Under the pieces are notes generated by a model. That model did not search any database and was not told the DNA's origin. It saw nothing but the letters and a program-made list of their open reading frames with translations. Made by a program: the position numbers and the translations under genes. Shown piece by piece: positions 1 to 64,000 of a stretch of DNA of 64,000 nt (position 1 is its first letter; each line of letters starts with the position of its first letter). The DNA lies in contig OZ004581.1 of NCBI GenBank assembly GCA_963924555.1, positions 8,409,338 to 8,473,337 on the forward strand. The letters are read 5' to 3'. The stretch comes from Crambe crambe. Taxonomy: Eukaryota; Porifera; Demospongiae; Poecilosclerida; Crambeidae.

Positions 1-232
1 GCATCAGTTATTTTAGTCCAGAACTTTCCTTCCTGGCTGCAGGCCCAGTAACTCTCAGTGGGGCGGAGGGAGAACGTGTCAGCAACCTGGGTGCTGTAGG
101 CTTCACAGGGAAGGGGCAGATTCATCAAGCCATTGAGTAGACTGCTCTTGCCCACACCTCCAGGACCAACGATCATCACACGAGCATATGCAATCTTCGT
201 TTCACCATGCCCAAGGGCATTCAAGTAATCCA
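1..232 (-). CDS. Gene A: P-loop GTPase exon (ROCO/STAND-like), partial
   Basis: The minus strand is open over the whole stretch and starts after a good acceptor (TTTGATTTTCAG). The translation runs VDYLNALGHGE, then ARVMIVGPGGVGKSSLLNGL. GPGGVGKSS is a Walker A loop, so the product should bind nucleotide, most likely GTP. The spacing of a YLNAL-like lead-in before the P-loop resembles the Ras-like/Roc GTPases of MFHAS1 and ROCO proteins, which are cytosolic signalling switches often linked to leucine-rich-repeat or Death domains. The exon needs one base from the preceding exon, and the exon ending at 285 supplies it (G). Later motifs lie beyond the window, so Roc-COR cannot be told from another STAND NTPase. 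The P-loop is certain; the subfamily is inference. Confidence 0.8.
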
Positions 233-284
233 CTGAAAATCAAATGTACAAAATAATTAATATCTATCAAAGTAAATATATTAC

Positions 285-306
285 CTTCAGTCCTTGAGGC
301 TCGAGT
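285..306 (-). CDS. Gene A: short linker exon before the GTPase exon
   Basis: This 22-base minus-strand exon lies between TTCTATTTTGAG and donor GTAATA. It reads TRASRTE plus one base and joins the P-loop exon in frame as TRASRTEVDYLNALG. It starts in phase 0, matching the MSDKK exon and the three-base units upstream. A longer version, 285-380, starting after TTCATATTTTCAG, is also open (GECMSFVHNSLVNQ...) but would need one base from the previous exon, which breaks the phase. The first three bases of that longer version (GTG at 378-380) are themselves followed by GTGAGT and may be the last microexon of array 1. Confidence 0.5.
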
Positions 307-377
307 CTCAAAATAGAATTCAACATGGAAACGAAGTTGATTCACAAGTGAATTATGCACAAAAGACATACACTCAC

Positions 378-3300
378 CACCTGAAAATATGAACACCACA
401 ACAGTGAAAGTATTATGAGATTCAGTGAGCGAGCATAGACTCTCAGGTCATGACTCAATGTATGTGTTATGATTAACAGCATGTAAGTAACAATGCAGAG
501 AGTGAGTCAGTTCAGAATAACTTACTCGCTGAAGGAATGAAATTAAGCATCAAAATACGACAGTGAAGGTACGGCAGGGTAAGAGAATAGACAGCATGTA
601 AGTAACAATGCAGAGAGTGAGTACATTCAGAAAAACTTACAGACTGAAGGAATGAAATTAAGCATCAAAATACGACAGTGAAGGTACGACAGGGTAAGAG
701 AATAGACAGCATATAAGTAACAATGAAGAGAGTGAGTATGTTCAGAATAACTTACTTTCTGAAGGAATAAAATTAAGCATCGAAATACGACGGTGAAGGT
801 ACGACAGGGTAAGAGAATAAACAGCATGTAAGTAACAATGCAGAGAGTGAGTCAGTTCTGAATAACTTACTATCTGAAGGAATGAAATTAAGCAAATATG
901 ACAGTGAAGGTACGACAGGGTAAGAGAATAGACAGCATGTAAGTAATAATGCAGAGAGTGAGTACGTTCAGAATAACTTACCCACTGAAGGAATGAAATT
1001 AAGCATCAAAATACGACAGTGAAGGTAAGACAGGGTAAGAGAATAGACAGCATGTAAGTAACAATGAAGAGAGTGAGTACGTTCAGAATAACTTACCTCC
1101 TGAAGTAATGAAATTAAACATCGAAACACAACAGTGAAGGTACGACAGGGTAAGAGAATAGACACCATGTAAGTAATAATGCAGAGAGTGAGTCAGTTCA
1201 GAATAACTTACCGACTGAAGGAATGAAATTAAGCATCAAAATATGATGGTGAAGGTACGACAGGGTAAGAGAATAGACAGCATGTAAGTAACAATGCAGA
1301 GAGTGAGTCAGTTCAGAATAACATACCGGCTTAAAGAATGAAGCATCAAAGGATGACAGTGAAGGTACGACAGGATAAGAGAATAAACAGCATGTAAGTA
1401 ACAATGCAGAGAGTGAGTCAGTTCTGAATAACTTACTATCTGAAGGAATGAAATTAAGCAAATATGACAGTGAAGGTAAGACAGGGTAAGAGAATAGACA
1501 GCATGTAAGTAACAATGAAGAGAGTGAGTACATTCAGAATAACTTACCTCCTGAAGTAATGAAATTTAACATCGAAACACGACAGTGAAGGTACGACAGG
1601 GTAAGAGAATAAACAGCATGTAAGTAACAATGCAGAGAGTGAGTCAGTTCTGAATAACTTACTATCTGAAGGAATGAAATTAAGCAAATATGACAGTGAA
1701 GGTACGACAGGGTAAGAGAATAGACAGCATGTAAGTAACAATGCAGAGAATGAGTCAGTTCAGAATAACTTACATACTAAAGGAATGAAATTAAGCATCA
1801 AATACGACAGTGAAGGTACGACAGGGTAATAGTATAGACAGCATGTAAGTAACAATGCAGAGAGTGAGTCAGTTCAGAATAACTTACTTGCTGAAGGAAT
1901 GAAATTAAGCATCAAAATACGACAGTGAAGGTACGGCAGGGTAAGAGAATAGACAGCATGTAAGTAACAATGCAGAGAGTGAGTACGTTTTGAATAACTT
2001 ACATACTGAAGGAATGAAATTGAGCATCAAAATACAACAGTGAAGGTAAGACAGGGTAGGAGAATAGACAGCATGTATGTAACAATGCAGAGAGTGAGTC
2101 AGTTCAGAATAACTTACCTCCTGAAGTAATGAAATTAAGCATCAAAATACGACAGTGAAGGTACGGCAGGGTAAGAGAATAGACAGCATGTAAGTAACAA
2201 TGCAGAGAGTGAGTCAGTTCAGAATAACTTACCCCCTGAAGGAATGAAATTAAGCATCAAAATACGACAGTGAAGGTACGACAGGGTAAGAGAATAGACA
2301 GCATGTAAGTTACAATGCAGAGAGTGAGTACGTTCAGAATAACTTGCCTCCTGAAGGAATGAAAATATGACAGTGAAGGTACGACAGGGTAAGAGAATAG
2401 ACAGCATGTAAGTAACAATGAAGAGAGTGAGTATGTTCAGAATAACTTACGTTCTGAAGGAATAAAATTAAGCATCGAAATACGACGGTGAAGGTACGAC
2501 AGGGTAAGAGAATAGACAGCATGTAAGTAACAATGCAGAAAGTGAGTCAGTTCAGAATAACTTACTTTCTGAAGGAATGAAATTAAGCATTAAAGTACGA
2601 CGACAGGGTAAGAGAATAGACAGCATGTAAGTAACAATGCAGAGAGTGAGTATGTTCAGAATAACTTACCTTCTGAAGGAATGAAATTAAGCATCAAAAT
2701 ACGACAGTGAAGGTACGACAGGGTAAGAGAATAAACAGCATGTAAGTAACAATGCAGAGAGTGAGTCAGTTCAGAATAACTTACCTTCTGAAGGAATGAA
2801 ATTAAGCATCAAAATACGACAGTGAAGGTACGACAGGGTAAGAGAATAAACAGCATGTAAGTAACAATGCAGAGAGTGAGTCAGTTCAGAATAACTTACA
2901 TACTGAAGGAATGAAATTAAGCATCAAATACGACAGTGAAGGTACGACAGGGTAAAAGAATAGACAGCATGTAAGTTACAATGCAGAGAGTGAGTACGTT
3001 CAGAATAACTTGCCTCCTGAAGGAATGAAAATATGACAGTGAAGGTATGACAGGGTAAGAGAATAGACAGCATGTAAGTAACAATGCAGAGAGTGAGTCA
3101 GTTCTGAATAGCTTACTATCTGAAGGAATGAAATTAAGCATCAAAATACAACGGTGAAGGTAAGACAGGGTAAGAGAATAGACAGCATGTAAGTAATGAA
3201 GAGAGTGAGTACGTTCAGAATAACTTACCTCCTGAAGGAATGAAATTGAGAATCAAAATACGACAGTGAAGGTAAGACAGGGTAAGAGAATAAACAGCAT

Positions 3301-4115
3301 GTAAGTAACAATGCAGAGAGTGAGTATGTTCAGAATAACTTACCGACTGAAGGAATGAAATTAAGCATCAAAATATAACAGTGAAGATACGACAGGGTAA
3401 GAGAATAGACAGCATGTAAGTAACAATGCAGAGAGTGAGTCAGTTCAGAATAACTTACATTCTAAAGGAATAAAATTAGGCATCAAAATACGACAGTGAA
3501 GATACAGCAGGGTAAGAGAATAGACAGCATGTAAGTAATAATGCAGAGAGTGAGTACGTTCAGAATAACTTACCCACTGAAGGAATGAAATTAAGCATCA
3601 AAATACGACAGTGAAGGTAAGACAGGGTAAGAGAATAGACAGCATGTAAGTAACAATGAAGAGAGTGAGTACGTTCAGAATAACTTACCTCCTGAAGTAA
3701 TGAAATTAAACATCGAAACACAACAGTGAAGGTACGACAGGGTAAGAGAATAGACACCATGTAAGTAATAATGCAGAGAGTGAGTCAGTTCAGAATAACT
3801 TACCGACTGAAGGAATGAAATTAAGCATCAAAATATGATGGTGAAGGTACGACAGGGTAAGAGAATAGACAGCATGTAAGTAATAGTGCTGAAAGTAAGT
3901 CGTCAAGAATAACTTACATCCTGAGGGATCTAGCTAAATATGTCAATGAAGGTATGACAGGGTAAGATAATGAGAAGTGATAAAACAATATGTTAATGAA
4001 GTATAAGTAATGACTTACCAGGAGAATGGGTAATAAGTTCCAGCATCAAATTGAGTGTGTATGGTGTGAAAGAACATGATGCCAAATATAATGTCAGTTT
4101 TGAATGACTCACCTC
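378..4115 (-). repeat. Array 1: 33 candidate single-codon microexons in a 115-base tandem repeat
   Basis: On the minus strand each unit has donor GTAAGTTATTC, a 112-base body, a possible branch site (GCTTAATTTC), then ATTCCTTCAG. Three bases follow before the next GTAAGT. Triplets read on the minus strand, by lowest base: 378 GTG, 526 CGA, 641 TCT, 756 AAA, 871 ATA, 982 TGG, 1097 GAG, 1212 TCG, 1327 CCG, 1437 ATA, 1548 GAG, 1663 ATA, 1774 TAT, 1888 CAA, 2003 TAT, 2118 GAG; 2233 GGG, 2348 GAG, 2451 AAC, 2566 AAA, 2670 AAG, 2785 AAG, 2900 TAT, 3014 GAG, 3117 ATA, 3229 GAG, 3344 TCG, 3459 AAT, 3574 TGG, 3689 GAG, 3804 TCG, 3918 GAT, 4113 GAG. That is 16 kinds and no stop codon. A further unit near 4018 keeps the donor but has no AG. 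The repeat is directly visible; its use as exons is inference. Confidence 0.75.
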
Positions 4116-4366
4116 CTGAAAGAAAACATTGATACACATACTAACTAAAGGTCATGATCATAATCAATGGTAAAGGGTTGACAAATGAGAATTGACCCCA
4201 CCCGTACCCCATGGGCCACATAGGCACACTGCAGTACAGTGCAAGCTGTACTTCGGGTGAGGAAGGAATGAGCTTCCAAGTCATTACCAGTGGTGGGTTG
4301 CATTGGTACACCCTCTATAATTAATACTCCACAACTAAATGAGCTGGTGTCACACCCTAGCCCTAG

Positions 4367-4435
4367 CCTCGTCCCCAGGCGATTCCACGCACAATAATAA
4401 GCTATAATAATTGCGCGTGGAATCGCCTGGGGACG
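4367..4435. repeat. Hairpin insertion in the intron after exon 1 of gene A
   Basis: Arms of about 29 bases (TCGTCCCCAGGCGATTCCAC and its reverse complement) surround a short AT-rich loop. The corresponding stretch of the gene B copy (near 39135-39150) lacks it, so it arrived after the two 5' modules were duplicated. Confidence 0.75.
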
Positions 4436-4481
4436 AAGCTACCCTAGCCCCTAGCTACCTTTTTCATGTGAATGCACTCAC

Positions 4482-4556
4482 AAAATATGGTTCAGCTCTG
4501 CTAGAAGTTGACTTCTTCTCTGTTTCTTCATTCTCTTCATCTTTTTTATCACTCAT
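4482..4556 (-). CDS. Gene A: first coding exon (MSDKK...), 25 codons
   Basis: The minus strand reads MSDKKDEENEE, then TEKKSTSSRAEPYF, and stops exactly at a GTGAGT donor in phase 0. The peptide is very acidic and lysine-rich with no signal peptide or membrane segment, so a free cytosolic N-terminus is likely. A diverged copy lies at 39174-39251 and a relic at 12468-12527, always in the same orientation. A GTCAG|GTAAGA motif just upstream (about 4582) could be the acceptor of this exon or the donor of a further upstream exon. The start is chosen because it is the only ATG in this open frame. No database family was recognised. Confidence 0.6.
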
Positions 4557-4769
4557 GATGTGATCCAGTAAATATTTCTTACCTGACAAAAAAAATCACA
4601 CAAGTGCAAACACCTGTGTGATAAATAAAGAGAAGTGGGATGGATCAGTGTATCTCAATATAGAACCTCATTTATTTACTCTTAGAAAATAGCTAGGCAG
4701 AATTGAACAATCTGATTGGTCACTTGCATGGCACTATATCCAGTAGTGACTCAGAGGAGGGCACTACAT

Positions 4770-5292
4770 ATAGATGCTCTGCCTCTCAGGGCATAGGGCA
4801 TCTATATAATATATTGCCCTGCCTCTCAGGGCATAGGGCATCTATATAATATATATCCCTGCCTCTCAGGATATAGGGCATCTATATAATATATTGCCCT
4901 GCCTCTCAGGGCATAGGGCATCTATATAATATATTGCTCTGCCTCTCAGGGCATAGGGCATCTATATAATATATCTCAGGGCACAGGGCATCTATATAAT
5001 ATATCTCAGGGCATAGGGCATCTATATAATATATATCAGGGCATAGGGCATCTATATAATATATCTCAGGGCATAGGGCATCTATATAATATATTGCCCT
5101 GCCTCTCAGGGCATAGGGCATCTATATAATATATCTCAGGGCACAGGGCATCTATATAATATATCTCAGGGCATAGGGAATCTATATAATATATCTCAGG
5201 GCATAGGGCATCTATATAATATATCTCAGGGCATAGGGCATCTATATAATATATTGCCCTGCCTCTCAGGGCATAGGGCATCTATATATATA
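4770..5292. repeat. Minisatellite, units of about 30-47 bases
   Basis: Units follow the pattern ctcagggcataggg, catctatataatatat, with or without tgccctgcct. The same unit resumes at 6385-6413, after the composite element, so the array was split by that insertion. The repeated peptide it can encode (YYIDALCPE) is only a by-product. Confidence 0.9.
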
Positions 5293-5522
5293 TGAGCGCA
5301 AAAAATTTCTTCTAAATAAAAAGTGAAGTAGGGATAGCCTAACTGGGCTGTATAATGTGTACTGCAGCCTCGTATGAAAACAATCCCTACATTTACATTC
5401 ACTGCCATAAGGGCCGTTGTAAAAGTAGGGATTGTTTTCATACGAGGCTGCAGTACACATTATACAGCCCAGTTAGGCTATCCCTACTTCACTTTTTATT
5501 TAGAAGAAATTTTTTGCGCTCA
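5293..5522. repeat. Near-perfect inverted repeat (foldback core)
   Basis: Arms of about 100 bases match almost base for base from gagcgcaaaaaatttcttct to its reverse complement. Related cores, diverged mostly in the loop and at single bases, occur at 9863-10100, 46536-46801, 47234-47487, 50233-50491, 50939-51198, 51621-51878 and 52951-53210. Confidence 0.9.
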
Positions 5523-6384
5523 CTTGTTTCTATCCTTTTTTTTTAGTGCTTGAAGTTGAAAGTAAGTTTGTGTAGCTAAGTAAAGAATTGAGGGTGGCAG
5601 TATTGATCGTCACTTGAACTGAGAGTATGCAGTGATTATTTGACATGAGGCTACAGTACAGTACTATAGTCTATACAAAGCCAGCTCTACTTTTTTCTTT
5701 TGTAGGCACATACACAGTCTCTGGAAGAATTTATTAATAGCTAAGTTTTGTCAGCAACAGCATTGTAAATGACATGTGCATGGCATGGTAAAGTGAGCTG
5801 ACTACACTACAGCGCTATAATACTAGCAGCTGTAATCATCAGATAAGAATAAATAGCTAGCTAAACGATTAAACTGAAGACCTAGCTTAGCTAAATTTTA
5901 ATAAGAGCTACTGAACTGATTATAGGCTGTACGTGGCCCCGCCCACATGCTACGCCCCCTACCGACGCGCGCTTCAAAATGGCGTAGAAAGATTAGCCAG
6001 TGCTATAGATATCACTGATTTGTGAAGTAGTGCTTTAGTCAAAACTAATAGCAAAAGATCAGCCTCTAGGTGCCGCTCTAACAGATGGCCAAGCAGAATT
6101 TTGATGACTATAGCCAGTAAGTCGGTACGTCGATCTGATTATCCTTATTATTATTATTATAAAGAAAAACAAAAGTCAATTTTAGAACTCGTTTTTTTCT
6201 TATGTTAGTGAATGAATTTTTGGTTTTTGAATATTCTCCTCTCTTCTTTGTAGATGTAATAATTCACTGTAGCCTTCTGAAGACCTGTAGAGTAAGGATA
6301 GAAGAGAAAGAAGAGTTTTAGTTTATACAGTCTTATGACCTTTGACAGGCCATCCATACTTAGAGAGTGCTAACGCACTCTCGA
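5293..6384 (-). mobile_element. Composite foldback transposon, copy 1, inserted in the minisatellite
   Basis: The element begins TGAGCGCAAAAAATTT and ends GCACTCTCGA, with TA on each side and the split minisatellite outside, which fixes both ends. In this orientation it has three parts. First is a foldback of about 100-base arms (5293-5522) around a 30-base loop. Next comes a single-copy part with the conserved motif gcctctaggtgccgctctaa. Last is a 230-base part that ends in a short palindrome (agagtgctaacgcactct). There is no long open frame, so it is non-autonomous. TA targets are typical of Tc1/mariner-like elements, but the family is not proven. Confidence 0.75.
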
Positions 6385-6715
6385 TATATTGCCCTGCCTC
6401 TCAGGGCATAGCGTTGCCATAGTATTATTTTGGCCTTTGGTGTTTATATCAAGATGATTGTGGTAATAGTAAACTAATAAAGATGAACAAGAGTTGGAGT
6501 TTGAAGATAATGTTTCTGGTAAGCTCTTCAGTATTAGTTGCTTGGTAAGTTACTGAGCATTCCTATGGATTTTATCTCATCCCCATTTTCTTTGTCTCAG
6601 TAAGAGGTAAGAGGTCTTTGATGGAATGCTTACAAGCTCTACCATCATCACTTTTAATTAGAGCAAATTGTCTAGACTTGGTGGAGGAACTGGATGGCTC
6701 ATTCGGGTAGACTAT
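6385..6715. other. No gene seen
   Basis: After the end of the minisatellite (to about 6413) this stretch has no supported exon, repeat or element. Confidence 0.5.
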
Positions 6716-7293
6716 ATCATAAAAAATAAAAATTTTAAAACGTCCATATCTTCATTATACTACCCCCTATAAGCTTGATTTAGGTCTCAAAAGAGAGCTC
6801 TCTTTGAGAGCTTTCCAATGGTGTACTTAGTTAAAACTTTACCCCAAATATGGAAGACCTGACATGACCTCAGTATTTTTAAAAATTACCACATACTTAG
6901 GAGGCCCTATCATAGCTTCTATGGGCCTAGCTGCTTTGAATGAGTGATGGGATTTCAAGGTGGGTGGGTGGGGGTATGGTTCCAAACATATGAAGGGAGA
7001 TATACACTTTTTTCACATTTACCTTTTTTTTCTGGAACCATACCCCCCTTGAAATCCCATCACTCATTCAAAGCAGCTAGGTCCATAGAAGCTATGATAG
7101 GAGTATCAAAGGCCTCCTAAGTATGTGGTAATTTAAAAAAATTTTTTTCAATTTCTGAGATCATGTCAGGTCTTCCATATATGGGGGTGTAAAGTTGTAA
7201 CTAAGTACACTATTCTCTTTTGAGACCTAAATCAAGCTTATAGGGGGTAGCATAATGAAGATATGGACGTTTAAAAAATTATATTTTTTATGG
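6716..7293. repeat. Long inverted repeat (second foldback family)
   Basis: The left arm starts with a run near cataaaaaataaaaatttt and acgtccatatcttcat. The right arm is its imperfect reverse complement, ending atatggacgtttaaaaaatt. The arms are about 270 bases and the centre lies near 7000. No open frame spans it. Confidence 0.85.
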
Positions 7294-7697
7294 CCCTTTT
7301 AACTGGAAAATGAATGGAGCTGATCTGATAATTGAGCTTGTGGAAGGGTGGAACTGGCCAAAGAAGATGAATGAAAAACTTGGGTGGGGCTGAGTTCAGG
7401 GGTGGAACTGGATCGAGTCTAGCTGTTGGCTGAGTTCCAAGAATAAGCTGGTATATTCTTGTTCAACACCACTAACTTCCTCCTCCTCCTCCATTGTAGT
7501 GGCACTATTTTTGGTTCAACTGCTATGTCCTTACGTATGCCCCAAGCACTGCACCAGGGTTTGTCGAGGCAGGCAGGGTTGCCGCAGAAGAGGGAGGGGC
7601 TATTGAGTTCATCCACCATGATATCTCTTTTCTTTGTCATAGAAGCGCAGCATTGCTTGAAAAATTTTTTTGAAAAGGTTGCTATGCTATTAAATTA

Positions 7698-7836
7698 GTT
7701 AGACACCTTGACCAACAGGATCTATGGTCTATAGAAACCTCAGGCCCTTGGTAGTGCCCTCGCTGCGCTCAGGTCACTACAGCCCAAGGACCTCGGGTTT
7801 CTATAGACCGTAGATCCCTCGGTCTCGGTGTCTAAC
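7698..7836. repeat. Hairpin element, family H, copy 1
   Basis: A palindromic element of about 140 bases begins gttagacacc and ends ggtgtctaac. Its GC-rich centre (ccctcgctgcgctcaggtca) contrasts with AT-rich surroundings. Relatives lie at 23100-23239 and 24552-24690. The arms differ by several compensating-looking changes. Confidence 0.8.
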
Positions 7837-9862
7837 TATTATAGAGATTGAAGAGGGCATACATTCACACACAAAAGAAATCTAAACTCTCTCACAGTAT
7901 TGGAATCTCTACAACTGTGAAAAGTTCATGTAACCAAGGGTCCAAAGTGATTTATCATGGCATGGAGACAAAGAACGGAGAAATATTGGCCTATTAATAA
8001 TGAAGCTGAAGATTTTTAGAATTTCTTTTTGAGCTTCGAGCTATAAAATTACAGTTTGGGAATGCAATGGAGGAAGGTACTTATGTACTAGCTAGCTAGT
8101 TAGCTAACAGGTTCCATGTGCGTGTGAGAGCCTGCATGGGGATGAGACATTAGCTGGATTGTAGCCACTATAACAAGACTGATTAATTTAATGTAGCTGT
8201 ATCACACTTTTAAGATTGTGCTGAAATTTTCAGCAGTTTACTTCAAGAATATCAGCAATAGCTAGAACATTCACTAGCAGGTAGGTTACACATAAGCTTT
8301 CCAACTCTATGTACTTCCAGGGTTTCATCTACTGGGGGGGTGGGGGGAAGCTTCCCCCCCCCCCCCAAATGCTCTAGCTTCCCCACCTCCCCCCAAATTA
8401 TTTTTTTATGTTCATAAGCTAGGTTTATAATATAGCTGAAAGAAATGTAATCCCCCTCCCTAACAAAGTATTGACATTTGTAAAAATGGTGCCAACAATG
8501 AGTTCTCCAAAAATAAGTTAAATTTTCTTTTGCACTCCGTGCGGGAGGGGGCACATGCACCCTCCCCCTCGCCATGGCCTATGGCCACACGATCAGTGAG
8601 CTTCCCCACCAAAGTGAAATTCCTGACTTCATTAATTATTTTGCAGCCATGAGAAGAGCTGGTAGCAGCACATCTACTAAGGCTACAGGAAACATTCCTA
8701 TGGTATGAAACATGTTATCAACTTTTAATAATATAGGCTATAGCTAGCTATGTACTTCATGGCAGCACACATGTTTAGCTTTAGCTAATTAGAGCATGAA
8801 ATCACCCTTGTCCAAGTTATGCAGGATTTTAATGGTAAGGGGTCTAATACTTGGACAGTAGGCAATGGCAACTTCATTGTGTTGCAGTGTTCAGTTCAAG
8901 AGTGAGATTAAGCTTTTGTTTACATAGCTAAGAGAGTGTTGTTTTAAGAATTGATACATGACTAACCACAAATACAAAACATGCTCATTTTGATTAGTGA
9001 CTCATATACTTTTTCATTAGCTTACTCCATTTTTACTTTTTTTAAATTTATATATGAGTAGCTCTGTACCAAATAATGGACAGGTCAAAATTTTTACAGG
9101 ATATTTGATGGTAGACGGGATTGGACACCTGAAATCTTCAGGCTGCACTTACAGCTATACTAAATGATAAACTCTCCCTTAGAACTACTTTTGGTGTGCC
9201 TAAAAGAAATTGGAAGCTGAGTGGAAAAAGATGGAATGACAACATGAACAAGGACAGAGCTGGTAAAGGATATGGTCAGGGATGACGAGGAAAAGCTATG
9301 AATCGTGTTGCTTTATACAGAATCCATGTCTTCAAGTGACTCCAGCGATGCCGAGAGTAATGAAAGAGATGAGGGGTGTGGTCTTTTGTCAGCTGACGAG
9401 AGCAGTGATGCTGCAGTTGAAAGTTGATTATCAATGCATCATTTGTGGGAATTCAGGATTGTGTTGCCTGTGATGAGTATAGGTTATTGCACGAAGTCGA
9501 GGAGTTTCGCTATTAATTTTTTGAACCTGAGGCTGTTGCTATTATGGTGACCGAGGGCGAAGCCCGAGGTCATCATAGGCAACAGCTCGAAGGTCCTAAA
9601 ATAGTGGAACTCTGAGGCTGAGGGCATTAACCTACTTAGACTATGGCGGCAAGTGGGTTACAACACAATGCAGCTTCAATGAGTCCCTTTTATACTGAGC
9701 AGTCTTGTTGTACAGGATGTAATTAGTGATCATGAATATGATTAATTTTTATTTTTTCTGTGCACTTTTCTACACTTTTCAACCAATTCAAGTATGTAGT
9801 TTTTGATACCACTATTTATTAGTAAAATTTAAAGCAATGCAAAATATCATTACACAAACAAG
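7837..9862 (+). other. Mostly non-coding; two weak plus-strand exon candidates
   Basis: Candidate 1, 8647-8702, follows TTATTTTGCAG, reads MRRAGSSTSTKATGNIPM and ends at GTATGA. Candidate 2, 9326-9427, follows CTTTATACAG, starts at ATG and reads a Ser/Asp/Glu-rich 33-residue end (MSSSDSSDAESNERDE...) to TGA. No family was recognised and no joining exons were found. The stretch also holds C-rich low complexity near 8330-8395 and a hairpin at 9532-9586. Confidence 0.3.
9532..9586. repeat. Short perfect hairpin
   Basis: The arms gctgttgctattatggtgac and gaggtcatcataggcaacag fold around cgagggcgaagcccg. The compact GC-rich core is unusual for this AT-rich region. Confidence 0.7.
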
Positions 9863-10961
9863 TGAGCACAAAAATTTCTTCTAGGGATAGCCTAAAATCT
9901 AGCTGGGCTGTATAATGTACTGCAGCCTCGTATGAAAACAATCCCTACATTTACATCCACTGCCTATAGCTAGCTATGGGCCGTTGTAAATGTAGGGATT
10001 GTTTTCATACGAGGTTGCAGTACATTATACAGCCCAGTTCGATTTTAGGCTATCCCTACTTAACCTTTTTATTTAGAAGAAATTTTTGGTGCTCACTTGT
10101 TTCTATCCTTTTTTTGAAAGTAAGTTTGTATAAGTAAAGAATTGAGGGTGGCAGTATTGATCGTCATTTGAACTGAGAGTATGCAGTGATTATTAATGGT
10201 ACTATAGTCTATACAAAGTCAGCTCTACATAAACCTATCTTTTTTTCTTTTGTAGGCACATACACAGTCTCTGGAAGAATTTATTTAGCTATTCAAGTTT
10301 TATCTATTATTTAATATAAGACTTTACAGCAACAGCAATGTAAATGACATGTGCATGGCATGGTAAAGTGAGCTGACTACACTACAGCCAAGTACTGGCT
10401 CTATAGGATGAGCATCTGTACTGCAATGCAGCAAGGAGTGTCAAGAAGATCATCAGATAAGAATAAATAGCTAGCTAAACGATTAAACTGAAGACCTAGC
10501 TTAGGTACTAAACTGATTAGGCTGCACCGTAGCCCTTATATGTGGCCTCACCCATATGCTCCACCCCCTACTGACGTGCGCTTCAAAATGGCATAGAAAG
10601 ATTAGCCGAGTGCTGATTTGTGAAGTAGCGCTTTAGTCAAAACTAATAGCAAAAGATCAGCCTCTAGGTGCCGCTCTAACAGATGGCCAAAGCAGAATTT
10701 TGATGACTATAGCCAGTAAGTCGGTACGTCGATCTGATTATTATTATAAAGAAAAAGAATAAAAGTCAATTTTAGAACTTGTTTTTTTCTTGTTAGCGAA
10801 TGAATTTTTGGTTTTGAACATTTTCCTTTCTTCTTTGTAGATGTAATAATTCACTGAGAACCAGTAGAGTAAGGGTAGAAGAGAAGGAAGAGTTTTAGTT
10901 TATACAGTCTTATGACCTTTGACCCGCCATCCCTACTTAGAGAGTGCTAGCGCACTCTCGA
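9863..10961 (-). mobile_element. Composite foldback transposon, copy 2
   Basis: It has the same order as the copy at 5293-6384: foldback core (9863-10100), single-copy middle part, and the 230-base part ending agtgctagcgcactctcga followed by TA. The left flank (acaaacaag) is not a TA, so either this end has drifted or the copy came from a tandem array, where units are joined by caag. Confidence 0.75.
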
Positions 10962-11260
10962 TAATTGCATTCTTTTAAGAACACAATGAAACCTATTGAA
11001 AGGTCTGAGAGTTTGACACTATAAAAACAGCCCTGGTCATTTATTACTTTAGAGATGGTAGTTTCACTGTTTTAAAAACCTCATTGTGGTCAAAACTTCA
11101 ATACCCGAGGGGTGGGAATATTTCACAAGGCCATAGGCCAGAGTGAAATAATTATGCCCAACCAAGGGATCTGATATTCAACAAAGGAGTGTGCAATAAA
11201 TATTTTATTATATATAAGTGGATTCTACAGTTTCCAGCCAGGCAGCTACATATGCGTGTA
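10962..11260. other. No gene seen
   Basis: AT-rich sequence with no supported exon. The last nine bases (atgcgtgta) are the left target duplication of the next element. Confidence 0.5.
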
Positions 11261-11686
11261 TAGTCTGGCGTAGCAGCGACCCTTACCAACCCAAGGGAAG
11301 GAAAAGGGTCTGGGGACATTAGCATCAACGACTTGTCACTTAATTCCAGGAACGTTAATTTACAACAAGATTATCACATGCACGGTATAATCATAATTTT
11401 GTGCGCATCAAGAGCCTTGCTCAAATTCTGGTGGATGACCTGTAGTGAAGTTGCTAAATATAACTAGATAGCTTATATTAAAACTTTGACTAGATACGAC
11501 ATAGCTATTAAAGCATTTTCTACATAAATCTATCATCTTCTTGGCCCTTGTCTCTTCCAAATTTTCCATCAAGCGATCTGATTGGTGGCGTCAAAATCTT
11601 GACGTGAGACACAAGTCGTTGATGCTAATGTCCCCAGACCCTTTTCCTTCCCTTGGGTTGGTAAGGGTCGCCGCTACGCCAGACTA
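11261..11686. mobile_element. Mutator-like non-autonomous element with 9-base target duplication
   Basis: It begins TAGTCTGGCGTAGCAGCGAC and ends with the near reverse complement. Inverted repeats run about 80 bases, including a shared ccagacccttttccttccct stretch. The flanking 9 bases atgcgtgta occur on both sides (11252-11260 and 11687-11695). Long inverted repeats with 9-base duplications are typical of MULEs. No open frame was recognised inside. Relatives lie at 51931-52415 and 25262-25630. Confidence 0.85.
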
Positions 11687-12036
11687 ATGCGTGTAGAAGT
11701 TGTAATGTGAACCTGTAATACTTACCACATTCGATAAGCCCATCAGCCCACCAGACCTACAAACAACTAAGATAAGCCAATGCACTTTGACAAACTGCTG
11801 TAGAATTAAGCTTGCCTATCATCTTCAGAAATGTCTGCCAAAAATGTTGCTAGGTTAGTCTGCGCATGCATAGACAAGGCATTGAATAATGCCATTGCAT
11901 GAATACCGTGGGTAACGGACCAATCAGATTGCTTGAATCCACATATATTAGGATATTGACTGGTACTGTGCGGATACCAAGGACTAGATATCCTTTCTGA
12001 GTATTGACATTACATTGACTATATCAATAGTCAATA

Positions 12037-12243
12037 CAGGGTTCTATCTAGGATTTTTTAATAGGGGGAAGAATATCTGTGTGGGAAAATTTTTGCCTTG
12101 GCCATGCCCACTTTTGCCCTTCTCGGATATCAAACCATGCCCACTTGTAAAAATAATACAAACAATGACTTTTAGCTAGCAGCTGCAATTGTTGACATGA
12201 GATTAAGATTACACTCCTAACCCCCCAGTAGATAGAACCCTGC
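12037..12243. mobile_element. Small terminal-inverted-repeat element
   Basis: The termini cagggttctatcta and tagatagaaccctg are reverse complements about 200 bases apart. A related end (ccagggtttcatctact) occurs near 8318. There is no coding content. Confidence 0.55.
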
Positions 12244-12467
12244 AATATTGTTTGTTCAATAGGTATTGGTGTACAATACTCAAACTGTGTGTATAAAAAT
12301 TAGTTCCAATGTCCAATAATTGGTCCAAATATTTTTTTTGTAGAAAAGGGTGGGTTTAAGTTGGAGTCAAAAAATGAGTAAAATTCATTTTGATACTGTT
12401 TCCAATACCACTCAGTAAACCTTAAGTGTCCAAAATATGGCCCTTTACATCTGGCTACATCACTCAC

Positions 12468-12527
12468 AAAATATAGTCCAGCCCTACTAGAAGTATAGCC
12501 GCCTTCTTTCTCTTTCTTAATCTTTAC
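12468..12527 (-). pseudogene. Relic of the MSDKK first exon
   Basis: The minus strand reads KIKKEKEGGYTSSRAGLYF, directly followed by a GTGAGT donor, as in gene A (…STSSRAEPYF|GTGAGT). The ATG is missing and the N-terminal part is decayed. No repeat array follows on the downstream side (below 12460), only ordinary sequence. Confidence 0.55.
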
Positions 12528-13247
12528 TTGAGGTTTTACGCCCCCGGGTCACGCCGCGCCGCGCCGCGCCCAGCTAGTTTTTACGTGCAGACTGCGCAGG
12601 CGCATGACGTGTAAGGGATTGGAAACCCGCCCCCGCATCCGTACATATACTCCTTGTCCGAGAGAAGTTTGCATGCAGTTTGGTTTCAGACCCCCCTGAC
12701 CTAAACTCTGGATCACAGAAACACTACTCTTTAAGCCTGTGGCACTGTAGCTACAGTTAAGTGGATGTTTACACAATCACATATCACATGCGTCAATCTA
12801 TGAATCTATGCAGGAGTATTTAGCAGGTCGAGCTGTTGCCAATTCGACTTACTAGCATCCATTGCGCTATAATAATAGAGCTCTCATTGAAATGCCTAAT
12901 TTTTCAGTCACCTTCAAACTTCATCTATAAAGTTGGGGGGGAATTACTATGACTGTACAAATTTTTACATTTGGATACATCAGTGATACTTGTGATAGCT
13001 ACTATCTTCCATGCTTGTTCTTATTCCTATGCATGCAATTCACACTTGGTGGCTGACATGAATAATACAACACAAGGAGATGCTACACAACAAGGTTGTC
13101 CTCAAGGTGTGAGATTTGACATTAATTTCCTATAATTATTATTACACTAGTTGGATCAATCGAGATAATGCACACCACCTACCAGCCCCACCCTTCAAAT
13201 AATGCGCATGCACAAAAAGTTAACGAATAATCACATCTCTAATAGAT
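12528..13247. other. No gene seen; GC-rich patch
   Basis: A CpG-rich patch (cgccgcgccgcgccgcgccc, about 12550-12570) stands out from AT-rich sequence. No exon with good splice sites was found. Confidence 0.4.
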
Positions 13248-13440
13248 TTAGCAAGTTGGTTCAATCCAATATCTTCCAGCACAGAAATCAGAGTCTCCTA
13301 GGACACAGGATGTCTCCCTTTCCTTGAAACACTCAGTAGTTTGATGTCTTTTGTGTTCCTCTTTAGAGTCTTGCAAAGGGAAGCAGATGATGTCCATCAT
13401 GGTTGGGGGACTGCAAGAACAACCTGCAATTAAGGGCCCA
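13248..13440 (-). pseudogene. Decayed Death-domain exon
   Basis: At DNA level the stretch aligns with the Death exon of gene C (17277 down to 16976): the shared pieces include caagttggttcaa versus cgagttggttgag, and cctaggacacagg versus cccaggacacagg. The reading frame is disrupted, giving only a CSPPTMMDII-like start and no intact helices, so it is a dead paralogue. Confidence 0.65.
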
Positions 13441-14611
13441 TGAAGTTTCACTCAGATAAGGGAGTCTATAGTCCACCCAACCCACTTTGCCAGTGTATGC
13501 TTTGAGGTACACACATGCTTGTACATGTACATAATACTGTAGCTATGACAACTGTAGTGATAGGCATTCCTGCCTATGATCGCATCAGCACATGCACACT
13601 GTGTTGAATTGTATTGCCAGCACTATATACGAGTCAGAGGCAGTTGCCAGCTCATCTAAGGCACTGGAAGAATGGTTCATATCAAAGAGTCAGTGAGATT
13701 ATGTGACTGCAGTGAGATGAGAGCATGCACCTAGCTCTCCATTAAAGCCACTCTGCAATGTCCTATTCCAACCATTTGACCTCCCTAAACCTCCTTATTA
13801 AGCCTGGCCCATATAAAATAAATAAAAAAATAAGGCAAACCAATAAGAATGTGGTCACAGTAACAGTGCCCTTGAAGTGCATGTTGTGATTCACCAACTG
13901 AAATGCCTGCAAACTGCCATTATGAAGTACTAGTTCTACTAACCATTTATATAATCATTCTCCCTATTAAATACCGTATAGCGTGATATTTTCGTGGATA
14001 AAAATTTTCATGGTTAATACACGAGAATAAGGGAATTTATATGGTTCACACATCAATATTATTTAATTTTTTGTGCTATATAGACCCTTTGCTCACTAGT
14101 GGATTATTAGAGAGAACAGACTGTACAATTATAGCAACCACCTCTGGGCCACCAAAAGGTGGTCTCTTAATGGAGATGGTCTCTTAATGGAGATGGTAAT
14201 GGAGGTGGTCTCTTTACAGAAGTCAAAATCAATGGTACAAGCACTATTGGGACATAACCAAGTGGTCTTTGAAGGGAGGTGGTCTCATTTCATTGTATCC
14301 ACTCACTCAAGGTGTCATCTCTAACTTGACTCTTTGACTGATTTCCTTGTTGGTTCACTCTATAGATATACATGATGGAGGTTGTCTCATAAAAATGACA
14401 TTCTTTAGTCATAGCCACTTACATCAGGATCACTGCTTGTTCCTAGTGATAGAGATTTGCTCAAAGTTGTGGACTGAGTAGGTGTTGGACTGCAACCAGG
14501 CTGAAGTTGAGGTGCACTTTGCAACTGGTTCGATGGAAAACATAATCATAATATCTACAATCAGTGACAGGTCAGAGAATAGACATAATGCATTATCATT
14601 ACCAGTTCACT
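13441..14611. other. No intact gene seen
   Basis: It contains imperfect direct repeats of ggtggtctcttaatggagat around 14155-14290 and AT-rich sequence. No exon could be supported. Confidence 0.4.
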
Positions 14612-15690
14612 ACCTTTCTCCAATTCTTTTTTCAACTGATCAATTTCCTTGTCCTTTTTGGTTCAGTTGTAGCTGGGACTTATTCAGAAGCACTGCAATT
14701 ACCTGGTCACAACATGAAGAGTCAGCGGAGAAGAAGTAGCTATAGTCAGAAAAATTATTGTTAATACAGGTACATCCCAACACCTGCACATGAAGTAAAT
14801 TGTGCACTTATGGCTGACTGGGTCAGTCCAAGACCTGAATTCAAATGTGAAGTTTGACACTCTAAAGGTAAGAAGGAATGATCTTGATTGAGTATCCATC
14901 TATAGCTAAACTACACACTTCACCTTTCTCCAATTCTTTCTTTAAATGATCAATCTCCTTGTTCTTTTCGTGTAAACTCAGTTAGTGTTCCTTGTGAGTC
15001 TGTCAGCTCATACTTGTGGTAAATCAATCTGGAAAAAACAACAAAAACAAACAAACAAACAAATAACCAATGGGTAGTACAAGTAGCTAATACATGCTAT
15101 GCTGATCAGATGCTGGAGGAGGTGATACTATCTCTATCTCTTCCTGCCACAGGTCTAGCAGAATCTTGGCATTATTCTTCTTGATGAATAATAAGTGTTC
15201 TGAGATCTCCAAAGCTTCTGCCAGTTCCTTTACCTTCTCATACTTCTAAACCTCCATGGCGTTGTACATCAATTCTCATAGTGAAGGTACAATAGGAGAC
15301 AGCATGTAAGTAACAATGCAGAGAGTGAGTATGTTCATGTATCCTGAAGGAATGAAATTAAGCATCAAAATACAACAGTGAAAGAATAGACCACATGACT
15401 TGTAAGTAACAATGCAGAAAGTGAGTCGGTTCAGAATAACTTACCTACTGAAATAAAGGATCAAAATATGACAGTGAAGGTGATTCTTACGGACCAATGC
15501 AATGCCTGCCAAGAAATGACCTTCAACCTCCAACATCTTCAGCAATGGCGTGGGGTTCTTCATGCACACACAAAGGTGGAAAGCTAACAAAAGAAAGGAG
15601 TGGTGTCACCATAGAGATAACCTGAAAACTCAATCCCTCGCAGACAATCTCAGAAAATCTGGTTCGAAGTTGTGCAAGATGTTTATGATC
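14612..15690 (-). pseudogene. Remnant gene with coiled-coil exons upstream of the dead Death exon
   Basis: Minus-strand pieces with exon-like borders, in transcription order, are: HKHLAQLRTRFSEIVCEG (near 15690-15625); FHLCVCMKNPTPLLKMLEVE, ending at GTAAGA (15583-15491); KYEKVKELAEALEISEHLLF, then IKKNNAKILLDLWQEE, starting at 15245; and two related coils, KNKEIDHLKKELEKG (near 14990-14925) and KKDKEIDQLKKELEKG (near 14660-14610). The last two are paralogous, so an exon was duplicated. Phases do not connect (15491 into 15245 gives a stop) and relic microexon units lie in between, so the gene looks broken. Its end would have been the decayed Death exon at 13248. No family was recognised beyond coiled coil. 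Confidence 0.5.
15285..15480 (-). pseudogene. Two stranded microexon-type repeat units
   Basis: The 115-base unit of arrays 1 and 2 is recognisable here (gcatgtaagtaacaatgcag twice). One unit keeps both splice sites, but its triplet is TAG, a stop: TTTATTTCAG|TAG|GTAAGT. The other has triplet GAT but has lost the donor (GATACATGAA). This is the only stop triplet seen in any unit, and it is outside the arrays. Confidence 0.65.
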
Positions 15691-16001
15691 TATCAAAAGA
15701 GGAAGACACATTCCTTATAGCGAAGAAATCAAAAGTCTACAGCTAGAGAAAAAAAAAAGAAACTGGAACCTGTTCCTCTTCACAGGGAGCTAAATGAGTC
15801 CAATGGTGTTCATGATATGATCTCTGTCCACTCACCATCTTCTAATTCCCTGTCCTTGGAGGTACATCCAAGTATCTGAAGGTGCCAGGAATTATATAAT
15901 CAGTAAGCACTTTAGATGTAGCTAAGCTTGTTACTATGAGGTATTCTGTGATCATATGAGTATTGAATCTCGACCTCTTGTTGTGTCACCTGACTTTGCA
16001 G

Positions 16002-16783
16002 GTTGGAAGACCGATTTGCAATGGCTGCAAAAAGATGGTTGCTTCAGTCTATTCCAAGGCTAATCCCAGCAACGAGTCAGTGCAGTTCAGCATATTTGTC
16101 AACAATGCCATTGAAGATCAGTCTAATGTAAGTTAACTTTCAAGACTTACTGTTAGCCAAGTGTGGTTGGTTCTGGAAAAAAAAAAGGTTCACACCGTTA
16201 TCAAAACAGTTTAGGCACAATAACTCGTGTTACTCCTCAGGTGCTGAATAGAGATCTCTTACCTTGCACGGACTTACGTACACCCCTTATGACTTGAAAT
16301 TTACCCATTCTCTGCTTTGGAGATGGCAAAGACACACTTAGTAACGACAGCAACTCAGTAGTCCCATGGGAACAAAGGTAAGGCTTATATCAAAGTTTGA
16401 ACCATGGGGAGTTATACAATACAGTGGAACCATCTGATAAAAGACCAGCTAGCTAGCTATATCCATTCAGATATAGCTACAGTGAACTCAATCTAATCCA
16501 GCCACCTTTGGGACCAGTAGAAGTGTCCTGATTAGGGGTGCATGGCCTCATTTCAGGGGTGAATTAATTATGAAGTACTTTTTAAAGTGACCTGAATACA
16601 AGGGTGATCTCATTTCAGGGGTCCTGATTAGAGGGAATTCACTGTATGTATGTCAAGACGCCTTCCCTCACTGTACAGGCTATTCCTTTCGGACAGTTTT
16701 GGCAGCACAATAAAGTCGGTCAGTCGCATGTCATCTTTGATATTGAAACTGATCTATATAGTGGAGGACGATCAGACTTGAAG
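16002..16783 (+). CDS. Possible plus-strand exons of an exonuclease-like gene, incomplete
   Basis: Exon 16002-16127 follows TGACTTTGCAG, is exactly 42 codons (VGRPICNGCKKMVASVYSKA, then NPSNESVQFSIFVNNAIEDQ...) and ends at GTAAGT. Exon 16679-16783 follows CTCACTGTACAG, reads AIPFGQFWQHNKVGQSHVIF, then DIETDLYSGGRSDLK, and ends at GTACAG. The two join in phase 0. HVIFDIET resembles motif I of DEDD 3'-5' exonucleases, but only that motif is seen. Further candidates at about 16242-16278 and 16326-16378 do not keep phase with the last exon. No start or end was found, so this may be a gene fragment. Confidence 0.4.
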
Positions 16784-16975
16784 GTACAGCAGGCCCAAAC
16801 TCTTTCATGAGACTAACTCAACTTCTTTCTGCAAGATATAGCTATAGCTAGCTAGCTGACTCTTTCATGAAACAAACTTTTTTCTGCAAAATATATTCAC
16901 TGTACAGTAGCTGTAACTATATGTTATGTAAATAATAATTAAATAATAAAAAGGGGAATTTAAAGCACTATATAG

Positions 16976-19760
16976 CTACATGCAAAGCTTAACTTCTATC
17001 GACCTTGCGAGTTGGTTGAGTTCGCATTTTTCCAGTACAGAAATAAGAGTTTCCCAGGACACAGGGTCTTCCCCTCCCCCTTGTAGCCATTCTCGTAAGA
17101 TTCGATGAATGATATCTTCTGCATTGTTCATTTCATCTCGTTTTATGGTTTCAACGTGTGCACCTGTCTCATCATTAAGGAGAAATATTCCAAATGTTCT
17201 ATACTTGTCCCCCACCTCTTGAACCACCTTGTATTGGATAATATCAGGCATGCATGGGGGGCTGCGAAGTCCTGGTTCTGTGAATTAATGGTTACGATAG
17301 GTATACCTTATCACATGCTACATGTATGTGCTTCAAACCATATGGAGTGCACAAGGATTAAATGGGCTACCGTACAGCGGGATAATTTTGGTGGGGATAA
17401 AATTTCAGTAATTTCGGTAATCAGTCTATCGAAAATTTTTAAAGCCACCATGTAGAGTTATTCTTTTTGTTTGTACATTCAATGTTAACTTCTGGTCTTA
17501 GCTAGTTAAAAAGTCACCATGATTGCAAAGAGGGCTATACCTGAAGAAATGAAGGCCAAAATAGGCAAGTATGCAAGCCAAGTGAAAATGGAGATTCAGC
17601 AGTCTGTAGATATTGTTGCGCATGCGCTAAAACCATCCGTATTGTCCTTTGATGATTAACGAAATATTTTATCTCCAAAAAAAAAACCTACTGTATGGTA
17701 TGATATTTACCTTCTTTCCTCCAGTTACACATAGCTTTATTTCCAGGAGTCTGCTCTGGAACCCCACACATACATTCTGGAAGTAAAACCATGAGATTAT
17801 GGTGTAGATGGTCCCCCAACTTGATAACAGGAGGGCCCCCCCATTAATATTCAGTGGTATTTTCAACCATAGCCTGCATTATGTGGTGTAGTACCTTGTC
17901 TCTTATCTTTTAAGACTCTCCCCCTCTACTGCCCCCCTCAACTTTCATTTTGTTCCTACTCCACTGCATTAGCTCATACTTTTGTGCACGTATGTAATTC
18001 TCATGCATGCAGGAATACATCTACCAGTAGCTTACATTATAGCTACCTATTACTTACTAGCACATGTTAGTAGAATAGGATAAGGCTCATCCTCATTCTT
18101 ATTCAAATTAAATTTGAACTTTACAGTTAGGGGACATTGATGTTGTGGTTTAGGGGAGATCTCCATCTGCATTCGAGGCGGATGTCTCTTTTGTTGATCC
18201 AGTGATTCTATCAATTTCCCATCCTTACTCCAAAACTCCACATCTTTAAGAAGTACCTATCAATATATTATTTGACCACATGATATAGCTGATAAACCAT
18301 AATGCAGTAACAGGGATTATTAAAAGTTCTATACATCCTCCCAAGATGTTCCATATTAGGTCGTTTTGTTGACTGTGAGCATAAAAAAAGAGTTTCTTTT
18401 TTTTTGCATGCACATGCAATGACATGCTTCCACTCTACATGTACATGCATGGTTAGAAATTTGGACCAAAAGCATTTTAGGTTGATAAATCACTTATTAA
18501 CCTCCTGCAGTGGTTGATAAATGCTGAACCAGTAGGACTGCTGATTTATAGGTCAGTGATCAACCTCAGTGCTTACAGTCTAAATTTAACCTTGTGCTTA
18601 TAGCTGATATTTAAGCCTCTGGACAACAACCAAACAAATAAAATAAAAAACATCCCACTTGGAGTAGATATGCGTTTTTGGTATCGAAATGAAGATTACG
18701 CAATTCAAGGCTCATTGAAGGTGAAATCCACTGTTTCTGAGCAAACACTTTATACCCACCTAATGCAAGCACCTCTAAATAAGATAGCTAGTGTCCTTAA
18801 TTAAAGTCTTGAGCTGTCCAGTAGCAGATCTTTTATGAACATTTGAACCTTATAGAGACAGTAATACCTGCTGGTGAGAAGCAAATCACCTCCTTCACTG
18901 AATTTAAGGAAAGCACTCATTCATGACTATACTTTTCTAAGCTCTCTTTTTTTTTCCTTTTTTTTTTTGCATGGAAACAATATAAACAAGAATAACCTCC
19001 AAGATAAGGACAATTAAAGGTCTTTCCTTCCAAGTGTCCTCATTCAGAGGTTCCACTGTAGTTATGAACTTACCTCTTTACATGGTGGCATGTTAAATGA
19101 TATGTAGATGTAGATATCTGAACAATCCTTGCACACTTTGGGCTTCACACAAGTGAGGCTGTATCCAAAGTTACTTACAGTCAGTTTATCTTCCTTTCCA
19201 ATACAAGTGAAACAAAAATGGTCAAGAGAAAAAAGGCAATAGTTACCTTTCTTGTGCTTAAACAAAGACATAACTTTTGCTGTGCGTTCCAGTGGTTTAA
19301 AGTGATGCACAGTTTTTTCTCCATTGTAGTCAGTGTGATGAGCCTTGAGCAAGATTACTCCAGAGTCATCTTGCATTATGTGAGGTAATATAATCTTGAT
19401 GGGTTGGAGTAATTGTACCTCTTCTTGTGGACACAGGAATAAGATTGGTGAAATAGGGTGCATATTGGTCGGATAACTGAATGGTCCATGCAAAGCTATG
19501 CCTACTTCGATGTTAACGGTCAAGCCATCTTCTATCGCTCCTTTAGGGATTTCCACAATAACTCCCATCTTTTCATTTTTGAATCTTGCACCATCGTGGT
19601 CAAAAGAAAAAGTTTCAAGTGGTTGTAAAAATGGATATTCATAAATGTCAACTTCTGTCACTTTCTCCAAACTTGGTTTTGTTGCATTATCTGAATGGAT
19701 GATACCATGCAGATGATTTTTAACTAGCATATAGTTTATTCGGAATGACAATTTTACTTT
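16976..19760 (-). CDS. Gene C: ZU5 and Death domain protein (N-terminus not found)
   Basis: Three exons connect in phase. 19074-19760 (229 codons) is a ZU5 domain: GARFKNEKMGVIVEIPKGAI is the typical start, followed by a PHGPFSYP-like segment and VQLLQPIKIILPH. 18058-18256 starts VLLKDVEFWSKDGKLIE; it may be the UPA-like linker that follows ZU5 in UNC5, PIDD and ankyrins. 16976-17277 is a Death domain (GIFLLNDETGAHVETIKRDE, then WETLISVLEKCELNQLARSI) ending in TAG. Death folds mediate signalling complexes in apoptosis and innate immunity. The first exon starts in phase 0 after CTACCACAG, so earlier exons must exist, but none was convincing between 19761 and 21252. It is paralogous to gene B, with the same exon borders and phases. 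Confidence 0.75.
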
Positions 19761-21252
19761 CTGTGGTAGTTAATAGTAATTATTCATGCAATCACCAGCT
19801 ATAATTATAGCTAACAGTGTCTGAGTCATCAAGTAACTACATGTAGGTATGCCTGTAGCTTTGACTACATCAGATGGTTGCCATGGAAGGTCCTGGAGCT
19901 CTGATTTTTTGCACGCTGGCTACTGACCACTACAGGATAGGAGCTTAACTTTTGTAGCCTAGCCAAGTTCTATGACCCAGCCAACACCTTCATTCCTGCT
20001 GGAGCGTGACTTGTGCCTATGACCACCCTTACCAACTCAATTGCAACGGAATACCTCATACATCTCATTCTGATCATGGAAATCCCAGGTAGCTAAACCT
20101 CCCATGATTATTCTCTAAATCTTATTCCTGAAGACCTACTTAACAACTGTGTAGATAGCTATTTGTTGTTGTTGTTTTTGTTGTTGTTTTTGTTGTTTTT
20201 TCCTGCTTGGTATGTGTTTGCCCTCCAAGTAGAAAAATTAACAATACTAGGGCAATGTGCAACATTAGACAGCGAGCGACCAAGCAAGTATTTTTTAGTG
20301 CTCCAACTCTTTAGATTTTGCTGCTGAGTTTAGGTAATGTAACAAAGCACTTAAATAAGCATAGAGCCTCTACAACTACTACTATAGCATTTGACTGTGA
20401 GTAAGTGACCAAGTAGCTGAGAGGTTCCAGTGCTTGATATTGCTGTCAGAGACAAGAGTCATTAAGTGGTGGTTCCAACCAGTAAGAAGTGATAAAGTAA
20501 TGATATAATGATAATATGATGTGAATAAACAGACATGTTGAATCAACAAAACGTTCCCCGTAGCTTAATACAAGACATTTTACCGGAAGTGGAGACCCTG
20601 TACCTTGGTCTTAGCATAGACTGTAGGCTTATCTAAGTGGATTGTTGGCCAAGTAAACCACCCACTAGGCTTATGTAAGTATTTTGTGGCAAGCATTACA
20701 GGTTCATATTAACATGCTAGCTGATACAAGTAATCCACCACATGATTAATAGGCAATAACATGCTTTTGAGAACAATTTGGGTATAATTGCATTCCACTC
20801 AGGCTTCACCTCATGCAATTACCTAGCAAGTTTCTCATGCAATTATACCCAAATTGCACTCAAAAGCATGTGATTACCTATACTAATAAAATGAAGGGGA
20901 AAAAATGAAAGAAAACAAGTAAAGAAAAAACATTTATTCAAATAAATGAAAGTAGTATAGGGATGCACTGGTCAAAAAAGAGTTGAAACAAGAGCTGAAT
21001 AGATGAGATGATGCAAGGATGAAGTCAAAACAGGGTGCAGTAACTAGGTGTGACATACCCACATTCGACTTCATCCCTAGGGCTCGCTTGCTAGCCGCTA
21101 TTGAAAAGGAGTCTGGACATGGCTACATGCTTCGCCAGTATAGTCTCTTGGACTGACACCATTGTAGTATCCAACTGATTCTTTTATGCCATTTTTTGTA
21201 CCTCACACTCATTCCTATTTTCATTGTTAAAATTATTATCATGGTCATGTTA
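19761..21252. other. Intergenic between genes B and C
   Basis: No coding exon was supported. It holds a TTG-rich simple repeat (20162-20200) and an inverted repeat at about 20741-20886 whose arms include acatgcttttgagaacaatt and ttgcactcaaaagcatgt. Confidence 0.5.
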
Positions 21253-24200
21253 TTAATAAAAATACCAATCACTAATAGTTTCATTTATTTCTTCTGCAAG
21301 TGTTTTCAATCCGATATCATTTAAGACTTTGACAAGACTCTTCCACGAAACTTCTACTCCCTTTCCTTCCAACCAATTGTTGAGTATTCTCATGGTGATG
21401 TCCACTGCAACCCCACGAAATTGTTCTTGAATGGCCTTCACATGACTGCCTATTTCATCCTTCAGCAGTAATATCCCAAAACTGGAATAATCTGCTCCGA
21501 TCTCATTTGGAATGTTGATGTTACGCCTGAGGCCAGGGCCAGGGAAGTTGAGTAAACAGGGCATAGTGGGCTTCAAACCTGGAAGAGTAAGTAATAACTA
21601 ACTGTTACCCCTTTAATTATGAGTGAGGTTGTATGTCTCTAGAAAAGACTGTTGCCTCAGCCCTTTTTACATCAGATTTTATCATCCCTACATTAACTAT
21701 ATATTATTATATCATGCATAGATATTATGTGGGTTGCTCTGTACGTGCTCATGCAGTGTTCTCCGATCATCATCACTCTCTTGCATGCAATACTTGAAGT
21801 CTGTGTTCTTACTGCTCTTGGTTTCCTGTCGTCTCGTTTCCCTGCTGTCTTACCTCTTGTCTGAGCTGTAGTTGTCTATCTCACTGCTCCAGCATTTTTA
21901 AGTGTTATATATTATCGGGTTGGCCAAAATGCAGAGAAGGCCGAGTCCTCCGGTGCTGACCTCTCTTTAATGGAAATATTTGTGGCCAAATTTATGGACA
22001 ATGTCTCAAAATTTACACCATGTGGGTCAGTTGTTATTCTAGTTAGCCTCCTATCTGAGAATTTATTATCCCCCAGTGTTCTGCTTCATATCTACCTACA
22101 TACAACTGAGAGACCAAATGCATCTGGAGATTATGGAGATACTTACATATTCTTTCTCTCTTGTTAGTTTCAAGTGACATTCCTTGATCTCCTACACACA
22201 CAAATAAAGCAATCAATAATGATAGCTCTGCAGCTATATAATTGTCATAAAAATTCATTAGAACTTCTGTGGTTATTATTGGATTTGGTAGGTGTTAGGA
22301 AGTAACAGATTAATATAGAACATAGCTAGTTTGAATACAGTTGTCTGATTGGTCACTCTGAGGTCTCATAAGCCGTGTATACATGCACGCCCAACCCAAG
22401 TTGAGATTCGATCCGGATTCCAACCCACCTAATTGATGTGGGTTGGGCTACCCGGATTGGAATCCGGGTTGGCACCATTCACATGCGAAGCAAATCCGGG
22501 TCGAATCTGGGTTAGAATCCCCGCATAAATGGGGCTATAGTCACCTGGTAGAGGTAGACTACATATAGACTACCTCCTCCTAAGGCATATTCTTTAAAGG
22601 GTAACTGAAATGAAAAAATCATTTCTCAGTTTATTACATTTTTGGGTTGTTTTGTATGCCTACATTACTGGGAAGAAATATGAGAAGCATTGGTTGAAGT
22701 CTCACTGAGAAAATAGCAGTAGAAGTTGGCCATTTCATTTATATCTTGTTTGGGGCGGGACTTACTTGTGATGTCATAGAGGGAATTCATTGTATAATCC
22801 CTATTGAAAATAATACAAATGTTGGAGCCTGTATTTCACATAAGGTTTGATATTTCCACTCCAAAGTTTGCACTAACAAATGCTAGGGTATGTTAAAGGC
22901 TGTAACAAAATTTAAAGTCCATGCCTCTGATCAAAGGTGAGATATCCTTCACTGCATACAAGATTATAAAAAGAGGCTTTCTGAGCTGATGACCAATCTA
23001 GTATGCTGTAAGTAGGGGCCTAAAAGTCTTAGATAGACTTACTGGAGTATGTGTGAGCTGTCTTAGATATACTGGGACATGTGTGAGCTATATATAATAG
23101 TTAGACAACGAGACCTAGGGATCTAAGTTATTTAGAGACCCGAGGGCCCTGGGCTGTAGCGACCCGAGCGCAGCGAGGGCGCTACCAAGGGCCCGAGGGT
23201 CTCTAAATAACTTAGATCCCGTTGGTCAAGTTGCCTAACTTATTTAGAACATAGCAACATAGTTTTGGAACTTAGAAAGGCTTCAAATGAATCGCTAAAG
23301 TTAGCTAGTCAGCCATGAAAGCTTCGTGCACGGAAAATCCAGCAGCTGAAATCACCAGAACTAAGGTAGGCTTTCTAGCTTATACGCTTGAAAATATGAA
23401 CTAACTAAGCTTTCTACGCTACCTTCGGTACCTTGTTACTCTTTTCTAGGCTTTAGTTGGTACTCACTAGTGTCAGGAGGCGAGAAACTAGCTTTCACCA
23501 TTTTTTGACAAGTCTTCTAACACACACCCACCAGGCGGGGTTGGTTGGTTACTATGGATTCATAACAATATTTCTAATTGCTGCCCACCACAGGTTTACT
23601 AAGTGCCCGGGGCACTTAGTAAACCTACTGTTAGGCACTTAGTATCCCTGTGATGCATTATGAGGTTTAGAAGATCTGATTTTGTATTGTGAATGTACAG
23701 AGCTGTGTTCTAAAACATAAAAGATGATCCCTAGCTAGTCATGCAGCTTGTATGTTTATTTTGACAACTAGTAGGTATGATGCCTTGTGCTGTATATCTT
23801 ATGTATAACTCACACATGCTCCAGTAAGAATTCTAGCCCCCTACCTACAGCATGATAAGCTGGCCATCAGCTCTGAGTGCTTGTTTTTACATTTTGAAGT
23901 GATTTTTTTGAATATCTCACCTTTGGTAACAGGCATGAGCTTCAAATATTGGCATAACTTTTAGCATACTCTAAGATTAACTTGTGCAACGTTTGGAGGG
24001 AATACACTGAACCATGTGTGAAATACAGACTCCAGCATTTGTATTATTTTCAATAGGGATTGTACAATGAGTTCCCTCTATGACATCACAAGTAAGCCCC
24101 GCCCAAAACAGGATGTAAATGAAATTATCAACTTCTACTGCTATTTTCTCAGTGAGATTTCAACCAATGCTTCTCATATTTTTTCCCAGTGATGTAGGCA

Positions 24201-24820
24201 TACAAAACAACCCAAAAATATAAAAAAAAATTTTCATTTCAGTTACCCTTTAAGGGCATAACAACACAGCTAGATGACTACAAATGACAACACAGGTCAG
24301 TGAACACACGAAGTCCTAATCACGTTAGTAGGGGTGTGGCCTGTGAGACTAACCTCAACATCGTTGACACTGACCTACTAGGCAGTAGCCTAGCTCCAGC
24401 TCTGCACCGATTGCCAGTAGCTTAGCTAGACTTTTATGCTAGCTATACTCTCAGAAATCCATGCTGGTCTGTGATGTCAGCGTTATTGCTGTCATAAAAA
24501 CAGAGCATTCTTAAGCCAGCTACTTGGAAACGGTTAGTCCATTGCTATCTTCTAGACACTTTGACCAATGAGATCTACAGCATTTAAGAGACCCTCAGGC
24601 CCTTAGTAGTGACCTCACTGTGCTTGGTCACTACAGCCCAGGGCCTTCGGGTCTCTTAAATGCCGTAGATCCCTCAGTCTCAGTGTCTATTATATAGACT
24701 AGCTACATAGTACATTCACTTTCACTTTCATGCAGTCAGACACAAAGTGATAGAAGACAGAGTCTCTCAATCCTTGCTACTTTTTGACTAATTGTAAAAA
24801 AAGTATTCTATGGGCGCGCG

Positions 24821-24867
<47 letters not shown>

Positions 24868-27800
24868 CTTGAATCCACAGTTTAGAGAAGTGTGACAAAT
24901 GGAGCCCTTGACATTCTGGACTTCTGCAAAAGTCTAGCTCTGGCAGAAATATTGGAGTCAAGTGAAATCCCCCACACACAACACACATGCAAGCACAACT
25001 TAGGATAAGTCCAAAAATTCATTATTTGAGCTATTATTCCATAGCACTGGCATAGGAATAGCTAGGAGGTCAGGGCTCCCCCCCCCCCCCCCCCCCCCCC
25101 CAAATTTTTAATGTATTGGCAAGCAAAATAGCACCACTATCTTGTGGTGCTGAACACCCCTAAACTGAGTCATCTTCCAATGCCAATGCATAACAGCAAT
25201 GCACTGTTAGAATTTGGTTGTTGCATATGGTCCGTTCCTTTAGCTCTATAGCTATCTACCTTAGTCTCGTGTGGGCCAGACTCTGAGTCTGGTCAAATTT
25301 TTAACCAAAAATCCATGAAAATCGTGGATATGCACAGAATACATAGGGTTATGACTCAGTCGAAATAGTGCAAGCAAAAAGATGGCTCAAAATTTACTTC
25401 AAACTATTCAAGAAGGTGGACATTATAGGTTTTGCTATTCAGTTCTAAAAGTCAAACAAATAGAAGCAGTAAGCTCCATCATGAAAGGACAAGATGTCTC
25501 CATGTCAGTAGCATGTTGTTTTTTATTATCTGTGCGCCAAGGCGCGCACTCAAATTTGATGATGTACCTATGATGCGTGCTGCCTACTAAGCAGAATAAA
25601 GTTGGTCTTAGTCAGGCCCATGCGAGACTAATCTACCTAGCAAATTATAGTCAAGGACAACTACAGTTGGCAACAATGAAGTACAACAATTCATATTTGT
25701 ATTGAGATTTGAGCTAAATGTGTTTTCCCACCATGGCTACATGAAATGCAGGGTGCACTATCTTAGATAATAAAATGGGCAGGGGTTTCACTAGTTATCG
25801 TACCTGGATCAATGTTGATGGTAAAAAATTTATTTTTCAAAGTGCCAATTATATCCACAGAGTATTCAAGTGGCTGTACTTTCTGTCCCTCCTTTATCCA
25901 TTTTGCCACTAATTCACAATGTGGTACTACTTGACTTTCTGGTTTATGAAGATCCACTTGTTTCTTATCAATCTACAAGATAACCAGTGTGGCTAATACT
26001 AGCTAGCTAATGTGTATACATGCATTTATTACCTCTGGTAATACTGTGGGGAAAATCTTCCAATTTTCTTGTACAGTAACACCTTCTCTCTTAATGTTCA
26101 AGTTGATTTTGCTGTCTTTGAAGTAAAATAGTTGATTTGGACCAGTTGCAGCATTTTTAGATGAATACTGTTTCCAGACAGTCTATAATTATATTATAAC
26201 AAATTAGTATAAACAGACTGGTCATGATAATTATTATGATATAAAAGCTACATGTAGACAGTTACTATCGAAGTTCTTAAATCAGCAAAGAGTGATAAGC
26301 TAATTCAACCTGTGTCAATATTAGCACCTATGAACCTCAATTTTACACACCTTGAATATGATTCTATGATTAACTCACATTTACGTGTGCATTATCACTC
26401 CATGTAACAGCAAAGTGTATATCTTTGTTGGTATGCTTTCCCATATAAAATACACCAAACCAATATACACGTTCATCAGATCCGTTTTCTACTACTGCTA
26501 TTTCACTAAATTGATTTAAAGTTATCATTCCATAGGTGGTGTGTTCATTAAAGGTCCCTCCATGGATGATATTAAAGGAAATTGGAAGATCCTCTTTGGT
26601 ATTTGGTTGTAGGTCTGTGGTATGTGAAGCCCTAGCAAAGGAAAGGCGGAAGCTGTTCTTACGTGGAGCACAGTGCTGAATTTCTAGACTCAATTGAACT
26701 TGAAATTTACACTTTGGGTTAGATCGAAACCAAAAAACAGGACTGACCAGTTCAGTATTTACTGGGAATACATAGTGGCCAGAAAGTGAAGCAATGATAG
26801 TAATAGTGCAGCTGCTCAAGTTGCTAGGTAGGGATCCTGATGAAATATATAGTCTCAATCCATATCCTTTCCAATCAAAGAATTGAGAAGAATTAGTCAC
26901 CTGGATTTCTGTAACTTGTATTCCTGTACCAAATGAATCAGATATGCATGATACTGTGTTCACTTGCATATGGAATAGAGCATTATGTTATGATGTGGTC
27001 TTATAGAGCCACATAAAAGATAGGTTGGTATAATGCTCGACATTTAATTATGATATTAATAACTATACCTTTATAAACAGTAAGGACAGCAACAGTGCTA
27101 TTTATAGAATGTCCACCACCAGAGATAGTACAAGAATACTCTCCACTTGATTCCACAGATACGTTGTAAATTCTCAAAGTAGCAAGATTGGAACCTTCAA
27201 TATTGATCTTGTTTGATAATGGTGTGCCATTCTTATACCACTTGTAGACCAAGTCCATTCCATCTGCTCTCACTTTAAAACTCACATCACTTCTTTCGGC
27301 AATACTTATGTTTGATGGTTGCTTCTTAATTAGTGGTTGCTTCTTATTTAGAGGAGTGACTACAATGAATGTTGTTACAAAAGTCAGTGAATGCATGCAC
27401 ACAAGAATATAATAAATTATTCTGGTGTATGAATGTATAGCCAGATATAAATCCTATACTAAAGGACTGCATTCAGTGCTTCAAAGGACATAATATTATG
27501 TTCCAACCAATCTTCTTATTTTTGTTTAACTATAGTAGGCACTGCAGGGGTGGGTGGCTGTGGGGGAAGGGGTCTCCACTGTTAGAAGCCTGATATCTTG
27601 AATGTGTAGTCATGAGTCACATCCTTATGTGTAGACAGCTTCGTAGCATGCTGTGCTGAAGGAACACTGCCAGCTTTCTGTAGCAACCTGCTTTCCCTTC
27701 CTTAAGCAGGCAGGATCTACTATATATAAGCACTATAGAGAGGCGATGTTAGGGCCAGTCCATCATCTCGAGGAGGAATGAGCACATTTCAAGAATGCAA

Positions 27801-28283
27801 AAAAAAGCCTAAAGCCATACACTATAAAAACGAAATGGTGAACATCACTACATTGTAGTGATGTTCACCATTTCATTTTTACAGCGTAGCAGTAGGACTG
27901 CTCTATGGTGTTTGTTAAATGCCTGCCCTATAGTAACTGCTCTATAGTCTATAGTGCCTTCTATTGCTTGCTCTAATGGTAGCATACTCTGTGCCTCCTC
28001 TATAGTGGTAGCATACTCTGTGCCTCCTCTATAGTGGTAGCATACTCTGTGCCTCCTCTATAGTGGTAGCATACTCTATAGTGCCTCCTCTATAGTGGTA
28101 GCATACTCTGTGCCTCCTCTATAGTGGTAGCATACTCTATAGCTAGTGCCTTAATGATTGAGTGTGAACAATACATGCATCACTGCATGGAGAACATGCA
28201 CACATGATCATATATATTATCTTACCAAACATCAATATAATAACAATGATGGCTAGGAGGGCAATAACTGTTGCAGTGCAATA
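21253..28283 (-). CDS. Gene B body: transmembrane - Ig - ZU5 - Death protein
   Basis: Exons in order: 28226-28283 (phase 0 start; YCTATVIALLAIIVIILMF, a membrane helix); 27069-27359 (Ig-like fold, VYKWYKNGTPL and SSGEYSCTISGGG); 26379-26962 (ZU5: YGLRLYISSGSLPS, then HYVFPVNTELVSPVFWF; an alternative start 9 bases later also fits); 26033-26182 (50 codons); 25804-25972; and 21253-21578 (Death domain: SFGILLLKDEIGSHVKAIQE, then WKSLVKVLNDIGLKTLAEEI, stop). All junction phases agree. Together about 520 residues. The order differs from UNC5 receptors because the membrane helix precedes the Ig. The Ig lacks the B-strand cysteine (VSFKV), so it need not be extracellular; Ig, ZU5 and Death could all be cytoplasmic. 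Array 2 opens directly into the membrane exon. Confidence 0.75.
22598..24249. mobile_element. Element with long inverted repeats and TTAA target duplication
   Basis: It starts AGGGTAACTGAAATGAAA and ends TTTCATTTCAGTTACCCT. TTAA stands directly outside at 22594-22597 and 24250-24253. The inverted repeats run at least 300 bases and include tgatgtcatagagggaattc. TTAA duplication is the mark of piggyBac-type transposition; no transposase frame remains. Nested inside are hairpin family H copy 2 (23100-23239) and a perfect palindrome (aggtttactaagtgcc and its complement, about 23592-23625). It lies in the 4.2 kb last intron of gene B. Confidence 0.8.
23100..23239. repeat. Hairpin element, family H, copy 2
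   Basis: It begins gttagacaac and ends gttgcctaac, with a GC-rich centre gcgacccgagcgcagcgagg. Its arms are better matched than those of the 7698 copy. Confidence 0.8.
24552..24690. repeat. Hairpin element, family H, copy 3
   Basis: It begins ctagacactttgacc and ends ctcagtgtctat, with the same ladder of arms and centre as copies 1 and 2 (tagtgacctcactgtgcttg). Confidence 0.75.
24812..24866. repeat. CA microsatellite with GC-alternating start
   Basis: A gcgcgcgtgcgcgc stretch runs directly into (CA)n and ends cgcacc. Alternating purine-pyrimidine DNA of this kind can adopt Z form. It lies inside the gene B intron. Confidence 0.9.
25262..25630 (+). mobile_element. Mutator-like element carrying a RecQ-like helicase fragment
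   Basis: The termini TAGTCTCGTGTGGGCC and GGCCCATGCGAGACTA are near reverse complements. The bases atctacct repeat on both sides (25254-25261 and 25631-25638). Inside, on the plus strand at 25382-25520, is LLQTIQEGGHYRFCYSVLKV, then KQIEAVSSIMKGQDVSMSV. This resembles the segment just before helicase motif I in RecQ-like enzymes (…LK-x-Q-x-EAV…G-DV…); the motif I that would follow is lost. A related helicase piece sits in the element at 51931-52415. Confidence 0.7.
27818..27885. repeat. Hairpin, arms about 32 bases
   Basis: gaaatggtgaacatcactac pairs with gtagtgatgttcaccatttc around almost no loop, between the Ig exon and the membrane exon of gene B. Confidence 0.85.
27990..28145. repeat. 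Minisatellite, 30-base unit
   Basis: About five copies of tagcatactctgtgcctcct followed by ctatagtgg lie in the intron just below the membrane exon of gene B. Confidence 0.9.
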
Positions 28284-28365
28284 CTGGCATGGAGAAGGTA
28301 CGGCAGGGTAAGAAAATAGCATGTAAGTAACAATGCAGAGAGTGAGTCAGTTCAGAATAACTTAC

Positions 28366-31300
28366 TAGCTGAAGGAATGAAATTAAAGAATCGAATACGA
28401 CAGTGAAGGTATAATAGGGTAAGAGAATAGACAGCATGTAAGTAACCATGCAGAGAGTGAGTATGTTCAGAATAAATTACCGACTGAAGAAATCATCAAA
28501 ATACGTCAGTGAAGGTATGACAGAGTAAGAGAATAGACAGCATGTAAGTAACCATGCAGAGAGTGAGTATGTTCAGAATAACTTACCGACTGAAGGAATG
28601 AAATTAAAGCATCGAATACGACAGTGAAGGTAAAAAAGGGTAAGAGAATAGACAGCATGTAAGTAACCATGCAGAGAGTGAGTACGTTCAGAATAACTTA
28701 CTGACTGAAGGAATGAAATTAAAGCATCGAATATGACAGTGAAGGTACAACAGGGTAAGACAATAGACAGCATGTAAGTAACCATGCAGAGAGTGAGTAC
28801 GTTCAGAATAACTTACCGACTGAAGAAAATAAGTCAGTGAAGGTACGACAGAGTAAGAGAATAGACAGCATGTAAGTAACAATGTAAAGAGTGAGTCAGT
28901 TCAGAATAACTTACTGGCTAAAGGAATGAAATTAAGCATCAAAATACGACAGTGAAGGTACAACAGGGTAAGAGAATAGACAGCATGTAAGTAACAATGC
29001 AGAGTTCAGAGTAACTTACCTCCTGAAGGAATGAAATTAAGCATCAAAATACGACAGTTAAGGTACAACAGGGTAAGAGAATAGACAGCATGTAAGTAAC
29101 CATGCAGAGAGTGAGTCTGTTCAGAATAACTTACCTCCTGAAGGAATGAAATTAAGCATCAAAATACGACAGTGAAGGTACAACAGGGTAAGAGAATAGA
29201 CAGCATGTAAGTAACAATGCAGAGTTCAGAGTAACTTACCTCCTGAAGGAATGAAATTAAGCATCAAAATACGACAGTTAAGGTACAACAGGGTAAGAGA
29301 ATAGACAGCATGTAAGTAACAATGCAGAGAGTGAGTCTGTTCAGAATAACTTACTTCCTGAAGGAATGAAATTAAGCATCAAAATACGACAGTGAAGGTA
29401 CAACAGGGTAAGAGAGTAGACAGCATGTAAGTAACCATGCAGAGAGTGAGTACGTACAGAATAACTTACCGACTGAAGGAATGAAATTAAAGCATCGAAT
29501 ACGACAGTGAAGGTACAACAGGGTAAGAGAATAGACAGCATGTAAGTAACAATGCAGAGAGTGAGTCAGTTCAGAATAACTTACATACTGAAGGAATGAA
29601 ATTAAGCATCAAATATGACAGTGAAGGTACGACAGGGTAAAAGTATAGACAGCATGTAAGTAACAATGCAGAGAGTGAGTATTTTCAGAATAACTTACCC
29701 GCTGAAGGAATGAAATTAAGCATCAAAATATGACAGTGAAGGTACAACAGGGTAAGAGAATAGACAGCATGTAAGTAACCATGCAGAGAGTGAGTACGTT
29801 CAGAATAACTTACCGACTGAAGGAATGAAATTAAAGCATCGAATACGACAGTGAAGGTACAACAGGGTAAGAGAATAGACAGCATGTAAGTAACCATGCA
29901 GAGAGTGAGTACGTTCAGAATAACTTACCGACTGAAGGAATGAAATTAAAGCATCAAATACGACAGTGAAGGTACAACAGGGTAAGAGAATAGACAGCAT
30001 GTAAGTAACCATGCAGAGAGTGAGTACGTTCAGAATAACTTACCGACTGAAGGAATGAAATTAAAGCATCAAATACGACAGTGAAGGTACAACAGGGTAA
30101 GAAAATAGACAGCATGTAAGTAACAATGCAGAGAGTGGGTATTTTCAGAATAACTTACATACTGAAGGAATGAAATTAAGCATCAAATATGACAGTGAAG
30201 GTACGACAGGGTAAGAGAATAGACAGCATGTAAGTAACCATGCAGAGAGTGAGTACGTACAGAATAACTTACCGACTGAAGGAATGACATTAAAGCATCG
30301 AATACGACAGTGAAGGTACAACAGGGTAAGAGAATAGACAGCATGTAAGTAACAATGCAGAGAGTGAGTACGTTCAGAATAACTTACCGACTGAAGGAAT
30401 GAAATTAAAGCATCAAATACGACAGTGAAGGTACAACAGGGTAAGAAAATAGACAGCATGTAAGTAACAATGCAGAGAGTGGGTATTTTCAGAATAACTT
30501 ACATACTGAAGGAATGAAATTAAGCATCAAATATGACAGTGAAGGTACGACAGGGTAAGAGAATAGACAGCATGTAAGTAACCATGCAGAGAGTGAGTAC
30601 GTACAGAATAACTTACCGACTGAAGGAATGACATTAAAGCATCGAATACGACAGTGAAGGTACAACAGGGTAAGAGAATAGACAGCATGTAAGTAACAAT
30701 GCAGAGAGTGAGTACGTTCAGAATAACTTACAGACTGAAGGAATGAAATTAAAGCATCGAATACGACAGTGAAGGTACAATAGGGTAAGAGAATAGACAG
30801 CATGTAAGTAACAATGCAGAGAGTGGGTATTTTCAGAATAACTTACCCGCTGAAGGAATGAAATTAAGCATCAAAATATGACAGTGAAGGTACAACAGGG
30901 TAAGAGAATAGACAGCATGTAAGTAACCATGCAGAGAGTGAGTACATACAGAATAACTTACCGACTGAAGGAATGAAATTAAAGCATCGAATACGACAGT
31001 GAAGGTACAACAGGGTAAGAGAATAGACAGCATGTAAGTAACAATGCAGAGAGTGAGTATGTTCAGGATAACTTACCGGCTAAAGGAATGAAATTAAGCA
31101 TCAAAATATAACAGTGAAGGTAAGACAGGGTAAGAGAATAGACAGCATGTAAGTAACAAAGTCAGTTCAGAATAACTTACCTCCTGAAGGAATAAAATTA
31201 AGCATCAAAATACGACAGTGAAGGTACAACAGGGTAAGAGAATAGACAGCATGTAATTGACAATGCAGAGAGTGAGTCAGTTCAGAATAACTTACCCGCT

Positions 31301-34300
31301 GAAGGAATTAAATTAAGCATCAAAAGACGATAGTGAAGGTATGGCAGGGTAAGAGAATAGACAGCATGTAAGTAACAATGCAGAGAGTGAGTCAGTTCAG
31401 AATAACTTACATACTGAAGGAATGAAATTAAGCATCAAATACGACAGTAAAGGTACGACAGGATAAGAGAATAGACAGCATGTAAGTAACAATGCAGAGA
31501 GCGAGTCAGTTCAGAATAACTTACCCGCTGAAGGAATTAAATTAAGCATCAAAAGACGACAGTGAAGGTACGACAGGGTAAGAGTATAGACAGCATGTAA
31601 GTAAGAATGCAGAGAGTGAGTCAGTTCAGGATAACTTACCGGCTAAAGGAATGAAATTAAGCATCAAAATATAACAGTAAAGATATGACAGGGTAAGAGA
31701 ATAGACAGCACGTAAGTAACAATGCAGAGAGTGAGTCAGTTCAGAATAATTTACATACTGAAGGAATGAAATTAAGCATTAAATACAACAGTGAAGGTAC
31801 GACAGGGTAAGAGTATAGACAGCATGTAAGTAACAATGTAGAGAGTGAGTATTTTCAGAATAACTTACCGACTGAAGAAATGAAATTAAGCATCAAAATA
31901 TAACATGTGAAGATATGACAGGGTAAGAGAATAGACAGTATGTAAGTAACAATGCAAAGAGTGAGTCAGTTCAGGATAACTTACCGACTGAAGAAATGAA
32001 ATTAAGCATCAAAATATAACATGTGAAGATACGACAGGGTAAGAGAATAGACAGTATGTAAGTAACAATGCAAAGAGTGAGTCAGTTCAGGATAACTTAC
32101 CGGCTAAAGGAATGAAAATTAAGCATCAAAATATAACAGTGAAGATACGACAGGGTAAGAGAATAGACAGCATGTAAGTAACAATGCAGAGAGTGAGTCA
32201 GTTCAGAATAACTTACCAACTGAAGGAATGAAATTAAGCATCAAAATATAACAGTGAAGATACGACAGGGTAAAAGAATAGACAGCATGTAAGTAACAAT
32301 GCAGAGAGTGAGTACGTTCAGAATAACTTACGAACTGAAGGAATGAAATTAAAACATCGAATACGACAGTGAAGGTACAACAGGGTAAGAGAATAGACAG
32401 CATGTAAGTAACCATGCAGAGAGTGAGTCTGTTCAGAATAACTTACCTCCTGAAGGAATGAAATTAAGCATCAAAATATAACAGTGAAGGTATGACAGAG
32501 TAAGAGAATAGACAGCATGTAAGTAACAATGCAGAGTTCAGAGTAACTTACCCCTTGAAGGAATGAAATTAAGCATCAAAATACGACAGTTAAGGTACAA
32601 CAGGGTAAGAGAATAGACAGCATGTAAGTAACCATGCAGAGAGTGAGTCTGTTCAGAATAACTTACCGACTGAAGGAATGAAATTAAAGAATCGAATACG
32701 ACAGTGAAGGTATAACAGGGTAAGAAAATAGACAGCATGTAAGTAACAATGCAGAGAGTGGGTATTTTCAGAATAACTTACCCGCTGAAGGAATGAAATT
32801 AAAGCATCGAATACGACAGTGAAGGTACGATAGAGTAAGAGAATAGACAGCATGTAAGTAACCATGCAGAGAGTGAGTGCGTTCAGAATAACTTACCGAC
32901 TGAAGGAATGAAATTAAAGCATCGAATACGACAGTGAAGGTACAACAGGGTAAGAGAATAGACAGCATGTAAGTAACCATGCAGAGAGTGAGTACATTCA
33001 GAATAACTTACCAACTGAAGGAATGAAATTAAAGCATTGAATACGACAGTGAAGATACAACAGGGTAAGAGAATAGACAGCATGTAAGTAACCATGCAGA
33101 GAGTAAGTATGTTCAGAATAACTTACTGACTGAAGGAATGAAATTAAAGCATCGAATGCGACAGTGAAGGTACAACAGGGTAAGAGAATAGACAGCATGT
33201 AAGTAACAATGCAGAGAGTGAGTACGCTCAGAATAACTTACCGACTGAAGAAAATACGTCAGTGAAGGTATGACAGAGTAAGAGAATAGACAGCATGTAA
33301 GTAACAATGTAAAGAGTGAGTCAGTTCAGAATAACTTACTGGCTAAAGGAATGAAATTAAGCATCAAAATACGACAGTGAAGGTACAATAGGGTAAGAGA
33401 ATAGACAGCATGTAAGTAACCATGCAGAGAGTGAGTACGTTCAGAATAACTTACCCGCTGAAGGAATGAAATTAAGCATCAAAATATGACAGTGAAGGTA
33501 CAACAGGGTAAGAGAATAGACAGCATGTAAGTAACCATGCAGAGAGTGAGTACGTACAGAATAACTTACCAACTGAAGGAATGAAATTAAAGCATCGAAT
33601 ACAACATTGAAGGTACAACAGGGTAAGAGAATAGGCAGCATGTAAGTAACCATGCAGAGAGTGAGTACGTTCAGAATAACTTACTGACTGAAGGAATGAA
33701 ATTAAAGCATCGAATACGACAGTGAAGGTACAACAGGGTAAAAGAATAGACAGCATGTAAGTAACCATGCAGAGAGTGAGTACATTCAGAATAACTTACC
33801 AACTGAAGGAATGAAATTAAAGCATCGAATACGACATTGAAGGTACAACAGGGTAAGAGAATAGGCAGCATGTAAGTAACCATGCAGAGAGTGAGTACGT
33901 TCAGAATAACTTACTGACTGAAGGAATGAAATTAAAGCATCAAATACGACAGTGAAGGTACAACAGGGTAAGAGAATAGACAGCATGTAAGTAACCATGC
34001 AGAGAGTGAGTACGCTCAGAATAACTTACCGACTGAAGAAAATACGTCAGTGAAGGTACGACAGAGTAAAAGAATAGACAGCATGTAAGTAACAATGTAA
34101 AGAGTGAGTCAGTTCAGAATAACTTACTGGCTAAAGGAATGAAATTAAGCATCAAAATACGACGGTGAAGGTACGACAGGGTAAGAGAATAGACAGCATG
34201 TAAGTAACCATGCAGAGAGTGAGTACGCTCAGAATAACTTACTGACTGAAGAAAATACGTCAGTGAAGGTACGACAGAGTAAGAGAATAGACAGCATGTA

Positions 34301-37300
34301 AGTAACAATGTAAAGAGTGAGTCAGTTCAGAATAACTTACTGGCTAAAGGAATGAAATTAAGCATCAAAATACGACAGTGAAGGTACAACAGGGTAAGAG
34401 AATAGACAGCATGTAAGTAACAATGCAGAGTTCAGAGTAACTTACCCCCTGAAAGAATGAAATTAAGCATCAAAATACGACAGTGAAGGTACAACAGGGT
34501 AAGAGAATAGACAGCATGTAAGTAACCATGCAGAGAGTGAGTACGTTCAGAATAACTTACCCGCTGAAGGAATGAAATTAAGCATCAAAATATGACAGTG
34601 AAGGTACAACAGGGTAAGAGAATAGACAGCATGTAAGTAACCATGCAGAGAGTGAGTACGTACAGAATAACTTACCAACTGAAGGAATGAAATTAAAGCA
34701 TCGAATACAACATTGAAGGTACAACAGGGTAAGAGAATAGGCAGCATGTAAGTAACCATGCAGAGAGTGAGTACGTTCAGAATAACTTACTGACTGAAGG
34801 AATGAAATTAAAGCATCGAATACGACAGTGAAGGTACAACAGGGTAAGAGAATAGACAGCATGTAAGTAACCATGCAGAGAGTGAGTACATTCAGAATAA
34901 CTTACCAACTGAAGGAATGAAATTAAAGCATCGAATACGACATTGAAGGTACAACAGGGTAAGAGAATAGGCAGCATGTAAGTAACCATGCAGAGAGTGA
35001 GTACGTTCAGAATAACTTACATACTGAAGGAATGAAATTAAAGCATCGAATACGACAGTGAAGGTACAACAGGGTAAGAGAATAGACAGCATGTAAGTAA
35101 CCATGCAGAGAGTGAGTACGCTCAGAATAACTTACCGACTGAAGAAAATACGTCAGTGAAGGTACGACAGAGTAAGAGAATAGACAGCATGTAAGTAACA
35201 ATGTAAAGAGTGAGTCAGTTCAGAATAACTTACTGGCTAAAGGAATGAAATTAAGCATCAAAATACGACAGTGAAGGTACAACAGGGTAAGAGAATAGAC
35301 AGCATGTAAGTAACCATGCAGAGAGTGAGTACGTTCAGAATAACTTACCGACTGAAGGAATGAAATTAAGCATCAAAATACGACAGTGAAGGTACAACAG
35401 GGTAAGAGAGTAGACAGCATGTAAGTAACCATGCAGAGAGTGAGTACGTTCAGAATAACTTACCGACTGAAGAAATCATCAAAATACATCAGTGAAGGTA
35501 CGACAGAGTAAGAGAATAGACAGCATGTAAGTAACAATGCAGAGAGTGAGTATGTTCAGGATAACTTACCGGCTAAAGGAATGAAATTAAGCATCAAAAT
35601 ATAACAGTGAAGGTAAGACAGGGTAAGAGAATAGACAGCATGTAAGTAACAAAGTCAGTTCAGAATAACTTACCTCCTGAAGGAATAAAATTAAGCATCA
35701 AAATACGACAGTGAAGGTATAACAGGGTAAGAGAATAGACAGCATGTAAGTAACCATGCAGAGAGTGAGTCAGTTCAGAATAACTTACCAACTGAAGGAA
35801 TGAAATTAAGCATCAAAATACGACAGTGAAGGTACAACAGGGTAAGAGAATAGACAGCATGTAATTGACAATGCAGAGAGTGAGTCAGTTCAGAATAACT
35901 TACCCGCTGAAGGAATTAAATTAAGCATCAAAAGACGACAGTGAAGGTATGGCAGGGTAAGAGAATAGACAGCATGTAAGTAACAATGCAGAGAGTGAGT
36001 CAGTTCAGAATAACTTACATACTGAAGGAATGAAATTAAGCATCAAATACGACAGTAAAGGTACGACAGGGTAAGAGTATAGACAGCATGTAAGTAACAA
36101 TGCAGAGAGTGAGTATTTTCAGAATAACTTACTTTCTGAAGGAATAAAATTAAGTATCGAATACGACAGTGAAGGTACAACAGGGTAAGAGAATAGACAG
36201 CATGTAATTGACAATGCAGAGAGTGAGTCAGTTCAGAATAACTTACCAACTGAAGGAATGAAATTAAAACATCGAATACGACAGTGAAGGTACGACAGGG
36301 TAAGAGTATAGACAGCATGTAAGTAACAATGCAGAGAGTGAGTCAGTTCAGAATAACTTACATACTGAAGGAATGAAATTAAGCATCAAATACGACAGTG
36401 AAGGTACGACAGGGTAAGAGTATAGACAGCATGTAAGTAACAATGCAGAGAGTGAGTATTTTCAGAATAACTTACCCACTGAAGGAATGAAATTAAGCAT
36501 CAAAATATGACAGTGAAGGTACAACAGGGTAAGAGAATAGACAGCATGTAAGTAACCATGCAGAGAGTGAGTACGTACAGAATAACTTACCGACTGAAGG
36601 AATGAAATTAAAGCATCGAATACGACAGTGAAGGTACAACAGGGTAAGAGAATAGACAGCATGTAAGTAACCATGCAGAGAGTGAGTACGTTCAGAATAA
36701 CTTACCGACTGAAGGAATGAAATTAAAGCATCGAATACGACAGTGAAGGTACAATAGGGTAAGAGAATAGACAGCATGTAAGTAACCATGCAGAGAGTGA
36801 GTATGTTCAGAATAACTTACCGACTGAAGAAATCATCAAAATACGTCAGTGAAGGTATGACAGAGTAAGAGAATAGACAGCATGTAAGTAACAATGCAGA
36901 GAGTGAGTACGTTCAGAATAACTTACCAACTGAAGGAATGACATTAAAGCATCGAATACGACAGTGAAGGTACAACAGGGTAAGAGAATAGACAGCATGT
37001 AAGTAACCATGCAGAGAGTGAGTACTTTCAGAATAACTTACCTCCTGAAGGAATGAAATTAAGCATCGAATACGACAGTGAAGGTACAACAGGGTAAGAG
37101 AATAGACAGCATGTAAGTAACCATGCAGAGAGTGAGTACGTTCAGAATAACTTACCGACTGAAGGAATGAAATTAAAGCATCGAATACGACAGTGAAGGT
37201 ACAATAGGGTAAGAGAATAGACAGCATGTAAGTAACCATGCAGAGAGTGAGTACGTTCAGAATAACTTACTGACTGAAGGAATGAAATTAAAGCATCGAA

Positions 37301-38859
37301 TACGACAGTGAAGGTACAACAGGGTAAGAGAATAGACAGCATGTAAGTAACCATGCAGAGAGTGAGTATGTTCAGGATAACTTACCGACTGAAGAAATCA
37401 TCAAAATACGTCAGTGAAGGTATGACAGAGTAAAAGAATAGACAGCATGTAAGTAACCATGCAGAGAGTGAGTACGTTCAGAATAACTTACCAACTGAAG
37501 GAATGACATTAAAGCATCGAATACGACAGTGAAGGTACGACAGGGTAAGAGAATAGACAGCATGTAAGTAACCATGCAGAGAGTGAGTACGTTCAGAATA
37601 ACTTACTGACTGAAGGAATGAAATTAAAGCATCGAATACGACAGTGAAGGTACAACAGGGTAAGAGAATAGACAGCATGTAAGTAACCATGTAGAGAGTG
37701 AGTACGTTCAGAATAACTTACCGACTGAAGAAAATACGTCAGTGAAGGTACGACAGAGTAAGAGAATAGACAACATGTAAGTAACAATGTAAAGAGTGAG
37801 TCAGTTCAGAATAACTTACTGGCTAAAGGAATGAAATTAAGCATCAAAATACGACAGTGAAGGTACAACAGGGTAAGAGAATAGACAGCATGTAAGTAAC
37901 CATGCAGAGAGTGAGTCTGTTCAGAATAACTTACCTCCTGAAGGAATGAAATTAAGCATCAAAATATGACAGTGAAGGTACAACAGGGTAAGAGAGTAGA
38001 CAGCATGTAAGTAACCATGCAGAGAGTGAGTACGTTCAGAATAACTTACCGACTGAAGAAATCATCAAAATACGTCGGTGAAGGTACGACAGAGTAAGAG
38101 AATAGACAGCATGTAAGTAACAATGCAGAGAGTGAGTCAGTTCAGAATAACTTACACGCTGAAGGAATAAATTAAGCATCAGTAACAGTATGACAGGGTA
38201 AGAGAATAGACAGCATGTGAGTAACAATGTAGAGTGTGAGTTGGTTCAGAATAACTTACCAGCTGAAGGTATCAAAATACGACAGGGTAAGAGAATAGAC
38301 AGCATGTAAGTAACAATGCAGAGAGTGAGTTTATTCAGAATAACTTACCCGCTGAAGGAATGAAATTAAGCATCAAAATACGACAATGAAGGTATGACAG
38401 GGTAAGAGAATAGACAGCATGTGAGTAACAATGTAGAGTGTGAGTTAGTTCAGAATAACTTACCGGCTGAAGGCATCAAAATACGACAGGGTAAGAGGAT
38501 AGACAGCATGTAAGTAACAATGCAGAGAGTGAGTTTATTCAGAATAACTTACCAACTGAAGGAATGAAATTAAGCATCAAAATATGACAGTGAAGGTACG
38601 ACAGGGTAAGAGAATAGACAGCATGTAAGTAATAGTGCTGAAAGTTGTCAAGAATAACTCACATCCTGAAGGATCTAAATATGTCAATGAAGGTATGACA
38701 GGGTAAGATAATGAGAAGTGATAAAACAATATGTTAATGAAGTATAAGTAATGACTTACCAGGAGAAGGGGTAATAAGTTCCAACATCAAATTGAGTGTG
38801 TATGGTGTGAAAGAACATGATGCCAAATATAATAATGTCAGTCTTGAATGACTCACCTC
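28366..38859 (-). repeat. Array 2: 94 candidate single-codon microexons
   Basis: The unit, orientation and splice motifs are those of array 1. Selected triplets (lowest base, minus strand): 28366 CTA, 28481 TCG, 28702 TCA, 28915 CCA, 29020 GAG, 29355 GAA, 29585 TAT, 29699 CGG, 30732 TCT, 31077 CCG, 32217 TTG, 32332 TTC, 34446 GGG, 36133 AAA, 36476 TGG, 38156 CGT, 38260 CTG, 38663 GAT, 38857 GAG. By my count there are 18 kinds: about 27 TCG, 8 TCA, 11 TTG, 9 GAG, 9 CGG, 8 TAT, 6 CCA, 5 CCG and a few others, with no stop codon. The unit at 32552 has a changed acceptor (TTCAAG) and may be dead. A donor without acceptor occurs near 38758, as at 4018 in array 1. If all were joined they would add about 94 residues, over a third serine. 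Confidence 0.75.
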
Positions 38860-39173
38860 CTGAAAGAAAACATTGATACACATAATTCAGCACTTTCTAA
38901 TCAATGAATATTCCAGACACAATCTTGAAACTTCCTTCCTTTTTTGGTAAAGGGTTGACAAGTGAGAATTGGCCCCACCCGTACACATGGGCCACATAGG
39001 CACACTGCAGTACAGCACAAGCTGCACTTCAGGTGAGGAAGGAATGAGCTTCCAAGTCATTACCAGTGGTGGGTTGCATTGGTACACTCTCCATAATCAA
39101 TACTCCCCAACTAAATGAGCTGGTGTCACACCCTAGCCCCTAGTCCCTAGCTACCTTTTTCATGTGAATGCAC

Positions 39174-39251
39174 TCAAAAATATGGTTCACCTCTGCTAGA
39201 AGTAGCCTTCTTCTCTGCTTCTTCATTCTCTTCACCTTTTTTATCACTCAT
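39174..39251 (-). CDS. Gene B: MSDKK first exon, splice donor lost
   Basis: The minus strand reads MSDKKGEENEE, then AEKKATSSRGEPYF, then TGA. It is a clear copy of the gene A exon at 4482-4556. One base (the G of GTGAGT) is missing, so ATATTTT|GTGAGT became ATATTTTTGAGT; this removes the donor and creates a stop. A new weak donor-like GTGAAC has appeared inside (AGCAGAG|GTGAAC), but it would change the phase. So gene B may be transcribed from another first exon, be inactive in this allele, or carry a sequencing error here. Confidence 0.6.
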   Translation of the reverse strand: MSDKKGEENEEAEKKATSSRGEPYF

Positions 39252-39314
39252 GATGTGATCCAGTAAATATTTCTTACCTGACAAAATGATCCAAAAGTCT
39301 GTGGGTTCAAAGGT

Positions 39315-39473
39315 TATACAGTGGATTGCAGGTTGCTTGACACTAGTACTTCAGCCAGCAAGGTCACATGGACCAATCAGATTCATGCTGACATCATTGC
39401 CTGCAAATCTGATTGGTCCATGTGACCTCCGTGGCTGAAGTACTAGTGTCAAGCAACCTGCAATCCACTGTAA
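39315..39473. repeat. Hairpin element just upstream of the gene B 5' module
   Basis: Arms of about 63 bases (acagtggattgcaggttgct to its complement) lie around catgctgacatcattgcctg. The similarity between the gene A and gene B 5' regions ends close to here (about 39288 versus 4588). Confidence 0.85.
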
Positions 39474-40571
39474 TGATTCACTACGCATGCGCAAGATGCA
39501 AGTGGTTTGAATAATTCTCGAGTTAGCTGAAATGGTCTCAAAATTAATGTCTAACCTAGATGAGTGAATGGTTTTGGGAAAGCATGATGTTTAAGTGAAG
39601 AGATTAGACAACATGATAAGCATTGAGTGATACCTGCACGTGAAAAGGGGAAAGTCATTCAGTCTGCAGTGTGAAATAATATGGAAAGCCATGATGGACA
39701 AAAATAAAAATAGATCACCAAGCTGAGCAAGTTCAATTATTAAACTGTACTCATGTCAGAATCATCAATTATTAAACTGGGATCATCAATATCAAACTGT
39801 ACTCGTGTCGTTGTGTTGGAATTATCAAGTTCAATGTGCTCATGTCTGAACTGAACTCTTCAATGTGTTCATGTCTCTTATGCTTCAATGTGCTCATATC
39901 ATCACTCTGCATTTCATATTTCATTATCAAGTTCAATAACTGAACTCTTATACTTCAATGTGCTCATATGCATTGTCTGAACTCTGATACTTCAATGTGC
40001 TCACATCATCACTCTGCATTTCATTATCAAGTTCAATAACTGAACTCTTATACTTCAATGTGCTCATATGCATTGTCTGAACTCTGATACTTCAATGTGC
40101 TCACATCATCACTCTGCATTTCATTATCAAGTTCAATGTACTCATGTCTGAACTGAACTCTTATACTTCAATGTGCTCATATCATTTAAATTATCCCCTG
40201 CAAGGGGACAAGCCCTATCCAAGAAGAGCAAAGGTACTTGATTTGACGGACACCAAACTGAACTAAGATCTGTTGAATGCCAAATCAATATTGGGTGCAG
40301 AGGAGTTAGGAAATTGATGATCATGGTCGAGTTTGCACTAACCTTAACCCTTTACCAGAACAGGCTCTGACTCTGCTGCAAACAGCCAGGTCACCCATAA
40401 TTTAACCCCATGCACCCATGCCATAATTCAAGCCACAGCAAACGCGCCGACAACTCAGAATCATTGAACTTGAAATTGTTGTACCAGTCAGTGGGGACCA
40501 GCGATTCGGTCATGGGGAAGATCTCCCCCAGCACCCACTAACACACACACAAACATGAACTTGAATAATAA
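39474..40571. other. Intergenic, with a tandem repeat
   Basis: At about 39830-40190 phrases such as cttcaatgtgctcatatcat and ctgcatttcattatcaagtt recur, including two near-identical units of roughly 105 bases at 39956-40137. No exon was seen. It separates the convergent 3' end of the HECT gene from gene B. Confidence 0.6.
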
Positions 40572-43500
40572 TTACACAGAACCAAAACCATTTTGTCCCA
40601 TTAGGGAAAGAGTCATGTAATGCTTGAAACTGGAGTATGTGGAGTGGTCTATCGGGATTCTCAAATTCGGGAGACAGGTACTGGATGTGGCCAGGTTGCC
40701 TTCAGTAAATTCGAGGGTTGGCTTCTCACTGAAGCCCAAGGGAGGCTCTTTTTTTGTACCGGAGAAAAAAATCATCAGGTCTTCTAATCCCACCACTTCA
40801 CCAGCCTCCGTCTTCACAACACGTTCTAAAGACATACACCAGATGATTGTGAGAGAGCGTGGTATCTGATAAACATGCACCCATAGGTCAATACCCACGT
40901 GGAGCTTCCCATCGGTTATTATTCAATATAGGTAAGGGTCACCGGCTACACACCTTCACATTCTTCAATGAAATCCATGAAGAAAACATATGCAGCATGC
41001 TCCTTCTCCTTCCTTGCAACATCACTATTGAAGATGGGATTAAACAAATTCTTGAAATAGTCTGCAAAGAGAAAACAGGTTCAGCATGAATACAACTAGT
41101 CTAGATACCACATACACCAAGCACACACCTGATGTTAGATTCACTGGTGTGTAATTAAAATAGGGAGCCATCAAGGTCGAGTACCGCCGAATGGTCTCCA
41201 GAATGCCACACATCCTCAAACCCTCGCAAAACTGGTCAATCTCTGGTTTCACCCTCATAAGAACGTGAGTCTTCAGGGTATTTTTTAACGATTCCTTGTC
41301 CGACATGACGAGAGACGACAGTGGCTTCCTGTACCCTGTCTCTAGCATTGTTATCTCGAAGTCACTGTGCTCAAACACTTCCCTCAGTGACTCATCGGAG
41401 TTTGCAGCTTCCAGCTAAAGAGAATTAACATCATCATCAATCACTTGCCAGGGGAAAATTGCCCGAGGGGTGAAGGGATACTAGAGCTGGTGGGCAAGCA
41501 GTATATTTTTGCCCCTTGGAAATAATTACATCTACACAGTATCCCCATTCTGGGTGGTTCCATACAGGTAAGGAGGGAAATAAAAATGCTGCCATAGCTC
41601 CACCTTACCATCTCAAGCAAGTTCTTGACAAGTGGGTCTGCTATCCCCTGTGCAGAGAACTTCTCGGAATACTTCTCAGTACAGATGTAATTGTATGCAA
41701 CAGGGGAAAACACAGGTAATCCAGGGCCTCCCTGGACTATGGATGTCGCCACTAGTTTTCCAATCATTTTGAAATCTTCGCTCTGAATGGGGTGGATAAA
41801 AATAAATAAATAAATAAATGAAACAAAACAATATGTACCATACACTGAGCCAAAATGTATAGCTATTACTATGCGGTCACTCTTGGGCTATGTAGAGGAT
41901 TGCAACATCTCTTTCACATGCCACTCACACTTACTTCCAATGCGGGTATGTTCTTGGCAAACAGGCACATCCCAGAATCCCCAACACAGTAATGCCTAAC
42001 CACTTCCTGGATGAAGAGTCTCCAAAATTCCCTGGTGGGCCCTCCAGTATCCACTGCCTCCTTCCCTACAAACTGGACCTGAGTCGAACAATGAAATAGT
42101 AGAGGCAAAGCCAGCAAATTATAACCAGTCTCCCAAGACCATGCACGCATTGGACATCACTTACATTCAAGAGTTTGGTGGGATCAAATCTGGTCTTCCT
42201 GACTTCACGTAGAGCATTTTCCAGTAACTTATCCCTTCTCACAACAATGTGTGTTCGTGGGACGATTGCCCAGTCCTCGTCACTGACCGCCATTTTCACA
42301 CCGAATCGACTCCTAAGAACAGCCAGCAACTCCCGAAGACTAGTCGGTTCCCTGTGTTGAGCAGAATTTAAAGTGGTCGTTAAATTAATTAAAGTTGTAT
42401 GCTCTTACTCGTCTGGACCCTTGAGGCTTTCGACCACTGCACTCCTATACATCTGTTCTTCCACATCTTCGTACTCTGTGGTCACATCCTCAATAGATGA
42501 TGATCGTGAAGGGGGCTGGAAAGACCTCAGTCTAACCACCGGCAGCTGAGAAGGATACCGCATAATTATTTTTAGTTTCAAGCTTTGATGTCAAGGTATA
42601 ATTTTAATCTCAGAAAATGCTTTAGCCAAACAAATTTTGGTCCTGAACAACTAGACTATTGACTATTCAGGTTGGCTGGAGCAGTTGATAGATCCATAAA
42701 ATAGTAAAGAGGCAAACCCATTCAACGTTCCTCATTGAATTGTTCAGACACTATAAACACCTCTGGGCTCAATACTTGTGTTGAACAATGATTGGACAAA
42801 ACAGCTGAATCCACAGAGTATTAATGTTAAAATATTTTAGCCTGTACCAAAATTATTTACAACAAATTAATTGTGTGTATAATTATTATTTTGACATGAA
42901 CATTAATTACATGAATACATGAATAGGAGCACAATCATAGCAATTGTTAACTGTGAGGCAGCTAAAACTTGAGTACAAAATACCTCGTGGTACAAAATAC
43001 TACATACCTCGGAATCAGAATCACTGGCAGAACTTGAGCACACCTGTAAAAAAAAATAAATAAATAAAAAAAAATGTTTATTTTAAAAATCCAAGTCTAC
43101 TTGCTGTTCCATTGTGAATATAAAAAAAAACTTTTACATAGCTTCCTTTGAAGTAGCCCAACTACATAATTATAGTGAAAGGAGGCTATTGGTTCTGCTG
43201 TGTTGCAAGATCACTGCAATCTGCTGTAATGCCTGAAACTAAATGCTGCCAGTAACAGGCCAATGATCGAGGGGCTTGATAAGGGGACATGAGGGAGTGG
43301 ATATATTACCTTGGGAACTTGACTGCACTGAAGTTAGGACAGCAAACGGCTTACATTGCTATAGCTAGCTGCAAGCAACATGACATAGCCTCCATCCTTT
43401 CAAATGGCTTGGACTTGAAAGGAGGCTATGTAAATTTTGGTTTTGCTGTACTTGCAGAGATCAAAGCAGTCTGCTTGGGAGGAGGACGGACCACACTGAA

Positions 43501-44694
43501 TGGGAGGAGGAACCAGTGACCACCAGTGAATGGAATGCTAATAGCAGCTTCAGCGACCAAGTGAATGGAATGCTAATGAAGAGCACCAACCCACATGCAC
43601 TGGTCTTACATCTCTTGTGGATCTCTCTCCACGTCTCTCTGGGCTCCTACTCCTGCTTCTGGCAGAGGAAGGGCCACCTGGACACACCCTCATGTGCTCT
43701 CTCAGAAGGGCAACCCTGCACTTTTGGCCACAATCAAGGCACCTTTCTTCCACCTATTATAAATAGCAATCTGAACTGGAGTGTTTTCTAAATGTTGGAT
43801 AAAGAAACCTCAAAGAAAGTGGGCTGGGTCTATACGGCATCAATTGAATTAAATTAAGCATGCACCCCCCCCCCCCCCCCCCCCCCCCCCTTACAGCTAT
43901 AGGGGAGACTCTGATCCACTCACCCCTTCCACTTCCTCATCCAGGGCCTCCTCCTCTAGGCTTAGATCCCTCTGTATTGGCCTGATATATACTCTTCCAT
44001 TGCCCACCCTGCGCTTGAGCAACCTCGGACTGCTAGATATCCTCGACCCAATCAGCACCAAGTCCCTCGACTGCGGCTTGCAGCGGAGCAGCTCAAACCC
44101 TCCTCCACTCTCCAGCTTGGGGTAGGCCGCCAACAACAGCTGGTGAAACGCTTGTGGGCTGCAGTCAACATCTGGTACTGTCACTGTCTTCTCACCCAGC
44201 CCCGCCTCCTCTAAGATCATCTTTCCAGACTGGCTAGTGGGAACCCTGTCTGCACTGGTGCTGCTTAGACACACAAACTTGTGGTCCCAGCTGGTAGCTG
44301 GCGCTGCTTTCTTTTTCTTCTTCCAATTGAAGAGGCTGCTTTGCTCTTCTCTCACTCCTCGTAGGGATGACATGGCATTGTGGTATGCATCTTCGAACCC
44401 TAGGAGGAGAGATTATTTAGCTATTGTTCACCCCTTTTCTGGCTACAGGCCCGACGACTATACAGCCTTACTTGCTCCAGGTGACAGAGAGCGCAGGTTA
44501 ACGGCAGCCCTGCAAGGAGTCGTTGGCAAGTCTGCAGCTCTCCCGGGAACTGCATCCATTCTCTCAGTAGTGCCTGGTGCTTCGCTGGAGCTCGACCTCG
44601 CACGTCCATCGCCGCTCATAGAAGAGGACACTAGCTCTAGGGCCCTCCGGAGCACCATTCTGTCTCCCTCCGACAACTGTCCACCACCAGACAT
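40572..44694 (-). CDS. HECT-type E3 ubiquitin ligase (G2E3-like), complete, 11 exons
   Basis: Exons in order: 44472-44694, 43924-44399, 43610-43753, 43008-43043, 42409-42545, 42165-42351, 41935-42078, 41609-41782, 41129-41414, 40954-41061, 40572-40825. All phases fit, giving 722 residues. Exon 3 holds a C2HC zinc finger (RCLDCGQKCRVALLREHMRV plus C), like ubiquitin-binding UBZ fingers. Exons 6-11 form the HECT domain: FVGKEAVDTGGPTREFWRLF in the N-lobe, then DLMIFFSGTKKEPPLGF and LATSSTCLPNLRIP in the C-lobe. The cysteine in SSTC matches the catalytic thioester cysteine, and the C-terminus is NGFGSV. The lobe order is that of G2E3-like HECT ligases, which are numerous in sponges and cnidarians. 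Start: ATG at 44694, before the first donor. Its 5' part is duplicated in inverted orientation at 62383. Confidence 0.9.
43867..43890. repeat. Homopolymer C run in a HECT intron
   Basis: A run of C lies between exons 2 and 3 of the HECT gene. The same run appears as G at 63188-63211 in the right arm. Confidence 0.9.
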
Positions 44695-45131
44695 CACTGC
44701 ATCACTGCTCTCAGTAGCTAGCTAGCTAGCTGCATTATTGGCTTTAATTTAACGACATCCGCCTACGTCCCAATGGCCTATTATTAACATCCGCCTCCGG
44801 CTCCCTACGGTGCAATTTCCCGAACGTCAAACCATTTTCGCAATGGTGCAGCTATATACTTTCTTTTGACTGAGCCTCTAAGTAAGTGTTCTCCACCCCC
44901 TGCCTTCTTGCTTGGGCTTTCCCCGGAGAAGGGAAAGGGAAAGGGAAGTAGCCTAAGTTGCTGTGTCTATTTACTAGCCTACATCATGCATAGATATAGG
45001 TACGTATACATACATTCCTGCTGGGACTTGTGAGCTACATTCAGCTGTGCTTAGTAGCTATTATAAAGACCATTCAGAATTGCTATAGGTCTAAGCTTAG
45101 TTACGATCTCTTTGGCTCAAGCCTTGGCTTA
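44695..45131. promoter_or_regulatory. Likely divergent promoter region of HECT and integrase genes
   Basis: It lies upstream of the HECT start. In the right arm, where the 9.55 kb block is absent, the HECT ATG (62383) and the integrase ATG (61838) are only about 545 bases apart and point away from each other. The region holds repeated ccgcctccggctccct and aagggaaagggaaaggg motifs. No TATA box was seen. The promoter role is inference from gene arrangement. Confidence 0.4.
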
Positions 45132-45594
45132 TCAGAGAGTGCGGTAGCACTCTCTAAGTAGGGATGGCGGGTCAAAGGTCATAAGACTGTATAAACTAAA
45201 AACTCTTCTTTCTCTTCTACCCTTACTCTACAGGTTCTCAGAAGGCTACAGTGAATTATTACATCTACAAAGAAGAGAGGAGAATGTTCAAAGACCAAAA
45301 ATTCATTCGCTAACATGAGAAAAAAACGATGTCTAAAATTGACTTTTGTTCTTTTTCTTTATCAGAGAGTGCGCTAGCACTCTCTAAGTAGGGATGGCGG
45401 GTCAAAGGTCATAAGACTGTATAAACTAAAAACTCTTCTTTCTCTTCTACCCTTGCTCTACAGGTTCTCAGAAGGCTACAGTGAGATACTACTTCTACAA
45501 AGAAGAGAGGAGAGTGTTCAAAAATCAAAAATTCATTCGCTAACATAAGAAGAAAACGAGTTCTAAAATTGACTTTTGTTCATTTTCTTTATAA

Positions 45595-45926
45595 GGCCAC
45601 ACCAAGTCAATTATTAGTTTCTGGTCCCCCGCCCGCCTGCTAATCGCGCTGCGGGAATTTGAGGACTATAATGATATGTAGCAAAAGAAGTAGAAGAACA
45701 GAGGACCTCGTGCGTGTTGTGTGAAATAATTATTGTGAAATGTTGTACTAGTTAGCTCCACCAGCCATGCCTTTGATCAACGTAGAACTGTTATATCTGA
45801 ACATTCTACCCTTCTACCGTGGAAGATTGCAAACTTGCAGCAGCCATGATAGTCGCAATTACCGCCCGCCCGCATGTTAATTTAAAAGGGGAAAGACCAG
45901 AAACTAATAATTGACTTGGTGTGGCC
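45595..45926. mobile_element. Small element with 32-base perfect inverted repeats, TAA duplication
   Basis: The termini start GGCCACACCAAGTCAATTAT and end in the exact complement. TAA flanks both sides (45592-45594 and 45927-45929). A three-base TAA target is usual for PIF/Harbinger-type elements. No coding content. It is inserted between a P and a Q unit. Confidence 0.75.
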
Positions 45927-46812
45927 TAATAATAATAATAAGGATAATAAATATCAGATCAACGCCCCGACTTACTGGCTATAGTCATCAAAATTCTGCT
46001 TTGGCCATCTGTTAGAGCGGCACCTAGAGGCTGATCTTTTGCTATTAGTTTTGACTAAGGCTCTACTTCACTATTCGATAGCACTCGGCACTAGCTAATC
46101 TTTCTACGCCATTTTGAAGCGCACGTCGGTAGGGGGCGGGGCCTGTGGGCGGAGCCACGAAAACTTCAAACTGTTCAGTAGCTCTGCTAGCTAGGCTTAG
46201 GTCTTCAGTTTAATCGTTTAGCTAGCTATTTATTCTTATCTGATGATGTTCCAGTCACTCCTTACTGAATTACAGTACAGATGCTCATCCTATAGTAGTA
46301 TTATAGCCAGTACTTGGCTGTAGTGTAGTCACCATGCTCATTTACATTGTTATTGCTGATATTCAATAGCTAATAGACAAAACTGAATAGCTAAACAAAT
46401 TCTTTAACCAGTGACCCTACAAAAGAAAAAGATAAGGTTTATGTAGAGCTGGCTTTGTACTGTACTGTAGCTTCATCACTGCATACTCTCAGTTGAAGTG
46501 ACAGTCAATGCAAGCACTAAGAAAAAGGATGGAAACAAGTGAGCACAAAAAATTTCTTCTAAATAAAAAGGTTAAGTAGGGATAGCCTAAAATCTAGCTG
46601 GGCTATGTAATGTACTGCAGCCTAGCTCGTATGAAAACAATCCCTACTTTTACAACTGCCGTAGCTAGCTATAGGTAGTGGATGTAAATGTAGGGATTGT
46701 TTTCATACGAGCTAGGCTGCAGTACATTACATAGCCCAGCTAGATTTTAGGCTATCCCTACTTAACCTTTTTATTTAGAAGAAATTTTTTGTGCTCACTT
46801 GTAATAATAAGG

Positions 46813-46846
<34 letters not shown>

Positions 46847-49218
46847 GATCGACGTACCGGCTTACTGGCTATAGTCATCAAAATTCTGCTTTGGCCATCT
46901 GTTAGAGCGGCACCTAGAGGCTGATCTTTTGCTATTAGTTTTTACTAAGGCTCTACTTCACTATTCGAGCACTCGGAACACTAGCTAAATCTTTCGACGC
47001 CATTTTGAAGCGCATGTCGGTAGGGGGCGGGGTTATGGGCGGAGCCACGTAAGCTTCTTAAGTTTAGCTAGCTAAGCTTAGCTAGGTCTTCAGTTTAATC
47101 GTTTAGCTAGCTATTTATTCTTATCTGATGATGTTCCAGTCACTCCTTGCTGAATTACAGTGCTCACCCTCAATTCTTTTATACATACACAAACTAATAT
47201 TCAACTTCAAGAACTAAGAAAAAAGGATAGAAACAAGTGAGTGCAAAAAATTTCTTCTAAATAAAAAGGTTAAGTAGGGATAGCCTAAAATCTAGCTGGG
47301 CTATATAATGTACTGCAGCCTCGTATGAATACAATCCCTACTTTTACAACTGCTATAGCTAGCTATAGGTAGTGGATGTAAATGTAGGGATTGTATTCAT
47401 ACGAGGCTGCAGTACATTATATAGCCCAGCTAGATTTTAGGCTATCCCTACTTAACCTTTTTATTTAGAAGAAATTTTTTGCACTCATCAGAGAGTGCGC
47501 TAGCACTCTCTAAGTAGGGATGGCGGGTCAAAGGTCATAAGACTGTATAAACTAAAAACTCTTCTTTCTCTTCTACCCTTGCTCTACAGGTTCTCAGAAG
47601 GCTACAGTGAATTATTACATCTACAAAGAAGAGAGGAGAATGTTCCAAAACCAAAAATTCATTCGCTAACATAAGAAAAAAACGATGTCTAAAATTGACT
47701 TTTGTTCTTTTTCTTTATCAGAGAGTGCGCTAGCACTCTCTAAGTAGGGATGGCGGGTCAAAGGTCATAAGACTGTATAAACTAAAAACTCTTCTTTCTC
47801 TTCTACCCTTACTCTACAGGTTCTCAGAAGGCTATAGTGAATTATTGCATCTACCAAGAAGAGAGGAGAATGTTTAAAAACCGAAAATTCATTCGCTAAC
47901 ATAAGAAAAAAACGATGTCTAAAATTGACTTTTGTTCAATTTCTTTATCAGAGAGTGCGGTAGCACTCTCTAAGTAGGGATGGCAGGTCAAAGTCCATAG
48001 GACAGTATAAACTAAAAACTCTTCTTTCTCTTCTACCCTTACTCTACAGGTTCTCAGAAGGCTACAGTGAATTATTATATCTACAAAGAAGAGAGGAGAA
48101 TGTTCAAAAGCCAAAAATTCATTCGCCAACATAAGAAAAAAACGAGTTCTAAAATTGACTTTTCGTTCTTTTTCTTTATAATAATAATAATAATAAGGAT
48201 AATAATAATAATAATAAGATCGACGTACCGACTTACTGGCTATAGTCATCAAAATTCTGCTTTGGCCATCTGTTAGAACGGCACCTAGAGGCTGATCTTT
48301 TGCTATTAGTTTTGACTAAGGCTCTACTTCACTATTCGATAGCACTCGGAACACAGCTGCTAATCTTTCTACGCCATTTTGAAGGGGGCGGGGCTTATGG
48401 GCGGAGCCACGTAAGCTTAAGTTTAGCTATAGCCAAGGTCTTCATTCATTATCTGATGATGTTCTTGCTGAATTACAGTACAGATGCTCATCCTATATAG
48501 TAGCATTATAGCCAGTACTTGGCTGTAGTGTAGTCAGCTCACTTCACCATGCCGTGTACATGTCATTTACATTGCTGTTGCTGTAAAGTTTTATATCAAC
48601 AAAACTTAAATAGCTAAACAAATTCTTCAACCAGAGACACTGTATGTACCTACAAAAGAGGTTTATGTAGAGCTGGCTTTGTATAGTACTGTACTGTAGC
48701 CTCCCTCATTCAACTTCAAGCACTAAGAAAAAGGATAGAAACAAATGAGCGTAAAAAATAAAAAGGTTAAGTAGGGATAGCCTAAAATCTAGCTGGGCTA
48801 TCTATAATGTGCTGCAGCCTCGTATGAAAAAAATCTTCGCGATATTACCTCATAAAAGGGGTGGGGCAATTAATAGCAGTTCTCCTCATATAACACCTGC
48901 ACAGGATGTGGCCATTTGATGGCATCCACTATTATGATCACTACACCAAATGCATAAACTCCCCATACTCCTCCCTCAAGCAAGACATACGTACCATCTC
49001 AATAATTATTTCAGTGATCACATATGTAACAATTAGCTAATGCTGTTCACTTTTTAAAATGTTCACTCCTTTCAGTACTCCATTACACTGCAGATGATCA
49101 TCCTTCAAACTCTCCTCCCTGAACAGAATGAAATACTGATCATTAAATAAATTTAGTTCAATCAAGGAAGCCTTTAGTGTCTATCAATTTTCATAATCAC
49201 AAAGAAAAAGAATGCAAA

Positions 49219-49665
49219 CAAGTGAATGCAAAAAATTTCTTCGAAATAAAAATGTGAAGTAGGGATGCTATTATAACTGCAGCTTCATTATGAAAACCAA
49301 GTACTGCAGCATCGAAGCAGTATGGCCCAAAAATCGAGCTGGAATATGTATTATAACTGCATGCAAGAGAGTGAACTTAGTGAAGTGACCCTTACCCATC
49401 ATCAAGTACAAGATACTATTCCTACTTCACTCCCATGATCAAGGGCCAAGGGAGTGAAGTAGGAATAGTATCTCGTACTTGATGATGGGTAAGGGTCACT
49501 TCACTAAGTTCACTCTCTTGCATGCAGTTATAATACATATTCCAGCTAGATTTTTGGGCCATACTGCTTCGATGCTGCAGTACTTGGTTTTCATAATGAA
49601 GCTGCAGTTATAATAGCATCCCTACTTCACATTTTTATTTCGAAGAAATTTTTTGCATTCACTTG
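49219..49665. repeat. Long foldback, arms about 215 bases
   Basis: It is nearly perfect from caagtgaatgcaaaaaattt through a centre atgatcaagggccaaggg. A second copy at 54242-54683 forms the right end of the block and differs by a few bases (for example tcgtacttgatg against tcgtaatgatg). Confidence 0.9.
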
Positions 49666-51930
49666 TAATAATAATAATAATAATAATAAGGATAATAAGA
49701 TCGACGTACCGACTTACTGGCTATAGTCATCAAAATTCTGCTTTGGCCATCTGTTAGAGCGGCACCTAGAGGCTGATCTTTTGCTATTAATTTTGACTAA
49801 GGCTCTACTTCACTATTCGAGCACTCGGAACACTAGCTAATCTTTCGACGCCATTTTGAAGCGCACGTCGCTAGGGGGCGGGGCTTATGGGCGGGGCCAC
49901 GTATAAGTGCACGTGTGGCTACAGTACAGCCTCGCCTCTAACTAAGCTTAGCTAGGTCTTCATTTAGCTAGCTATTTATTCTTATCATCTGATGATGTTC
50001 CTGACACTCCTTGCTGCATTGCAGTATAGATGCTCATCCTATAGTACTATTATAATTCTTGGCTGTAGTGTAGTCAGCTCACTTCACTATGCCATGTACA
50101 TGTCATTTACATTGCTGTTGTTGTAAAGTTTTATATTAAAATAATAGACAAAACTTAAATAATTAAATGAATTCTTCCAGAGACTGTATGTACCTTACTT
50201 TCAACTTCAAATACAAAGAAAAAGAATAGAAACAAGTGAGCGCAAAAAATTCCTTCTGAATAAAAAGGTTAAGTAGGGATGGCCTAAAATCTAGTTGGGC
50301 TGTATAATGTACTGCAGCCTCATATGAAAACAATCCCTACTTTTACAACGGCCCATAGCTAGCTATAGGTAGTGGATGTAAATGTAGGGATTGTTTTCAT
50401 ATGAGGCTGCAGTACATTATACAGCCCAACTAGATTTTAGGCCATCCCTACTTAACCTTTTTATTCAGAAGGAATTTTTTGCGCTCACTTGTAATAATAA
50501 TAATAAGGATAATAAATATAAGATCGACGTACCGGCTTACTGGCTATAGTCATCAAAATTCTGCTTTGGCCATCTGTTAGAGCGGCACCTAGAGGCTGAT
50601 CTTTTGCTATTAGTTTTGACTAAGGCTCTACTTCACTATTCGAGCACTCGGAACACTAGCCAATCTTTCGACGCCATTTTGAAGCGCACGTCGGTAGGGG
50701 GCGGGGCTTATGGGCGGAGCCACGTAAGCTTCTCAGTTTAATCGTTTAGGTAGCTAATTTTATTCTTATCTGATGATGTTCCAGTCACTCCTACAGTACA
50801 GATGCTCATCTTATAGTAGTATTATAGCCAGTACTTGGCTGTAGTGCCTCAGTTGAAGTGACGGTCACTACTGCCATTCAATTCTTTACATACACAAACT
50901 TACATTCAACTTCAAGCAATAAGAAAAAAGGATGGAAACAAATGAGCGCAAAAAATTTCTTCTAAATAAAAAGGTTAAGTAGGGATAGCTTAAAATCTAG
51001 CTGGGCTATAATAATGTACTGCAGCCTCATATGAAAACAATCCCTACTTTTACAACTGCCATAGCTAGCTATAAGTAGTGGATGTAAATGTAGGGATTGT
51101 TTTCATATGAGGCTGCAGTACATTATTATAGCCCAGCTAGATTTTAAGCTATCCCTACTTAACCTTTTTATTTAGAAGAAATTTTTTGCGCTCACTTGTA
51201 ATAATAATAATAATAATAATAATAAGGATAATAAGATCGACGTACCGACTTACTGGCTATAGTCATCAAAATTCTGCTTTGGCCATCTGTTAGAGCGGCA
51301 CCTAGAGGCTGATCTTTTGCTATTAGTTTTGACTAAGGCTCTACTTCACTATTCGAGCACTCGGAACACTAGCTAATCTTTCGACGCCATTTTGAAGCGT
51401 ATGTCGTTAGGGGGCGGGGTTATGGGCGGAGCCACGTAAGCTTCTTAAGTTTAGCTAGCTAAGCTTAGCTAGGTCTTCAGTTTAATCGTTTAGCTAGCTA
51501 TTTATTCTTATCTGATGATGTTCCAGTCACTTCTTGCTGAATTACAGTGCTCGCCCTCAATTCTTTTATACATACACAAACTAATATTCAACTTCAAGAA
51601 CTAAGAAAAAAGGATAGAAACAAGTGAGTGCAAAAAATTTCTTCTAAATAAAAAGGTTAAGTAGGGATAGCCTAAAATCTAGCTGGGCTATATAATGTAC
51701 TGCAGCCTCGTATGAAAACAATCCCTACTTTTACAACTGCTATAGCTAGCTATAGGTAGTGGATGTAAATGTAGGGATTGTATTCATACGAGGCTGCAGT
51801 ACATTATATAGCCCAGCTAGATTATAGGCTATCCCTACTTAACCTTTTTATTTAGAAGAAATTTTTTGCACTCACTTGTAATAATAATAATAATAAGGAT
51901 AATAAATATAAGATCGACGTACCGGCTTAC

Positions 51931-52415
51931 TAGTCTGGCGTCGCCAGCCCAGCTTTTCTTCTTTTTGGGGGGGAGGGGGAAGAAAAGTGGTCTGGTGGCT
52001 CTAGCATCAACTACTTGTGTCGCCCGCGCGCGCAGCTATAGCTGCGTCCCAATCAGATTGCTCTATTCAGTCACGTGAAGTAGTATTAATGTTGGCGAGA
52101 CACACCCACTATTTATTCCAGGTTGGCAGAGCTAGAGCTATGGAGAGTAACCAAGAACTGTGTTTAAAGAGCTAGGAATACCTGGCCTGAAGCCTGAACG
52201 GCTGAAAGTTGTATCAGGGATTTTCAAGGGCGATGTGTTCGCAATTCTACCTACTGGCTTCGGAAAATTATTCAACACGCATGTATATTGCAATTTAAAA
52301 TTTTTTCAGAGGGCGCGCGGGCGTCACAAGTAGTTTATGCTAGAGCTCCCAGACCACTTTTCTTCCCCGTCCCAAAAAAAAAAAGAAGAAAAGCTGGTCT
52401 GGCGACGCCAGACTA
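51931..52415 (+). mobile_element. Mutator-like element with RecQ-like helicase fragment, 9-base duplication
   Basis: The termini TAGTCTGGCGTCGCCAG and CTGGCGACGCCAGACTA lie between two copies of ccggcttac (51922-51930 and 52416-52424), cutting a Q unit in two. Inside, on the plus strand near 52163-52275, is FKELGIPGLKPERLKVVSGI, then FKGDVFAILPTGFGK. LPTGFGK matches motif I (Walker A) of RecQ-like helicases. The fragment is short and leads into a stop, so it is not a working helicase. Confidence 0.85.
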
Positions 52416-54777
52416 CCGGCTTACTGGCTATAGTCATCAAAATTCTGCTTTGGCCATCTGTTAGAGCGGCACCTAGAGGCTGATCTTTTGCTATTAGTTT
52501 TGACTAAGGCTCTACTTCACTATTCGAGCATTCGGAACACTAGCCAATCTTTCGACGCCATTTTGAAGCGCACGTCGGTAGGGGGCGGGGCTTATGGGCG
52601 GAGCCACGTAAGCTTAGCTAGGTCTTCAGTTTATTCTGATCTGATGATGTTCCAGTCACTCCTTGCTGAATTACAGTACAGATGCTCATCTTTATAGTAG
52701 TATTATAGCCAGTACTTGGCTGTAGTGTAGTCAGCTCACTTCACCATGCCATGCACATGTCATTTAGCTACATTGCTGTTGCTGTAAAGTTTCATATTAA
52801 ATAATAGACAAAACTTAAATAGCTAAACAAATTCTTCAACCAGAGACCTGCATGCATACTCTCAGTTGAAGTGACAGTCATTACTGCCATTCAATTCTTT
52901 ACATCACAAACTTACATTCAACTTCAAGCAATAAGAAAAAAGGATGGAAACAAGTAAGCACAAAAAATTTCTTCTAAATAAAAAGGTTAAGTAGGGATAG
53001 CTTAAAATCTAGCTGGGCTATAATAATGTACTGCAGCCTCGTATGAAAACAATCCCTACTTTTACAACTGCCATAGCTAGCTATAGGTAGTGGATGTAAA
53101 TGTAGGGATTGTTTTCATACGAGGCTGCAGTACATTATTATAGCCCAGCTAGATTTTAAGCTATCCCTACTTAACCTTTTTATTTAGAAGAAATTTTTTG
53201 TGCTTACTTGTAATAATAATAATAAGGATAATAATAATAATAAGATCGACGTACCGACTTACTGGCTATAGTCATCAAAATTCTGCTTTGGCCATCTGTT
53301 AGAGCGGCACCTAGAGGCTGATCTTTTGCTATTAGTTTTGACTAAGGCTCTACTTCACTATTCGATAGCACTCGGAACACAGCTGCTAATCTTTCTACGC
53401 CATTTTGAAGGGGGCGGGGCTTATGGGCGGAGCCACGTAAGCTTAAGTTTAGCTATAGCCAAGGTCTTCATTCATTATCTGATGATGTTCCAGTCACTCC
53501 TTGCTGAATTACAGTACAGATGCTCATCCTATAGTAGCATTATAGCCAGTACTTTGCTGTAGTGTAGTCAGCTCACTTCACCATGCCGTGTACATGTCAT
53601 TTACATTGCTGTTGCTGTAAAGTTTTATATCAACAAAACTTAAATAGCTAAACAAATTCTTCAACCAGAGACACTGTATGTACCTACAAAAGAGGTTTAT
53701 GTAGAGCTGGCTTTGTATAGTACTGTACTGTAGCCTCCCTCATTCAACTTCAAGCACTAAGAAAAAGGATAGAAACAAGTGAGCGTAAAAAATAAAAAGG
53801 TTAAGTAGGGATAGCCTAAAATCTAGCTGGGCTATCTATAATGTGCTGCAGCCTCGTATGAAAAAAATCTTCGCGATATTACCTCATAAAAGGGGTGGGG
53901 CAATTAATAGCAGTTCTCCTCATATAACACCTGCACAGGATGTGGCCATTTGATGGCATCCACTATTATGATCACTACACCAAATGCATAAACTCCCCAT
54001 ACTCCTCCCTCAAGCAAGACATACGTACCATCTCAATAATTATTTCAGTGATCACATATGTAACAATTAGCTAATGCTGTAATGTTCACTCCTTTCAGTA
54101 CTCCATTACACTGCAGATGATCATCCTTCAAACTCTCCTCCCTGAACAGAATGAAATACTGATCATTAAATAAATTTAGTTCAATCAAGGAAGCCTTTAG
54201 TGTCTATCAATTTTCATAATCACAAAGAAAAAGAATGCAAACAAGTGAATGCAAAAAATTTCTTCGAAATAAAAATGTGAAGTAGGGATGCTATTATAAC
54301 TGCAGCTTCATTATGAAAACCAAGTACTGCAGCATCGAAGCAGTATGGCCCAAAAATCTAGCTGGAATATGTATTATAACTGCATGCAAGAGAGTGAACT
54401 TAGTGAAGTGACCCTTACCCATCATCAAGTACAAGATACTATTCCTACTTCACTCCCATGATCAAGGGCCAAGGGAGTGAAGTAGGAATAGTATCTCGTA
54501 ATGATGATGGGTAAGGGTCACTTCACTAAGTTCACTCTCTTGCATGCAGTTATAATACATATTCCAGCTAGATTTTTGGGCCATACTGCTTCGATGCTGC
54601 AGTACTTGGTTTTCATAATGAAGCTGCAGTTATAATAGCATCCCTACTTCACATTTTTATTTCGAAGAAATTTTTTGCATTCATATGTAATTAGTTTTCC
54701 TTCACTAGCTAAACAGCATTCCATACTTATTAGTACACGCAAGCATTTCTCATTTTCATCCAGGTTGTCGATTGCTC

Positions 54778-56469
<1,692 letters not shown>

Positions 56470-56589
56470 ACCACAAGTACACTACAGTGTGTTGTATCTA
56501 TTTTCTTAAAAAATTATTCACCCATCTCTTGTCTCTAAGATGTAAATTTCATTTACAAGTAATAGTATCTCGCAACTCCTATAGCTAGC

Positions 56590-56851
56590 TAGCTGTCACA
56601 AATCAGTATTGAAGACCCAGCAGACCCAGTGACCAATAGCATCAGTCGCCAGACCCATGCAGTGATCGGTCACTCCCTATATAGCTATCCAGTGACCGAT
56701 AGGATCAGTCACTCTCCCAGCAAACCCAGTGACTGATAGACCTGACCTGACCCAAAAATCAGCAATCTCTCCAGGTTCTTAAGTCACTATATACCAGCAA
56801 ACCCAGTGACCAGTTCCGATACGATCAGTCACTATCCTAGTGGAACCAGTA
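56590..56851. repeat. Irregular satellite around CAGTGACC / GGTCACTG
   Basis: Phrases such as cagcagacccagtgacc and gatagcatcagtcact recur at irregular spacing. The satellite continues at 58364-60040 through the centre of the palindrome. Confidence 0.85.
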
Positions 56852-58363
56852 GGGTAAAACGGGGTAATTCCGGTCACCCTTTATGACTGCTATGTTCAGT
56901 CCCTCGAAACGCAGAGGTTAAGCAAGGATGAGCTTCGAAATTTTTTTCCCAGACAGCACCACATTAGTACAGTTTATGCTCCAAAAAGATAGAGTGCAGG
57001 TTGAAATAATGTAGAATTAAAAATAATTTAAAGTGTGCAGCTAATAAATTGATAAAATCAAATTTATGGGGTAATTCCAGTCGGCTCATCTATTTTGCAG
57101 TTAAAGCTGTATAAAAGATTTATGAAGTTGTATTATAATTATTTGCACCTGTTTTGATGCAACATGGACCTGGAGACAGTTGTAACTAAGTTCTATCAAC
57201 CATTTTGCAGTGATTTAGATTGAAAAAGATGATGAATTCAATAACAATGTCTGGATACTGTAATAGCATGGTCAATTCCTCTCCTCCTTGCCCAGAACCT
57301 TGAGGGTTACTTCTCTGGCAGTTCCAGATAAAGGTTAAAACTTAATATTTACAAAATGTTTTTCACACACTATCGGTAAGGGGTCTGGCTTGAGAATAAT
57401 CTACATAGGGTAGGTGTGGGTATTATGAGTCAGTCCCTATTATGGGTTCACCACTTGATAAGAATCTACAAGAGTTGATACTTTAGATATGAAAACTTAA
57501 TCATTTTTTTGGTCTTTTGATCAAATAAAATCATCCAGAAAATGCCTTATTCATGCATAAACATAATCTTAAATGAGAAGTTTAAAAATGGGTACAATCG
57601 TAACCAATCTGAATAAAAAAAGCGCAGGGAAGCAATGATGCCACAAGATGGAGTAAAAAATGAATTTTAAAGTAATCTAAGGTTATTATTTTTATTTTGT
57701 AGAAATCTTAGCTACATTATCAATTCTTAGAGACAAAAATCAAGCCAGCGACTCATAATTCATACCTATGACTCATAATACCTTCCTGAGTATGTTATGT
57801 AAGATCATAACTCCTATCTACAAGATGCAATATTTTTATTACTTTCTCCACACATTAGTTCTACATAACCTATTTTATATCTGGAGCAATTTTCAGGATT
57901 CTAAGATAGTCCATTTCCAAGAAAAGAGCAACAATACTTAGCTGACTCATAATACCCACACCTATACCCTACTAGGTCCTGTAAGCTGTAAACTAGTGGC
58001 GATATTTCCTCTGTGTCTGATCTTTAGCTGCAAACTAAAGTGTAGTTACTTTCAGTATAAATGTAGTTAATAGTCTCACAGTTATGAGCTGCCTGCTTAC
58101 CTTATCTCAGTAGCTATATACAAAATTCTGAAGTTTTGACTAACAGGCCTACCGTGATCATGTCAAACGTGACAGAATAACAAGTGCTCCTCTGCCAACA
58201 GGAAACAAGGTATATGCTAATCATTCTACCCAAATGTAGTCAAGTGAACTAGCTACCTGTAGCAGGAAAAAAAATTGATTTGGTGCAAAAACTCTGTAGA
58301 TACTGACATTCTTTCTCCGCGTGACCGGAATTGCACCGCGACCGGAATTACCCCGCTTTACCC
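56852..58363. mobile_element. 1.5 kb TA-flanked element with GGGTAAA termini
   Basis: The left end GGGTAAAACGGGGTAATTCC and the right end (complement of ggaattaccccgctttaccc) differ by one base over about 24. TA stands on both sides. The right arm has the uninterrupted site (ggaaccagtaagtgatag, seen as its complement near 59770-59800), proving insertion. No transposase frame was seen, so it is non-autonomous, Tc1/mariner-like by target only. Confidence 0.9.
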
Positions 58364-60040
58364 TAAGTGATAGCTACTCCAGCAGAACCAATAGCTGTCC
58401 AGTTACCAATAGCGTATGCATTATCCCAGCAGACCCAGTGACCGATAACATGCAGTCACTCACTAGCTATCCAGTGCTATCAGTCACTGCCCCATAACTA
58501 GTGACCAGTAACTAGCTATCCCAGCAGACCCAGTATCAGTCACTCTCCAATCACTAGCTATCCAGTGACCGATAGCATCACATATAGCTACCAGTGACCA
58601 TTAGCATCAGTAACCAGCAGACCCAGTGACCAATAACAGCATCAGTCACTCTCCAATCAGACCCAGTGATCGATAGCATCCGTCACTATCTAGAATTAGT
58701 GACCAATAACATGCAGTCACTCACTATAATATCTATCCAGTGACCAATAGCATCAGTCACTAATACCAGCAGACCCAGTGACCAATAGCATCAGTCACTA
58801 CCCCAGCAGTGACCAATAGCATCAGTCCCGTCACTATCCTAGTGGAACCAGTGATAGGCTAGCTATACCCCAGAAGAACCAGTGAAACGTTAGAATCAGT
58901 CATATGGAAAGTCACTATAAGTTACATAGCTTATATGCTTGGACTTGTCAGCTAGTGATGCCACAGGTTAACCTTAGACTACCTTTATAGCTACCATTAT
59001 ATTTGTCATAAGTAGCTATCACTGTCAGGAACATTGCTCATCGTCTCTAAACGGAACATGGTGGAAAAGGTCCAGCAAACTTGCATTAGTCGATATAATA
59101 CTTATTAAGCACAATAGGACAGTGAGTCAGTACTGTTTACTGAAATACTTCAGCCAGCCATGGAGTTATTAATTGGGTCTGCTGGGATAGTGAATGATGC
59201 TATTGGTTACTAAGTCTGTTGGGATACAGTCACAACTGATCTTATTGGTCACTGCATAGTGATTGAAGGTCTGCTATCGGTCACTGGTTCTACTAGGATA
59301 GTGACTGATCACTGGTTCTTCTGGGGGATAGCATCCGTCACTATCTCACTAGCTATCTAGTGACCGATAGCATCAGTCACTCTCCAATCAGACCCAATGA
59401 TCGATAGCATCTGTCACTATCTAGTGATCAATAGCATCGAATAGATCAGTCACCCAGTGACCAGTGACCGATAACATGCAGTCACTCACTATAGCTATCT
59501 ATCCAGTGACCAATAGCATCAGCATAGAGGCAATAGCATCAGTTCCGATACGATCAGTCACTATCCTAGTGGAACCAGTAAGTGATAGCTACTCCAGCAG
59601 AACCAATTGCTATTGCTCACTGGGTCTGCTGGTATTAGTGACTGGTATTAGTGGTATCAGTCACTGGATATCTAGTGAGTGACTGCATGTTATCGGTCAC
59701 TGCATGGGTCTGCTGGGATAATGCATACGCTATTGGTAACTGGACAGCTATTGGTTCTGCTGGAGTAGCTATCACTTACTGGTTCCACTAGGATAGTGAC
59801 TGATCGTATCGGAACTGGTCACTGGGTTTGCTGGTATATAGTGACTTAAGAACCTGGAGAGATTGCTGATTTTTGGGTCAGGTCAGGTCTATCAGTCACT
59901 GGGTTTGCTGGGAGAGTGACTGATCCTATCGGTCACTGGATAGCTATATAGGGAGTGACCGATCACTGCATGGGTCTGGCGACTGATGCTATTGGTCACT
60001 GGGTCTGCTGGGTCTTCAATACTGATTTGTGACAGCTAGC
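58364..60040. repeat. Satellite forming the centre of the palindrome
   Basis: Degenerate repeats of cagtgaccaatagcatcagt occur in both orientations, switching near 59160-59300 and again near 59590. The strictly mirrored part ends at about 58480 and restarts at about 59655. No gene was seen. Confidence 0.8.
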
Positions 60041-60158
60041 TAGCTATAGGAGTTGCGAGATACTATTACTTGTAAATGAAATTTACATCTTAGAGACAAG
60101 AGATGGGTGAATAATTTTTTAAGAAAATAGATACAACACACTGTAGTGTACTTGTGGT

Positions 60159-60374
60159 CTACTGGTTTATCATTTCCCTGACAAGTTGTCTAGTAGCTAT
60201 ATAAAATTCTTTGCCATGGTCATCACACTGCTTAAGAGGGTTCACAAGTGATTTGAGAAAAGATAGCTCCTCTGCACTGAGGTAACTGGGAATATCTGGC
60301 ACAATCACACGCTCGTTGGTTTCATCAGCCAAAGCGGGCCCAGACCAGTCTATTCCATATTCCAATGCTTCCTC

Positions 60375-60467
<93 letters not shown>

Positions 60468-61838
60468 ATCATTAAGATTCGGTCAGACATTCAGTACCCT
60501 GTAGTACTTGAAAATTGTCTGAACAGCAGTTATTTCTAATAGATCTCACAGTATTGTCTGGACATGAAATTGCATATATAGCAAAATTGGCAGAAAATGA
60601 CCAGACAAATTGACTCCTGTGACTGACTTGTAGCAATTACCTCATTAATTTCGTCCACACCTGAGAGAGCTGTCAAGTCCTCAGTAACCAAAATGCCCCT
60701 GGTCCAAAGTTGCAGAGGTGTGCGATTGTGTTCTGTTCGAAGTCTGTGTCGGCAGTAAGCTGCCTTGAATGACTCCAGTTGCCGATTAATGCGTGGAATA
60801 AACACGAAGTGGAGAGCAAACAAGTCCACCTCGTCAACAGGATCCAGAAGCCCTTCGTCTTCCATCGAATGAAACATGTGGTATAGATGCCCATTACATG
60901 AGGAGAACACGTCGCGCCACAGCCTTTCAATACGTTGGTTGTGTACACTACGTCCGGTGATAAAGCTCCCCCTACCAGGACCTCTATGGGGATGCCGCAA
61001 CATGTATTCCGAAACGAGGACGTTTTCTCCTCCTTTATCTGCTCGAACCCTGGAAGGTAGGCCGTATTTTGAAACGGCTTCCAAAAAAAGCCGGAGAACC
61101 GTTTCAGAGCGGTTATTGGATGAAGCTGAGAGGTACACAGGAATCCTGGAGTAGCCGTCGATGCCACCGTGCACAACTATGCGCCACCGCACCAACTTGT
61201 GGTTGCCGTCAATGTGCCATAAACTATTCGGCCCGGGCACTCTGTACCTCCTGCGATGCAGAAGCCGCCGACTCCTTTGCTCTACTCCCCATGGGTCAAC
61301 ACGATAGAGGCTTTCCCTAATCTTAAAGCGCTGTATGCGGTAGCCCAGTGTACTGAGGTGTCCAGCCAGCGGTAGGAAAGTTGGACACAAAATTTCTGAC
61401 CAGCGCATCCAGCTCACCATCAGAGATTTCTGTGTACTGGATAAGACGAGACAACCTAAACTCAACGATTCTTCTGTGAATTGTTTTGGCTGAGCAACCA
61501 AATATTTGTGCAATTTCAATCTGTGTGAACTCCTGCTCTAGCAAACTTGATAAAGCACGTTCTGAGATATTCAGTGATGGTCTTCCTCGACCACGGAGAT
61601 TCTGATTCCAAATAGCAGACTGAACATGACCAATCATATCAGCAACAGCAGACAGCAAATTAGAAAAGTTGGTTGATGGTAAGAATACTGGTTCCACCCA
61701 CATAAGGCATTGAAAAATCGCATCCAACCTGATGAGCAGGCCATCTAAATCATCATTACAGCAGCCTAAGCCATCTCTCACTCGTTGCAAGGACACTTGC
61801 ACCAGGTCCAAGAAGACTTGAGGATCGTTAGCAGTCAT
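60159..61838 (-). pseudogene. DDE integrase, right copy, same frameshift
   Basis: Mirror of 54778-56469: exon 1 60641-61838, exon 2 60159-60374. It has the same two-frame structure, so the frameshift predates the duplication or both arms have been homogenised. One clear residue difference lies in the core: RIERLWRDVF-type here against RIERLWCDVF in the left copy (Arg/Cys). The GA tract at about 60376-60465 is shorter than its left partner. Confidence 0.75.
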
Positions 61839-62382
61839 GAGCAATCGACAACCTGGATGAAAATGAGAAATGCTTGCGTGTACTAATAAGTATGGAATGC
61901 TGTTTAGCTAGTGAAGGAAAACTAATTACATATAAGCCAAGGCTTGAGCCAAAGAGATCGTAACTAAGCTTAGACCTATAGCAATTCTGAATGGTCTTTA
62001 TAATAGCTACTAAGCACAGCTGAATGTATCTTTCAGGCTCACAAGTCCCAGCAGGAATGTATGTATACGTACCTATATCTATGCATGATGTAGGCTAGTA
62101 AATAGACACAGCAACTTAGGCTACTTCCCTTTCCCTTTCCCTTCTCCGGGGAAAGCCCAAGCAAGAAGGCAGGGGGTGGAGAACACTTACTTAGAGGCTC
62201 AGTCAAAAGAAAGTATATAGCTGCACCATTGCGAAAAATTAATGGTTTGACGTTCGGGAAATTGCACCGTAGGGAGCCGGAGGCGGATGTTAATAATAGG
62301 CCATTGGGACGTAGGCGGATGTCGTTAAATTAAAGCCAATAATGCAGCTAGCTAGCTAGTTACTGAGAGCAGTGATGCAGTG

Positions 62383-63466
62383 ATGTCTGGTGGTGGACAG
62401 TTGTCGGAGGGAGACAGAATGGTGCTCCGGAGGGCCCTAGAGCTAGTGTCCTCTTCTATGAGCGGCGATGGACGTGCGAGGTCGAGCTCCAGCGAAGCAC
62501 CAGGCACTACTGAGAGAATGGATGCAGTTCCCGGGAGAGCTGCAGACTTGCCAACGACTCCTTGCAGGGCTGCCGTTAATCTGCGCTCTCTGTCACCTGG
62601 AGCAAGTAAGGCTGTATAGTCGTCGGGCCTGTAGCCAGAAAAGGGGTGAACAATAGCTAAATAATCTCTCCTCCTAGGGTTCGAAGATGCATACCACAAT
62701 GCCATGTCATCCCTACGAGGAGTGAGAGAAGAGCAAAGCAGCCTCTTCAATTGGAAGAAGAAAAAGAAAGCAGCGCCAGCTACCAGCTGGGACCACAAGT
62801 TTGTGTGTCTAAGCAGCACCAGTGCAGACAGGGTTCCCACTAGCCAGTCTGGAAAGATGATCTTAGAGGAGGCGGGGCTGGGTGAGAAGACAGTGACAGT
62901 ACCAGATGTTGACTGCAGCCCACAAGCGTTTCACCAGCTGTTGTTGGCGGCCTACCCCAAGCTGGAGAGTGGAGGAGGGTTTGAGCTGCTCCGCTGCAAG
63001 CCGCAGTCGAGGGACTTGGTGCTGATTGGGTCGAGGATATCTAGCAGTCCGAGGTTGCTCAAGCGCAGGGTGGGCAATGGAAGAGTATATATCAGGCCAA
63101 TACAGAGGGATCTAAGCCTAGAGGAGGAGGCCCTGGATGAGGAAGTGGAAGGGGTGAGTGGATCAGAGTCTCCCCTATAGCTGTAAGGGGGGGGGGGGGG
63201 GGGGGGGGGGGTGCATGCTTAATTTAATTCAATTGATGCCGTATAGACCCAGCCCACTTTCTTTGAGGTTTCTTTATCCAACATTTAGAAAACACTCCAG
63301 TTCAGATTGCTATTTATAATAGGTGGAAGAAAGGTGCCTTGATTGTGGCCAAAAGTGCAGGGTTGCCCTTCTGAGAGAGCACATGAGGGTGTGTCCAGGT
63401 GGCCCTTCCTCTGCCAGAAGCAGGAGTAGGAGCCCAGAGAGACGTGGAGAGAGATCCACAAGAGAT
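62383..63466 (+). CDS. HECT ligase gene, second copy, 5' part only in window
   Basis: Exons 62383-62605, 62678-63153 and 63323-63466 are mirror images of the first three HECT exons, with identical lengths (223, 476, 144) and phases and almost no changes. They end after the C2HC finger exon. Exon 4 would fall at about 64033-64068, outside the window, so it is unknown whether this copy is complete. Confidence 0.8.
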
Positions 63467-64000
63467 GTAAGACCAGTGCATGTGGGTTGGTGCTCTTCAT
63501 TAGCATTCCATTCACTTGGTAGCTGAAGCTGCTATTAGCATTCCATTCACTGGTGGTCACTGGTTCCTCCTCCCATTCAGTGTGGTCCGTCCTCCTCCCC
63601 AGCAGACTGCTTTGATCTCTGCAAGTACAGCAAAACCAAAATTTACATAGCCTCCTTTCAAGTCCAAGCCATTTGAAAGGATGGAGGCTATGTCATGTTG
63701 CTTGCAGCTAGCTATAGCAATGTAAGCCGTTTGCTGTCCTAACTTCAGTGCAGTCAAGTTCCCAAGGCAATATATCCACTCCCTCATGTCCCCTTATCAA
63801 GCCCCTCGATCATTGGCCTGTTACTGGCAGCATTTAGTTTCAGGCATTACAGCAGATTGCAGTGATCTTGCAACACAGCAGAACCAATAGCCTCCTTTCA
63901 CTATAATTATGTAGTTGGGCTACTTCAAAGGAAGCTATGTAAAAGTTTTTTTTTATATTCACAATGGAACAGCAAGTAGACTTGGATTTTTAAAATAAAC

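Follow-up and report, generated by a model that had tools for sequence, protein, structure and literature searches.

The tandem units on the minus strand of the window (the whole stretch of 64,000 nucleotides analyzed here, C1:8409338-8473337) very probably carry genuine spliceosomal exons of one codon each, which would place an ordered string of residues before a further exon, in five of nine arrays that of a Roc GTPase. An initial annotation had proposed that a GTPase gene is preceded by exons of one codon. This proposal is strongly supported, since reading frame, stop codons, exon length, splice sites and paralogues all agree with it. We infer that splicing takes place and that it usually includes most of the units, in their order.

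Both counts given earlier for the minus-strand array A were reproduced: it has 33 units, with triplets from 4113-4115 down to 378-380, and exactly 16 kinds of triplet. In arrays A and B, the unit reads ...TTCATTCCTTCAG, NNN, GTAAGTTATTCTG... on the minus strand, with a period of approximately 115 bp, and the tandem repeat shows higher-order periods. The 112-base intron body described before was found in 19 of the 31 inter-triplet gaps measured in array A; the others have 100 to 111 nt, and one has 192 nt. An AG, three bases and a donor are present in all 33 units, but the array also contains a CTG unit (4019-4021) that lacks the AG and is not counted. This unit and another CTG unit at 38760-38762 have the donor without the AG and were rejected as exons. 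In two GAG units (2348-2350 and 3014-3016), GT is replaced by a GC donor (GCAAGT), which is still usable as a splice site.

The exons flanking array A both require phase 0, the upstream ATG exon at its end and the 22-nt exon at its start. A direct join of array A to the exon at 1-232 was rejected, since this exon begins in phase 1 and would be out of frame; the intervening 22-nt exon restores the frame (Table 1). The predicted product of gene A, MSDKKDEENEETEKKSTSSRAEPYF-EDSEWNSEIEYKKKNEGEYQYIEIPSEWIKSRV-TRASRTE-VDYLNALGHGETKIAYARVMIVGPGGVGKSS..., is stop-free up to the window edge. Furthermore, whichever codons are selected from array A or array B, the reading frame is kept and no stop arises, and skipping all of array A is also in frame. 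The last microexon of array A is GTG in the 8306k and 8341k paralogues as well, and ATG in the 8260k paralogue. Immediately upstream of the first coding exon of gene A lies a minisatellite with a unit of ~30-40 bp (4775-5293). Long palindromes with the look of MITE-type hairpins were seen by eye at 5290-5520, 27800-27890 and 39320-39470, two of the three within ~1 kb upstream of the first coding exons of the arrays.

Table 1. Predicted features of the window and the W-rich arrays (window positions unless C1 is given)
Feature	Position	Strand	Remarks
Array A, 33 predicted one-codon exons (EDSEWNSEIEYKKKNEGEYQYIEIPSEWIKSRV)	378..4115	-	near-identical introns of ~112 nt between them
Upstream coding exon of gene A, MSDKKDEENEETEKKSTSSRAEPYF	4482..4556	-	phase-0 end at GTGAGT
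Last microexon of array A, GTG (Val)	378..380	-	flanked by TTTCAG and GTGAGT
22-nt exon (TRASRTE + 1 nt)	285..306	-	entered in phase 0, left in phase 1
Start of Roc GTPase exon (VDYLNALGHGETKIAYARVMIVGPGGVGKSS...)	1..232	-	continues past the window edge
Array B, 95 units like those of array A, including the CTG unit without AG	28366..38859	-	no stop triplet
Upstream exon of array B	39177..39251	-	donor TTGAGT, not GTGAGT; coordinates by eye
Hydrophobic exon after array B (YCTATVIALLAIIVIILMF + 1 nt)	28226..28283	-	open in phase 0
Frame with Ig domain downstream of array B, putatively of the same gene	27004..27453	-	PF07679
Decayed relict, two units outside any array	15305..15478	-	one unit is TAG (15445-15447)
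W-rich duplicate arrays, rich in TGG (Trp)	C1:8229165-8234628 and 8376956-8383181	-	44 and 51 units, one TGA each

The donor of the exon upstream of array B is probably broken. Array B and the two W-rich arrays (8229k and 8377k) are the three arrays, out of nine, that lead to a hydrophobic exon open in phase 0 and not to a GTPase; for the two W-rich arrays, this exon was read by eye. Just upstream of the hydrophobic exon that follows array B, no in-frame ATG was seen. Pfam analysis of the frames downstream of array B, which putatively form one gene, gave Ig and ZU5 domains above the cut-off and two Death domains, one above and one below it. Elsewhere in the window, two pairs of near-identical frames are arranged in inverted orientation (43384-44722 with 62355-63692, and 54709-56077 with 60539-61907). 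One pair contains an integrase core (rva_4, PF24764), as in a large mobile element or an inverted duplication.

The unit is abundant in the genome searched (143 Mb, 119 contigs). The exact core TTCAG-NNN-GTAAGTTATTCTG (pattern TTCAGNNNGTAAGTTATTCTG) was found 2,802 times (196 forward, 2,606 reverse), and with up to one mismatch 3,710 times (274 forward, 3,436 reverse). The reversed control pattern gave no match genome-wide, either exactly or with up to one mismatch. Among the matches listed, cores were located at 6.6-6.7 and 8.19-9.33 Mb of C1 and at 5.88 and 7.13-7.28 Mb of C11. The nine arrays of C1:8200001-8400000 and the window, all on the minus strand and one of them (8200k) cut at the edge of the stretch, were used for comparison. 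Seven of them were counted and form runs of 32-131 acceptor-bearing units.

Six of the nine arrays have an upstream exon of the type MSDKKGEENEEAEKKATSSRAEPYF with a phase-0 end at GTGAGT. In the W-rich arrays, the first ATG is lost, and a second in-frame ATG with a phase-0 GTGAGT donor is kept; these arrays are perhaps decaying, or they may encode a membrane segment. A genome search with the upstream-exon region returned at least 37 matches, some of them partial, all on C1 and none on C11. Downstream tails were read for eight of the nine arrays, all except 8200k. In 8260k, 8281k, 8306k, 8341k and array A, the codons are followed first by a 22-nt exon, which changes the phase from 0 to 1, and next by ..VDYLNALG..., the start of the Roc GTPase. 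The 22-nt exon was thus seen, by eye, in five of the five GTPase-type tails read, and a genome search with such a tail gave at least 22 matches, three of them partial. According to Pfam, a 686-aa frame of the 8260k paralogue carries Roc and COR-A, with Death in a separate frame. PF08477 and PF16095 were above the cut-off in this paralogue and in a gene on C11, while gene A runs off the window. Two of the arrays lie inside a segmental duplication of ~44 kb (C1:8200001-8244414 and C1:8347809-8391258, roughly 94-99% identical), which could be real or a haplotype artefact of the assembly.

One constraint on the units is exon length. Across the nine arrays, acceptor and donor were separated by 3 nt in 638 of 638 loose matches with a spacer of 0-6 nt and in 415 of 415 exact matches with a spacer of 0-30 nt, and 58 more loose matches sit at spacer 7 or 20-30. 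The spacer and frame counts comprise units with both an AG and a GT or GC, minus one shifted duplicate match per W-rich array. The reading frame points in the same direction: the concatenated triplets of seven arrays contain no stop in phase 0 (0/557), as opposed to 15/550 in one of the remaining phases and 29/550 in the other. These totals leave out the W-rich arrays with their single TGA each. Phases 1 and 2 were rejected for the codon string on account of their stops.

Genome-wide, TAA and TGA are absent from the 2,802 exact cores and TAG occurs five times, along with 94 TCA or TTA triplets and 666 of the form TNG. All five TAG cores were identified by their flanks as copies of the relict fragment in the window. 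By parsimony with the triplet in the tree, the 651 units analyzed have undergone 174 codon changes. About 8% of one-step changes in the seven arrays lead to a stop, giving ~14 expected stops, or about 5 (2.7%) for TAA and TGA alone, all of these being rough figures. One was seen, the TGA common to the W-rich pair.

The splice sites are in line with this. Canonical ends (GT or GC at the start, AG at the end) are present in 637 of the 651 introns and one is missing in 14, and an additional AG within 15 nt before the last one occurs in 6/651. A triplet that itself ends in AG would create a second, competing acceptor adjoining the first. In the seven arrays, CAG was observed 0 times versus 30 expected, AAG 14 versus 16.5 and GAG 82 versus 33, where the expectation assumes independent positions and ignores the relatedness of units. 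This pattern is the reverse of the ranking of acceptor strength. Among the exact cores of the whole genome, CAG accounts for 12 of 2,802. Since many units are recent copies of one another, all these counts overstate their independence.

A protein-database search with the predicted spliced product gave ten matches, all of which begin at the GTPase exon and none of which represents the spliced form; a second such search gave no match. The ten proteins resemble frame-type predictions, so this pattern says little about splicing.

The initial annotation had contrasted variable triplets with a nearly constant intron. Diversity at the triplet positions was 0.51-0.69 in an alignment of 125 units from arrays A and B, while about two thirds of the 112 intron columns were below 0.1. 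The triplets are indeed more variable, but constancy does not extend to the whole intron, some columns of which reach 0.4-0.65. When the triplet was left out of the tree, its positions required 162, 174 and 124 parsimony steps (651 units, nine arrays); leaving out intron columns instead, three at a time (111 columns), gave a mean of 15.4 and a maximum of 123. With the triplet included, the steps were 83, 90 and 66, versus an intron mean of 9.9 and a maximum of 56. Intron columns 16-18 of the nine C1 arrays form a second variable spot (left-out steps 49, 123 and 93).

As a tree-free control, we compared units with identical introns: 22 of the 154 groups differed in the triplet, whereas the 37 intron blocks gave a mean of 2.1 and a maximum of 8. 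Both this and the tree analysis used 651 of 659 units, those with an intron of 85-125 nt. In the identical-intron groups, 29 of the 41 type pairs differ by two or three bases. The one-base differences comprise 11 nonsynonymous and 1 synonymous, too few to decide between diversifying selection and mere tolerance.

Three comparisons of duplicates were made. Between the 8200k and 8348k arrays, introns differ by 0.5% and triplets by at most 9.5%, an upper figure because the pairing of the final four mismatched units is probably wrong and some differences are gained or lost units; order is kept, apart from the gain or loss of single codons. Within the 8307-8317k array, one half differs from the other by 3.0% in introns and by 33% in triplets. 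The W-rich pair has no triplet excess, since its triplets are identical (0/144) at an intron difference of 0.19%; it shows the gain or loss of seven units.

We read these data as introns that are kept alike by unequal exchange or conversion and a codon string that is preserved or diversified as protein. Neighboring triplets would differ because they encode successive residues, and introns would be alike because of unit turnover. The pattern had been called the reverse of normal conservation; variable triplets between like introns are indeed what is observed, but they are better read as successive residues combined with this turnover. We conclude that the differences between units mainly reflect the residues of the N-terminal segment, whose sequence is reshuffled codon by codon.

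A second family is located on C11, of which 5.5 kb were read, with exon junctions placed by eye. Next to the gene, the predicted one-codon exons spell A G Y A V G Y F G L F F, and two more, ATA and CGT, lie at the far end. After the codons comes a 37-nt exon leading from phase 0 to phase 1, and then a Roc-COR GTPase that starts with ANYREALKSGVVSVAYARIVHLGAGGVGKSS. This GTPase is identical to the C1 Roc-COR protein at 227/533 positions (43%) of the best aligned block. The C11 consensus intron, made from 11 introns of one array, agrees with that of C1 in 17 of the first 18 columns and 21 of the last 25, but in only 40/69 of the middle, which fits the ends being what matters. At C11:7149300-7151600, 12 of 12 codons end in T and vary in positions 1 and 2, while the commonest third base on C1 is G.

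If the units are one-codon exons, minus-strand transcription would start with the ATG exon and pass through the array, and each intron of ~112 nt would be removed separately, one codon staying behind per intron. After the conserved N-terminal peptide, the mRNA would encode a string of 33 residues in gene A and of up to 131 in the arrays counted. In five of the nine arrays, the string would be followed by the Roc GTPase exon; the single paralogue analyzed for this has Roc-COR plus Death. Against the one-codon-exon reading, 3-nt exons flanked by introns of ~112 nt would demand much of the splicing machinery. The TGA in each W-rich array, the probably broken donor upstream of array B, the three arrays that lead to a hydrophobic exon, the 14 introns lacking a canonical end and the database searches that gave no spliced form count against it as well. 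Stepwise splicing is probable, in which the upstream exon grows by joining to one acceptor after another, and the codon behind each acceptor directly abuts a new donor. In 5'-to-3' order, this would act as a recursive-splicing-like ratchet that deposits one codon per step. Since the growing exon would always abut the next GTAAGT, a free 3-nt exon would never need to be defined. Gain, loss, exchange or skipping of a unit would leave the frame intact, so the segment could diverge fast between paralogues while turnover keeps the introns alike.

How many units a transcript uses is the point at which ordered inclusion differs from the diversified cassette envisaged in the initial annotation, with which it otherwise overlaps. 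In such a cassette, the exons are real, each transcript combines some of them, and a very large number of proteins arise from one gene per individual. The in-frame, stop-free state of every subset of A and B codons, with or without any from array A, suits this proposal. The strong, near-identical splice sites of the units can be taken either way: they make each unit available, but they provide no basis for a choice among them. A local fold of the consensus intron RNA was no better than shuffles (z = +1.19), and thus no local selector structure was seen. Moreover, the order and identity of codons are largely kept in segmental duplicates, which suits ordered inclusion. We therefore consider combinatorial use somewhat unlikely, although it deserves to be kept in mind.

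Very unlikely, in our opinion, is a recursive-splicing ladder, in which AG-NNN-GT points aid the removal of a long intron from which no codon is normally kept. An acceptor immediately followed by a donor does resemble the ratchet points described in PMC8605326. However, such points require neither an exact three-base spacer nor the avoidance of stops, and here it is the arrays themselves that make the intron long.

A noncoding satellite in a large intron, with incidental splice-like motifs spread by tandem amplification, would account for the 115-bp repeat with its higher-order periods and for database searches without a spliced form. It would not account for 2,797 stop-free exact cores outside the relict, for a single open phase that fits both flanking exons, for the scarcity of CAG and the fixed size of 3 nt, or for intron ends that are conserved on C11 while the middle has diverged. 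We regard it as highly improbable. Finally, a mutational hotspot or an introner-like insertion footprint with a 3-bp target duplication, with no role in protein, hardly merits consideration despite the frequent two- and three-base differences between units with identical introns, because a hotspot should also yield stops and CAG, and a target duplication should leave equal triplets on either side of the element.

With the units taken as one-codon exons, the segment is likely a variable part of an immune-type signaling protein, used for interaction or recognition, as suggested by the Death domain and the expansion of the family. More speculatively, there is some chance that the ROCO-Death family contains a codon-shuffling recognition system. 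In it, homogenized introns would be handles for recombination, single residues would be inserted, deleted or copied across positions and genes, and splicing would sample ordered subsets of codons, creating an individual- and cell-specific hypervariable segment for immunity or self-recognition.

If confirmed, exon size would be at its logical minimum over long coding stretches, with an intron after every codon, and spliceosomes would have to handle tens to more than 100 consecutive 3-nt exons. The arrays would then offer a natural setting in which to test exon definition against intron definition, and they would exemplify protein evolution by gain, loss and exchange of whole codons. With such a design, single residues could be added, dropped or exchanged, by evolution or by splicing, with the reading frame intact. 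One-codon segments will probably escape short-read aligners and gene predictors, and other genomes may therefore hold them unnoticed.

Several known systems share individual features with the arrays. Dscam has long, mutually exclusive exons and selector RNA structures. Dscam-type arrays likewise consist of tandemly duplicated exons with variable content; here, the exons are one codon long and the consensus intron fold is unexceptional at z +1.19. Introner elements are many near-identical introns in one genome. Our introns are near-identical too, but they stand in tandem in gene families, at codon boundaries, and are not dispersed.

Isolated 3-nt microexons are known from mouse Ncam and Drosophila troponin T, as stated in PMC8042270. 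There a one-codon exon is likewise spliced, but singly, while here long arrays occur. In the ratchet points of Drosophila, AG and GT are directly joined, according to PMC8605326. The arrays share the immediate succession of acceptor and donor. However, exactly three bases lie between them (no match at spacer 0, 638 at spacer 3) and are apparently kept in the protein, and up to 132 units follow in a row.

Closest are the micro-exon genes, characterized by very small symmetrical exons in PMC4350168. Their definition, as given in PMC7653826, asks for exons shorter than 70 nt whose length is a multiple of three, for seven or more exons of which half are micro-exons, and for a run of four. Predicted from DNA, the exons of all 638 loose and 415 exact matches measure 3 nt, and runs of 32-131 units are found in seven arrays; the required exon number and share of micro-exons are probably present as well. 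Both the flatworm micro-exon genes, as far as these sources describe them, and the arrays have consecutive tiny exons in multiples of three that can be skipped in frame. In our arrays, by contrast, each exon is one codon, the tandem intron-exon unit recurs thousands of times nearly unchanged, and the gene belongs to the Roc-COR type. No description of arrays of one-codon exons was found in openly licensed PubMed Central papers by title and the opening of the abstract. We regard these arrays as an extreme form of micro-exon gene, with a real possibility that they deserve a class of their own. Different from micro-exon genes are the uniform one-codon size, the tandem unit structure, the scale and the type of gene.
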